Virus record (IMG/VR): IMGVR_UViG_3300030328_000966
Location: 1-44,097 of that record
Source of the DNA: a virus
Length of the DNA: 44,097 bases
Strand: one strand, 5' to 3'
Shown here: one piece after another, positions 1 through 44,097 of the stretch
Position numbering within the stretch: the first letter of the stretch is position 1
Layout: every line of letters begins with the position of its first letter
Notes under the pieces: generated by a model
The model's database searches: none
What the model saw: the letters and a program-made list of their open reading frames with translations, nothing else
Told to the model about the DNA's origin: nothing
Position numbers and translations under genes: made by a program

Positions 1-1
1 A

Positions 2-136
2 TCAACTGGTAACCTTGTAGAAGGAATAAAAGAACAAGATGTTGTATATTATGACAAACATGCAGGTCATGGTATACAGCATAAAGATATATTATACTAT
101 GTTATTCAATCAAGAGACGTAGTATTAATAGATTAA
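2..136 (+). CDS. GroES-like co-chaperonin, 3' end only (5'-partial)
   Basis: An open frame enters from the left edge and ends at TAA 134-136, leaving 44 residues. The end has the pattern of a GroES C-terminus: an acidic/basic 'IKEQDVVYYDKHAG' strand matching the 'VGD.V.F.KY.G' strand of GroES, then a short turn and a closing strand 'YVIQSRDVVLID' matching 'LIMRE.DILAIV'. GroES-type proteins cap the chaperonin ring during folding. Phages such as T4 (gp31) encode their own, to fold the capsid protein with host GroEL. The mobile loop that contacts GroEL lies outside the window, so function cannot be confirmed. The family call rests on pattern recognition over a short stretch. A second GroES-like gene lies at 11641. 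Confidence 0.7.
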   Translation, partial: STGNLVEGIKEQDVVYYDKHAGHGIQHKDILYYVIQSRDVVLID

Positions 137-207
137 ACCCAAACCATAAACTTAAAACCTTAAACTTAAAAACAAAAACAAATTATTAATTAAAAAAAAC
201 AAAAATT
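137..207. other. A/T-rich leader before the paralogous pair
   Basis: This 71-base gap is almost purely A/T plus a few C, with two near copies of 'cttaaa' (around 149-171). I see no Shine-Dalgarno sequence, no stable hairpin and no clear -35/-10 pair. The A-rich run just before the ATG is the style of leader used throughout the window and is typical of Bacteroidetes translation starts. A promoter could sit here but the sequence does not prove one. Confidence 0.4.
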
Positions 208-612
208 ATGGATACACAATATAGTGGAAAATTAAGTGGTAAAATGCTATATTTTATGGAGCAAACAGATGGCGCGTTTGATGCGGCTAATGATTGTATG
301 GCTGTCCCTGTAGAAAGATTCAAAGGGTTTAGACAAGCTGGTACTAATGTTGCTCAATTAACAATGGAATTTGACCCAATGTTAGGATACGCGGCAGGTG
401 ACGCTGCTGGATCACATGACGATACGTTTGTTGCGGATAGCGTTGTATTAACAATAGCAGACAATAAACATAAGGAAGCTATGGCTGATATATTAAATCT
501 AATACATGGTACTCACTCTGATGGGTTTATTGTTATAGCAGATGGTTCAAATTCAGTGTTTGCAAGTACACACATTACAGCGTGTGCAATTACAATTACT
601 GCTGAAGCCTAA
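208..612 (+). CDS. Small conserved phage protein, paralogue A of a tandem pair
   Basis: A 134-residue protein with no recognised catalytic motif. Apart from about 13 extra N-terminal residues and a short Gly/Ala/His insertion in the middle, it aligns end to end with its neighbour at 643. Shared anchors are 'LYFME.TDG.F..AND', 'KGFR..GT', 'PMLGY', 'VADSV.LTI', 'NK.KE', 'SNSVFAS' and a common 'TAEA' ending. The alternating hydrophobic pattern suggests a small alpha/beta or beta-rich fold without signal peptide or membrane segment. The gene lies between a co-chaperonin and a winged-helix gene, upstream of holin and fibres, so a virion or late role is plausible but not demonstrated. The function is unknown. 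Confidence 0.8.
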   Translation: MDTQYSGKLSGKMLYFMEQTDGAFDAANDCMAVPVERFKGFRQAGTNVAQLTMEFDPMLGYAAGDAAGSHDDTFVADSVVLTIADNKHKEAMADILNLIHGTHSDGFIVIADGSNSVFASTHITACAITITAEA

Positions 613-642
613 TTAATTATTAACACTTAAAAATATAAAAAA

Positions 643-1014
643 ATGATAAAAGAAAAATATTTATACTTTATGGAAGAAACAGATGGTTTATTCAATGTTG
701 CGAATGATGCCATTTGTGTTCCTTTGAGTAGATTAAAAGGTTTTAGAGCTAATGGTACTACAACACAGTTACTTATAGAATTAAAACCTATGCTAGGTTA
801 TCTTTCTGGAGATGACGTTACTTTAGTTGCAGATAGCGTTTTACTTACAATAACAGCTAATAAGCAAAAAGAAGTTATTGCTGATATTACAGCCGCTATA
901 AATGCTGCTAGGAATCTTGATGAGCCAATGATTGTTGTCTCTGACGACTCAAACTCAGTATTTGCTAGTAAATATATTACTGGATGTGCTAACACAGTAA
1001 CAGCTGAAGCATAG
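643..1014 (+). CDS. Small conserved phage protein, paralogue B of a tandem pair
   Basis: A 123-residue paralogue of the preceding protein, roughly half identical by eye, with the same opening 'LYFMEETDGLF' and the same 'SNSVFAS' and 'TAEA' C-terminal region. It lacks the N-terminal extension and the central insertion of copy A, which suggests the shared core is the functional unit. The start follows an A-rich leader with no Shine-Dalgarno. It ends in TAG three bases before the next gene, so the two are probably co-translated. Divergence is spread along the whole length, so the duplication is not recent. I do not recognise the family. Confidence 0.8.
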   Translation: MIKEKYLYFMEETDGLFNVANDAICVPLSRLKGFRANGTTTQLLIELKPMLGYLSGDDVTLVADSVLLTITANKQKEVIADITAAINAARNLDEPMIVVSDDSNSVFASKYITGCANTVTAEA

Positions 1015-1017
1015 TAA

Positions 1018-1458
1018 ATGCGATTAACCGCGCAAGATTTGCGTGAAATGAATATCCTTAAGTATTACAGGCTCACACGTAAGTGGGCTTGTAAGACTTA
1101 CGGGATTTTAGACGCAGACTTAGAACTTTTATTTTATTTAGATTGTGAAGAAAGATTCACACGAAAAGATTTCATGGACGGAGCATATACATTCTCTTGG
1201 GATAAAGCCAGATGGGATAGGCTTAGACAAGACGGATGGATAGATGTTTGGAGACATAGAAATCGTACTACTATTAAATATAGTATATATAAAACATCTT
1301 ATAGATGTAAACAGTTGATAAATAGGATTTATAGAATCTTATTAGGAGAAGAAGATATGCCCACTTCAGAAAGAAGTGTATTTTATAACAACCGGTCATA
1401 TACAGATAAAGTTTATAACAAAGCTATAGACGATATGATTAAGGACAAAAACAGATAA
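1018..1458 (+). CDS. Winged-helix-like phage protein
   Basis: A basic 146-residue protein. Residues about 20-90 read like a winged helix: a helix through 'DADLELLFYLDCEE', 'FTRKDF', a predicted recognition helix 'WDKARWDRLRQDGWIDVWR', and a beta wing ('TTIKYSIY'). The remainder is basic and helical, with an 'FYNNRSYTDKVYNKAIDDM' tail that I remember as recurrent in phage proteins of this type. A DNA-binding regulator of late genes or a virion-associated DNA-binding protein are the two reasonable ideas. The position just upstream of holin and fibre genes is compatible with a late regulator. The assignment is by fold pattern only, with no database support. Confidence 0.55.
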   Translation: MRLTAQDLREMNILKYYRLTRKWACKTYGILDADLELLFYLDCEERFTRKDFMDGAYTFSWDKARWDRLRQDGWIDVWRHRNRTTIKYSIYKTSYRCKQLINRIYRILLGEEDMPTSERSVFYNNRSYTDKVYNKAIDDMIKDKNR

Positions 1459-1462
1459 TATT

Positions 1463-1531
1463 ATGCCAGTATTTAAAAAAGCAAAGAAAAAGAAAAAGAA
1501 AAAGGGAAAGAAAAACACATATGGAAAATAA
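1463..1531 (+). CDS. 22-residue lysine-rich mini-protein (putative)
   Basis: A short frame starting at an ATG five bases after the previous stop and ending TAA at 1529-1531. It encodes MPVFKKAKKKKKKKGKKNT followed by YGK, about two-thirds basic. The tight packing against both neighbours and the ATG with an A/T-rich leader argue that it is translated. The A-rich composition alone can produce such Lys runs, so it could also be spacer. If made, it could bind nucleic acid. It is one of three consecutive mini-genes before the holin. Confidence 0.4.
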   Translation: MPVFKKAKKKKKKKGKKNTYGK

Positions 1532-1533
1532 AT

Positions 1534-1653
1534 ATGTGGAGTTTATTTAAAGATAAAAATGAAATCAACGAAAAAAACATAGTTGGATTTGCTTCGTTTG
1601 TAGTTATGGTATTATTTGCCATTGCAGACTTAGTAACTAGCTTCATTGGATGA
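1534..1653 (+). CDS. 39-residue single-pass membrane peptide
   Basis: This frame starts two bases after the previous stop. Residues 1-14 are charged (MWSLFKDKNEINEK) and residues about 16-37 are a continuous hydrophobic segment that fits one transmembrane helix with the charged end on one side. The stop TGA overlaps the ATG of the next mini-gene, the packing expected for a translationally coupled phage operon. Its position two genes before a holin suggests a lysis accessory such as a small holin partner or pinholin-like peptide. That is inference from context. Confidence 0.55.
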   Translation: MWSLFKDKNEINEKNIVGFASFVVMVLFAIADLVTSFIG

Positions 1654-1763
1654 AGTCTGGTACAAAAGTGAAGTTAATGAAACACACTGGTAAATTTAAA
1701 CCTCACACAGGTGCAAGCTTATATGCTAGTTTTGATGTTCAAAAAGTACATAAAAAGAAATAA
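1650..1763 (+). CDS. 37-residue basic mini-protein
   Basis: Its ATG overlaps the TGA of the membrane peptide (ATGA) and its TAA overlaps the ATG of the holin (TAATG), so it is locked into the operon on both sides. The product is small and strongly basic (Lys/His-rich, ending KVHKKK) with no hydrophobic segment. I do not recognise it. The double overlap is the main evidence that it is a real gene and not spacer. Confidence 0.5.
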   Translation: MKSGTKVKLMKHTGKFKPHTGASLYASFDVQKVHKKK

Positions 1764-2149
1764 TGCTAGGTAAAATATTTTCAGGTGGTGCAGCAGACCT
1801 AGTAAAAGGTGTTGGAAATGTAATAGACAATCTACATACTAGTACTGAAGAAAAATTAGCTGCAGAACAAAAAATTAAAGAATTAGTTGCCAACTATCAA
1901 GTGGAAATGGAAAAAAATATCACTAACCGTTGGCAAGCTGACATGAATTCAGATTCATGGTTAAGTAAAAATGTAAGACCATTAGTATTAATATTTTTAG
2001 TAGTGTGTACTATGTTACTTATATTTATAGATGCTGGACAATTAAAATTCAACGTCAAAGACTCTTATGTTGATCTTCTACAGTTAACACTTATAACTGT
2101 GATTGGCGCTTACTTTGGCGGTAGAAGTTTCGAAAAATCAAAAAAATAA
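1763..2149 (+). CDS. Holin, GTA_holin_3TM-like
   Basis: A 128-residue protein with an amphipathic N-terminus (Gly/Ala-rich 1-22), a charged helix (28-60), the conserved-looking 'NRWQADMNSDSWLSKNVRPL' junction at 55-74, then two hydrophobic segments at about 72-91 and 104-121 and a basic tail. This 'RW..D...DSWL...VRP' junction leading into membrane helices is characteristic of the holin family first described in gene-transfer agents. Holins form pores in the inner membrane and time lysis. No endolysin is recognisable in the window, so the partner must lie elsewhere or be unrecognised. The start overlaps the previous stop (TAATG). Confidence 0.8.
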   Translation: MLGKIFSGGAADLVKGVGNVIDNLHTSTEEKLAAEQKIKELVANYQVEMEKNITNRWQADMNSDSWLSKNVRPLVLIFLVVCTMLLIFIDAGQLKFNVKDSYVDLLQLTLITVIGAYFGGRSFEKSKK

Positions 2150-2156
2150 AAATTAA

Positions 2157-2840
2157 ATGGCTAGATTAGGAAATTATCCTGTAGATACAACTCTATCAAG
2201 GACGGATAAGTTTTTGGGTACCAATGCTGATGGTACTACGAGAAACTTTACCGTAGATGGAGTTCGTACTTTTTTTAGTCAAGACAGTGCTGCTGGAGCT
2301 GCAGATGAGTTAAATTATAAATTCAAAGACTCTACAACAAACACTATTGGTATCATGTCAACTGACGGTGTTACTGCATTCTCATCAATAAGCACAATTA
2401 AGTTACACGAAAAAGCAAATGGACTAGAAACATCTATTTCTAACTTTTTTAGTGAGTTTGTAAACAAAGATATAGTTATTATAGACGTTGAAAATTTAAA
2501 TAAATACGGTGTCTATACTTGCACAGCTGTTGCTGCTGATAGCGGTAACTCTGGGCTTTACGATTTAACTTTGTCATATAGAAGCGGTAATGGTTCCCTT
2601 GTCGCTAATCAATTTTATTCAATTTTATTGTATTCTGGAGCGCAAGACAAAAGTCATACACATACACAAAATGTGAGCTCAGCTAACTGGGTTATAACTC
2701 ATAACCTAAATAAATTTCCAACTGTTACTGTCAAGCTATCAACTGGCGTAATAGGGACTGCTGCGGTTACTTACCAAAGCGAAAATCAATTAACCGTAAG
2801 CTTGTCCGGTGCAAATACTGGAACTGCATACTTAAACTAA
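2157..2840 (+). CDS. Fibre/adhesin-type virion protein
   Basis: A 227-residue protein. The N-terminus ('YPVDTTLSRTDKFLGTNADG') resembles the 'GT.ADG.T.NFTV' heads of marine phage fibre proteins. The middle carries a small beta domain (about 75-160). The last 60 residues contain a 'W.ITHNLNKFPTVTV' strand followed by 'V.Y.....LTVSLSGANTGTAYLN', a C-terminal beta module also present in altered form at the end of the 841-residue neighbour. It starts seven bases after the holin and leads directly into two longer fibre genes, so all are probably one transcript. It may be a short fibre or a fibre tip. No catalytic residues are evident. Confidence 0.7.
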   Translation: MARLGNYPVDTTLSRTDKFLGTNADGTTRNFTVDGVRTFFSQDSAAGAADELNYKFKDSTTNTIGIMSTDGVTAFSSISTIKLHEKANGLETSISNFFSEFVNKDIVIIDVENLNKYGVYTCTAVAADSGNSGLYDLTLSYRSGNGSLVANQFYSILLYSGAQDKSHTHTQNVSSANWVITHNLNKFPTVTVKLSTGVIGTAAVTYQSENQLTVSLSGANTGTAYLN

Positions 2841-2862
2841 CAAAATTTAAAATAAAAACAAA

Positions 2863-5388
2863 ATGGCAATAGAATTTTTAAACCATATTAACTTAAATGA
2901 CTCGCAGTTGCAAAATGCAAAGTTGCACGTAACAAGTTCTGCTCCAACAGCTGCTGCGGGACAGATTTATGTTGATAGTGGAGATAGTAATAAATTAAAA
3001 TATCACAACGGAACAGAGTTTTTAACTCTAGGTACTGCTACCGGTGATATAACCAGCGTAACAATAACAACAGACTCTGGTGGTGGTAGCGCGGCATCAG
3101 ATACTTCTGGTGATGCAGCTTTTTCCATACTTGGAGGTGATGGTATAGGCGTAACAAACAGTGGTGCAACAATTACAGCGGCTATAACAGCTGCACAAAC
3201 AACAATAACATCCGTATATAATTCTGGCTTAGTAGTAGGTTATGGTGCTAGTCACGCTAACATAAACTTTGGAACAGATAATCAAATTGATTTTGATATT
3301 GATGGTACAGCTCAAATAAGACTAACAGATGGTGTCTTAGCTCCTGTAACTGATGATGATATTGATTTAGGTTCAAGCTCAAAGCAATTTAAAAATGGTT
3401 ATTTTGATGGTACATTAGAAGCTGATGCTATAACAGTTGGTGGTACTGCTTTAAATACAGTTATTGCAGGAGTAACAGTTACAAATGCAACAACAGCAGC
3501 AGTAGCAACAGCAGTAACAATTACAGATAATGAATCTACAAATGAAAATAATGCTCTTATATTTACAGCTGGTGGTGATGTAGACGGTGGTAATCTTGGT
3601 TTAGAATCAGATGGTACTCTTACTTATAACCCTTCAACAGGAAAAGTAACTGCTACAGGATTTATAGGAACCTTAACAGGTAATGTTACTGGTAACGCAT
3701 CAGGATCATCTGGATCTTGTACTGGTAACGCTGCAACTGCTACTGCACTTGAATCAGCTAGAAACATAAACGGAGTTGCTTTCGATGGTACTGGTAACAT
3801 TACAGTTACAGCTGCTGGTTCTACTTTATCAGACACAGTTACAGTTGCAAAAGGTGGTACTGGAGCAACTTCACTTAACTCAAACGGTGTTTTAGTTGGT
3901 AATGGTACAAGCGCAATAACAAGTTCTACTAACTTATCTTTTGATGATACTGATGTAACTTTAGCTAGTACTGGTAAAATGCAATTTAGAGATAGTAATT
4001 CTTACATACACTCTAACGCGGCAAATGATATAGAGGTTGTAGGTACTACTATAACTTTAGACGCTGGTAGTGATATTCAACTAGAAGGTAACACAACTGT
4101 TACTGGTAACTTTTCTGTCTCAGGTACTTTAAATGTTGATGGTACTACTACAACTATTGATTCAACCACAGTTGCAATAGCTGATAGTATGTTAAAATTA
4201 GCTAAAGATCAAGGCACAAGCGCTGATGATGTTGACTTTGGTTTTTACGGTCAATACGGTGTTGGAGGTACTGCAAAATATGCGGGTATATTTAGAGATG
4301 TAAGTGCTTCTGGTGATCCTTTTGTATTCTTTGATAGTTTACAAGCTGAGCCTGGCGCTACAGTAAACACTAGTGGTACTGGTTATGATTTAGCAGATAT
4401 ATCAGCTGGTGCAATTACTGCTGCGGATGGTTTTGTAGGAGACATTGAAGGTAATTTAACTGGTACGGTAGCAACCGCAACACAAGGAACAATTGATCAC
4501 GACACTTTAGCAAACTTTGTAGCTAACGAACACATAGATCACTCTTCTGTAAGCATAACTGCTGGTGATGGTTTAACTGGTGGTGGTACAATTGCTTCTA
4601 CTAGAACAGTTGCTGTAGGTGCTGGAACTGGTATAACTGTAAATGCAAATGATGTAGCAGTAGCAGCAGCACAAACGAGTATAACATCTATTTACGCTAC
4701 AGATTTAATCCTTGGAGAAGATTCTCAAACAGCAATTGATTTTGGAACTGCTAATGAAATTGATTTCAAAGTAGATAATGCGGCAAGACTAACGTTAACA
4801 GCTTCTGCGTTATATCCTGTAACTGATAATCAAATAGATTTAGGTACATCTTCATTAGAATTTAAAGATGCATATTTTGATGGTACTGTAACTTCTGATG
4901 CTTTTGCAGGTCCTTTAACTGGTAATGTTACGGGTAATGTTTCTGGATCTTCAGGTTCATGTACAGGTAATGCAGCAACTGCTACGGCATTAGAATCAGC
5001 AAGAAATATTGGTGGTGTAAGTTTTGACGGTACTGGTAATATTAATCTACCAGGTGTAAATACTTCAGGTAACCAAGATACTTCTGGAAACGCTGCAACC
5101 GCTACGATATTAGCAGCCGGTGCAATTGGTGCTGTTAAAGTTTATGAACTAGACAATAGTACTAGTGGTGTAGCCGCAGATCAAGCAGGTAGTGACTCAA
5201 CAGTATTTACTATTACTCACGGTATGGGTGCTAGTAGATTTTACAAGGTTGAAGTTGTGAAAGACAGCGGTAATTATGACACTGTGTATACTGATGTAAC
5301 TAGACCATCTGATACTACTATTGTAATAACGTTTGGATCTGCCGTTGCTAACGGTGCGTACAGAGCAATGATTACAAGAATGGCATAA
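2863..5388 (+). CDS. Long repeat-containing tail fibre protein
   Basis: 841 residues, low complexity (Gly/Thr/Ser/Ala/Asn/Asp), no long hydrophobic segment. The protein begins MAIEFLN, shared with the next fibre gene. Two modules occur twice: an 'ITS.Y...L..G....INFGT.N.IDF' unit ending in 'YFDGT' (DNA about 3195-3440 and 4671-4905), and a 'LTGNVTGN.SGSSGSCTGN' unit followed by 'ALESARNI.GV.FDGTGNI' (3673-3800 and 4915-5044). The 'SARNINGV.FDG' signature is widespread in phage tail fibres. The C-terminal 80 residues ('TITHGMGASRFYKVEVVKD...TIVITFGSAVANGAYRAMI') form a separate beta domain probably exposed for receptor contact. Trimeric, shaft-like architecture is inferred. Confidence 0.8.
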   Translation: MAIEFLNHINLNDSQLQNAKLHVTSSAPTAAAGQIYVDSGDSNKLKYHNGTEFLTLGTATGDITSVTITTDSGGGSAASDTSGDAAFSILGGDGIGVTNSGATITAAITAAQTTITSVYNSGLVVGYGASHANINFGTDNQIDFDIDGTAQIRLTDGVLAPVTDDDIDLGSSSKQFKNGYFDGTLEADAITVGGTALNTVIAGVTVTNATTAAVATAVTITDNESTNENNALIFTAGGDVDGGNLGLESDGTLTYNPSTGKVTATGFIGTLTGNVTGNASGSSGSCTGNAATATALESARNINGVAFDGTGNITVTAAGSTLSDTVTVAKGGTGATSLNSNGVLVGNGTSAITSSTNLSFDDTDVTLASTGKMQFRDSNSYIHSNAANDIEVVGTTITLDAGSDIQLEGNTTVTGNFSVSGTLNVDGTTTTIDSTTVAIADSMLKLAKDQGTSADDVDFGFYGQYGVGGTAKYAGIFRDVSASGDPFVFFDSLQAEPGATVNTSGTGYDLADISAGAITAADGFVGDIEGNLTGTVATATQGTIDHDTLANFVANEHIDHSSVSITAGDGLTGGGTIASTRTVAVGAGTGITVNANDVAVAAAQTSITSIYATDLILGEDSQTAIDFGTANEIDFKVDNAARLTLTASALYPVTDNQIDLGTSSLEFKDAYFDGTVTSDAFAGPLTGNVTGNVSGSSGSCTGNAATATALESARNIGGVSFDGTGNINLPGVNTSGNQDTSGNAATATILAAGAIGAVKVYELDNSTSGVAADQAGSDSTVFTITHGMGASRFYKVEVVKDSGNYDTVYTDVTRPSDTTIVITFGSAVANGAYRAMITRMA
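3195..3440. repeat. Fibre module 1, copy 1 (second copy about 4671-4905)
   Basis: Encodes a unit running from 'ITSVYNSGL' through 'NFGTDNQIDFDIDG' and 'DDDIDLGSSSKQFKNGYFDG'. The second copy has 'ITSIYATDL', 'DFGTANEIDFKVDN' and 'DNQIDLGTSSLEFKDAYFDG'. Protein similarity is clear while the bases differ at many third positions, so the copies are old and kept by selection on the protein. Confidence 0.75.
3673..3800. repeat. Fibre module 2, copy 1 (second copy about 4915-5044)
   Basis: Both copies encode LTGNVTGN, SGSSGSCTGNAATATALE and SARNI followed by FDGTGNI with very few amino-acid changes, but numerous synonymous changes. In the second occurrence the module directly follows module 1, whereas in the first a stretch of about 230 bases separates them. 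Confidence 0.8.
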
Positions 5389-5411
5389 TAATTAAAATAA
5401 AATAAAATTAA

Positions 5412-7040
5412 ATGGCGATACAGTTTTTAAATGCAGTTGATGTTACTGGCGAGGTACAAGGTACTTCGCTAGACATCAATGGTGCTGCTGATATATCTGG
5501 TGTTTTAACACAAGGTGGTCATATTGAAATGGCTTCTGCTAAAAGAATAAGGTGGGGAGCTGGAGATGCTATGATTGCAGAAGGTATATCTGAAAATTAT
5601 GCTTTAGAGTTTTCAACATATAACGGTAGTTCTATGACAGAGGCTTTAAGGTTGAGTGGTGATAATTCTGCAACTTTTACAGGGTCTCTTACTATACCTG
5701 AATACATAGTTCACTCTGGTGATACTAATACTTATTTTGGTTTTAGCGCTGCAGATACATTTAAACTTCATGTTGGTGGCGAAGATGTTCTTAGAGTTAA
5801 TGGCGGCGCAACCACTGACGAAGCAGCGGTGACAATACTTTGTGGAGGTGGTACTAACGCAACTAACATAGGTTTGTTATTAAATGGTAACACAAATGGT
5901 GAGACTTTAAAGGTCAAAATGATGAACCCAAATGACAGTGGTAGTGTCACGGGTGCTGGTATACTTTCTTATGAACCAGATGGCGATACATTTAACATAG
6001 GCCAAAGCACAACTCACAACAACATGGCTATGTCTATTGATAACAGTGAAAATGTTACTTTTGCTGCTAATATAGGCGTAGGCGGAACAGTGCTTGGTAC
6101 CTCTGCTAAATTTGGTAGAGACGCAGATAATCTTATAGATTTTGCATCTACAGATAATCAAATAAGATTTAGAGTTAACGGAGGTGACGAAGCTAATATG
6201 ACTAATGCTTTTTTCTATCCTCACTCTAACGATGGTATGGCACTTGGTCAAGCGGCTACCGCATGGTCTGACCTTTTCTTGGCATCGGGTGCTGTTATTG
6301 GGTTTAATAATGGTGATGTTACGCTAACACATAGCTCTAATACTTTAACAGTTGCTGGTGGTACTCTTGCTACGGCTGCTTTGACTGCTACAACCGGTAC
6401 TTTTTCTGGCAATATTACTGCTAATGGTGATATTATTGGTGATGACGGTACTAATATAACTAATATAAACCGTATTGAATCAGACTCGTTCGCAGCAGAT
6501 GCTGATAACACAACTACAATTAATATGGGTGCTACTCAGATTGAATGTTTAGTTGCAGACACTGATATATTTCAAGTCGGCGAGGATTCATTTACTTTTG
6601 ATCCTGCAATAAAAACATCTATACATAAACGATTGTTTGCTAAAACGACAAATGTTGATGGTAACTTTGATGGTGATGTAGTTTTTTTTGGTAGTACAAC
6701 ATCAATGACTGCTGGTAAATTATATTATTATAATTCAAGTGGTAACTGGGCTTTGGCTGATGCTGATGCCGCTTCAACCTCTACTGGTTTATTAGGCGTA
6801 GCTTTGGGAACAGCCTCAGACACAAATGGTATGCTACTTAGAGGTATGGTCACTGTAAATACTATTGGAGGTACTGAAGCAGTTGGAGATATATTATATG
6901 TAGCTTTAGCTGCTGGTGATGTTACTAAAACAGTTCCTTCAGGTACTGGTGATATAGTAAGAGTTGTGGGATATTGTTTAGACGCTAATAACGGTCAAAT
7001 ATGGTTTAATCCTGACGGTGCGTTTGTAGAGATTGCGTAA
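5412..7040 (+). CDS. Tail fibre protein with beta-rich C-terminal head
   Basis: 542 residues opening with MAIQFLN, the same heptad as the 841-residue fibre apart from E to Q, so both probably dock to the virion in the same way. The body repeats fibre phrases such as 'DADNLIDFASTDNQIRFRV' and 'TLTVAGGTLATAALTATTG'. From about residue 400 a distinct domain ('GDVVFFGSTTSMTAGKLYYY', 'STGLLGVALGTASDTNGMLL', 'GDIVRVVGYCLD...QIWFNPDG') resembles a C-terminal head I remember in aquatic phage fibres. The stop overlaps the start of the methyltransferase (TAATG), tying expression of the two together. A function in adsorption is inferred. Confidence 0.75.
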   Translation: MAIQFLNAVDVTGEVQGTSLDINGAADISGVLTQGGHIEMASAKRIRWGAGDAMIAEGISENYALEFSTYNGSSMTEALRLSGDNSATFTGSLTIPEYIVHSGDTNTYFGFSAADTFKLHVGGEDVLRVNGGATTDEAAVTILCGGGTNATNIGLLLNGNTNGETLKVKMMNPNDSGSVTGAGILSYEPDGDTFNIGQSTTHNNMAMSIDNSENVTFAANIGVGGTVLGTSAKFGRDADNLIDFASTDNQIRFRVNGGDEANMTNAFFYPHSNDGMALGQAATAWSDLFLASGAVIGFNNGDVTLTHSSNTLTVAGGTLATAALTATTGTFSGNITANGDIIGDDGTNITNINRIESDSFAADADNTTTINMGATQIECLVADTDIFQVGEDSFTFDPAIKTSIHKRLFAKTTNVDGNFDGDVVFFGSTTSMTAGKLYYYNSSGNWALADADAASTSTGLLGVALGTASDTNGMLLRGMVTVNTIGGTEAVGDILYVALAAGDVTKTVPSGTGDIVRVVGYCLDANNGQIWFNPDGAFVEIA

Positions 7041-7621
7041 TGAGTTATAAAGATAAAACATTAATATTTGAATCTAATAAGATTTATTACAACGATGCTA
7101 ATAATAGTATTGAAATGGAAGTAATGATGGACTGGGAAGATGCTGTTATGAAAAAGTCTGCTGATTATGTTTGTGAAAATGGAGGAGATATATTAGAGAT
7201 AGGATTTGGTATGGGTATAGCCGCAAACTATATACAGGCAAATTCAATAAACTCTCATACTATAGTTGAAAACCACCCACAAATAATAGAAAAAGCAAAA
7301 GCTTGGGCTGCTGACAAATCTAACGTAACTATTATAGAAGACGATTGGAATACAGTTAAAGATAAAAGAAGAACAATTTGTTTAGCTACTTATGATGGTA
7401 TATTCTACGATACATTTGGGGATGAAAATATGGGTAATTTTAAAAGCTCTTTAGCTAATTTAGCTAATTCAGGTTGTAAAGTTACATGGTGGAACAGTCT
7501 TGCAAGTGAAAATAACTATTATAATATCACTGGTGTTACTTACGAGGCTATTACAGTAAACCCTCCACCTAATTGTTATTTTAATCACACTACTTATTAT
7601 CTACCTAAAAAAGAGTTTTAA
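7040..7621 (+). CDS. SAM-dependent N-methyltransferase, GAMT/RMT2-like
   Basis: 193 residues with a near-complete guanidinoacetate/arginine N-methyltransferase pattern: 'MDWEDAVM' (E33, matching the substrate-binding Glu of mammalian GAMT in 'RWETPYM'), SAM motif I 'ILEIGFGMGIAA' (51-62), motif II 'HTIVENHP' (73-80), a conserved Trp in 'EDDWNTV', and 'YDGIFYDTFGD' (118-128, with D124 matching the catalytic Asp of 'DGILYDTY'). These enzymes methylate guanidino nitrogens, either of guanidinoacetate or of protein arginine (delta-N position, yeast Rmt2). The gene overlaps the upstream fibre stop and abuts the downstream adhesin ATG, so the likely context is fibre production. Whether it modifies a virion arginine, a host protein or a metabolite is unknown. 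Confidence 0.85.
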   Translation: MSYKDKTLIFESNKIYYNDANNSIEMEVMMDWEDAVMKKSADYVCENGGDILEIGFGMGIAANYIQANSINSHTIVENHPQIIEKAKAWAADKSNVTIIEDDWNTVKDKRRTICLATYDGIFYDTFGDENMGNFKSSLANLANSGCKVTWWNSLASENNYYNITGVTYEAITVNPPPNCYFNHTTYYLPKKEF

Positions 7622-8311
7622 ATGGGAACGTTAGCATCAAATAGAAAAGGATATATACAAGGACCATCGGCGAGTAGTTATTCTGATTCTTATCAAGCCT
7701 CTGGTAATGGTACTGCTTATGATGCCCAAAGTAGTAATGTTCCCTCAGCAATACAATACTTTAAATCAACAGGTAGAGGTGGTGGTACATATAGATTTAC
7801 AAGAACATTTATACATTTTGATACATCAGGAATAACAGGTGGATCTAGTTTTCAACTTGTTGTTACTTCAGTTGCGGGTGATTCTAGTGATGGTAATTAC
7901 AACATAATTGCTTGCAACCACAACGCGGGTAGTGGTAACGGTGGTGAGCTTGCAAATGATGATTTTGACAATGCAATTAAAGGTACTAAATGGTCTTCTA
8001 GCACCGCGTGGCCATCAAGTGGATCGGTAACTATTAGTTTAAATGCTGCTGCTGCTACTCAAATCATAAATAACGATGACTTTAACGTAGCTTTACTTTT
8101 AAAAATTGATGCTGATGAAGACGCAGAAGATCCGTTAGAGTCAAGTGGTAGTGTAAGTGACGGTATAGCTTTTGGTAGTGCTATAAACTTAACATATACA
8201 GATCCAGCTAGTGGATATACGAATAAAGTAAACAATATAGAGCCGGAGAATATAGGTAAAGTAAATACTATTGCGACAGCGAGTATAGGTAAGATAAATA
8301 CGGTAGGTTAA
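7622..8311 (+). CDS. Beta-sandwich virion/adhesin protein with C-terminal repeats
   Basis: 229 residues, starting immediately after the methyltransferase stop. Residues about 20-200 look like a single beta-sandwich ('YRFTRTFIHFDTSGI', 'VTISLNAAAATQI', 'FNVALLLKID'), reminiscent of the DNRLRE-like domains that stiffen bacterial surface adhesins. The last 30 residues consist of a short repeat ('NKVNNIEPENIG', 'KVNTIATASIG', 'KINTVG'), a tail type I remember at the ends of marine phage structural proteins. No catalytic motif or signal peptide is visible, and the location inside the fibre cluster argues for a virion protein. The assignment to structure is moderately sure, the precise role unknown. 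Confidence 0.65.
   Translation: MGTLASNRKGYIQGPSASSYSDSYQASGNGTAYDAQSSNVPSAIQYFKSTGRGGGTYRFTRTFIHFDTSGITGGSSFQLVVTSVAGDSSDGNYNIIACNHNAGSGNGGELANDDFDNAIKGTKWSSSTAWPSSGSVTISLNAAAATQIINNDDFNVALLLKIDADEDAEDPLESSGSVSDGIAFGSAINLTYTDPASGYTNKVNNIEPENIGKVNTIATASIGKINTVG
8221..8308. repeat. Short in-frame C-terminal peptide repeat
   Basis: Three successive units of about 6-12 residues based on 'K-[VI]-N-x-[IV]-x-x-x-x-I-G' (KVNNIEPENIG, KVNTIATASIG, KINTVG) end the protein. At the DNA level the units share 'ataggtaa(a/g)taaata'-like words. The regular spacing suggests a beta-helix tip or a docking tail. Confidence 0.6.
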
Positions 8312-8415
8312 TTAATAATTTCTTAATTCACCGTTTATAAAAGATGATTAAAACAATAACGCTTTAAAACAATCATAAAGTGTGTAATAATAATAAAAAG
8401 AAAATATAAAAAATT
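8312..8415. other. Intergenic region, longest gap in the window
   Basis: 104 A/T-rich bases. A weak hairpin can be drawn: 'acgcttta' (8359-8366) against 'taaagtgt' (8376-8383) with one G-T pair and a 9-base loop. No T-tract follows, so it is not a typical terminator. 'tttataaaag' at about 8334-8343 could serve as a -10-like element for a late promoter ahead of the 8416 gene, but nothing firm supports it. Confidence 0.35.
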
Positions 8416-9045
8416 ATGGCAACAGGAAACTCACAAGAAGTAGCATATGGTTTTGGACAACTAGGTAGTGCTCATGTAAAAACAGCAACCCCACTAGTAC
8501 CACCAAAAGGTATGGTTATAGTGGCTATACAATTTTTAGCTGCTAATACTTTAAGTAAATTAGTATCTGAAAGCGATAGAGCTGGTCTACCAAACTATAT
8601 AGATACAGAGACAGAAGGAAACATGAACTATAATGGTTATCATGAATCAAATGTTACAAATGGAACTTATGCAGCTGGAGCTGCTATTACAGTAACTGCT
8701 AATACAGATATACAAATTGGCGATCCAGTATTATTAATAACTCAAGCATCAACAAAAGATCTTGGTATTACTATTGATTCTGAAACACCAGTACCTAACT
8801 ATGAAAAATACAATAGTTATGTAAAAGTAGAAAGCGTTAATGCCGCTGGAACTTCTATAACACTTTCACATCAAATTACTCCAAGTAGTCAATCATTAGT
8901 ATTTTTAGGTGGAGCTAATGGCGCTGGTGGTAACGATGCTTCTAGTATTTTATACCCACAAGGTATGATTATGTATGGTAGATGGACAGAGGTTACTCCA
9001 GCTGCTGATGCTGACGGAGGTTTAATCTGTTATTTCGGTTACTAA
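8416..9045 (+). CDS. Virion structural protein (putative)
   Basis: A 209-residue protein beginning MATGNSQEVAYGFGQLGS and ending 'GGLICYFGY', with no signal peptide. The middle is beta-rich: 'AAGAAITVTANTDIQIGDPV', 'VKVESVNAAGTSITLSH'. The segment about 80-160 looks like a small beta-barrel of the 'IQ.GD.VL......V.....G.SITLS' type that recurs inside several other virion proteins of this window. Its stop overlaps the ATG of the 688-residue protein (TAATG), so the two are translationally coupled. It may be a surface or decoration protein. No family is recognised with confidence. Confidence 0.55.
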   Translation: MATGNSQEVAYGFGQLGSAHVKTATPLVPPKGMVIVAIQFLAANTLSKLVSESDRAGLPNYIDTETEGNMNYNGYHESNVTNGTYAAGAAITVTANTDIQIGDPVLLITQASTKDLGITIDSETPVPNYEKYNSYVKVESVNAAGTSITLSHQITPSSQSLVFLGGANGAGGNDASSILYPQGMIMYGRWTEVTPAADADGGLICYFGY

Positions 9046-11111
9046 TGACTATACAAGGAATGTCTCAGGGTTTAGCGTTTAGTAATATGTCATATTACAT
9101 AAGCGAAGAAATACCTAATATTGCTATTTGTACAACGCCACCGTTAAACGCTGAAAACACACAAGGTATATACAATACTACTTTTGATATGGGTACTGCT
9201 AGTGGTGCTGCTATAATAACTTTTGAAATTGGAGATGGTTATAGAGATCAACCAACAACCGCTCCAATTGTAGGTGGATTAGGTGATAAGTTAAGTTGGG
9301 AATATGCTGGTACTTATAACTCTGAGTATTCTTGCTGCCAAATGGGAGAGGCGCAACCTGGTGTAAACTATGTAAATGATCCAGAAGCAGCTACTAGATA
9401 TAGATTAATGGGAAGAGGTTATGCTCGTGGGTTTTTATCATCTGGATATAATCACAACGGTACTGGAAGTAAAACTGCTAATAACAATTATAGCTTATAT
9501 GGCAATGGGTCTGTTCCTTTAAGTCCAGTAACGGGTAGTAAATTAATAGCTAGTCCAGGAACATGGACACAACCTTATCTTTTAGATCCAGCAGGTGGTT
9601 TTAGAACTCAAAGTTATAATATTCCTAGCGAAAGTGATTCTACTGATGGTAGCGGAATGGGTAATGGAGGTATATATCCAGCTACAAGAAACGGTTATAT
9701 AGCTAGTGCTAATCCTACAACACCTCAAAATGGTGTTGGACTACAACAAATAGAACATGGTTCTTTTGTGTCTTATGAAGGTACAAATCCTTACACTATG
9801 ACAGCTAGTACAGGTTTACCGACTTATGACTATATGAATCCAAGTGGGACGTATGTAAAAAGAAATTTAGGTAGTGGAGCTTTAACTGATGACGTATTAG
9901 ATTATTGTGGTCCTTATACTGGTCACGATGAAGTTGAAACTTTAGACAAGTGGAATAACAAGGCTTACCCTGGTTCTTCAGCTGTAACTTTAGATAATGG
10001 AAGGTTTGCAACAAGACAAGCTATGATGGTTGTTCCTATTGCAGGTGGTGGATTAGTAAGATGTAGATTAGAGGCACCATTTAAAGGAACTTGGGCTGCT
10101 GTAAAAATATTTTGCCCAATAACACTTCCAAAATGGGGTGGTGCAAATAATAAGGGTGGCATAGCAAGTGTTTATAGTGATGCTGATTTACACACGGCTG
10201 TTCAAATTACTGGTACTACAGGTATATTAGCTTCTCAAACAAATAGTGGTTCAACTGCTGTGGTGTTAACAGCTTCAAACTCAGATATAAAAGTAAATCA
10301 ATTAGTTACAGGTACTAACGTTGCGGCAGGCACTATTGTTCAAGCTGTTAGTGGTGTTAACGTAACTCTTTCTATAGCTGCAAGTGGTAATGTTACCAGT
10401 GGTTCTACTTTAACTTTTCATAAGTCTGAAATTAGAAGATTATTTGATAATGAAAATAATCGCTTAACAAATAATAATCTAAACCCACAGTATGCAATGG
10501 ACCCGACAGATACGACAGATACTAGCGACTTTTTTACTAAGTTTGCTAGCGTTGTTAAATGGAAACCATACTCGACTTCAACACAAGCCTTGTCTCATGA
10601 CTTTGCTGATCCAGCCAACACCGCTCATTTCCCTAATGCAGCTAATAAAACGTTTTACCATGTGCCAAGTCAAAACTCTATATATAGAGAGCAAGGTTAT
10701 GATGGGTTTAAAGCTGGTGGAAGTATAGGTGAAAATTCAGCAGGTGGAGGTCCTGAAAGTAATCACGGTGAACACGTATTAGGTGCTCATGGATCAAGAC
10801 CCTTAGCTTGGAACACTTTAAATAGTACGGATGAGTTAGCACACCACGGTGTTGTTAACGAAGGTGATTGGGTATTTACAAAAAGCAATGGTGCTAGAGC
10901 ATCAAGATTACGCGCAAGAGGAATATTAGATATGACAGTATATGCAGACAACGACTACGATACAGTTGGAGGTTGGTATGCAATGAAAATTGGTTCAAAC
11001 CAATACGCTGTACAAGTAGGATCTCTGGACTACAGCAGAGGAGAAGTAACTGTAGATGTGGTAAGTGGAACAGTACCAAGAAATGGTGTTGTTAGAACCG
11101 TTACTACTTAA
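9045..11111 (+). CDS. Large virion structural protein
   Basis: 688 residues, rich in Gly/Asn/Ser/Thr/Tyr with many predicted beta strands and loops, no membrane segment. A compact module at about residues 385-465 ('GILASQTNSGSTAVVLTASN', 'IKVNQLVTGTNVAAGTIVQA', 'NVTLSIAASGNVTSGSTLTF') is the classic 'S..V.L....I..G..V.G..I..GT.V' beta insertion found in many marine phage virion proteins, and a related one sits in the 485-residue protein at 28787. The C-terminus ('GSLDYSRGEVTVDVVSGTVP') is again beta. It may be a capsid-surface or tail adhesion protein. It is translated from an overlapping start after the 209-residue protein. Confidence 0.55.
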   Translation: MTIQGMSQGLAFSNMSYYISEEIPNIAICTTPPLNAENTQGIYNTTFDMGTASGAAIITFEIGDGYRDQPTTAPIVGGLGDKLSWEYAGTYNSEYSCCQMGEAQPGVNYVNDPEAATRYRLMGRGYARGFLSSGYNHNGTGSKTANNNYSLYGNGSVPLSPVTGSKLIASPGTWTQPYLLDPAGGFRTQSYNIPSESDSTDGSGMGNGGIYPATRNGYIASANPTTPQNGVGLQQIEHGSFVSYEGTNPYTMTASTGLPTYDYMNPSGTYVKRNLGSGALTDDVLDYCGPYTGHDEVETLDKWNNKAYPGSSAVTLDNGRFATRQAMMVVPIAGGGLVRCRLEAPFKGTWAAVKIFCPITLPKWGGANNKGGIASVYSDADLHTAVQITGTTGILASQTNSGSTAVVLTASNSDIKVNQLVTGTNVAAGTIVQAVSGVNVTLSIAASGNVTSGSTLTFHKSEIRRLFDNENNRLTNNNLNPQYAMDPTDTTDTSDFFTKFASVVKWKPYSTSTQALSHDFADPANTAHFPNAANKTFYHVPSQNSIYREQGYDGFKAGGSIGENSAGGGPESNHGEHVLGAHGSRPLAWNTLNSTDELAHHGVVNEGDWVFTKSNGARASRLRARGILDMTVYADNDYDTVGGWYAMKIGSNQYAVQVGSLDYSRGEVTVDVVSGTVPRNGVVRTVTT

Positions 11112-11142
11112 AATAAATTAAATAAACTTAAATTAAATAAAA

Positions 11143-11439
11143 ATGGCAAAAAGAAAAACACCTAAGTCTCAAAAAATTGTAGACTTAAAATCAGAAGCAA
11201 CTCATATAACAACTGACGAACTAACTCCTATTCAGAAAATAGTAGGAGAGATAAATAGATCTAAAATGGAAATCGGAGGTGTAGAATTAAGAAAACACGA
11301 ATTATTACATTTGATTAGTACGTTGCAAGAAGAGCTAGGCAAGTTACAAAAAACTTTAAATGAAAAGTACGGAGATGTTGATATTGACATTACGAACGGC
11401 GAGATAAAAGGAAAAGAGAATGGGGAAGTTAATTCGTAA
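11143..11439 (+). CDS. Small coiled-coil protein
   Basis: A 98-residue hydrophilic protein. Residues 1-15 are basic (MAKRKTPKSQKIVDL) and residues about 30-75 form a heptad-like helix ('IGGVELRKHELLHLISTLQE', 'ELGKLQKTLNEKYGDVD'). The last 20 residues are Gly/Asn/Glu-rich and overlap the start of the next gene by 20 bases. It resembles the small coiled-coil accessory proteins that often lie between fibre and packaging genes of phages, possibly an assembly chaperone. No specific function can be read. Confidence 0.5.
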   Translation: MAKRKTPKSQKIVDLKSEATHITTDELTPIQKIVGEINRSKMEIGGVELRKHELLHLISTLQEELGKLQKTLNEKYGDVDIDITNGEIKGKENGEVNS

Positions 11440-11641
11440 AATATCAATAGGTAAAGATTATAAAAATGACGCCATGCACTATTCTGTTGGACAAGAAGTG
11501 TATGGTGGTCATACCATCTGCGACATATTAGAAGAAGAAACAAAGTTTAGTGTTTATATTAAAAAAGGTAGAAAAGTAATACCTTGGAAAGATTTTAACA
11601 AAAACATGGCTGTATCTGTAGAGTACAATTTAGAATACTAA
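11420..11641 (+). CDS. Small beta-rich protein of unknown function
   Basis: 73 residues with alternating beta strands ('YSVGQEVYGGHTICDILEEE', 'FSVYIKKGRKVIPWKDFNK'). The sequence reads like a tiny SH3-like barrel with a conserved Trp ('VIPWKDFNKNMAVSVEYNLEY'), similar to small conserved proteins I recall near terminases of aquatic phages. It overlaps the coiled-coil gene at its start and the GroES-like gene at its stop (TAATG), so it is part of a tightly coupled run. No catalytic residues are evident. Confidence 0.5.
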   Translation: MGKLIRKISIGKDYKNDAMHYSVGQEVYGGHTICDILEEETKFSVYIKKGRKVIPWKDFNKNMAVSVEYNLEY

Positions 11642-12219
11642 TGAAAAGCGTTTACGACTTTGTTGTAAAGCCAAAAGGAAGTAGATATAATAACAGCAAG
11701 AAAGTAGAAGGCGGTAACTTAATAGTTAATACCGATAACGAAAAATTTCAATTTACAAATAGAGAAGCTGTTGTAATATCTACACCATTAGTTAACGACA
11801 CTGATATAGAAGAAGGAGACACTATTATAGTCCATCATAATATATTTAGAAGATGGCAAGATATGCAGCACAGAGAAAAAAACAGTAAAAGTTTTTTTAG
11901 TGAAGATAAGTATTTTATTAATAAAGATTTAATATATGCTTATAACAAAGGAAACGGTTGGAATTCTTTAGAAGGTTATTGTTTTATACAACCTATAAAG
12001 TCAATCGATAAGTTTGATACTAATACAGAAAGACCTTTAATTGGTATTGTTAAATACTCAAATGATATTGAGGTCGGAAGTTTAGTTGGTTTTTTACCAA
12101 AATTAGAATATGAATTTGTAATTGATGGAAAAAGATTATACAGAATTCATTATAAATATATTACAATTAAATATGAATATCAAGGAAACGAAGAAGAATA
12201 TAATCCAAGCTGGGCATAG
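11641..12219 (+). CDS. Protein with two GroES-like halves
   Basis: 192 residues. Residues 5-101 follow the order of elements in GroES: 'YDFVVKPKG' (compare 'DRVIVKR'), a basic loop then 'EGGNLIVN' (compare the 'GGIVL' mobile loop that binds GroEL), 'REAVVIST', 'IEEGDTIIVHHN' (compare 'VGDIVIF'), and 'YFINKDLIYAY' (compare 'LIMSESDILAIV'). Residues 113-178 repeat the scheme: 'CFIQPI', 'LIGIVKYSND', 'IEVGSLVGFLP', 'YEFVIDGKRLYRIHYKYITI'. Two fused GroES folds occur in plastid Cpn20, but here the halves are strongly diverged. A co-chaperonin for capsid folding or a structural reuse of the fold are both possible. It sits two genes before the large terminase. A separate GroES-like gene ends at 136. 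Confidence 0.6.
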   Translation: MKSVYDFVVKPKGSRYNNSKKVEGGNLIVNTDNEKFQFTNREAVVISTPLVNDTDIEEGDTIIVHHNIFRRWQDMQHREKNSKSFFSEDKYFINKDLIYAYNKGNGWNSLEGYCFIQPIKSIDKFDTNTERPLIGIVKYSNDIEVGSLVGFLPKLEYEFVIDGKRLYRIHYKYITIKYEYQGNEEEYNPSWA

Positions 12220-12448
12220 AGCTGTTGAAGAGCTGATTAAAGTTGCTAAAGAAGCTATTGTTGATTCTGACGATGATATATCAGCTGATAGATTAAAAAA
12301 TGCCGCGGCCACTAAAAAACTAGCCATATTTGACGCATTTGAAATACTTAATAGAATTCAAGAAGAAGAAAATTTACTCGAGGGGAAGACACCAGAAGAT
12401 AAAAAACAAAAAGTTTTTAAAGGATTCGCTGAAGGAAGATCTAAATAA
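12173..12448 (+). CDS. Small terminase subunit candidate
   Basis: A 91-residue highly helical acidic/basic protein ('IIQAGHRAVEELIKVAKEAI', 'SADRLKNAAATKKLAIFDAF', 'EILNRIQEEENLLEG') ending in a basic 'FKGFAEGRSK'. I chose ATG 12173 because it has the A/T-rich leader seen elsewhere. ATG 12125 and TTG 12122 would lengthen it by 16-17 residues and deepen the overlap with the GroES-like gene. The stop overlaps the ATG of the large terminase (TAATG), the usual position and size for a small subunit, whose role is to recognise packaging DNA as a ring. No helix-turn-helix can be proven, so the call rests on position, size and composition. Confidence 0.6.
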   Translation: MNIKETKKNIIQAGHRAVEELIKVAKEAIVDSDDDISADRLKNAAATKKLAIFDAFEILNRIQEEENLLEGKTPEDKKQKVFKGFAEGRSK

Positions 12449-14664
12449 TGTACGAGCAGAATCTATACAAAGTAGTTGAACCAATAAAAAAAACTACTAT
12501 AAACAGACTTAATAAAAGTAAAAAATGGTCTTATGGGTATAACAAAGAGCATGATATTGTTGTTATATCTAAAACTGGACAAATAGGTGAAATACTTGAA
12601 ATACAGAATTTTAAAATAGCATTACCTAAAACTCCTAAAGATATATATAGTAATAAAGAAAAAAAGTGGAGACAGTTTGATTATCCAAAAGAATTAGGTA
12701 GGCTTAAAAATATATTTGATTGGAGAGCTTATCCTGAAGAAAAAAAGTCTGATTGGTTTGATTATATAGACGAGGAGTTTAAACGTAGAGATGAGGGTTT
12801 TTGGTTTAACAATGCTGGAACACCAACTTATATAACAGGAACACATTACATGTATCTTCAATGGAGCAAGATTGATGTGGGTGCTCCTGATTTTAGAGAG
12901 GCTAATAGGTTGTTCTTTATATTTTGGGAAGGTTGTAAAGCTGATAAAAGATGTTATGGTATGTGTTACCTTAAAAACAGAAGATCTGGTTTTTCTTTTA
13001 TGTCTTCAGCAGAAACGGTTAACCAAGCAACTATAAGTAGTGATGCAAGATTTGGAATATTATCTAAAACAGGTGCGGATGCTAAAAAAATGTTTACAGA
13101 TAAAGTAGTACCAATTAGTATTAATTATCCATTTTTCTTTTCACCTATACAAGATGGTATGGATAGACCAAAATCAGAGTTAGCTTATAGAGTACCAGCA
13201 AGTAAGTTTACAAGAAAGAAAATAACAGCTAATGAAAAACTAGAAGACTTACAAGGATTAGATACAACAATAGATTGGAAAAACACGGGAGACAATAGCT
13301 ATGACGGTGAAAAATTAAAACTGTTAGTGCACGATGAGAGTGGTAAGTGGGAAAGACCTGACAATATATTAAACAACTGGCGAGTTACAAAAACATGTTT
13401 AAGATTAGGTAGTAGAATTATAGGTAAGTGTATGATGGGATCAACATCAAATGCTTTAGACAAAGGTGGTGATAACTTTAAAAAATTATATAATGCATCA
13501 GACGTTACTAAGCGAAACAGAAATGGACAGACAGCGTCTGGTCTATATTCTCTTTTTATCCCAATGGAGTGGAACTACGAAGGATTTATTGACGAACACG
13601 GCAGTCCAGTCTTCGATACTCCGAGTGATGAAGTCTTCGACCCTCATGGGGAATTAATAGATGTAGGTGTAATAGAAAACTGGCAAAATGAAGCTGATGG
13701 TCTTAAAAACGATTCTGACGCTTTAAACGAGTTTTACCGCCAATTTCCAAGAACTGAAGAGCACGCGTTTAGAGATGAAACAAAAAATAGTATATTTAAT
13801 TTAGTAAAGATATACGAACAAATAGATTATAACGAAGAATTAGGAAGAACACTTGGTATAACTAGGGGTAATTTTCAATGGGTAAATGGTGTTAAAGATT
13901 CTACAGTAATATTTTATCCAGATCAAAAAGGTAGGTTTAAAATTAGTTGGACACCGCCAGTACATATGCAAAACAAGATATTGTTAAAAAATAATGTTAG
14001 ATGGCCTGGTAACGAGCATTTAGGGGCTTTTGGTTGTGACTCATACGATATATCAGGAACTGTAGATGGAAAAGGATCTAAAGGAGCATTGCATGGTTTG
14101 ACAAAGTTTAGTATGGAAGATGCTCCACCAAACCAATTCTTTTTAGAATATGTAGCTAGACCACAAACAGCTGATATATTCTTTGAAGACGTTCTAATGG
14201 CATTAGTATTTTACGGGATGCCTATACTCGCAGAAAACAATAAACCTCGTCTATTGTATTATTTAAGACGTAGAGGTTACAGAGGTTATAGTATGAATAG
14301 ACCAGATAAAGTATGGAATAAACTATCTATAGCTGAAAAAGAAATAGGTGGAATACCTAATTCAAGTGAAGATATAAAACAAGCCCATGCTGCTGCTATT
14401 GAAATGTATATACAAGACCATGTTGGTATAAAGCAAAATGGTAGTTTAGGTAACATGTATTTTAATGAAACTTTAAACGATTGGGCAAAATTCGATATAA
14501 ATAAAAGAACAAAGTTTGATGCGGCTATAAGTTCTGGTTTAGCTATAATGGCTTGTAATAGGCATTTATATAGACCTAACGCACCTATAGAAAAACAGGC
14601 ATTAAACATTCATATTGCTAAGTATAGTAATACGGGAATAAATTCAAAAATAATTAAACAATAA
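12448..14664 (+). CDS. Terminase large subunit
   Basis: 738 residues, the ATP-driven DNA packaging motor and headful/end nuclease. The ATPase part has an atypical Walker A-like loop 'CYLKNRRSGFSFMSSAE' (173-189), Walker B 'KLLVHDESGKWE' (291-302, D296/E297) and a coupling motif 'MGSTSNAL' (330-337). 'FYRQFPRTEEHAFRD' (429-443) is a landmark of this terminase type. The C-terminal RNase H-like nuclease begins near 'GAFGCDSYDISG' (D531). It lies between the candidate small subunit (TAATG overlap) and the portal. The Walker loop lacks the usual GKS/T, as in some other phage terminases with 'RR.GFS/T' loops. Identification is secure; the packaging mode cannot be read. Confidence 0.93.
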   Translation: MYEQNLYKVVEPIKKTTINRLNKSKKWSYGYNKEHDIVVISKTGQIGEILEIQNFKIALPKTPKDIYSNKEKKWRQFDYPKELGRLKNIFDWRAYPEEKKSDWFDYIDEEFKRRDEGFWFNNAGTPTYITGTHYMYLQWSKIDVGAPDFREANRLFFIFWEGCKADKRCYGMCYLKNRRSGFSFMSSAETVNQATISSDARFGILSKTGADAKKMFTDKVVPISINYPFFFSPIQDGMDRPKSELAYRVPASKFTRKKITANEKLEDLQGLDTTIDWKNTGDNSYDGEKLKLLVHDESGKWERPDNILNNWRVTKTCLRLGSRIIGKCMMGSTSNALDKGGDNFKKLYNASDVTKRNRNGQTASGLYSLFIPMEWNYEGFIDEHGSPVFDTPSDEVFDPHGELIDVGVIENWQNEADGLKNDSDALNEFYRQFPRTEEHAFRDETKNSIFNLVKIYEQIDYNEELGRTLGITRGNFQWVNGVKDSTVIFYPDQKGRFKISWTPPVHMQNKILLKNNVRWPGNEHLGAFGCDSYDISGTVDGKGSKGALHGLTKFSMEDAPPNQFFLEYVARPQTADIFFEDVLMALVFYGMPILAENNKPRLLYYLRRRGYRGYSMNRPDKVWNKLSIAEKEIGGIPNSSEDIKQAHAAAIEMYIQDHVGIKQNGSLGNMYFNETLNDWAKFDINKRTKFDAAISSGLAIMACNRHLYRPNAPIEKQALNIHIAKYSNTGINSKIIKQ

Positions 14665-14665
14665 T

Positions 14666-17053
14666 ATGGCAGAGTCTATTATAACAAATTTTCCTTCACA
14701 AGTCGTTAGCGACGCTGAAAAGATGAGCTCAGAGTATGGTCTCAAAGTAGCTCAGGCTATAGAAAGAGAATGGTTTGAAGGTACATCTTCTAATAGGTAT
14801 TCTTTAAGTAAAAACAAGTATCATAATTTAAGAAAGTACGCTAGAGGAGAACAATCAGTACAAAAATACAAAAATGAATTATCTATTAATGGTGATTTAT
14901 CTTATTTAAACCTAGATTGGACACCGGTACCTATTATATCTAAATTTGTAGATATAGTTGTTAATGGTATGGCACAAAGAACTTACGACATAAAAGCTTA
15001 TTCTCAAGATGAGTATGGAATGGCTAAGCGTACCGAATATATGGAAAGTGTTTTAACTGATATGAGGTCAAGAGAATTTAATGACACTGCTAAAAAAACA
15101 CTTAATATAGATTTATACAAAAACGATCCTGATTTACTCCCTGAAACTGAAGAAGAGTTAGCTCTACACATGCAATTAACGTATAAGCAACAAGTTGAGT
15201 TAGCTAATGAACAAGCTATAAATGTTCTACTTGATGGAAGTAGATATGACTTGATAAGAAGAAGATGTTTATATGATCTTACGGTCTGTGGTATAGGTTG
15301 TGTAAAAACAACTTTTAATTGGTCTGAAGGTGCTAAGGTAGAATATGTTGATCCGGCTAGTATAGTATATTCTCACACTGACTCTCCTTATTTTGACGAT
15401 ATATATTATATAGGTGAGGTTAAAAATATACCAATAAACGAATTAGTTAGAGAGTTTCCGCACTTAACAGAAAGTGATCTAAATCAATTTAAATCTAAAA
15501 AAAATAGATTGAGAGCTGGTGATCCAACACATGAGGATGCAGATACAAATAAAGTTCAAATACTTTATTTTAACTATAAAACATATATGAATGATGTTTA
15601 TAAAGTTAAAACAACTTCAACTGGAGGTGAAAGAGCTATAGAAAAAGATGATACATTTAATCCACCAAAAGATAAAATGATGGATTATTCTAAAATGCAA
15701 AGAAGTGTTGAGTGTTTATTTGAAGGTGCTATTGTTTTAGGTACCGACAAAATACTTAAATGGAAGAAAGCAGAAAATATGATGAGAAGCAAAAGTGATT
15801 TTAACAAGGTTAAAATGAATTATGCTTTAGTTGCACCTCAAATGTACAATGGTAAAATACAGTCTTTAGTTAGTAGAATTACTGGTTTTGCTGATATGAT
15901 TCAATTAACACACTTAAAGTTACAACAAGTATTATCAAGAATGGTTCCAGATGGTGTTTATATGGATGCGGACGGTCTTGCAGAAATTGACTTAGGTAAT
16001 GGAACAAATTACAACCCACAAGAAGCTTTAAACATGTTCTTTCAAACGGGATCTGTAATTGGTAGATCAATGACGTCAGAAGGTGATCCAAATCCTGGTA
16101 AAATGCCTATACAGCAAATAGCTAATGGCTCAGGTGGACAAAAGATGCAAAGCCTAATACAAACGTATAATTATTATTTACAAATGATGCGTGATGTAAC
16201 TGGTCTTAACGAAGCAAGAGATGCTAGTACTCCAGACAAAAACTCTTTAGTTGGTGTACAAAAATTAGCAGCTGCAAATTCAAATGTAGCTACGAGACAC
16301 ATATTAACCTCTCAATTATTTTTAACAGCTGAAACAGCTGAGGCGTTATCATTAAGAATATCTGATATTATAGAATACTCTCCAACAAGAGATGCTTTTA
16401 TTCAAGCTATTGGAGCTCACAACGTGGCAACGTTAAGTGAAATGTCAGAATTACATCTTTATGATTTTGGAATATTTATAGAACTAATGCCTGACGAAGA
16501 AGAAAGACAGATGTTAGAAAATAATATTCAAATGGCTATAAATCAAAAACTAATTGATTTAGATGATGCTATTGATCTTAGAGAGATTAGAAATTTAAAA
16601 ATGGCTAATCAAATGTTAAAGATCAAGAGAAAAAAGAAATTAGAGAGGGATCAGAAAATACAACAAGAAAATATTCAGGCTCAATCTAAGGCAAATCAAG
16701 ACTCTCAAAACGCAGCTGCTCAAGCTGAAATACAAAAGAATCAAGCCAAAGCGCAATCTGAGATAGAAATAGAAACGCAAAAGAATGACATGAAAATTGC
16801 TTTCATGAAGCAAGAAGCTGAAATGAAAAAACAATTAATGGATCATGAGTTTGAAATTAACAGAAAGCTTAGAGAACTAGATAACGCACCTACTAATAGT
16901 GATCAATATAAAGAAGATAGAAAAGATGCTAGAGTAAAATTACAAGATAATTTAAAAAAGAATCAAGAAACGCCTAAAAGATTTGAATCTGCAGGTAATG
17001 ATACTATGGGAGCGGGATCTGGAATAAGCATAGGAGGATTAACAAGTAACTAA
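14666..17053 (+). CDS. Portal protein
   Basis: 795 residues, the dodecameric ring through which DNA enters and leaves. Typical features are an N-terminal 'YHNLRKYARGEQSVQKYK' region, 'WTPVPIISKFVDIVVNGM' (membrane-free, wing domain), 'RRRCLYDLTVCGIGCVKTTF', 'EYVDPASIVYSHTDSPYFDD', and a stem with 'VSRITGFADMIQLTHLKLQQ'. Residues about 640-750 form a long Gln/Lys/Glu-rich helical tail comparable to the barrel extension of podovirus portals. The gene starts two bases after the terminase stop. The architecture recalls portals of crAss-like and other Bacteroidetes podoviruses, from memory. The C-terminus carries 'RFESAGNDTMG', partly echoed at the start of the next protein. Confidence 0.88.
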   Translation: MAESIITNFPSQVVSDAEKMSSEYGLKVAQAIEREWFEGTSSNRYSLSKNKYHNLRKYARGEQSVQKYKNELSINGDLSYLNLDWTPVPIISKFVDIVVNGMAQRTYDIKAYSQDEYGMAKRTEYMESVLTDMRSREFNDTAKKTLNIDLYKNDPDLLPETEEELALHMQLTYKQQVELANEQAINVLLDGSRYDLIRRRCLYDLTVCGIGCVKTTFNWSEGAKVEYVDPASIVYSHTDSPYFDDIYYIGEVKNIPINELVREFPHLTESDLNQFKSKKNRLRAGDPTHEDADTNKVQILYFNYKTYMNDVYKVKTTSTGGERAIEKDDTFNPPKDKMMDYSKMQRSVECLFEGAIVLGTDKILKWKKAENMMRSKSDFNKVKMNYALVAPQMYNGKIQSLVSRITGFADMIQLTHLKLQQVLSRMVPDGVYMDADGLAEIDLGNGTNYNPQEALNMFFQTGSVIGRSMTSEGDPNPGKMPIQQIANGSGGQKMQSLIQTYNYYLQMMRDVTGLNEARDASTPDKNSLVGVQKLAAANSNVATRHILTSQLFLTAETAEALSLRISDIIEYSPTRDAFIQAIGAHNVATLSEMSELHLYDFGIFIELMPDEEERQMLENNIQMAINQKLIDLDDAIDLREIRNLKMANQMLKIKRKKKLERDQKIQQENIQAQSKANQDSQNAAAQAEIQKNQAKAQSEIEIETQKNDMKIAFMKQEAEMKKQLMDHEFEINRKLRELDNAPTNSDQYKEDRKDARVKLQDNLKKNQETPKRFESAGNDTMGAGSGISIGGLTSN

Positions 17054-17069
17054 TTATATTATATTATGG
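17053..17069 (+). other. Repeated start-codon leader, copy 1 (scaffold gene)
   Basis: The 17-base sequence attatattatattatgg covers the ATG of the scaffold-like gene and occurs again, base for base, at 19833-19849 over the ATG of the gene behind the capsid protein. No Shine-Dalgarno sequence is present in either. It may be a translational enhancer or an A/T-only promoter element. Confidence 0.5.
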
Positions 17070-18268
17070 AAGAAAATGAAAACAAAGTAGCTGAGGAGGC
17101 TACACAAGAAAAGGTAGAACAAACACCTGTTGATGAAACAAAGTTTGAAAGTGCTGGAGATGACAGCGTTTTAAAAGTAGATTTAAGTAAACCACCAACA
17201 CCAAAAGAAGAAAAAAATGAAACCAAAGAAGAAACTAAAGAAGATAACGCTGACGACAGCGGAGTGGCTGCAGAGTCTAATAATGCCGAGTCCACAGAAA
17301 AACAAGAAGAAGTACAACAGAAAACTGAAACACAAGAACCAACCTCAATAGTAGAGGAAATTACTGAAGATTCTACTAAAGAAGAAGTTGCTGAAGCTGA
17401 AGAGCAAATAGAAGAGGCTGTAGCAGAATCCGAGGCTACAGGAAAACCATTGCCAGAAAATATACAAAAGTTGATGGATTTTATGGAAGAAACTGGTGGT
17501 GATTTAAATGATTATGTTCAGTTAAACAAAGATTATAGCGAGGAAGATGACGCTGTAGTTTTAGAAGAGTACTATAAAAGAACAAAACCTCATCTAACAG
17601 GAGAAGAAATAAACTTTTTATTAGAAGAAGAGTTTTCATACGACGAAGAAGTTGATGATGAGAAAGATATTAAAAAGAAAAAAATAGCGTTAAAAGAGCA
17701 AGTTGCCAACGCTAAAAGCCACCTAGACGGGCTAAAGTCTAAGTATTATGAAGAAGTTAAAGCCGGATCAAAGCTCACGGGTGAGCAACAGAAAGCAATT
17801 GACTTTTTCAATCGATACAAAAGTGAATCACAAGAACAAGAAAAGGTTGTTAAACAACAAACCGAAACTTTTCAAAATAAAACCAAACAGGTTTTTAACG
17901 ATAAATTCAAAGGTTTTGAATATAACATCGGGGATAAAAAGTTCAGGTTTAATGTTAACAATACTGATGAGGTAAGAGACACTCAGAGCGATTTAAATAA
18001 TTTTGTTGGAAAGTTTCTTGACAAAAATAATATAATGTCCGATGCAAAGGGTTATCATAAATCATTATTTACGGCTATGAACGCTGATGCAATTGCCAAT
18101 CATTTTTACGAGCAAGGCAAAGCTGACGCCATTAAAGATACGGTTGCTAAAAGTAAAAATATAAATACTGCTAGAAAATCGTTTGAAGGTGGAGAAGTTG
18201 GTGGAGTTAAGTTCAAAGTGCTTGGTGAGAATTCAAGTGGTTTAAAGTTCAAAATTAAAAACAAATAA
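17066..18268 (+). CDS. Capsid scaffolding-type protein
   Basis: 400 residues. The first 140 are extremely acidic and probably disordered (Glu/Lys/Thr-rich). Residues about 140-240 are helical ('IQKLMDFMEETGGDLNDYVQ', 'EEYYKRTKPHLTGEEINFLL'). Residues 240-310 are a Lys/Gln-rich helix, and the C-terminus ends in 'GGVKFKVLGE' and 'SGLKFKIKNK'. Position between portal and major capsid protein, low hydrophobicity, and this acidic helical make-up are typical of phage scaffolding proteins, which fill the procapsid and leave on maturation. There is no protease domain visible. The FESAG pentapeptide near residue 27 also occurs near the portal C-terminus. Confidence 0.7.
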   Translation: MEENENKVAEEATQEKVEQTPVDETKFESAGDDSVLKVDLSKPPTPKEEKNETKEETKEDNADDSGVAAESNNAESTEKQEEVQQKTETQEPTSIVEEITEDSTKEEVAEAEEQIEEAVAESEATGKPLPENIQKLMDFMEETGGDLNDYVQLNKDYSEEDDAVVLEEYYKRTKPHLTGEEINFLLEEEFSYDEEVDDEKDIKKKKIALKEQVANAKSHLDGLKSKYYEEVKAGSKLTGEQQKAIDFFNRYKSESQEQEKVVKQQTETFQNKTKQVFNDKFKGFEYNIGDKKFRFNVNNTDEVRDTQSDLNNFVGKFLDKNNIMSDAKGYHKSLFTAMNADAIANHFYEQGKADAIKDTVAKSKNINTARKSFEGGEVGGVKFKVLGENSSGLKFKIKNK

Positions 18269-18289
18269 TAAATTTAAAATTAACAAGAA

Positions 18290-19750
18290 ATGGGATTAAC
18301 AAGTGTACCTGGTGCTGGTGATATTACGCCGGCTCCAAAGAAACAAACGACTCCATCTTCGTACATAGACTTTACGTCTACTGCTACGTCTGGATGGGCT
18401 CAACAATACTTACCAGATCTTATGGAGAAAGAAGCTGAAGTTTTTGGAAACAGAACTATTTCAGGTTTCTTATCGCAAGTAGGAGCTGAAGAATCTATGG
18501 CTGCTGACCAAGTAATTTGGTCTGAGCAAGGTAGATTACATTTATCGTACAAGGGTTGTACGATTGACGTTGGTAACGCGGGTAATACAAATAACATTAC
18601 AATAGCTAATGACGTTGATGGAAACACTATAGGTGCTTCTCACGGTATTAGAGTTGGTGATATGTTATTAGTATCTGCTCCTGGTTCAGCTGGTGTTACT
18701 GCTGTTGTAACTGTAGTAGCAAGTGCTGTTGTTACAGCTGTACCTTATGATACTGGTGCAAATCTTGAAGCTGCTGTTGGTGCAACTACTGCAAATGCTG
18801 CTGACGTTACTGTATTAGTTATCGGTTCTGAATTTAGCAAAGGAACTAATGGTAGATCTTCTGCTAACGAGCCATCTTTTGCTCAGTTTAACAACAAGCC
18901 ACTTATAATGAAAGATTACTACCAGGTTTCTGGTTCTGATACTTCTCAAATAGGTTGGGTTGAAGTTTCTGGTGAAGAAGGTCAAAATGGTTACCTATGG
19001 TACCTAAAAGCTTCAGGTGATACTAGAGCTAGATTTTCTGATTATGTAGAAATGACAATGTTAGAAGCTAAGAAAAACTTACAAGCTGTTACTATTAGTG
19101 GAGCTTCTGTTGCTACTGGTAATGCTGGTACTCAAGGTTTATTTGATGCTTTAGAAACTAGAGGTAACGTGTCTAACGCTTTCTTAGGATCTGCTGCTCA
19201 AAACTTAATTGACTTTGATCTTACTTTAGCTCAATTAGATACTCAAGGTGCTATTGAAGAAAACATGATGTTCTTAAACAGAGCTACATCACTTAAAATT
19301 GATGACATGTTAGCTTCTATGAACTCTTATGGTGTTGGTGGTACTTCTTTTGGAGTATTTAACAACTCTGAAGATATGGCGTTAAATTTAGGTTTCTCTG
19401 GTTTCAGAAGAGGTTCTTATGACTTCTACAAGTCTGACTTTAGATACTTAAACGATGCTGCTACTAGAGGTCTTATTAATGGTGCTAGTGCTACAGGTGC
19501 AATCAGAGGGGTATTTATACCTGCTGGTGTAACTTCTGTATACGATCAAAATTTAGGAAGAAATCTTAAGAGACCTTTCCTACACGTTCGTTATAGAGCT
19601 TCTGAAATGGAAAGTAGACAAATGAAAACTTGGACTACTGGTTCAGTTGGTGCTACTACTTCATCTTTAGATGCGATGGAAATGCACTTCTTAACTGAAA
19701 GATGCTTAGTTACTCAAGGTGCTAACAACTTTGTGTTACTAAAAGGATAA
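18290..19750 (+). CDS. Major capsid protein
   Basis: 486 residues, in the usual place after portal and scaffold. The N-terminus has 'YIDFTSTATSGWAQQYLPDL' and 'VFGNRTISGFLSQVGAEESM'. The E-loop and axial parts of an HK97-type fold are suggested by 'GWVEVSGEEGQNGYLWYLKA' and 'DYVEMTMLEAKKNLQAVTIS', and the end 'MEMHFLTERCLVTQGANNFV' resembles other large phage capsid proteins. Residues about 90-185 look like an inserted beta domain ('GIRVGDMLLVSAP', 'TVVASAVVTAVPYDTG', 'TVLVIGSEF'), which may project from the shell. Codon use looks uniform (GCT, GGT, TCT heavy), as expected for the most abundant product. A strong terminator follows at once. The fold claim is inferred from features, not modelling. 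Confidence 0.87.
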   Translation: MGLTSVPGAGDITPAPKKQTTPSSYIDFTSTATSGWAQQYLPDLMEKEAEVFGNRTISGFLSQVGAEESMAADQVIWSEQGRLHLSYKGCTIDVGNAGNTNNITIANDVDGNTIGASHGIRVGDMLLVSAPGSAGVTAVVTVVASAVVTAVPYDTGANLEAAVGATTANAADVTVLVIGSEFSKGTNGRSSANEPSFAQFNNKPLIMKDYYQVSGSDTSQIGWVEVSGEEGQNGYLWYLKASGDTRARFSDYVEMTMLEAKKNLQAVTISGASVATGNAGTQGLFDALETRGNVSNAFLGSAAQNLIDFDLTLAQLDTQGAIEENMMFLNRATSLKIDDMLASMNSYGVGGTSFGVFNNSEDMALNLGFSGFRRGSYDFYKSDFRYLNDAATRGLINGASATGAIRGVFIPAGVTSVYDQNLGRNLKRPFLHVRYRASEMESRQMKTWTTGSVGATTSSLDAMEMHFLTERCLVTQGANNFVLLKG

Positions 19751-19758
19751 TATCCTTT
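19742..19758 (+). other. Short inverted repeat across the capsid stop codon
   Basis: 'aaaggat' and 'atccttt' are exact inverted copies with a three-base spacer around the TAA of the major capsid gene. A seven-pair stem would form just ahead of the main terminator. It could be an extra mRNA 3' stabiliser or coincidence of A/T-rich sequence. Confidence 0.4.
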
Positions 19759-19766
19759 AACAATTA

Positions 19767-19818
19767 GAAGAGGAAGAGCGGCATACATGTAAACGTTCTC
19801 CGTTCTTCCTCTTTTTTT
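19767..19818 (+). terminator. Intrinsic terminator behind the major capsid gene
   Basis: agaggaagagcgg (19769-19781) and ccgttcttcctct (19800-19812) form a 13-pair stem with a single G-U pair, an 18-base loop and a run of seven T at 19812-19818. This is a textbook rho-independent terminator. The genes downstream are on the same strand and close, so it probably works partially, raising capsid mRNA above that of the connector genes. It is the only clear terminator I see in the window. Confidence 0.85.
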
Positions 19819-19832
19819 AATTACTAACTATT

Positions 19833-19849
19833 ATTATATTATATTATGG
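19833..19849 (+). other. Repeated start-codon leader, copy 2
   Basis: Identical over 17 bases to 17053-17069, and like it centred on a gene start in the capsid module. It follows the capsid terminator by 15 bases, so a promoter role for this copy is conceivable, but the space left for a 5' untranslated region is very short. Confidence 0.45.
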
Positions 19850-20697
19850 CAAAAAAACAAAAAACAGAAGTGGAACCAACTCCACAGGTTGTAGAACAAC
19901 CAAAAGTTGAAACACCGGTTATGGAAAAACCAGAACCAAAAAAAGTTAGACAAGCTGACTTAGGAGGTAAGAAAGTTGACGAGTGGGAGATAAAACATAG
20001 AACATATAGACTTATAAAATCGTCTCCATTAACATATACTGTAAGAAATCAAGGTTTAACTTGGTTTGATGAAGAAAAAGGTTACTCAAGAGAAGTTTTA
20101 GCAACTGAAAATCAAAAAACAGTATTTGTTGACGAAATGATAGGAGATTATAGACCAATGCACATTATATTTGAAAACGGAGTATTATTTGTTCCAAAAG
20201 AAAAAGTTATGCTGCAAAAACTACTGTCTTTATATCACCCTTACTTAAATAGTCTTTACCAAGAAGTAAAGCCTGTTGAGAAAGCTAAGAGTCAGTTAGA
20301 CGTTATGGACATGGAGATTGATGCTTTAATTGTTGCTAGAGAAATGGATATTGAATTGGCTGAGGCAATTTTAAGAGTAGAGATCGGTTCTAAGGTGTCA
20401 GAGATGACTTCTAAGGAGCTTAAAAGGGATTTGCTAATATTCGCAAAGAAGAATCCAAAAACGTTTATATCGTTAGCTAATGATGACAACGTTCAGTTAA
20501 GAAATAAAGGTGTAAAAGCTGTTGAAGCTGGTATTATATCTTTATCTTCTGACCAAAGAACATTTACTTGGGTTTCTAACAATAGAAAATTAATGAATGT
20601 TCCTTTTGATGAGCATCCATATAACGCTTTAGCCGCTTGGTTTAAAACGGACGAAGGTATGGAGATATATCAACAAATTGAAAAACGATTAAAATAA
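19846..20697 (+). CDS. Conserved virion-module protein of unknown function
   Basis: 283 residues: a disordered Glu/Lys/Pro/Val-rich N-terminus (1-45), a compact beta region ('YRLIKSSPLTYTVRNQGLTW', 'EMIGDYRPMHIIFENGVLFV'), 'LQKLLSLYHPYLNSLYQE', then an all-helical part ('DALIVAREMDIELAEAILRV', 'TSKELKRDLLIFAKKNPKTF') and a C-terminal domain ('SSDQRTFTWVSNNRKLMNVP', 'DEHPYNALAAWFKTDEGMEI'). I remember proteins of this pattern next to capsid genes in aquatic phage contigs, without assigned function. Position between capsid and ring proteins suggests head completion or an assembly factor. It is the first gene after the capsid terminator. Confidence 0.65.
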   Translation: MAKKQKTEVEPTPQVVEQPKVETPVMEKPEPKKVRQADLGGKKVDEWEIKHRTYRLIKSSPLTYTVRNQGLTWFDEEKGYSREVLATENQKTVFVDEMIGDYRPMHIIFENGVLFVPKEKVMLQKLLSLYHPYLNSLYQEVKPVEKAKSQLDVMDMEIDALIVAREMDIELAEAILRVEIGSKVSEMTSKELKRDLLIFAKKNPKTFISLANDDNVQLRNKGVKAVEAGIISLSSDQRTFTWVSNNRKLMNVPFDEHPYNALAAWFKTDEGMEIYQQIEKRLK

Positions 20698-20703
20698 TCA
20701 AAC

Positions 20704-20742
20704 TGTAGATGCAGTCGCTCTACGGGGCGATTGCAAACTACA
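20704..20742 (+). promoter_or_regulatory. Stable stem-loop with UACG tetraloop in the leader of the ring-protein gene
   Basis: gcagtcgctc (20711-20720) pairs with gggcgattgc (20725-20734) over ten pairs, two of them G-U, closing on a C(UACG)G loop of the extra-stable UNCG class. A further five pairs, tgtag (20704-20708) with ctaca (20738-20742), extend it past a small internal loop. It lies between the stop at 20697 and the chosen start at 20757, is GC-rich in an AT-rich genome, and has no T-tract, so it is more likely an mRNA processing, stability or translation-control element than a terminator. Confidence 0.7.
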
Positions 20743-20756
20743 ATAAAAAACAATAT

Positions 20757-21575
20757 ATGGCAATAATAGTCAATGGTGTAACAACTATAAGTATAGATAC
20801 AGTGTATCAAAGAGTATTAGCTTTAGCTAATAAAGAACAAAGAGGCTATATAACACCACAAGAATTTAACCTGCACGCTAATCAAGCTCAACAAGATATT
20901 TTTGAACAATATTTTTATGACTTAGCAAAATACGTTAACCTTACAAAGACAGGTAATCCAACAAACACAGTTTCGGAAAATACAACTATAGAGCCAGATT
21001 TTGGTAATATGGTTAATTTAATTAGAGAGAAATTAACTATATATGAAGGGTCTCCAGTTTCTTTACAAAACTCAGGTGGTAATTTAAGTTTACCTGATTT
21101 ATCAAGTTCTGTATATAGAACTGGTAGATATTTTTATACCGGTGGAGGAGCTGAGCGTATTCCATTACAAAAAACTGAATGGGATATAAGGCCTATGATA
21201 AAAGAACGTTGGGACGCTATTGCTGGTTCTTTATGGCACAATAATCACGTGCATCCTGCTAGATACTTTTATCATGAAAATACTGATGGTACTATCTCTG
21301 CTTATGCCGAAAGTGCAGCAACAACACCGTTAATATCAGGTATTTCGTGTGAGGTTATAGCTGCGCCACCAAGAGATGTTAAATGGGCTTATGTAGTTGT
21401 AAACGAAAAAGCACTATATGATTCAAACAACTCAATTGACTTTAACTTACATAGATCAGAAGAGACTAATCTAGTTATAAAGATATTAGAATTAGCTGGT
21501 ATAACTATAAATAAACCAGGTTTAGTTCAAATTGCTAGTAATGAAGAAACACAAAATACAAACGACAAACAATAA
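20757..21575 (+). CDS. Head-tail connector / ring-type protein
   Basis: 272 residues from ATG 20757. An upstream in-frame ATG at 20709 is unlikely because it would put a strong hairpin inside the coding sequence, while 20757 has the usual A-rich leader. The N-terminus 'ISIDTVYQRVLALANKEQRG', 'YITPQEFNLHANQAQQDIFE' and 'QYFYDLAKY' is a signature I recall from ring/connector proteins of crAss-like and related Bacteroidetes podoviruses. The remainder is alpha/beta, with 'AAPPRDVKWAYVVVNEKALY' and a helical end ('EETNLVIKILELAGITINKP'). It probably forms one of the stacked rings between portal and nozzle. Confidence 0.7.
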   Translation: MAIIVNGVTTISIDTVYQRVLALANKEQRGYITPQEFNLHANQAQQDIFEQYFYDLAKYVNLTKTGNPTNTVSENTTIEPDFGNMVNLIREKLTIYEGSPVSLQNSGGNLSLPDLSSSVYRTGRYFYTGGGAERIPLQKTEWDIRPMIKERWDAIAGSLWHNNHVHPARYFYHENTDGTISAYAESAATTPLISGISCEVIAAPPRDVKWAYVVVNEKALYDSNNSIDFNLHRSEETNLVIKILELAGITINKPGLVQIASNEETQNTNDKQ

Positions 21576-21578
21576 AAC

Positions 21579-22487
21579 ATGCCAGAATATTTAATAACCG
21601 CAACTGAAAAACTATATTATGAAGGTGCTGATGCAACGCAACACTCTGGAGATGAGAGTTATGGTAATTATCAGTTTATATCAATAGGAAATATAGTTAA
21701 TGATTTTATAGCAACTTACTGTACTGATGGAAAAATATTGGAGGGTACTAAAAAAGGTGATGTTAACTACCACGCTATGAGAGCTATGCAAGAGTTAAGT
21801 TATGACACTTTCAATTCTAGTAAAGCTATAGAGGTAGAAATACCGCCATCTTTAATTATCCCTTTGCCACAAGATTATGTTAATTACGTAAAGCTTACTT
21901 GGGTAGATGGTAATGGTATAGAAAGAATATTATACCCTGCTAGAAAAACCTCTAACCCAAAGTCTATGACTCAAGATGCTAATTATCATTTCACTTACGA
22001 CAGTGGGGGTGCTACCACAGAGGCTTCTGAATCTTTTGCTTGGACTTATTACAAAAACCCAGTTAATACAACAAACTATCCGCAAGTAGAAGATTACAAA
22101 GATGGATTCTGGGACATGGCATTAGGTGGAAGGTATGGTCTAGATCCACAATACGCACAGTCAAATGGTAGTTATTACATAGACCAAAGAAAAGGTTTAA
22201 TACATTTTAGTAGTTCTAACGTTGGTAAATACGTAACTTTAAAATATATATCTGATGGAGTAGGTAGTGCAGAAGATTTATTTTGCCCTAAGTTTGCACA
22301 AGAAGCAATTATAAAATGGATAACTGTTGGTTGTTTAGAAGCTAGAGTTGACTCATCAGAAGCTATGATTGCTAGATTTAAAAAAGAAAAATACGCAGAA
22401 ACAAGAAAAGCAAAAATAAGATTATCTAACGTTAAGATAGAAGAGCTTCGCCAAATCATGAGAGGAGCAGGTAAAATAATAGATTAA
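21579..22487 (+). CDS. Ring / tail-tube-type connector protein
   Basis: 302 residues, three bases after the preceding gene. It has 'DVNYHAMRAMQELSYDTFNS', a beta core with 'VEIPPSLIIPLPQDYVNYVK' and 'LTWVDGNGIERILYPA', then 'KYVTLKYISDG' and a C-terminal helical stretch ('FAQEAIIKWITVGCLEARVD', 'IARFKKEKYAETRKAKIRLS'). The 'IPLPQDYV.YVKL.W.D..G..R.L.P' pattern is shared, in my memory, with ring and adaptor proteins of podoviruses infecting Bacteroidetes. It would stack with the neighbour below the portal. Cysteines are few and no enzyme motif is visible. Confidence 0.7.
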   Translation: MPEYLITATEKLYYEGADATQHSGDESYGNYQFISIGNIVNDFIATYCTDGKILEGTKKGDVNYHAMRAMQELSYDTFNSSKAIEVEIPPSLIIPLPQDYVNYVKLTWVDGNGIERILYPARKTSNPKSMTQDANYHFTYDSGGATTEASESFAWTYYKNPVNTTNYPQVEDYKDGFWDMALGGRYGLDPQYAQSNGSYYIDQRKGLIHFSSSNVGKYVTLKYISDGVGSAEDLFCPKFAQEAIIKWITVGCLEARVDSSEAMIARFKKEKYAETRKAKIRLSNVKIEELRQIMRGAGKIID

Positions 22488-22500
22488 AATAAATTAAAAC

Positions 22501-25500
22501 ATGGCTGAATTAAAACGTGACTTCTCGCAAGCGAAGATGAACAAGGATATGGACGAAAGAATCGTTGCTCCAGGTCAATATCGTGATGCGAATAATATTC
22601 AAATAGCAACTTCAGATGGCTCCAATGTTGGAACTGTTCAAAGCTTATTGGGTAATACAGAGGTTACAGAGAATGTTGTTCCGGCCGGGTTTTGTACTTG
22701 TGTTGGCGCTATTGAAGTTCCAGAAAAAGATTTAATATATTACTTTGTTTCTGGTTCAGGAAATCCTTGGGCTGGTACGAATAGTGGGGAAAGACCAGAT
22801 GTAGAAAAAGATTATATTATAGAATATGACACTATAAACAAAACACATCAATATGTGTTTGTAGATATATTTAGAGTTAAGGCCACTGTAGATGTAGACA
22901 CTCACGGTAGTGGCGAAAACTTTATTCAACTTGATTTTGGTGCGGCTACAAATACAAGTGGTATTAGAACAGGAATGCAAATTACTGGTGTATTTACAAA
23001 TAACTCAGGTGGGAATTGGACTGACAGGTATGGTACAGTTATTGCAAACGGGTCTACTCACAGTTTAAATGTTGATAGTCAAGTTTTTGTAACTGATGTT
23101 GTATATACTGGATCTTCTAATAAATGGAAAATATATCACGATTATAACTGGGGAGCTGGAGCAACTAATTTTCCAGTAAAAAATGGTGATGTTTTTTACT
23201 TTGTTGCAGAAGGAGGTGCTAATTGGTATGATGATGGTAGAACTTTACAGTTTGACCCAAGAATAAGATTAAACGCTATTAATTATCTAGACGATATGTT
23301 GTTTTGGACAGATGGACATACAGAGCCTAAGAAAATACATATTGGAAGAAGTAAAGCTGGTACTGGTGGTACTTTAATATCAAAAGGTTGGGATGATACT
23401 AACAAAAAAAGCCATGTTAATAACACTGGTATTAATCCAATACTGGCATCACGAAGCTTTACGCCAAGTGAAAACAATGCAAATTTCCATACTAGACTAA
23501 CTATATCTCAAGCCAACGTTGTTTTAAACTATAAATTAGCACTTGCTGCTAACAACTATCAAAGAGTAGATGTAACTAGAGAACATATTACAGTTGTAAA
23601 AAAATACCCTAAATTTCCTTTAAATCTAGAAATGTCTACTACATCGGCCGATAGGGTTCCAGATGGTAGTCTTACACCTAACAAAGTTAGTTCTCATATA
23701 GCGGATGCAAGTGGTGCTACTCTTTTAGTAGATTTTGTTGATAGTAGTGGTGATCCATTGCAAGTTAATGATACAATAAGTAATTATTACTTTAGCCATT
23801 TGGTTGATTTTAGAAGAGGAGATCAAATAATATTAACTAATGACCCTGGTGTTACATCTGGCAGTGATTGGGATGAAGACTTAACAATGGTTACATTGCT
23901 ATGTACATATTCTGAAGCTTCTATAAACAGTCCAAAAAAAGGTCCTTATAGTTTTTCAGTTGTATCAGTTGATGGAAATGTTCCCAACCTTGCGGAAAAA
24001 TGGTTTGCTAAATTAAAATCTCCAGAACCTTTATTTCAATTTAAATTCCCTAGATTTTCTTATAGATGGAAATTTGAAGATGGCGAGTACTCAGCCTTTG
24101 CGCCTTGGTCTAATGTAGCATTTTTACCTAGTGATTTTAATTATAAAGCAAAAGAAGGTTATAATACTGGTATGGTTAATAATATTAGACATTTATTATT
24201 AAAAGACTACTTTCACGAATTTGCTCTAGTACCAAGAGATGTTGTTGGTGTTGATTTATTATACAAAGAGGATGGTAAACCTACGGTATACACTGTTAAA
24301 TCTTTAAGCGAAAAAGATGACGCGCCAGAATGGCCAGACAGAACAAGCAATTTTAATAGAGGTAAGTTTAAAATAACAACAGAAATGATACATGCTGTTG
24401 TGCCTTCAAATCAAATATTAAGGCCCTGGGACAATGTTCCTAAGTCAGCTAGAGCACAAGAGATTACTGCTAATAGATTAATATATGGTAACTACAAACA
24501 AGGTTACAATATATCAAATCAAATTAAAATAGATGTTTCCACCGATCATAGCTATGCGGGAGCTGGTGGGCCTATGACTTCTATTAAAACATTAAGAAAC
24601 TATCAAGTTGGTATAACTTATTCAGACGAGTATGGTAGAGAGACACCAGTTCTTGTTCCAAAAGAAGATTCTACAGTAACATTGGGGAAAGAATGGTCAA
24701 CGTCTCAAAACGTGTTAAACGTAAGATTGTCACCAGACGTTAAAAATGTTATACCTCATTGGGCAAAATATTTAAAGTATTATGTTAAAGAAACTTCAAA
24801 TGAATATTATAACTTAACCCAAGACAGATGGTACAATGCTGAAGATGGTAATGTCTGGTTGTCGTTTCCATCTGCTGAAAGAAACAAAGTTGATGAAGAT
24901 ACATTTTTAATATTAAAAAACGAGCACGACGCGGATGTAGCCGTTACTGATGATAGTAGGTATAAGATTATTGCAATAGAAAATGAAGCTCCAAATTTTG
25001 TAAAAACTACATATAAATTTCATGGTTCTGCCACAACAACTAGTCAAGTAGGAACAACTCTTGCGGGCAACAGATCTATTTTAATTGATGATAGCGATTT
25101 CACAACTGGTTTTGGAACGAAATTTATGGAGGAGGTTTACTCAAAGATTGCCAGGGGAACACTTCATGCTAGAATTGTTGGAACGGTGGGCACTAACTCG
25201 CTAACATCAAAATGGGTTGGTGTTAGTAAAGTTATGGAATTTTCGGCTAATGAACATCAAGTTCTTCTTGACCAAAAGCTTCCAGAGGCAGACATGACCA
25301 GCCTTTTATCTGGTACAATAGCATATACTATAGAGTTACGTGAAAGCACTATTGAGAACAAACCAGAGTTTGATGGTAGGTTTTTCGTAAAAATCCTTAA
25401 AGACGCGGCTTTACAAGATCATATCATGAAAGTAGATCCAAGTGCTACTGATTTTATTGTAAAAAATTCTTTTGAATTTAGAAGTATATTACCACCAGGT

Positions 25501-28500
25501 AGTGGTAGTGTGGCAACTCCTTGGACTAGTAGTGGTTACAAACACCATTCAGTAACAACTCCAACCTCAGGTACACACACGTACAACACGAGTAACACTT
25601 GGAGTGCGTCAGGTGGTTTTGATGATGACAACAAGTTTGGATGGTGTGGTGGTAAGAGTGAAACTAAAGATTTTTGGCAAGCACACCCAGATGATGGGGT
25701 TTTCTTTATTGATGGCGCTGCTCATTCTGATGATGATATTAACTGGTCCACGGGACAATCTATTGAAGGTGACATGAACGGTTTACACAACTCACATCCA
25801 AATGGTAATAGTAGTGATGCAAGAGGGATAAAACTTAACACAAATAAAACTGCTCAAATTTGGTTTGGAGTAAGAGGTTGGGGTAATGATTGGATACAAA
25901 TAACAAAAGACTTTCATAAAGCAATGACAACTCCTGGAACTCTTTTTAGATTTAGAGACGATCCTAATGGTGTTGTGTATAAAGTAAAAGCATACAAAGG
26001 TAGAAAACAAGTTGGGAATTTTGTTAAAAGTACGTGGAGTTGTAATAGATGTAAATCAGGTACGGCTGGATGTAAAAGAGATATATTTAGTATAACATTT
26101 ACACGATTAGATGGTACTGCGCCTGGGACGGTTAGTGGTCAAGCGAACACTGGTGTTATTGATTATAATGATTGGGATCCGTTAAGCACTGTTATGCACG
26201 ATGGGAGTACTAAATCAGAAATAGATATCCTTGAAATAGATAATTCTGCTTCTGAAAACCCATCAACTCTTTCTACAAATGAACCAGCTATATGGGAAAC
26301 AGAACCTAAAGAAGATGTTGGTTTAGATATATATTACGAGGCATCTGGAGCGATACCATTAAAGGTTACTCACAAAGATAACGAACTTCTAATACCGCCT
26401 GGATCTACATTTAGAGCAAGAAGTTCTAGTGGTTGGCACTCAACAGATACAACAAAAGGGTTTGACGGAACATATAAAGTTTATTCTGTTAATTCAACCG
26501 GTAATCCAGACACCACATATTTAACCTTTAATCCTAGACTAGTAGAAGATGTTAATCATGATAGTTATATAGAAGTTACTAGATATGATGGTAGTAAGAT
26601 AAGCTTGTATGTTGGAAAAAGTTCTGGTAATTATACTGATACAGCTATAACAGGTTCAATTAACGCAACGGCTAGTACAACTGTTACTGGTGTTGGAACG
26701 GCGTTTACTACAGAGGTTGCCGTGGGTGATAGACTTGTTCTTTACGATGGGACAAATCCTGCTGAGACTAGGAAGGTAACTGCTATTAATAGTAACACTG
26801 AATTGATAGTTGATAGTGCTTATACAAATCTAGGCAACGACACTAGTCCAGTAATTCAAAATACTCGTACTATAGAAATAATGACGGGTAACGAACCAAG
26901 AAATCTGGTGTCAAATGCAATTCAGCGTTATAGAGCTCCTCATCACCAACCATTAAGATTAGGTTGGCACAACTGTTGGAGATTTGGAAATGGTGTTGAA
27001 TCTGATAGAGTTAGAGATGACTACAACGCTGCTCAAGTAGCAAACGGTGTTAAAGCTTCCACTGTGATGGCAACACCTTATGCTGAAGAACACAAAAGTT
27101 CTGGGCTAATATTCTCTGGTATATTTAATTCAACAAGCGGTGTTAACGATCTAAATCAATTTATACAAGCAGAACCTATAACAAAAGATTTAAATCCTAG
27201 ACATGGTACTATTCAAGCCTTAGTGACTAGAGACACAAACACGGTGGTATTCTGCGAAGATAAGGTTCTTTCTGTATTAACAAATAAAGACGCTTTATTT
27301 AATGCTGATGGGAACGCAAATGTTACTTCAAACGCGGCTGTTTTAGGACAAGCTGTACCAATGTCTGGTGAGTATGGAATATCTACAAACCCTGAGTCTT
27401 TAGCTGTAACAGCAAATCACATTTACTTTTGTGATGCGTTGAGAGGTCAGGTTTTACAACTTACAGGTAACACTATAACACCGATATCAGAAATTGGTAT
27501 GAAAGATTGGTTTAATGATAACCTAAGGAATATTTCTCAAGCCGTTGGTAGTTATGACGATCATAAAGAAGAGTATAACTTAACGCTAAACTCTGTTTAT
27601 GCTAGAAATCAATATCGTCAAGATCATGATTACACTATTAGTTTTAATTCAAAAACAATGGGTTGGACTAGCTTTAAAGATTTTTATAAAGTTGATGCTT
27701 CTGGTTTAGAGTTTGGTATAAGTTTAAATAATAGGTACTACACATGGTATCAAGGTAGCATGTGGGAGCATCATACTAATACAACTAACACTAATTTTTA
27801 CGGGGATCAGTATTATTCAGATATAACTACTATATTTAATGATCAACCTGGTTCTGTTAAAAGTTTTGGAACTTTAAATTACGAAGGTTCTCAGGCTAGA
27901 ATAACACAATACACAGATTCAAGTGTTACAAATGCTTCTGGTGATACTTTATCTAATTTAAATGATTCTGAATATTACAACTTAACAGCTAAGACTGGTT
28001 GGTACGTAGATAGTATAACAACAGATCTTCAAGAAACAGAAAATCTTGAATTTAGAAGCAAAGAAAATAAGTGGTTTAGCACTATTAAAGGAGTAACTAC
28101 ATATTTTACATCTAATAGTGATAATAATTTAGATGAAAGAGAGTTTTCTGTTCAAGGTCTTGGAAACGCTACAATATCAGCAACTAGTCCTAGAAGCGCT
28201 CCATTTAAACTATATGTTCAGCCTGGAACAACTAATGCTGCTAACTCAGTTAATTGGGATAGCACTGCTGATAGTACAAAATGGAGAATAGTTCAAGCTG
28301 CCGCAACAAACCCAACTTACCATGTTGAAACAACTACAGTGGCTGCTGGTTATAGAGATTGTGAAATAGATAATTTAGAAACAGTAAATGGTAATCTCGT
28401 TTCTTCTGGATTTAATCTTAGTGCTGAAGACTTTGAGGTTCCTGGTGGAACAGTTACTACTAGCGGTACTGGTTGGGCTACAACTTATATATATACTGCG

Positions 28501-28776
28501 GCTGCTGGTTGGAATGCTGATACCACTTTTAGTAGTGGAAGCACTGTGGCTACTTCTGGTGGGGGTATTTGGAAAGTAGAGTTTAGCAATATAGGTAATC
28601 AAGGTCCTAGTAATAAGGTTAGGGTTAGAATCTATTTTGTAACACTTACAATGCCTTCTAATGATGTAACTTACAATGTTGATATTGACGTTAAATCAAG
28701 CGTTCATCTGCCACCTGCAGCACCACCAGTACAACAATATTACAATACTAACGTTGTAGTTAGTTATTATCCATAA
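22501..28776 (+). CDS. Giant tail nozzle / stabilisation protein
   Basis: 2091 residues, starting 14 bases after the ring protein. The N-terminus 'DFSQAKMNKDMDERIVAPGQ' followed by 'YRDANNIQIATSDGSNVGTV' is the recurrent opening of large tail stabilisation (nozzle/muzzle) proteins in crAss-like and other aquatic podoviruses. The body is nearly all beta, with propeller-like strands such as 'DLIYYFVSGSG', 'LDDMLFWTDG' and, near 27400-27500, 'SLAVTANHIYFCDALRGQVL'. A small barrel at about 26641-26880 ('TASTTVTGVGTAFTTEVAVG') is an insertion module common in phage virion proteins. A Cys cluster (C1181, C1184, C1191) stands out. The length exceeds that of T7 gp12-like nozzles more than twofold because of insertions. 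Confidence 0.75.
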   Translation: MAELKRDFSQAKMNKDMDERIVAPGQYRDANNIQIATSDGSNVGTVQSLLGNTEVTENVVPAGFCTCVGAIEVPEKDLIYYFVSGSGNPWAGTNSGERPDVEKDYIIEYDTINKTHQYVFVDIFRVKATVDVDTHGSGENFIQLDFGAATNTSGIRTGMQITGVFTNNSGGNWTDRYGTVIANGSTHSLNVDSQVFVTDVVYTGSSNKWKIYHDYNWGAGATNFPVKNGDVFYFVAEGGANWYDDGRTLQFDPRIRLNAINYLDDMLFWTDGHTEPKKIHIGRSKAGTGGTLISKGWDDTNKKSHVNNTGINPILASRSFTPSENNANFHTRLTISQANVVLNYKLALAANNYQRVDVTREHITVVKKYPKFPLNLEMSTTSADRVPDGSLTPNKVSSHIADASGATLLVDFVDSSGDPLQVNDTISNYYFSHLVDFRRGDQIILTNDPGVTSGSDWDEDLTMVTLLCTYSEASINSPKKGPYSFSVVSVDGNVPNLAEKWFAKLKSPEPLFQFKFPRFSYRWKFEDGEYSAFAPWSNVAFLPSDFNYKAKEGYNTGMVNNIRHLLLKDYFHEFALVPRDVVGVDLLYKEDGKPTVYTVKSLSEKDDAPEWPDRTSNFNRGKFKITTEMIHAVVPSNQILRPWDNVPKSARAQEITANRLIYGNYKQGYNISNQIKIDVSTDHSYAGAGGPMTSIKTLRNYQVGITYSDEYGRETPVLVPKEDSTVTLGKEWSTSQNVLNVRLSPDVKNVIPHWAKYLKYYVKETSNEYYNLTQDRWYNAEDGNVWLSFPSAERNKVDEDTFLILKNEHDADVAVTDDSRYKIIAIENEAPNFVKTTYKFHGSATTTSQVGTTLAGNRSILIDDSDFTTGFGTKFMEEVYSKIARGTLHARIVGTVGTNSLTSKWVGVSKVMEFSANEHQVLLDQKLPEADMTSLLSGTIAYTIELRESTIENKPEFDGRFFVKILKDAALQDHIMKVDPSATDFIVKNSFEFRSILPPGSGSVATPWTSSGYKHHSVTTPTSGTHTYNTSNTWSASGGFDDDNKFGWCGGKSETKDFWQAHPDDGVFFIDGAAHSDDDINWSTGQSIEGDMNGLHNSHPNGNSSDARGIKLNTNKTAQIWFGVRGWGNDWIQITKDFHKAMTTPGTLFRFRDDPNGVVYKVKAYKGRKQVGNFVKSTWSCNRCKSGTAGCKRDIFSITFTRLDGTAPGTVSGQANTGVIDYNDWDPLSTVMHDGSTKSEIDILEIDNSASENPSTLSTNEPAIWETEPKEDVGLDIYYEASGAIPLKVTHKDNELLIPPGSTFRARSSSGWHSTDTTKGFDGTYKVYSVNSTGNPDTTYLTFNPRLVEDVNHDSYIEVTRYDGSKISLYVGKSSGNYTDTAITGSINATASTTVTGVGTAFTTEVAVGDRLVLYDGTNPAETRKVTAINSNTELIVDSAYTNLGNDTSPVIQNTRTIEIMTGNEPRNLVSNAIQRYRAPHHQPLRLGWHNCWRFGNGVESDRVRDDYNAAQVANGVKASTVMATPYAEEHKSSGLIFSGIFNSTSGVNDLNQFIQAEPITKDLNPRHGTIQALVTRDTNTVVFCEDKVLSVLTNKDALFNADGNANVTSNAAVLGQAVPMSGEYGISTNPESLAVTANHIYFCDALRGQVLQLTGNTITPISEIGMKDWFNDNLRNISQAVGSYDDHKEEYNLTLNSVYARNQYRQDHDYTISFNSKTMGWTSFKDFYKVDASGLEFGISLNNRYYTWYQGSMWEHHTNTTNTNFYGDQYYSDITTIFNDQPGSVKSFGTLNYEGSQARITQYTDSSVTNASGDTLSNLNDSEYYNLTAKTGWYVDSITTDLQETENLEFRSKENKWFSTIKGVTTYFTSNSDNNLDEREFSVQGLGNATISATSPRSAPFKLYVQPGTTNAANSVNWDSTADSTKWRIVQAAATNPTYHVETTTVAAGYRDCEIDNLETVNGNLVSSGFNLSAEDFEVPGGTVTTSGTGWATTYIYTAAAGWNADTTFSSGSTVATSGGGIWKVEFSNIGNQGPSNKVRVRIYFVTLTMPSNDVTYNVDIDVKSSVHLPPAAPPVQQYYNTNVVVSYYP

Positions 28777-28786
28777 AAAATAAAAT

Positions 28787-30244
28787 ATGTCAGTAACAGT
28801 AACTAGAGCAAACATAACAGATCCAAACATAACAGAGACTACTATATCTAACTATATAACACCGTCAACTAATTGGACTTCTTCTAGACACTCAGGGGTT
28901 GTTTTGGGAGGACAAAGTCATTTGATAGCTGAGTATACTATTGCTGCAAGTGCTGGAAATTCTTTAGCCCCAAATGGTAGAGGTGGTAACGGTATAAATG
29001 TTTGGTATAACAGAAACTCTGCTAATTCTGCTTGGGAACCTTATTATAATTGGTCTATAACAGACACTTACTATACTACTGAGGGTAACACTGGTTATAT
29101 ACAATCATCAAATTTAAAAATATATTATACACCACCAGTTGGAGTGCCTGGTTTAGATCCAGACCCTGTATCAGCAGAAGGAGGTTTTAGTTCAAATTTG
29201 CATGATATAAGATTTACTTATACTGAAAGAGCTATTGTTGCAATAACTAATAGATTAACATCAGTCAATATAGCAGACGCAACAGTAAGTCCGTCTTCAC
29301 CTAACGAAATAGCTTTAAGCGCTAATGCTACTGGAACTGTTGCTTTAACTGTTAGAAAATTAAATTCCGATAAAGACGATTACACACATAGTTATAATTT
29401 TTCAACACAAGCTTGGACTGCAAAGGCCAGTGGTTTGCAATCTTATACAGTAACTTTTACAGAAGATACAGTTAAAAGTGGTGAAAGAATAAGTGTAATT
29501 ATGCCATCAACAGACGAGTCTGCTACTTATAGTATTGTTATGTCGGCTGGTACTTTAGCTTTAGACTCTTCAATTCCAGACGCTATAAACGAATTAAATT
29601 TTGAAACTGTACAATCTGTTAGAAACACGTTTGGCCCTGGGACAAAAACAAACGTAACTAATGTTACTGGTACTATAACTACTGGGTATAATCCTGAGAT
29701 GGCGTATACAAATAGAGTTTATCCATTTACATTTGTTTATACAAAAAGTAGTGGAACAATGACTCTTACTCGTCAACCACTAGCATCTGATGTTACTGGG
29801 CATAGTCAAATAACGACTGTTACAGGAACTGTAAATTCAGGGGTATCTACAATTATAACTGCTGATACCGAGGGTATTAAAGCTGGTATGTATGTAAAAG
29901 ATGGTAGCACTGAAAGTGGGGGTGGTGAATCTCTAGATAGTGACACTAGAATACCTGCAAACACAGTTGTTAACACTATTAGCGCTGATACTAGCTTTAC
30001 AATAAAAAGCTCTGTTACTGGTAGTGCTGTGGTTACAACAGCTGCTATTAACGGTGAACCTGGGGGTGATCAAACAGTTCAATTATCATCTGACTGGGAG
30101 TTTTCATTTTCAGATATGGTTGCAACTATAAACGGTGGTGCAACAGCTGTTACAGTAACTGGTAATCTAACGGTTTTAAGATACGGAAGATCAGCTCCTG
30201 ATGGAGACATAAAATTACAACCTAACTTTATAACAATATCATAG
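28787..30244 (+). CDS. Beta-rich virion protein behind the nozzle gene
   Basis: 485 residues with no signal peptide and many beta strands ('TGTVALTVRKLNSD', 'SYTVTFTEDTVKSGERISVI', 'YPFTFVYTKSSGTMTLTRQP'). It contains an insertion module at about 29811-30060 ('TVTGTVNSGVSTIITADTEG', 'IKAGMYVKDG', 'DTRIPANTVVNTISADTSFT') of the same type as in the 688-residue protein. It is separated by ten bases from the nozzle gene and one base from the next, so the three are co-expressed. A nozzle accessory or fibre-adaptor role is plausible. I do not recognise a specific family. Confidence 0.55.
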   Translation: MSVTVTRANITDPNITETTISNYITPSTNWTSSRHSGVVLGGQSHLIAEYTIAASAGNSLAPNGRGGNGINVWYNRNSANSAWEPYYNWSITDTYYTTEGNTGYIQSSNLKIYYTPPVGVPGLDPDPVSAEGGFSSNLHDIRFTYTERAIVAITNRLTSVNIADATVSPSSPNEIALSANATGTVALTVRKLNSDKDDYTHSYNFSTQAWTAKASGLQSYTVTFTEDTVKSGERISVIMPSTDESATYSIVMSAGTLALDSSIPDAINELNFETVQSVRNTFGPGTKTNVTNVTGTITTGYNPEMAYTNRVYPFTFVYTKSSGTMTLTRQPLASDVTGHSQITTVTGTVNSGVSTIITADTEGIKAGMYVKDGSTESGGGESLDSDTRIPANTVVNTISADTSFTIKSSVTGSAVVTTAAINGEPGGDQTVQLSSDWEFSFSDMVATINGGATAVTVTGNLTVLRYGRSAPDGDIKLQPNFITIS

Positions 30245-30245
30245 C

Positions 30246-30596
30246 ATGCCATTAACTTTAACTTTTTCAGCGCCATTAAATGTATCTTGTCAAGTAGGAG
30301 ATACAGCTTACATGGTAGACACAACAACTTCTGGTGGTTTTACTACTCACACGGGTAATATTACTAAATTAGGTATAATATCAGGTATAGGGGGAACACA
30401 ATCCGCGCCAACAATAACTATAGCTAATAATGTTGTAACTGTCACGGGATCAAAGTTTATATTATTTAGTAAAGACAATAAGGCTAATTTAAGTAGTGTT
30501 TTAGGTTACTATGCTGAGGTTAAGTTTAAAACAAATTCAACTAGTGATAATGAACTTTTTAGTATAGGTGCTGATATATTTGAAAGTAGTAAATAA
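30246..30596 (+). CDS. Small beta protein, virion-associated (putative)
   Basis: 116 residues beginning MPLTLTFSAPLNVSCQVGDT, beta throughout ('YMVDTTTSGGFTTH', 'APTITIANNVVTVTGSKFIL', 'YYAEVKFKTNSTSDNELFSI'). The N-terminal pattern 'LNVS.QVGD..Y' is one I associate with small proteins next to tail genes of marine phages. It could be a decoration or plug protein. It starts two bases after the preceding stop. The end of the gene takes part in an inverted repeat with the following spacer. Confidence 0.5.
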   Translation: MPLTLTFSAPLNVSCQVGDTAYMVDTTTSGGFTTHTGNITKLGIISGIGGTQSAPTITIANNVVTVTGSKFILFSKDNKANLSSVLGYYAEVKFKTNSTSDNELFSIGADIFESSK

Positions 30597-30618
30597 TCAT
30601 AAAAAACTGTGATTATTT
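30591..30618 (+). other. A/T inverted repeat at gene end (weak terminator or mRNA stabiliser)
   Basis: aaataatca (30591-30599, including the TAA stop) and tgattattt (30610-30618) are exact inverted copies around a 10-base loop. The stem has only two G/C pairs and is followed by 'aactataatt', not a T-run, so termination would be weak. It marks the boundary before the cupin gene. Confidence 0.45.
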
Positions 30619-30637
30619 AACTATAATTAAATTAAAT

Positions 30638-31090
30638 ATGAATAAAGATATAAAATTATCTTCACGAAAGAAAATCTTAGATTTTCAATCGATGTTGATA
30701 AGTGATGCTGATGGGGTGAATATTGTCACACACCAAGACTCAGAATTGTTTCCATTAAAACATACTTTTGCAGATGGTATATATGTTAGGCAAATGTCTA
30801 TGAAACCTGGATCAGTTGTTGTTGGAGCTATACATAAACATTTACATGTTTGGTTTTTATTAACCGGACACATTTCAGTTGCTACAGAAGACACCACGGA
30901 AGATTACATAGCCCCGTGTTATGTAGTAGCAACGCCTGGAACAAAAAGAGTTATATATGCAAATGAGGAAAGTATATTTGTTAATATACATAAAAACCCT
31001 ACAAACTCACAAGATATAGAGTGGTTAGAAAAAGAGATTGTAGCTAAAGATTTTAAAGAATATGAAGAATACATTAATCAAAATAAATAA
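30638..31090 (+). CDS. Cupin-fold protein
   Basis: 150 residues with a single cupin barrel. Motif 1 region is 'GSVVVGAIHKHLHVWFLLTG' (58-77) with H66, H68 and H70 in metal-ligand positions, but the usual Glu after HxH is replaced. Motif 2 region is 'YVVATPGTKRVIYANEESIF', keeping the Pro-Gly turn but not the His. This suggests a binding or structural cupin or an altered metal site, not a standard dioxygenase. The C-terminus is a charged helix. It lies between tail proteins and internal virion proteins, where phages sometimes carry such a gene. Enzyme activity cannot be inferred. Confidence 0.75.
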   Translation: MNKDIKLSSRKKILDFQSMLISDADGVNIVTHQDSELFPLKHTFADGIYVRQMSMKPGSVVVGAIHKHLHVWFLLTGHISVATEDTTEDYIAPCYVVATPGTKRVIYANEESIFVNIHKNPTNSQDIEWLEKEIVAKDFKEYEEYINQNK

Positions 31091-31093
31091 GAT

Positions 31094-31780
31094 ATGAGTT
31101 TTTTAATGGTAGGAGCCGCAGCCGTTGGTGTTGGTGCTGGTATAGCTCAAGCTATATCTGGTGGTAAAGCAAAAAAAGCAGCTGCAGCAGCTGAGGCAAA
31201 AGCCAAAGCTGAAATGGATGCTCAAAAAGATAAGTTTGCAGCATTAGATACTAGTAATCCTTATGCTAATATGGAGAACACTATGGAAGACTTAACAGTT
31301 AACCAAGCTGAAGCTGAATTCCAAAAACAACAACAACAACAAAGTCAAGCTAATATTTTAAACCAAATGAAATCATCTGCCGGAAGTTCTGGTATTGCTG
31401 GTTTAGCCCAAGCTATGGCACAGCAAGGATCACTAGATGCTCAAAAAGCTTCTGTATCTATTGGTCAACAAGAACAGTCAAATCAAATGGCAGAAAGACA
31501 AGAGGCCGCTAGATTACAAGGTATGGATAGACAAGGTGAAATCATGTCAAGAGACATGGAAAGAAACAAGGTTAATGCACTTATGGGTATGGCTAGTGAC
31601 GAAAGAAACTTACAAATGGATCTAAAGCAACAAGCCGATGCTAAAATGTGGGGTGGAATAAAAGGCGCGGCAAGTTCATTATCTAGCATGGGTGGTGTTG
31701 TTAATAAAGCTGGAGGATGGGGTAACTTAGGAAGCGCAGATGCAATGGACAGATTAGGAAAAGACGTTAAGACTACCTAG
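31094..31780 (+). CDS. Internal virion protein, T7 gp14-like
   Basis: 228 residues. A glycine/alanine-rich hydrophobic N-terminus (MVGAAAVGVGAGIAQAI) is followed by an Ala/Lys helix, a Gln-rich segment ('EFQKQQQQQSQANILNQM'), 'SSAGSSGIAGLAQAMAQQGS', and a Gln/Met/Arg-rich helical body. This composition and its place between tail and giant-protein genes match the small ejection proteins of podoviruses, which enter the cell envelope ahead of the DNA and help form a channel. Sequence identity with T7 gp14 is not claimed; the likeness is in size, N-terminal hydrophobic stretch and composition. Confidence 0.6.
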   Translation: MSFLMVGAAAVGVGAGIAQAISGGKAKKAAAAAEAKAKAEMDAQKDKFAALDTSNPYANMENTMEDLTVNQAEAEFQKQQQQQSQANILNQMKSSAGSSGIAGLAQAMAQQGSLDAQKASVSIGQQEQSNQMAERQEAARLQGMDRQGEIMSRDMERNKVNALMGMASDERNLQMDLKQQADAKMWGGIKGAASSLSSMGGVVNKAGGWGNLGSADAMDRLGKDVKTT

Positions 31781-31811
31781 TAATAACATTAGAAATAAAT
31801 TATTAATAAAT

Positions 31812-32738
31812 ATGAATATAAACGAAGAAAATATAAAGCTAGCTACAGATATAAATGAAAAAGACGGCTCTTTAGATAAGAATTTCTATAACTTTATTAC
31901 TAGTATGGTAAATGAGATTCATGAAGAGCATTCTGAAGCCGCAGTAGAAGGTAACAAAAAAGTTCAAGCTGAAAAAATGATGGATTTAAATGGTACTATT
32001 GCAAAAGTAGAAAGCATTAAGGAAACTAACAAAAATATGGCAAACGCTTTTGTAGAGGGTGATATGTCTAAGTGGGTTGAAAACGAATTCACTAAGGATC
32101 ATAATGATCTTTTTAATGCTTTTATGAATGGAAAAACGGAGATTACTAAAAACAAAGATGGTGAAGTTGGTATAAATTTTAAAGGTAAATTTCACTCAAC
32201 AAACGATATTGATAATAAACTTAAAGAAAGTAAAAAAGACTTTGAGTCTATAAAAAATATAAGACAGCATGTTATTGATGCTACTAATTTAGGTAAAGAA
32301 GATAAAGGTTTAAAAGATTCTGCTATAAAAAATAGTTTTAATTATAAACAAACACATTCTCAATTAAAAGAAATTATTGAAAAGGCTAATATAAAATCTT
32401 TATTGTTTGATCCTGTTTTGGATGGCGCTCCTTTTGCTGAAGAAGTTTTAGAAAATCCTGATTTAAAAAATATAAGATACGCAGACTTAGGCTTAAAACC
32501 ACCTAAAAATGATGACGACGGTATGATTAACGAAACGTTAACGCAATCTGATGCTAAGAAAATAGTTTCATCTTTAGCTGAAGAAAGTAATCATGAATTA
32601 GCTCAAGAATTATTAACAGATTACTTTGCTAATATAGTAAAACAAAACAACGCAGAGGCAGCAGGCCAGTCACTAGAAACAAAAATTAATGCAATGACTC
32701 CAGCTGAGCTAATAAAGAAATATAGAAACAAACAATAA
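31812..32738 (+). CDS. Helical internal virion protein (putative)
   Basis: 308 residues, hydrophilic, strongly helical and charged ('KDGSLDKNFYNFITSMVNEI', 'KKVQAEKMMDLNGTIAKVES', 'TLTQSDAKKIVSSLAEESNH'). It has no cysteine, no signal peptide and no membrane segment. The C-terminal 'MTPAELIKKYRNKQ' is similar in style to packaged virion proteins. Located between the gp14-like gene and the giant gene, it is most likely a second internal (ejected) protein, comparable in place to T7 gp15. No specific family is recognised. Confidence 0.55.
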   Translation: MNINEENIKLATDINEKDGSLDKNFYNFITSMVNEIHEEHSEAAVEGNKKVQAEKMMDLNGTIAKVESIKETNKNMANAFVEGDMSKWVENEFTKDHNDLFNAFMNGKTEITKNKDGEVGINFKGKFHSTNDIDNKLKESKKDFESIKNIRQHVIDATNLGKEDKGLKDSAIKNSFNYKQTHSQLKEIIEKANIKSLLFDPVLDGAPFAEEVLENPDLKNIRYADLGLKPPKNDDDGMINETLTQSDAKKIVSSLAEESNHELAQELLTDYFANIVKQNNAEAAGQSLETKINAMTPAELIKKYRNKQ

Positions 32739-32752
32739 AATAAAATAACTGC

Positions 32753-35700
32753 ATGAGTGAATTAGAGGCTATTCTTAAAAATTTAATGGAACAAAACCCT
32801 AATGTTACACAAGAAACTGTAGATGGTGTAATAAAAGAGTATGATGAGCAAAACAAAAAGCTTAGTTTTATACCTGACACTATTGTTGCGGAAACAACTC
32901 GTAATACAGATAGTAATATAGTTATACCTGAAATTATACAAGGGCAAGATGAAACATCTGAAGATGGGTCTGATCCCTTTGAAATACTAGAGAAAGAAGA
33001 AAGAAAAGAAGCAAGAATACAAAGAGATTTATCAAGAATGAACCTTCAGGTTATTCCAGGTCAAGGTGTAGTTGATCTAAATCAGGGAAAAGAGGATTTA
33101 AAAGAGATAATAAAAAACAATCCTGTAGGATCTACAAAACATCTAGAAGCTACAAAAAGGTTAAATGAAGTTAGAAAACAAGATTATAATAATAGTTTTT
33201 CAACACAAGATTATAAGACTGTTGAAGAAATTATAAAAAATGCAGAGACTAGCGGTCAAATAGATCTTACTGCTCCAACAAAAAAAGACGAACTTGATAA
33301 GCTAGTGGCAGAAAGAGGTGATTATACTGTTAGTAATTACATGGGCCAAAGTGTTTATACTTTTGCAGATGGAACCACTATTAACGACGCAATGCTACCT
33401 TCAGATGACCCTGATGCAAAAACTGACCATTTAGTAAATTATGAAGGCATTAGAGGTCTTGACGCTCAACAAAAACAAAGAATTAAAGATTTTACCACAG
33501 TAGGACCTGCTGGTCACAGCAAACTTGATATTTATAGAAAAGCTATTGCAAACATGAAGATTGACAAGCCAGTTGCTGGATATGGTCAATTTGAAGAGCG
33601 TGATGTTAATCTAAGTGAGTTTGAAGACTGGCAACTATTAGATGGTTTAGACTTTCAACAAATACAGCAATTTGCTGGTATTAGTTATGAAAAAGGTGCT
33701 TTTGGAAGAGGAGATGATGTTATCGAAAAAGATTCTTTTCAAAAGAAAGCCCATATAGATAAGCTAGCAGGAAAAAAATATAGACTAGAAAACGAGATTA
33801 TTAACGAGGAGCGTAATGATGTGCTTGATGATATTGATACTCATAATGAAAATACTGAAAATGTTTTATTAAAAGGTGAAGGATTAAAATCAAGAGTAGA
33901 AAAATCTAACACTGTCATTGCTCCAGTAGCAGAAAAATATGAAAAAGCTGTTGCAGATATAGAGGCTTCAAATACCAATGTTAAAAAGTTAGAGGAAGAG
34001 TTAAATAGCATTCCAAGACCTACAAAAAAAGGTTTATATTCACACCCAGCACACGTAAGTTCTTACAACAAAGCCGTTACTAATTATCAAGCAGCGGTTA
34101 CAAATCACAATTCCCTTATTACAAAAAACAAACCTTTGTTTGATGAGTACGGTTCTTTAATAAAAGAACAAGAAGCATTAATAGCAGAGTCAGATCAATA
34201 TAACGAAGAGTTAGGTAGTCTTAATAGAACTCAAGAAGATCTTAATAATAAACTAGGTGAACTAGAAATAAAAAGAAAAGCTTCACAAGACAGATACGGA
34301 TTCACGGTTGCCGATGGTATATTAAAAAATGATAAAGAAAGGTTTACAAATATAAAAGCATACGAAAACTGGAGAAAAACAAACTTAATAGAAAACAGTA
34401 TATTTGACAAAGACGCTTGGCTTTCTTTTGGGCAAGGAATGGGGAAAACATGGGGTAAAATGTACACTGGTGGACAACTGTTCGCGTTAAGAGGTCTTGA
34501 CGCTATTACTGGTGGTGCTTTTAGTAGAGGTGATCAATACACGAATTTAGATTACATGCAAGATATGTATGAAAAATTTTCAAGCTACGATCTTGCGGGC
34601 GTGGCAACAGATGAGGATTACGGAGAAGGTGGGCCGTCAGGAATTAATTATGCTACTAAAGTAGTAGCTGAAGGACTTCCGTTTATGTTAGCTATAGCTA
34701 ATGGACCCGGTCTTGTGTCAGGCACATCGAAACTAGCTAGTGGTATAAACATGTCTACTACAGGTTTTCAATTAACGTCTATGGACAATGTTATTGAGGG
34801 TGAAAAAATGGGTTTAAGCGAAACTCAAGCAACGTTATATGGTGGTATTATAGGTACAACTATTGGTTTAACTCAGTTAATAATGCCTGATTCTCAAATT
34901 TTACAAGGTACTGGTATAAACGAAATTGCAAAAAAAGGTTTAGCAGATATATTTAAAAGAGGTCTTAGTAAGCAGGCAACTAAATTTGCTGTTGGTAATT
35001 GGTTTAAAAGAAACGTTGGGGAAATGTTTGAGGAACAGGTTGAAGCTGGTATGGAGCATTTAGCAAAAAAAGCTTTTAACTTATCTCATGAAAGTGATTT
35101 TTTAAGCTGGAAAACACATCAAAAATTAATTGCTGATACTTGGACACTTACTGGTATAACTGGTCTTAGTGGTTCTACAGCAGACTTTAACAATTTTAGA
35201 AGCAATGCTTTTACACAGTTAAAAGGAGATGTTAACCCAATGATAACTCAAATAAACGAGCAAGTTGGAGCAATTCAAAAAAAGATTAACAAAGCCGAAA
35301 GAATCAAGGATGGGGCAGCTATTAAAAAATATACTGATTTAAAAAACGATTTACTTAAGTCAAAGGAATATGTTACTAATTTTAAAAACGCTTTAAACGT
35401 TGCTCCAGAAAATGTATCAGACCAACAGCTAGAAGATCTTACTGAAAAAATGAGGTTGCTTGAGTTAAAAAAGAATCAAGACCCTGCTTTTCATGCTGGT
35501 ATAGACTTACAGATTAAAAACATTAATGAAAAAATAGAAAATTCTGTAGTTGAACAAACAGCTAAAGAAACAAACGACAAACTTTATAAACAAACATTAG
35601 CAACTGTTACAACACTAGCCGAAGGCCAAGGTGACAAAGTTCAAGAGTTTGAAAACGACAAAGAAGTAAATAAATATTTAGAGGATAATGGTTTAAAATC

Positions 35701-38700
35701 TAAGTTTGAAAAAACTACATATGGTGGTTTTGTAGATATAGCTGCTAAAGATAGTGATGGTAATATTATAAAAGACGAAAATGGTAAAACAAAATTTGTA
35801 AAAACATTAATAATAAACAAACAAGCTTCTCAAAAAGGTGAAGGTGTTAATGTTGCATCACATGAATTTTTACATCGAGTTTTACAAACTACTTTTGCTC
35901 AAAAAGACGCTGATGGCAAACCGATGCTTGATGAAAACGGTGATATAATTATTGATAAAAAAGCTGCTATTGGTATTGGTCAATCATTAGGTAAATGGAT
36001 AAGCGAAATACAAGGAGATGATTTTTCAAATAGTAAATTGCTAGAAAGACTTCAAACATCTTATTCTGGAGAGTTAAACAACGTGCAAGCCCAAGAAGTT
36101 TTAACATTGTTATCAGACTCTATAGTTACAGGAGACTTAAAGTTTGAAGAAAATGTATTTACCAAACTAGGAGATGTAATGAGAAGAGGTTTGCAAGCCG
36201 CGGGATTTGCAGACATTAAATTTAACACAGCTAAAGATGTTTATAATTTTGTTAAAGACTACAACGCATCTATAGCGGCTGGTGGTTTAAATCAAGCTCA
36301 GCAAAAATTAATGAAAGAAGGTGCTAAAATAGGTGGTAAAATAGCACAAACAATAGACAGTGATACTATAGACCAATTAGCAAAAGAAGACGATTTACAG
36401 GAAAAATTAAATTTGTTAAAAGAAAAAAATATTGATCCAGACTCTGTAGATGGTAAAGCTTTATTAGCTTCTAAAGCAAGTGACGTTGCAGGTTTATTAA
36501 GTAAATTTGATGGGCCAAAAGATATGATTTCTAGAACTCTTATGCAAACCAAAGATGGTCAACAAGTCATGGATTTAAAAAACAACAATGGAGATTATGT
36601 TAAAAATCCATTTGTGAGATCTGAGTTTGGTCAAGAAATAGCACCAATAACAGAAACTATTACTAAAAGATTATTTGATCCTATACCTGAAAACTTAAGA
36701 TCTGGTGTTACTAGAGCTGAGTTTATGAATGAACTTACATCGATGGCTGCTGGTTTAGTTGAAACTGAATACGATGCTAGTAAACAAGATATTGATAAGT
36801 TTATAAGTAATAGATTAAATTTAAGAGCAAATAAATTAGCTAGTGACTTAGGTATAGAATCAACTGTTGAAGAAGGTGGTTTAGGAGCGGCTGTTGGTCT
36901 AGATCAAGCAGCAGAGTTAACAGCTGAAGAAACTGGACCTATAAATGAAAACACACCAGCATCTGTATTAGTTGATAGATTAGCTACAACTGAACAAAAA
37001 CAAAATATAGAAAAAGCTATTCAATCTAAAATAAAAGGTAATACTATAGAGGTTGAACCAGGTAAGTTTACAGATATATCTAACTTAAACTATAAAACTT
37101 TAAAAAATCTAGTAGCACCTGAGGTTGCTAGTATGTTTGGTATTGAGGCTGTTGAAAATTATACATCACCTACTAAAACGTTAAAAAATGATGACGTTGT
37201 TAGAGCTAGAATGTTTATAGGTAAAAATGCAGATATAATATATAACTCGCTACCAAAAGGTGTTACAGCGTCAGGAACAGCAACTGGATTAAAACAAGTA
37301 ATAGCTAAAAACTTTTATACAAAAAGTGATACTAGAGTTAAGTATGATCCTAAAGAAGGTGGCGCTGGTATATTTCCTCAGATAAAAAATAAAATGACAG
37401 GTAAAGAGTTTGCCGCTGTATTTGGTTATGAAAAAGGTAAACTTACAAGTGTTAAAGGTCAAAATCCAGCTACACTAATATCAGGATTAATGGACGAGGT
37501 TGGTAAAACTATAACTAACCAAACAGTAAGACAACAGCTAGATAAAATGAATACAGCTGGTGACAAAGAAGTTGCTGCTCGTATAAAATTACTAGGAGAT
37601 GGTAAGTCAGATGTTATGTTTAGTCAAGCAGCTTTATCAAAACTATCACCAGAACAACATATTACGTTTTTAGACAAGGCAACTAATATAAACGCTAAAA
37701 TGATTAACGCTGCTGATGGTAACATGACAAACGTTTTAAATACTCACTTTGCTGATGACATTAAAAATGGTACTTATGATATTGGTAAGCAATCAACAGA
37801 ACAACTTATAAATAAAGTAGGTAAAACTTTACAAGGTATATACGATGGTATGACTGATGGTAAAAGTTTACCACCAGACTTTGTTTTTGATGGCAATAAA
37901 ATTGCCGACATGGTTATAGATCAGTTTGTAAATGAAAACATTGAGAATGAGCTTAAAAGCTACGAATCAATAGCTGGTGAAAAAATTCAAGGATTGACTA
38001 CTGTAGAGGGTATTATATCAGCTAGAAATGCTGCTGTAAAGCTTAGTAATAGATTTGCAAAAAAGAAAGGTAAGGCGTGGGTTAAGAAATTTATAGCACC
38101 TGGTTTAAGTGCTTCTGCTAGAGCAGGTAGGGGTGAGTTTGTGTTTAAGCCTGGTACAATGGAGTATAAAATTGACAAAGCTAAACGAAAGTCAAGAAAT
38201 AGATTTGGGTTAGGTAATGCAGCTGATATAGGCGCTTTATTAGGTGTTACTGATATTAAAATTACTAATAGTTACAACACTGGAGATGTTAAAGCTCACG
38301 AAGGTAAATTAACAGTTATACCAAGCCAAAGCAATTTAACTAATATTGTAAAAGAAAACCAAGAAGCTAACCAAGCTTATAGAGATTTTGTTGCAGAGTT
38401 AAAAGATATGTATGACAATAAAGAAATATCTAAAAGTGATGTTGTTGCTTTATTACAAGCTATGAACTCTAACCCTAGAGGCTTAACAAGAACAGCTGCT
38501 ATATTAGATTTTATTCCAGATGGTAAATTTGATGGTAAGCTTAGACTCGAACACATGACGCCAGCCTTACAAGTAAACTTAAACGCCTTAAACCATATTT
38601 TAAACGGCACTCCTGAAACAGATCAAAACTTTAAAGATATAATGGATGGTTACAAAGCAGCTTATTTGCCTATTAAGTATGACAACATGGTTAACAAGTT

Positions 38701-41674
38701 ATACAAATCTACACTGCCAATATATGCTGATCCAAAAACACCTAGCGTAGTAAGATATTATAATCCTGAAATGCCATTGTTTGATTTAGTAATGAAACAA
38801 TTATCTACTGGTAATAAAATAGGTCAAGACTTTGTGTTTAGCTCAAAGCAACAAGCTGAAATGAGAAAGAATAATACTAAAGCCGTTAAAGGTAACAAGT
38901 TATATTTCTCAAAAGCATCAGACTCAAACGCTGAGATAAACAGAAAAAATACTATTATAGACAGAGCTATAAAACAAGCTAGATTAGTAACAGATCCAAG
39001 AGGTATAACAGTATTAGACTTTGATGATACACTAGCTACAACTGAGTCGTTAGTTAAATTTACAAAACCAGATGGAACTACAGGAACATTAAATGCCGAG
39101 CAATATGCTAGTACATATCAAGATTTATTAGACCAAGGATATACATTTGACTTTTCTGAATTTAACAAAGTAGTAAAAGGTAAAATAGCACCTTTATTTC
39201 AAAAAGCATTAAAGCTACAAGGTAAGTTTGGTCCTGATAATATGTTTGTATTAACAGCGAGACCACCAGCTGCTCAAAAAGCTATATTTGATTTCTTAAA
39301 AGCTAATGGTTTAAATATACCTATGGATAATATAACTGGGCTTGCTAACTCAACTTCTGAAGCAAAAGCCTTATGGGTTGCTGACAAAGTTGGTGATGGT
39401 TATAATGACTTTTATTTTGCTGACGATGCTTTACAAAATGTACAAGCTGTTAAAAACATGTTAGATCAATTTGATGTTAAGTCAAAAGTACAACAAGCAA
39501 AAACAGTTTTATTTAGCAAGGCTTCTGATAATTTTAATGCTATAATAGAAGATGTTAAAGGTGTTAATAGGTTTGCTGAGTTTTCAGATGCTAAGGCACA
39601 AAAGAGAGGTGCTGACAAAGGTAAGTGGAATATATTTATACCTGCTTCTGCAGAAGATTTTAAAGGTTTACTTTACAACTTTTTAGGTAAAGGTAAAAAA
39701 GGTGAAGGTCATATGAAGTTTTTTGAAGATGCTTTAATAAATCCATTTTCAAGAGCAATAAGAGAGTTAGATGGGCAAAAAGCTAGAATATCAAGAGACT
39801 ATAAGTCTTTATTAAAAATGCTACCAGAAGCTAAAAAGATTTTAGACAAAACAATACCTGAAGGTGACTTTACATATGATACGGCTGTTAGGGTTTACAA
39901 CTGGGTTAAAAACGATTATGATATAAAAGGCTTATCAAAATCAGATAAAGCAAACTTAATAAAAGCTGTAGAAAATAATCCTTCTTTGTTGGCTTATGCT
40001 GAAGGATTAGAAAGCGTAACAAAAGGTTATCCAGAACCAGGAGACTTTTGGATGACGGAAACTACACTTTCTGACCTAAACAATATGACAGAAGGTATGA
40101 GTAGAAAAGAAGCTTTAGCTGAGTTTATACAAAATAGAGAACAAATATTTGGTGAGTGGCAGAACGGCAAGTTAGTTGGTGCTAACATGAATAAAATAGA
40201 AGCTATATACGGTACTAGATTTAGAGAAGCTTTAACTGATATGTTATGGCGTATGGAGAATGGTACTAATAGAGCTTTTGGTAATAACAGGTTGACTAAT
40301 AGATTTGCTAATTGGGTTAACAATTCTGTAGGTGCTATCATGTTCTTTAATATGAGATCAGCTGCATTACAGACACTTTCTACTGTTAACTTTATAAACT
40401 GGAGTGATAACAATGTACTGGCTGCTGGTAAAGCTTTTGCTAATCAAAAACAGTATTGGAAAGATTTTGCAGAGTTATTTAATTCTGACATGTTAAAACA
40501 GAGGAGATCTGGTTTAAAAACATCTGTAAGTCACTCTGAGTTAGCCGAAGCTGCTTCTGGTTCTAAAGGATCACCTAAAGCAGTTTTTCAACATATGTTA
40601 CGTTTAGGTTTCTTACCTACACAAATTGCGGATAGTTTTGCTATTGCAGCCGGTGGTGCTACTTTTTTTAGAAATAGAATTAATAAGTATGTAAAAGATG
40701 GTATGTCCGAAACTGAAGCTAAGAAACAAGCGTTTAACGATTTCCAACAAATAGCTGAAGAAACTCAACAGTCATCTAGACCTGATATGATTTCACAGCA
40801 ACAAGCGTCGCCTCTAGGTAGACTTATACTTGCTTTTCAAAATACACCAATGCAATATACTAGATTAACTAAAAAAGCTATACTAGATTTAGTTAATGGT
40901 AGAGGAGACGCTAAGACACATGTATCTAAAATACTTTATTATGGGGCTGCGCAAAACTTAATATTCTCTTCTTTGCAGAAAGCAATGTTCGCGGCTATGT
41001 TTGACGACGAAGATGATGAAGAAGCTAAAAAGAAACAAGCTAAAAAAGAAAAGTCTTTATTAAATAGTATGTTAGATTCTACGCTAAGAGGTATGGGAGT
41101 TGGTGGTGCAATTGTTTCTACGGCTAAAAATATGATTATTAAGTTTTTAGAAGAAGATCAAAAAGGGTGGAATGCAGACTTTGATAAGGTTATAGTAGAA
41201 TTCTTAAATCTATCACCACCTGTTGGATCTAAAGTTAGAAAACTAAAATCAGGTTTTAGTACATATCAATTTAACAAAGAGGTTATAGATTATATGCCTA
41301 AAAACGATATTGACAATCCTATGTGGGAAACTATTGGTAATGTTGTTTCTTCAACTACAAACGTTCCTATGGATAGATTAGTTAATAAAACAAACAACGT
41401 TCGTGAGGCTTTTAATAATCAAAACGAGACTTGGCAAAGAATAGCTATGTTAATGGGTTGGAATAGATGGGATGTAGGCGTTGAAAAAACAAGAGTTAAA
41501 CAAGCGAAAGAAGAAATAAAAGCCAAAAAAGAAGCTGAGAAAAAAGCTAAACAAAAAAAGAAAAGAAAAGAAGAAGCTAAAAAGAGAGTTCAGTGTTCTG
41601 CTACTAAAAAAAGAGGTGGTAGATGTGGCAACAAAACTTCTAATAAAAACGGAAAATGTTATGCTCATCAGTAA
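32753..41674 (+). CDS. Giant multidomain virion-associated protein (2973 residues) with metallopeptidase-like and HAD-like parts
   Basis: In order: charged helical region (1-390); coiled coil about 390-500; hydrophobic segments about 640-665 and 695-712; coiled coil about 840-960; HEFLH (1037-1041) in 'VASHEFLHRVLQTTF', a zinc-peptidase-like HExxH; 'FISNRLNLRANKLASDLG'; the motif MFSQA (F1623); LYFSKASD (F2052); a HAD phosphatase-like domain with DFDDT (2089-2093), TARPP (2168-2172), K2205 and ADD (2223-2225); VLFSKASD (F2254); a region at 40240-41000 ('WRMENGTNRAFGNNRL', 'GAIMFFNMRSAALQTLSTVN', 'QQSSRPDMISQQQASPLGRL') that I recall from giant proteins of aquatic phages; a Lys-rich helix; and C2948, C2958, C2969, H2972. 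It resembles 'polyvalent' proteins injected with phage DNA. Location after internal virion genes supports that. No RNA polymerase or lytic domain is evident. Confidence 0.8.
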   Translation: MSELEAILKNLMEQNPNVTQETVDGVIKEYDEQNKKLSFIPDTIVAETTRNTDSNIVIPEIIQGQDETSEDGSDPFEILEKEERKEARIQRDLSRMNLQVIPGQGVVDLNQGKEDLKEIIKNNPVGSTKHLEATKRLNEVRKQDYNNSFSTQDYKTVEEIIKNAETSGQIDLTAPTKKDELDKLVAERGDYTVSNYMGQSVYTFADGTTINDAMLPSDDPDAKTDHLVNYEGIRGLDAQQKQRIKDFTTVGPAGHSKLDIYRKAIANMKIDKPVAGYGQFEERDVNLSEFEDWQLLDGLDFQQIQQFAGISYEKGAFGRGDDVIEKDSFQKKAHIDKLAGKKYRLENEIINEERNDVLDDIDTHNENTENVLLKGEGLKSRVEKSNTVIAPVAEKYEKAVADIEASNTNVKKLEEELNSIPRPTKKGLYSHPAHVSSYNKAVTNYQAAVTNHNSLITKNKPLFDEYGSLIKEQEALIAESDQYNEELGSLNRTQEDLNNKLGELEIKRKASQDRYGFTVADGILKNDKERFTNIKAYENWRKTNLIENSIFDKDAWLSFGQGMGKTWGKMYTGGQLFALRGLDAITGGAFSRGDQYTNLDYMQDMYEKFSSYDLAGVATDEDYGEGGPSGINYATKVVAEGLPFMLAIANGPGLVSGTSKLASGINMSTTGFQLTSMDNVIEGEKMGLSETQATLYGGIIGTTIGLTQLIMPDSQILQGTGINEIAKKGLADIFKRGLSKQATKFAVGNWFKRNVGEMFEEQVEAGMEHLAKKAFNLSHESDFLSWKTHQKLIADTWTLTGITGLSGSTADFNNFRSNAFTQLKGDVNPMITQINEQVGAIQKKINKAERIKDGAAIKKYTDLKNDLLKSKEYVTNFKNALNVAPENVSDQQLEDLTEKMRLLELKKNQDPAFHAGIDLQIKNINEKIENSVVEQTAKETNDKLYKQTLATVTTLAEGQGDKVQEFENDKEVNKYLEDNGLKSKFEKTTYGGFVDIAAKDSDGNIIKDENGKTKFVKTLIINKQASQKGEGVNVASHEFLHRVLQTTFAQKDADGKPMLDENGDIIIDKKAAIGIGQSLGKWISEIQGDDFSNSKLLERLQTSYSGELNNVQAQEVLTLLSDSIVTGDLKFEENVFTKLGDVMRRGLQAAGFADIKFNTAKDVYNFVKDYNASIAAGGLNQAQQKLMKEGAKIGGKIAQTIDSDTIDQLAKEDDLQEKLNLLKEKNIDPDSVDGKALLASKASDVAGLLSKFDGPKDMISRTLMQTKDGQQVMDLKNNNGDYVKNPFVRSEFGQEIAPITETITKRLFDPIPENLRSGVTRAEFMNELTSMAAGLVETEYDASKQDIDKFISNRLNLRANKLASDLGIESTVEEGGLGAAVGLDQAAELTAEETGPINENTPASVLVDRLATTEQKQNIEKAIQSKIKGNTIEVEPGKFTDISNLNYKTLKNLVAPEVASMFGIEAVENYTSPTKTLKNDDVVRARMFIGKNADIIYNSLPKGVTASGTATGLKQVIAKNFYTKSDTRVKYDPKEGGAGIFPQIKNKMTGKEFAAVFGYEKGKLTSVKGQNPATLISGLMDEVGKTITNQTVRQQLDKMNTAGDKEVAARIKLLGDGKSDVMFSQAALSKLSPEQHITFLDKATNINAKMINAADGNMTNVLNTHFADDIKNGTYDIGKQSTEQLINKVGKTLQGIYDGMTDGKSLPPDFVFDGNKIADMVIDQFVNENIENELKSYESIAGEKIQGLTTVEGIISARNAAVKLSNRFAKKKGKAWVKKFIAPGLSASARAGRGEFVFKPGTMEYKIDKAKRKSRNRFGLGNAADIGALLGVTDIKITNSYNTGDVKAHEGKLTVIPSQSNLTNIVKENQEANQAYRDFVAELKDMYDNKEISKSDVVALLQAMNSNPRGLTRTAAILDFIPDGKFDGKLRLEHMTPALQVNLNALNHILNGTPETDQNFKDIMDGYKAAYLPIKYDNMVNKLYKSTLPIYADPKTPSVVRYYNPEMPLFDLVMKQLSTGNKIGQDFVFSSKQQAEMRKNNTKAVKGNKLYFSKASDSNAEINRKNTIIDRAIKQARLVTDPRGITVLDFDDTLATTESLVKFTKPDGTTGTLNAEQYASTYQDLLDQGYTFDFSEFNKVVKGKIAPLFQKALKLQGKFGPDNMFVLTARPPAAQKAIFDFLKANGLNIPMDNITGLANSTSEAKALWVADKVGDGYNDFYFADDALQNVQAVKNMLDQFDVKSKVQQAKTVLFSKASDNFNAIIEDVKGVNRFAEFSDAKAQKRGADKGKWNIFIPASAEDFKGLLYNFLGKGKKGEGHMKFFEDALINPFSRAIRELDGQKARISRDYKSLLKMLPEAKKILDKTIPEGDFTYDTAVRVYNWVKNDYDIKGLSKSDKANLIKAVENNPSLLAYAEGLESVTKGYPEPGDFWMTETTLSDLNNMTEGMSRKEALAEFIQNREQIFGEWQNGKLVGANMNKIEAIYGTRFREALTDMLWRMENGTNRAFGNNRLTNRFANWVNNSVGAIMFFNMRSAALQTLSTVNFINWSDNNVLAAGKAFANQKQYWKDFAELFNSDMLKQRRSGLKTSVSHSELAEAASGSKGSPKAVFQHMLRLGFLPTQIADSFAIAAGGATFFRNRINKYVKDGMSETEAKKQAFNDFQQIAEETQQSSRPDMISQQQASPLGRLILAFQNTPMQYTRLTKKAILDLVNGRGDAKTHVSKILYYGAAQNLIFSSLQKAMFAAMFDDEDDEEAKKKQAKKEKSLLNSMLDSTLRGMGVGGAIVSTAKNMIIKFLEEDQKGWNADFDKVIVEFLNLSPPVGSKVRKLKSGFSTYQFNKEVIDYMPKNDIDNPMWETIGNVVSSTTNVPMDRLVNKTNNVREAFNNQNETWQRIAMLMGWNRWDVGVEKTRVKQAKEEIKAKKEAEKKAKQKKKRKEEAKKRVQCSATKKRGGRCGNKTSNKNGKCYAHQ
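38900..39529 (+). other. HAD-like cassette bracketed by FSKASD repeats (inside the giant gene)
   Basis: Residues about 2050-2259. Both edges carry [LV]-[YL]-FSKASD followed by an Asn/Ala/Ile-rich start of a new segment. The intervening 200 residues hold the complete set of HAD motifs: nucleophile D2089 and acid/base D2091 in DFDDT, T2168 in TARPP, K2205 and D2224/D2225. A third, looser copy (MFSQA) begins the segment near residue 1623. The layout looks like an exchangeable domain set between processing or docking motifs. Confidence 0.7.
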
Positions 41675-41704
41675 AAAACAATAAAAACAAGTGATTTTAA
41701 AGAT

Positions 41705-42757
41705 ATGAAGAAAATACTAATAATATTACTAGTCGTTATAACGTCTTGCGTAACTCCAAAAGATTGTTGCGCACAAGTTAATTTGAAAAAATATTTCAAG
41801 TTTTCAACTTTTTATGCAGCCGCAAGTGGAGGTACGTCTATATCAGATGTTGAAACATTTTCTGTTAATAACGGCTTGGAAACCAATACCATAAAAACAC
41901 CTTTTGATTATAATTTAGCTTTAGGTATACGTAAAATTGCTAGGTTTGGTTACGAAAACAGAGCACAAACGTTTTATGATGGTACGGAAGAATCTTGGTC
42001 AGACGGTGCTAATGTTGGTAAAGCCCGTGGGCTAGAATTTTTATTTGAAATAGATTATAAAAGACAACAAGGTAATGAATATTTAGATCAGCATCACTTT
42101 ATAAGATTTGTAGACAATCAATACATACTTAAAGGTGAGTATTTAGAAGATGGTTTTGCAGACATTAAATACTTTGAAACATCTGAAAGGTATAGATATA
42201 AAGCTAATGACAAATTGTCCTTTAACGCTGGGCTTGCTCAAAGGTTATCAGAGCCGTATGGTTATGATCCTTTAGCAGAATGGGTGCTAAGCAATGGCAA
42301 TATACATTACACTTACCTAGCACTACAAGAGGGTTATAACGTCGACGTAGCTGCTAGTGAGTATTTTTCTCCTGATGGAGAACTCGTTGCTACAAGCAAG
42401 GAGGTTTGGGAAGAGGTTGTTATACCGACTGTGCTGGCTGATTACACTGAAAGAAAACGTAACGAGCTAGATTTAATGATACAGCATTCAGTTGTATTAG
42501 GTTTTGATTATTATCACTACACAAAAACCTTTTGGACACACACGTGGGCTAATTTAATGCCTTACCATTTAGACCAAGGAGGTGAATTTTCTTACCATAA
42601 ATTTAACAACGGACAATGGTTAGATTATAGTGGTGGTATTATATTTGGTTATAAGTATAGTAAAAGATTAGGTACTTTTGTTGAAGGAAAATATAATAAA
42701 TACTGGAATAGAGAGTGGTACGACTTTAAATTTGGAATTAACTACATAATACTTTAG
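41705..42757 (+). CDS. Outer-membrane beta-barrel protein, secreted (putative)
   Basis: 350 residues. The N-terminus (MKKILIILLVVITSC) is a secretion signal with a lipobox-like ITSC (Cys15), although a signal peptidase I site after Ala23 (CCA-QVN) is an alternative. The remainder alternates aromatic and polar residues in strands ('YKFSTFYAAASGG' -type start, 'LEFLFEIDYKRQQ', 'VVLGFDYYHYTKTFWTHTWA', 'SGGIIFGYKYSKRLGTFVEG') and ends in 'WYDFKFGINYIIL', an aromatic/hydrophobic end as in outer-membrane barrels. A phage-coded barrel of this kind could block receptors or alter the envelope of the infected cell. It follows the giant gene by 30 bases and precedes a nuclease by one base. Confidence 0.65.
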   Translation: MKKILIILLVVITSCVTPKDCCAQVNLKKYFKFSTFYAAASGGTSISDVETFSVNNGLETNTIKTPFDYNLALGIRKIARFGYENRAQTFYDGTEESWSDGANVGKARGLEFLFEIDYKRQQGNEYLDQHHFIRFVDNQYILKGEYLEDGFADIKYFETSERYRYKANDKLSFNAGLAQRLSEPYGYDPLAEWVLSNGNIHYTYLALQEGYNVDVAASEYFSPDGELVATSKEVWEEVVIPTVLADYTERKRNELDLMIQHSVVLGFDYYHYTKTFWTHTWANLMPYHLDQGGEFSYHKFNNGQWLDYSGGIIFGYKYSKRLGTFVEGKYNKYWNREWYDFKFGINYIIL

Positions 42758-42758
42758 C

Positions 42759-43118
42759 ATGTATCAATATAAAATAAAGCTCGATAGAGTTATTGATGGT
42801 GATACTATAGATTGTTATATTGATCTAGGTTTTGACATTAACACGAAGAAAAGAATTAGATTTGCTGGTATTAATACTCCAGAATCTAGAACAAGAGATC
42901 TTGAGGAGAAAAAAAGAGGTTTAGCTGCTAAAGCTAGATTAACAGAAATATTAGAAGAGGCAAGTGAGATACATCTTGATTCTCATGGTCTTGGTAAGTA
43001 TGGTAGAGTTTTAGGCGAGCTAAGTGTTAGCAGCGATAACTCTATTACAATGGTAAACGTAAATGAATTATTAATTAAAGAAGGCCATGCTGTAGAATAT
43101 CATGGCGGTAAACGTTAA
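42759..43118 (+). CDS. Staphylococcal-nuclease-fold protein (thermonuclease homologue)
   Basis: 119 residues with the SNase core: 'KLDRVIDGDTIDCYIDLGF' (D13, D15), 'RIRFAGINTPES' (R34, E42 matching R35 and E43 of the staphylococcal enzyme) and 'KYGRVLGEL' (R83 matching R87). The equivalent of D40 is Asn39, a change also common in active homologues. It has no signal peptide, so it acts inside the cell or virion. SNases degrade DNA or RNA with calcium; phage homologues might degrade host or competitor DNA. The start lies one base after the barrel gene, and the end overlaps an upstream in-frame ATG option of the next gene. Confidence 0.88.
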   Translation: MYQYKIKLDRVIDGDTIDCYIDLGFDINTKKRIRFAGINTPESRTRDLEEKKRGLAAKARLTEILEEASEIHLDSHGLGKYGRVLGELSVSSDNSITMVNVNELLIKEGHAVEYHGGKR

Positions 43119-43119
43119 A

Positions 43120-43401
43120 ATGGGAAAAGAATTAAATGAAGACACTGGCTTTCAGGTTAGTATAAAGACACTAATAGCAATAGGTTTTGCAATGGCTACA
43201 ATTATAGGTATGTGGTTTGCTTTACAAGCAGACATAGCTGAGGCTAAAGAACTACCAGTACCACCAGCACCAGATGTTACTCGTATGGAGTTTGACATGA
43301 AAGATCAAATGATTCGTCAGACTATTATGACAACTCAAGAAGATGTACAAGAGATTAAGAAATCTATAGAAAAAATAGAAGATAAACTATTTGACAGATA
43401 A
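43120..43401 (+). CDS. Single-pass membrane protein with coiled coil
   Basis: 93 residues from ATG 43120, which has the 'gttaaa' A-rich leader and follows the nuclease stop by one base (43102 is an alternative start). A transmembrane segment spans about 15-35 ('IKTLIAIGFAMATIIGMWFA'), then a Pro-rich linker ('LPVPPAPDV') and a long charged helix ('TTQEDVQEIKKSIEKIEDKL'). This layout fits an inner-membrane protein with a coiled-coil outer part, such as an i-spanin-like or exclusion protein. No lipoprotein partner in the o-spanin style is seen. The role is inferred. Confidence 0.55.
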   Translation: MGKELNEDTGFQVSIKTLIAIGFAMATIIGMWFALQADIAEAKELPVPPAPDVTRMEFDMKDQMIRQTIMTTQEDVQEIKKSIEKIEDKLFDR

Positions 43402-43402
43402 T

Positions 43403-43729
43403 ATGAATAAAATAATACTAACACTACTTATGACATTTAGCATGATTGTTAATGCTCAAATAGTAGTAACTGAATTTAATGCAGAATGGAATGCCGCTAA
43501 CAAAGTTGAATGGGTGGATAAACTATCTGATTGTGATGTAACTAAAGTTGATATAACAAAAGAGGCTGAATTACAACAAAAACATAAGGTGGTTATAGTG
43601 CCTACTATAATTGTTTTTAAAGACGGTGAAGAAATAAAAAGGTATCAAGCAGACCTTAGTTTTAAAATGCTTGCAACGAGGAAGGAAATACAAGAATTTA
43701 TTAATGAACAAATAATGAGCGATTTTTAA
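43403..43729 (+). CDS. Secreted thioredoxin-fold protein lacking CxxC
   Basis: 108 residues from ATG 43403 (one base after the previous stop; a TTG at 43391 would disrupt the signal peptide). Residues 1-18 are a signal peptide (MNKIILTLLMTFSMIVNA, cut before Q19). The mature part has a thioredoxin order of elements: 'IVVTEFNAEWNAANKVEW', a 'VTKVDITKEAEL' strand, 'KVVIVPTIIVFKDGEEIKRY' with the cis-Pro P67, and a final helix. Where thioredoxins have WCxxC there is WNAAN (29-33), so redox activity is unlikely; it keeps one Cys (C44). It may be a binding or adapter version. The gene sits beside a Cys-rich peptide and a CxxC protein. Confidence 0.7.
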   Translation: MNKIILTLLMTFSMIVNAQIVVTEFNAEWNAANKVEWVDKLSDCDVTKVDITKEAELQQKHKVVIVPTIIVFKDGEEIKRYQADLSFKMLATRKEIQEFINEQIMSDF

Positions 43730-43730
43730 T

Positions 43731-43817
43731 ATGAAAGAAAAAATATGTAAACTAATTTGCAAACTTACTTTTGGTAAAGTTTGTATTGAATGGTGTAAAG
43801 ATTGTAACTGTGCGTAG
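43731..43817 (+). CDS. 28-residue peptide with six cysteines
   Basis: ATG 43731 to TAG 43817, one base after the preceding stop and overlapping the GTG start of the next gene. Cysteines are at 6, 10, 18, 22, 25 and 27, mixed with Lys and hydrophobic residues (KEKICKLICKLTFGKVC then IEWCKDCNCA). Both flanks are tight, which supports a real gene. The spacing could bind zinc or form disulfides. No signal peptide is evident, so the peptide would be cytosolic. It is unlike anything I can name. Confidence 0.5.
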   Translation: MKEKICKLICKLTFGKVCIEWCKDCNCA

Positions 43818-44097
43818 TTTATTACTAGCGTTACTATTACCTTTAGCGTCATTTGCGCAATTAATAGTAGATACAACAGCACAAAACAAAAAAGTTGTAC
43901 TAGAAGAATTTACGGGTATACACTGTGTATTTTGTCCTGACGGTCATTATATAGCACAACAAATAAAAAATACTTATCCTAGCGATGTATTTTTAGTAAA
44001 CCTACACACAGGCGGTTACGCGTCACCAAATCCTGGAGAACCTGATTTTAGGATTATGGAAAGTGATAGTATTGCAGAAATAGCAAATATAGCTGGT
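43810..44097 (+). CDS. Omp28-like CxxC thioredoxin-fold exported protein (3'-partial)
   Basis: The frame is open to the window end (96 residues visible). The only good start is GTG 43810, since no ATG exists in this frame upstream. A signal peptide (VRSLLLALLLPLASFA, cut before Q17) precedes 'KKVVLEEFTGIHCVFCPDGH', with C39-x-x-C42. This 'EEFTG.HC..CP.GH' motif is characteristic of Omp28-related thioredoxin-fold proteins of Bacteroidetes envelopes. It would act in the periplasm or at the outer membrane. The C-terminal part lies outside the window, so full length and any anchor are unknown. Confidence 0.72.
   Translation, partial: MRSLLLALLLPLASFAQLIVDTTAQNKKVVLEEFTGIHCVFCPDGHYIAQQIKNTYPSDVFLVNLHTGGYASPNPGEPDFRIMESDSIAEIANIAG

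Follow-up and report, generated by a model that had tools for sequence, protein, structure and literature searches.

The window, a virus record of 44,097 bases, encodes within its tail-fibre cluster an enzyme with the fold of guanidinoacetate methyltransferase (GAMT). Its catalytic positions are conserved, its gene is tightly linked to adhesin genes, and in these adhesins an arginine flanked by small residues co-varies with the gene. We propose that the enzyme is a phage-encoded protein arginine N-methyltransferase which modifies a glycine-flanked arginine of the adjacent virion adhesin. The probability of this reading is put at about 0.65, because the adhesins of loci L151-L154 are exceptions and because the function is deduced from sequence only. 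The features of the window that bear on the proposal are listed in Table 1.

Table 1. Features of the fibre cluster of the window
Feature	Position	Strand	Identified by
Tail-fibre protein of the same cluster, 841 aa	2863..5388	+	PHROG tail fiber, E 2e-22
Fibre-type protein, 542 aa, directly upstream of the enzyme	5412..7040	+	
Fibre C-terminal domain, ~120-140 aa	6588..7037	+	Sequence conservation among fibre genes
GAMT-fold SAM-dependent methyltransferase, 193 aa	7040..7621	+	Profile search, structure model, residue alignment
Putative CBM96-like beta-sandwich adhesin ('DN' family), 229 aa, proposed substrate	7622..8311	+	Foldseek
Adhesin hairpin loop, sequence STGRGGGT, containing the candidate methylation site R52 (codon 7775-7777)	7766..7789	+	

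The enzyme and its relatives

The open reading frame of the enzyme begins with ATG and ends with TAA, and all GAMT landmarks listed in the preliminary description (E33 after W32, IGFGMGI, IVENHP, and YDGIFYDT with D124) are present in its product. The reported overlap with the stop of the upstream fibre gene and the abutment to an adhesin gene were confirmed at both joints: one base is common to the enzyme ATG and the fibre stop (TAATG), and the enzyme TAA is followed at once by the ATG of the adhesin gene (a 0-base joint). No model of Pfam, PHROGs or NCBIfam claims the protein above threshold. A single-sequence phmmer search of the PDB gave significant matches to GAMT alone (E 2e-11; all others E > 0.5), and a family profile of 74 rows matched GAMT at E 3e-25; because of these matches a chance reading frame can be dismissed. 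The AlphaFold model of the enzyme (pLDDT 94) had rat GAMT with guanidinoacetate as its top Foldseek match (E 2e-12). In VIA-align it was superimposed on GAMT over 182 residues with a Z of 22.8, 2.2 A and 25% identity, while the next family reached Z 15.2, and no PRMT was among the best structural matches listed for the model by either program. HMMER pairs E33 with E46 and D124 with D135 of the human enzyme (rat E45 and D134), and both the guanidino-binding Glu and the catalytic Asp are kept; D134 acts as the proton acceptor of the GAMT reaction (PMC12471008). The product is a class I methyltransferase nearest to GAMT, and with the fold match, the profile match and the guanidino-handling residues the family call made earlier is sustained.

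The likeness to GAMT (PDB 1xcj, 3orh, 1khh) extends over nearly the full-length fold and includes the Trp-Glu motif and the GFGM SAM loop. The phage enzyme differs in the loop after TWWN and in the absence of ~17 N-terminal residues, residue 1 of the model lying on GAMT 16-18. RMT2, a fungal protein arginine delta-N-methyltransferase, also has a GAMT-like catalytic domain, which acts on protein arginine. Compared by description, the phage enzyme resembles RMT2 in this domain and is without its extra N-terminal domain, the model aligning to GAMT over residues 1-193.

Relatives with 43-89% identity were found in 27 further viral contigs, and a profile scan recovered 435 related stretches. All 127 distinct relatives compared have W32, E33, M58, E77, D124, W151, N152 and Y180. 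A loss of E33 or D124 in relatives, named in the preliminary description as a finding that would speak against its proposal, was looked for in this set, and every member has both residues. The SAM-motif and catalytic residues E53, G55, G57, E77, E33 and D124 are invariant down to relatives of ~40% identity. The five residues R110-C114 are an insertion present in just three of the 127. In the annotated-phage collection the enzyme had a single match, 47% identical, in the uncultured phage LR745206 of 635 kb, and 7622-type adhesins (homologues of the adhesin encoded from position 7622) and BACON adhesins were looked for in that collection and not found.

Linkage across phage loci

The order fibre, enzyme, adhesin recurs in about 90-100 phage loci of IMG/VR with otherwise different genomes; the contigs are metagenomic and often fragments. 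The standard arrangement, in which a fibre with the C-terminal domain is followed by the enzyme and a 7622-type adhesin, was found at 88 of 132 unique enzyme loci. A 7622-type adhesin lies directly downstream of 106 of the 132 unique enzymes, and a BACON adhesin follows ~18 others, in agreement with the tie to the fibre and adhesin cluster drawn from the window before. On the downstream side of the enzyme, 124 of 130 gaps are within 20 nt, as are 118 of 125 on the upstream side. The flanks outside the fibre, enzyme and adhesin genes differ between loci (terminase, portal, sheath, holin), and therefore the cassette moves between phage backgrounds. The ~18 loci whose enzymes form a diverged clade mostly have an S74-type fibre upstream and a BACON-domain protein downstream, the BACON domain of which scores above the Pfam cut-off. 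At L253, L271 and L277 the gene order is fibre, adhesin, enzyme. On some contigs resembling those of large phages (L028, 240-4332; L271, 4601-7536), two glycosyltransferase-like genes follow the enzyme, replacing the adhesin or standing after it.

At enzyme-negative loci the fibre and adhesin genes abut directly, and the enzyme was not found elsewhere in these records, several of which are fragments. As judged from the loci compared, the cassette can do without the enzyme gene, and the neighbouring adhesin differs according to whether that gene is there.

The window terminase matched a contig from Manatee Spring at 63% and Flavobacterium elemo phages at ~45%; Cellulophaga phages were also matched, and the matches are Bacteroidota podovirus-type phages. 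Two adjacent small ORFs at 208-612 and 643-1014 of the window (134 and 123 aa) are paralogue-like. A single ORF of 2973 aa occupies 32753-41674, and stretches homologous to it precede the fibre-enzyme cassette at L006, L009 and L022.

Glycine-flanked arginines of the neighbouring adhesins

The adhesin of the window carries repeated KVNTIATA-type motifs at its end. By Foldseek it matched the chondroitin-sulfate-binding CBM 8wab (E 3e-5, TM 0.66 by target length), and one homologue matched Pfam CBM96 at E 0.007, which is under the family cut-off. The R52 loop (STGRGGGT) is positioned between predicted strands 39-49 and 56-67, and R52 is the sole Gly-rich Arg site in the fibre cluster of this window. 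The only other GRGG of the window (APNGRGGNGI, residue 65) is in a 485-aa ORF of the structural region at 28787-30244, which has no PHROG match.

Among the 7622-type adhesins, the position +2 after R52 is G, A, S or T in 110 of 110 enzyme-positive members, most having GRGG, versus K in 12, Q in 1 and A/G in 7 of the 20 enzyme-negative members. The long form of the loop was likewise found in 108/110 with the enzyme versus 4/20 without it; in the other 16 the loop is 2-3 residues shorter, often with R-T-K. Of the independent pairs, 2.7 of 3 go in the same direction (sign test, p about 0.25). R52 itself is conserved throughout the family, the enzyme-negative adhesins included, so that this Arg also serves structure or binding independently of the enzyme. 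A strict rule by which GRGGG would occur only with the enzyme was rejected for this family, since it is broken by L151-L154, where GRGGGTHK is kept without the enzyme, and R52 is universal.

The BACON-domain adhesins are unrelated to the 7622 type and have a poly-Gly tail at the C-terminus. At enzyme-positive loci this tail holds one RG (GGGGGGGRGNAAP, GGGRGEP, GGNGRGFNP and similar). At L330, L332, L336, L340 and L342 the enzyme is absent and the fibre and BACON genes abut; the tails here are GGGGRP, GGGGMP, GGGGKGGGGEP, GGGKDGGEGLDP and GGGGRP. After clustering at 90%, RG was present in the tail of 16/16 enzyme-positive versus 0/5 enzyme-negative clusters (Fisher 5e-5), and L328, with the C-terminus of an enzyme just upstream, is a 17th case. 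On a BACON tree built without the tail, with changes of the enzyme label counted on starred branches, the enzyme changes four times and RG four times. All four independent pairs go in the same direction (sign test p 0.125, where four pairs cannot get below 0.05).

A neighbour unrelated to both adhesin types was seen at L182, where the gene preceding the enzyme encodes a Thr/Ser-rich repeat protein ending in GGGGGGGGCGRGCQ. The enzyme version of this locus has 350 aa and is flanked by two long Thr/Ser-rich repeat proteins (STSKSTTTTYNTST...) at 1778-3946 and 5022-7175. No clear Gly-Arg neighbour is present at the enzyme loci L183, L030 and L028. A Gly-rich Arg occurs in 67% of the proteins directly downstream of the enzyme versus 7% of the others from the same loci, and in 83/119 versus 0/212 after length matching, frequencies that are descriptive because the rows are related and not independent.

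The Gly-Arg trait was defined after inspection of the data, and the independent changes are few. It is conceivable, though unlikely, that the co-variation reflects lineage and linkage of adhesin subtypes, with the real substrate elsewhere (host surface, defence protein, glycan or lipid amine); the GRGGG of L151-L154 and the universal R52 fit such an explanation. However, the pattern is repeated in the unrelated 7622-type, BACON and L182 neighbours, RG is replaced by K, M or RP where the enzyme is absent, and the catalytic residues suit a guanidinium substrate. For a host surface or defence protein as target, which had been suggested in the preliminary description, nothing was found in support.

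Candidate substrates and proposed function

The natural substrate of GAMT is a small molecule, which counts against a protein target, and the nearest solved relatives of the phage enzyme are all GAMT. It could accordingly be a genuine small-molecule guanidino methyltransferase, acting on guanidinoacetate or a related host metabolite, which reached the fibre cluster by hitch-hiking; this is also considered improbable. Cellular relatives with 25-40% identity are spread over many phyla, and two of them are found beside genes of AGAT/SxtG-family amidinotransferases, the partner expected for small-molecule chemistry. At L033 the GAMT-like gene (7920-8585) is near the amidinotransferase gene (9578-10687), and at L052 (7896-8579) it adjoins it (8584-9690) and is preceded by a PKS-aminotransferase gene, layouts suggesting bacterial guanidino-metabolite pathways which employ GAMT relatives. 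The phage enzymes, in contrast, form a separate, supported group on a long branch of a quick tree in which long branches are present. No amidinotransferase was seen beside them, nor among those ORFs of the window that were scanned. The near-constant linkage to adhesins over unrelated phages and the Gly-Arg co-variation would also be left unexplained. Compared with GAMT, the phage enzyme stands with virion adhesins and has a protein as its proposed substrate. The nearest chromosomal relative, L032, falls inside the phage group on the same tree, and neither an adhesin nor an amidinotransferase was recognised around it.

Still less probable is that the enzyme methylates the C-terminal domain of the fibre and not the adhesin. 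In favour of it, this domain is kept in most fibre genes preceding the enzyme, both neighbours being of the standard type at 88 of 132 loci, and one of its arginines, R145 when the last 170 aa are numbered, is 87% conserved. The same Arg is, however, equally present in the enzyme-lacking fibres of L121 and L124-L131, and as a specific target signal it was rejected. Moreover, the enzyme-positive loci L085, L114 and L024 have a different fibre C-terminus, yet the Gly-Arg adhesin is retained. The domain also occurs without the enzyme in fibres of Flavobacterium phage immuto, followed by other structural genes, and is a mobile module. Of the virion arginine methylation supposed in the preliminary description, the part concerning the fibres is not favoured, since their Arg also occurs where the enzyme is absent, and the co-variation points to the Gly-flanked Arg of the adhesin (R52) as the candidate site. 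That a former methyltransferase has lost its activity and now serves in fibre assembly or as a structural component would agree with the position of its gene, strictly within the fibre cluster and flanked by structural genes on both sides, but is hardly credible, as a structural part would not need the invariant SAM-motif and catalytic residues.

As a protein arginine methyltransferase, the enzyme would place the methyl group of SAM on an Arg within a flexible run of small residues, namely R52 of the GRGGG loop in the adhesin of the window and the GRG of the poly-Gly tail in the BACON adhesins. E33 and D124 would grip and polarise the guanidinium like in GAMT, and the glycines may leave the Arg free to enter the deep GAMT pocket. 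The mark would be made ahead of virion assembly and could tune the binding or assembly of the adhesin; the likely product is an adhesin arginine carrying one methyl group, or perhaps two, in an omega or delta position. As the predicted fold of the adhesin resembles that of CBMs, it may be conjectured that methylation adjusts the binding of glycans, or that it protects or orders the loop. RGG/GAR sequences are the classic context for arginine methylation by eukaryotic PRMTs (PMC8007824). The phage enzyme would share with PRMTs the Gly-flanked Arg target and the chemistry, and differs from them as a small single-domain protein of the GAMT type.

Methylation of Lys and Arg in phage proteins, free virions included, was first described for Cellulophaga phages in 2026; no methyltransferase gene is known from those phages (PMC13288928). 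In phages phi18:1, phi38:1 and phi18:4 of that study, methyl-Lys and methyl-Arg were found on structural proteins and host enzymes are presumed, whereas here a phage gene is present and the methylation is proposed from sequence. The preliminary description held that such a virion modification was not known to be described; this no longer applies to methylation of phage proteins as such, and may still apply to the phage-encoded enzyme, since no phage-encoded protein arginine methyltransferase was found in the open-access full-text literature. Nothing relevant was found there either on RMT2/GAMT-like phage enzymes or on BACON or glycine-rich phage adhesins.

With slightly less assurance than for the enzyme of the window, we favour the broader view of a writer-substrate cassette, in which a GAMT-fold enzyme has the methylation of a Gly-flanked Arg, at the tip or in a loop of the adjacent adhesin, as its specific task, an arrangement common to unrelated adhesin families and many marine phages. 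It would be the first case in which a phage supplies the enzyme for methylating an arginine of an attachment protein. If true, these phages bring their own enzyme to modify chemically the protein by which contact with the host is first made, and the fold familiar from creatine synthesis has been adapted to protein arginine methylation. It would also provide a phage-encoded source for the virion methylation that in related Bacteroidota phages was reported without a phage enzyme.

Follow-up and report, generated by a model that had tools for sequence, protein, structure and literature searches.

What does a short motif do when it recurs at the edges of domains inside a giant phage protein? The window, the whole 44,097-nucleotide stretch analyzed here (IMG/VR record IMGVR_UViG_3300030328_000966), contains an open reading frame whose translation is a 2,973-residue protein of about 330 kDa (32753..41674; this and all features below lie on the + strand), and relatives of this putative polyvalent ejection-type protein occur in 80 viral contigs. 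A sequence-only reading had noted FSKA-like copies on both sides of a HAD phosphatase-like domain within it and proposed that they mark proteolytic processing, docking, or the joints of domain exchange. The source virus is uncultured, and its structural genes resemble those of crAss-like phages. The window encodes a crass-type muzzle C-terminal domain (PF25729, E 4.3e-7), together with a candidate portal (PHROG 6547) and TerL (PHROG 6681) assigned by PHROG profile matches. The giant gene adjoins muzzle, portal and terminase genes as do those for the cargo and virion RNA polymerase proteins of crassviruses (PhiCrAss001 gp45-gp50, PMC10172136), but the window protein is at most a candidate for cargo and has no detectable sequence relation to database phages: a DNA-neighbour search and tblastn against cultured phages returned no relative.

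Pfam and NCBIfam scans gave no family match for the giant protein, including to the LPD, MPTase-PolyVal and PLxRFG models. By fold and make-up it is nevertheless polyvalent-type, outside those Pfam and NCBIfam families. It carries at least two catalytic or conflict domains in one polypeptide, a zincin and a HAD domain, both with conserved catalytic sets. The zincin-like metallopeptidase (MPTase) domain spans residues ~1000-1200 (35750..36352), with HEFLH at 1037-1041 and E1115; H1037, E1038, H1041 and E1115 are the only invariant columns among 57 aligned relatives, all rows selected for having HExxH, and a count over 66 non-redundant N-parts gave 61 occurrences of HE..H. The HAD phosphatase domain (residues 2074-2250; 38972..39502) has motifs I-IV (DFD[D/E]T, T-A-R, K, DD) invariant in 62-63 of 63 aligned relatives. 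DFDDT at 2089, TARP at 2168, K2205 and D2224/D2225 were all located where the sequence-only reading had placed them, and the HExxH motif that it mentioned is HEFLH at 1037. Profile matches of the HAD domain were to Pfam DUF2608 (PF11019, E 3.9e-5, above the family cut-off) and to the PHROG 415 polynucleotide kinase (E 3.4e-4; 7.5e-9 for the relative L041). A sequence search of the PDB with the HAD profile was empty, and a Foldseek search with the HAD/C-terminal model gave weak PDB matches only, HAD structures among them. The HAD motifs are shared with the polynucleotide kinase (PHROG 415) and DUF2608 types, but in the window protein they form a module embedded in a giant polypeptide.

Downstream lies a conserved helical C-terminal block (residues 2260-2910; 39530..41482) identified from the AlphaFold model and BFVD matches; with the HAD domain it is the most conserved portion of the family. 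Its BFVD fold matches were to the C-termini of ART-PolyVal, LPD and MuF phage proteins (E 1e-13 to 1e-5, prob 1.00). These fold matches and the conserved zincin residues support the earlier suggestion of a polyvalent nature. Like the window protein, phage polyvalent proteins (Iyer et al. 2017, PMC5512222) are very large and multidomain, combine an MPTase of the zincin type with an enzyme domain resembling effectors, end in a block of the LPD/ART-PolyVal/MuF fold class and exchange modules. The protein ends in a zinc-knuckle-like tail evident in its sequence (CxxxxKxxGxRC...CxxH; 41585..41671), and a similar tail occurs in 18 of 81 family proteins.

Three copies of the motif lie at junctions in the window protein, and all were found at the positions given by the sequence-only reading, two of them around the HAD domain. 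The first, (VM)FSQA at F1623 (37619..37630), stands at the terminus of a folded domain (residues 1406-1621; 36968..37615; pLDDT mostly 77-97, fold ending at ~1617-1621), where it opens a low-confidence segment. The second, (LY)FSKASD at F2052 (38906..38923), is in a disordered linker with pLDDT <50, and the third, (VL)FSKASD at F2254 (39512..39529), sits between two domains, the HAD domain and the C-terminal block, with pLDDT ~70. The joint motifs are thus in linkers or at a junction and never inside a confident fold, so the outcome that the sequence-only reading had named as refuting its idea, a motif buried in a confidently predicted domain, was not observed. Two further copies had been overlooked: FSDA at F2277 (39581..39592; pLDDT ~89), where the C-terminal block has a conserved [FY]S ([FY] in 62 of 63 relatives, followed by S in 59 of 63), and FSRA at F2332 (39746..39757; pLDDT ~92), in a confident helix with an unconserved Ser. 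Both were ruled out as joints because they lie inside the conserved folded domain. FS[KRQ]A occurs four times in the giant protein; 5,000 shuffles of the protein gave no copy in 4,484, one in 487, two in 29 and never three.

Comparison of the 80 relatives gave the consensus [K/M][FY]S[KR][S/A]. The recurring motif is real, but it is not specific to FSKA and takes the general form [FY]S[KR]. Across 66 non-redundant N-parts, FS[KR][SADT] was counted 46 times (12 expected) and KFSK 21 times (3.9 expected), while the reversed SF[KR] showed no enrichment. [FY]S[KR] precedes the HAD domain in 36 of 77 relatives and follows it in 45 of 77 (chance ~3%); around half of the relatives lack it before the HAD domain. 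The C-terminal ends of pairwise homology fell within 25 aa of FS[KR][SADT] 38 times against 11.8 expected (0 of 300 permutations), although homology ends and relatives are non-independent observations, and four control motifs gave nothing significant in the same test. In the N-parts of the family, the starts of homology showed no clustering around the motif. Identity dropped across the motif from 0.42 before to 0.15 after, with no drop at the controls LS (0.54/0.53), FT (0.40/0.46) and IS (0.62/0.72). Composition-based disorder tendency of the motif flanks was no higher than in controls.

Sixteen of 20 selected relatives carry cassettes of 330-470 residues between two motif copies. In the window protein this place is taken by a variable cassette between F1623 and F2052 (residues 1627-2051; 37631..38905), with non-homologous or separately exchanged cassettes at the same place in relatives; Pfam and PHROG searches with the cassettes gave no convincing family, and a PDB fold search with the model covering the zincin and first joint gave zero matches. 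Cassettes and upstream modules are exchanged independently. The upstream parts of L005 and L046 are 65% identical and their cassettes unrelated, and conversely L005 and L021 have unrelated upstream parts and cassettes 39% identical over 319 aa. Whole modules thus change between phages as units bounded by motif seams, and the modules between the seams are the zincin, an accessory domain, the variable cassette, the HAD phosphatase and the helical C-terminal block. The homology breaks and whole-module swaps between copies in aligned relatives support the proposal that the motif is a domain-swap joint at the protein level, and these joints are very probably under protein-level selection.

How the joint is used is a more tentative matter. 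The giant protein would travel inside the virion and enter the host with the infecting phage, and the motif may be retained because an enzyme or partner recognises it in exposed linkers. Its most likely use would be in processing, with cuts at the motif setting the modules apart in the manner of a polyprotein; the cutter could be the zincin of the giant protein itself, in cis or in trans, or another protease, acting before or after ejection. A recurring motif in exposed inter-domain linkers, a trait of self-processing polyproteins, is present. Our leading reading, at a little under an even chance, is that of a seam motif of a mosaic polyvalent-type protein that would serve in processing; actual cleavage at the motif is given the same or slightly less credence. 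Zincin autoproteolysis of polyvalent proteins has been proposed before (PMC5512222).

Several observations weigh against cleavage. Two relatives, L042 (LEELFH) and L061, have lost the first zincin His; all three joints of L042 still carry FSK, and L061, a less clear case, keeps one FSKD. Loss of the motif alongside an inactive resident protease was therefore not observed in these two cases, which disfavours cutting by the HExxH domain, and the intact joints of L042 disfavour cleavage more generally. So do known systems. P1 DdrB, which has a zincin as the window protein does, and DarA, both of the darA operon, are virion-associated anti-restriction proteins and are reported to be proteolytically processed (PMC5512222); for DarA the cut is ascribed to the prohead protease Pro (PMC12810830), and FS[KR] is absent from DdrB, DarA and Hdf. 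The N4 virion RNAP bears a zincin and is packaged uncut (PMC5512222). The lack of [FY]S[KR] before the HAD domain in around half of the relatives, the unclustered homology starts and the non-independence of relatives and homology ends also count against the leading reading.

A joint that is never cut is the next most plausible reading, at roughly one chance in three: the motif would be a tag for docking or packaging, or else a linker element that aids the storage, threading and refolding of each module during ejection, with no protease involved. Its position in linkers at seams, its retention in L042 despite the degenerate zincin, the uncut N4 enzyme and the probable passage of crassvirus cargo through the tail in a partly unfolded state (PMC10172136) all agree with such a joint, but nothing positively distinguishes it from cleavage.

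It is rather unlikely that the motif is an inherited tail of little function, a conserved ending common to a few module families that marks the limit of the fold. Codon-block agreement at the motif Ser (0.81) equals that at other aligned Ser (0.83; chance 0.52), so the motif descends with its upstream module. However, it also stands before the HAD domain, behind cassettes of differing ancestry; differing domain classes terminate in it, it occurs in other polyvalent families, and both AGY and TCN serine codons are used.

A DNA-level recombination site, in which the DNA encoding the motif serves as microhomology or a target for cassette exchange, is improbable. The homology breaks are located at the motif and identity of its Ser codon exceeds that seen for other aligned Ser (0.64 against 0.39), but the F and K codons have no excess identity and FS[KR] is encoded by 25 different 9-mers. 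The two FSKASD copies of the window, TTCTCAAAAGCATCAGAC and TTTAGCAAGGCTTCTGAT, differ in six of six codons, which excludes a recent DNA duplication. Chance similarity without meaning is the least credible reading of all: bare FS[KR][SADT] is raised in neighbouring genes too (24 against 8.6, largely from a few conserved families), but KFSK and [FY]S[KR] are not (ratios 0.79 and 0.98), and counts, placement, the homology cliff and the bracketing of HAD domain and cassette all speak against it. Since neighbouring genes are enriched too, the bare form was not accepted as evidence by itself, while KFSK and placement were retained.

The seam motif, with processing as its favoured use, may extend beyond this family. 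FSR is absent from the main text of PMC5512222, where no description of a recurring inter-domain motif was found, and we found neither an earlier description of the motif nor a name for it in the literature, supplements aside. In other polyvalent proteins [KRM]FS[KR] was counted 11 times against 2.8 expected, near homology borders, a weaker pattern; single-protein scans for other polyvalent families gave 0, 1 and 0 loci. Stx-phage homologues of LPD38 proteins that came up among the hits were left out. Giant proteins of cultured viruses carry the motif, in Vibrio phage 252E42.2 as RNDVMFSKEVAEP and in Pseudomonas phage Rollin as DPKFSKLQ, and that of Methanosarcina virus MetMV has QPMFSRSDN. 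We give perhaps one chance in five to a speculative extension: polyvalent ejection proteins would have one joint code in common, [K/M][FY]S[KR][S/A], at which their own zincin, or a partner, would cut and release inserted enzymes as host-delivered effectors, in viruses of several bacterial phyla and an archaeon. If true, it would be a natural plug-and-play polyprotein system in which any enzyme placed between two copies becomes an effector. A recurring seam motif bears on how giant phage proteins transport many enzymes through the tail and whether these act joined or separately. It also yields exact, testable predictions of cut or docking places and can serve to divide many giant phage proteins that lack annotation into their modules. 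In an unbiased comparison of KFSKS with KSFKS across viral contigs, the tested length differences were non-significant; ORFs of at least 1,500 aa made up 4 of 61 and 0 of 37 hits, respectively, and all four carry HExxH.

Short motifs of the [FY]S[KR] type, such as FSKASD, recurred at domain borders of the 2973-aa protein encoded by the giant gene (32753-41674). The sequence-only reading had placed FSKASD at F2052 and F2254, on either side of a HAD phosphatase domain (aa 2074-2250), and MFSQA at F1623, with the HAD motifs DFDDT at 2089, TARP at 2168, K2205, and DD at 2224-2225; every position was confirmed. Its inventory of FSxA sites had overlooked F2277 and F2332. These two were rejected as joints, as they sit within the folded C-terminal block (aa 2260-2910; pLDDT about 89 and 92). 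The protein contains four FS[KRQ]A copies, and three or more were reached in none of 5,000 shuffles. The two FSKASD copies differ at six of six codons, indicating that their likeness is maintained at the protein level.

In an AlphaFold model built from 63 sequences for aa 2030-2912 (mean pLDDT 81), F2052 lay in a segment with pLDDT below 50 and F2254 at the short break separating the HAD domain from the following helix (pLDDT about 70). In a second model (aa 985-1660, 57 sequences) the confident domain finished at about aa 1617-1621 and F1623 opened a low-confidence tail, although low confidence past aa 1626 partly reflects missing data, because the alignment rows end about there. HAD catalytic residues were invariant in the aligned relatives, with DUF2608 and the polynucleotide-kinase PHROG 415 as closest families. 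In the zincin metallopeptidase domain (aa about 1000-1200), H1037, E1038, H1041, and E1115 were the sole invariant columns of the 57-sequence alignment, of which only E1115 is an independent observation, since rows were selected for HExxH. LPD, MPTase, and PLxRFG sequence models did not match the giant protein. Its C-terminal block matched in fold the C-terminal ends of phage proteins of the ART-PolyVal, LPD, and MuF kinds and, together with the enzyme domains, makes it polyvalent-type by fold and make-up.

No convincing match to the giant protein was found among cultured phages; relatives were encoded on 154 viral-contig stretches, 80 loci of which were taken for analysis. Across 66 non-redundant N-terminal parts, FS[KR][SADT] was observed 46 times (12 expected) and KFSK 21 times (3.9 expected), with no enrichment of reversed SF[KR]. 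The bare FS[KR][SADT] count was raised in neighboring genes too; KFSK and [FY]S[KR] were not. Pairwise-homology ends fell within 25 aa of the motif 38 times (11.8 expected; 0 of 300 permutations as high), while homology starts did not cluster there, nor did ends at four control motifs. Identity was 0.42 in the 10 residues preceding the motif and 0.15 in the 10 following (47 motif-keeping pairs representing 27 sites, not independent), a fall not seen at control motifs. [FY]S[KR] lay within 52 residues upstream of HAD in 36 of 77 relatives (chance, 3.4% per protein) and within 40 residues downstream in 45 of 77 (chance, 2.6%); position by position, the most frequent residues at the upstream site spell AVKFS[KR]S. 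The homology ends, pairs, and relatives behind these statistics are mutually non-independent.

Among 20 relatives selected for a clear first joint (the F1623 equivalent), 16 also had the second (the F2052 equivalent), with about 330-470 aa between them. Upstream modules and these cassettes differed in kinship: relatives L005 and L046 shared 65% identical upstream modules and unrelated cassettes, L005 and L021 had cassettes 39% identical over 319 aa and unrelated upstream modules, and L041 and L070 shared 60% upstream with no detectable cassette likeness. Modules are thus replaced as whole units between motif copies. The variable cassettes of the window protein (37631-38905), L005, L021, L041, and L046 had no convincing Pfam or PHROG match, and such cassettes form a pool of uncharacterized domains that may be delivered.

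The comparison was extended to 26 other polyvalent giants, from archaeal virus MetMV, Pseudomonas phage Rollin, one Vibrio phage, Burkholderia and Bacteroides phages, and proteobacterial and plasmid LPD38/LPD1/PLxRFG proteins. [KRM]FS[KR] occurred 11 times (2.8 expected) and lay near homology borders (starts, 13 versus 2.4; ends, 6 versus 1.9, same-site matches being counted repeatedly). The home family showed a clearly stronger effect, and the motif was absent from several of these giants. The Vibrio phage giant has MFSKE where its C-terminal block begins, and KFSKL (Rollin) and KFSRI (giant L355) lie downstream of the zincin. In a gammaproteobacterial LPD38 giant (L105), RFSRS and MFSRH bracket a zincin-like HExxxH domain (aa 3747-3982), mirroring the bracketed HAD of the window protein. 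Many zincins of these giants have the HExxxH form described by Iyer et al. (PMC5512222).

That a short motif is kept by protein-level selection in exposed linkers, at the seams of an enzyme-mixing protein and with a conserved peptidase adjacent, suggests a processing site between modules. Zincin autoproteolysis of polyvalent proteins was proposed by Iyer et al. (PMC5512222). Against cutting by the zincin, relative L042 reads LEELFH in place of HExxH, without the first zinc-binding His, yet carries the motif at each of the three joints, and L061, also without that His, retains one FSKD; both proteins are otherwise intact. Also on this side, it is the prohead protease that cuts DarA in phage P1 (PMC12810830), neither DdrB nor DarA of P1 carries the motif, and N4 packages its virion RNAP uncut (PMC5512222). 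Almost as likely as a processing site is a non-cleaved docking or threading joint, in line with crassvirus cargo being thought to be extruded in a partly unfolded state (PMC10172136). A DNA target site is not indicated beyond a mild excess of codon identity at the motif Ser, because the Ser codon block tracks upstream-module descent (agreement 0.81 versus 0.83 at other aligned Ser; chance, 0.52) and the F and K codons showed no excess identity.

The 44,097-base window carries crass-type structural genes (portal, terminase, and a muzzle C-terminal domain, PF25729). The muzzle-type protein bearing this crassvirus domain (22501-28776) is unusually long at 2091 aa. A 193-aa gene (7040-7621) has a weak RrnaAD/methyltransferase match. 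Contigs of relatives L082-L092 were binned with MAGs of Maricaulis, Aliivibrio, Woesearchaeota, Ilumatobacteraceae, and Bacteroidota, so the bins are probably unreliable for host. A staphylococcal-nuclease-like small gene (42759-43118) lies a little downstream of the giant gene, whose product closes with a zinc-knuckle-like tail, CSATKKRGGRCGNKTSNKNGKCYAHQ (41585-41671), perhaps a nucleic-acid-binding end; 18 of 81 family proteins have a similar one.
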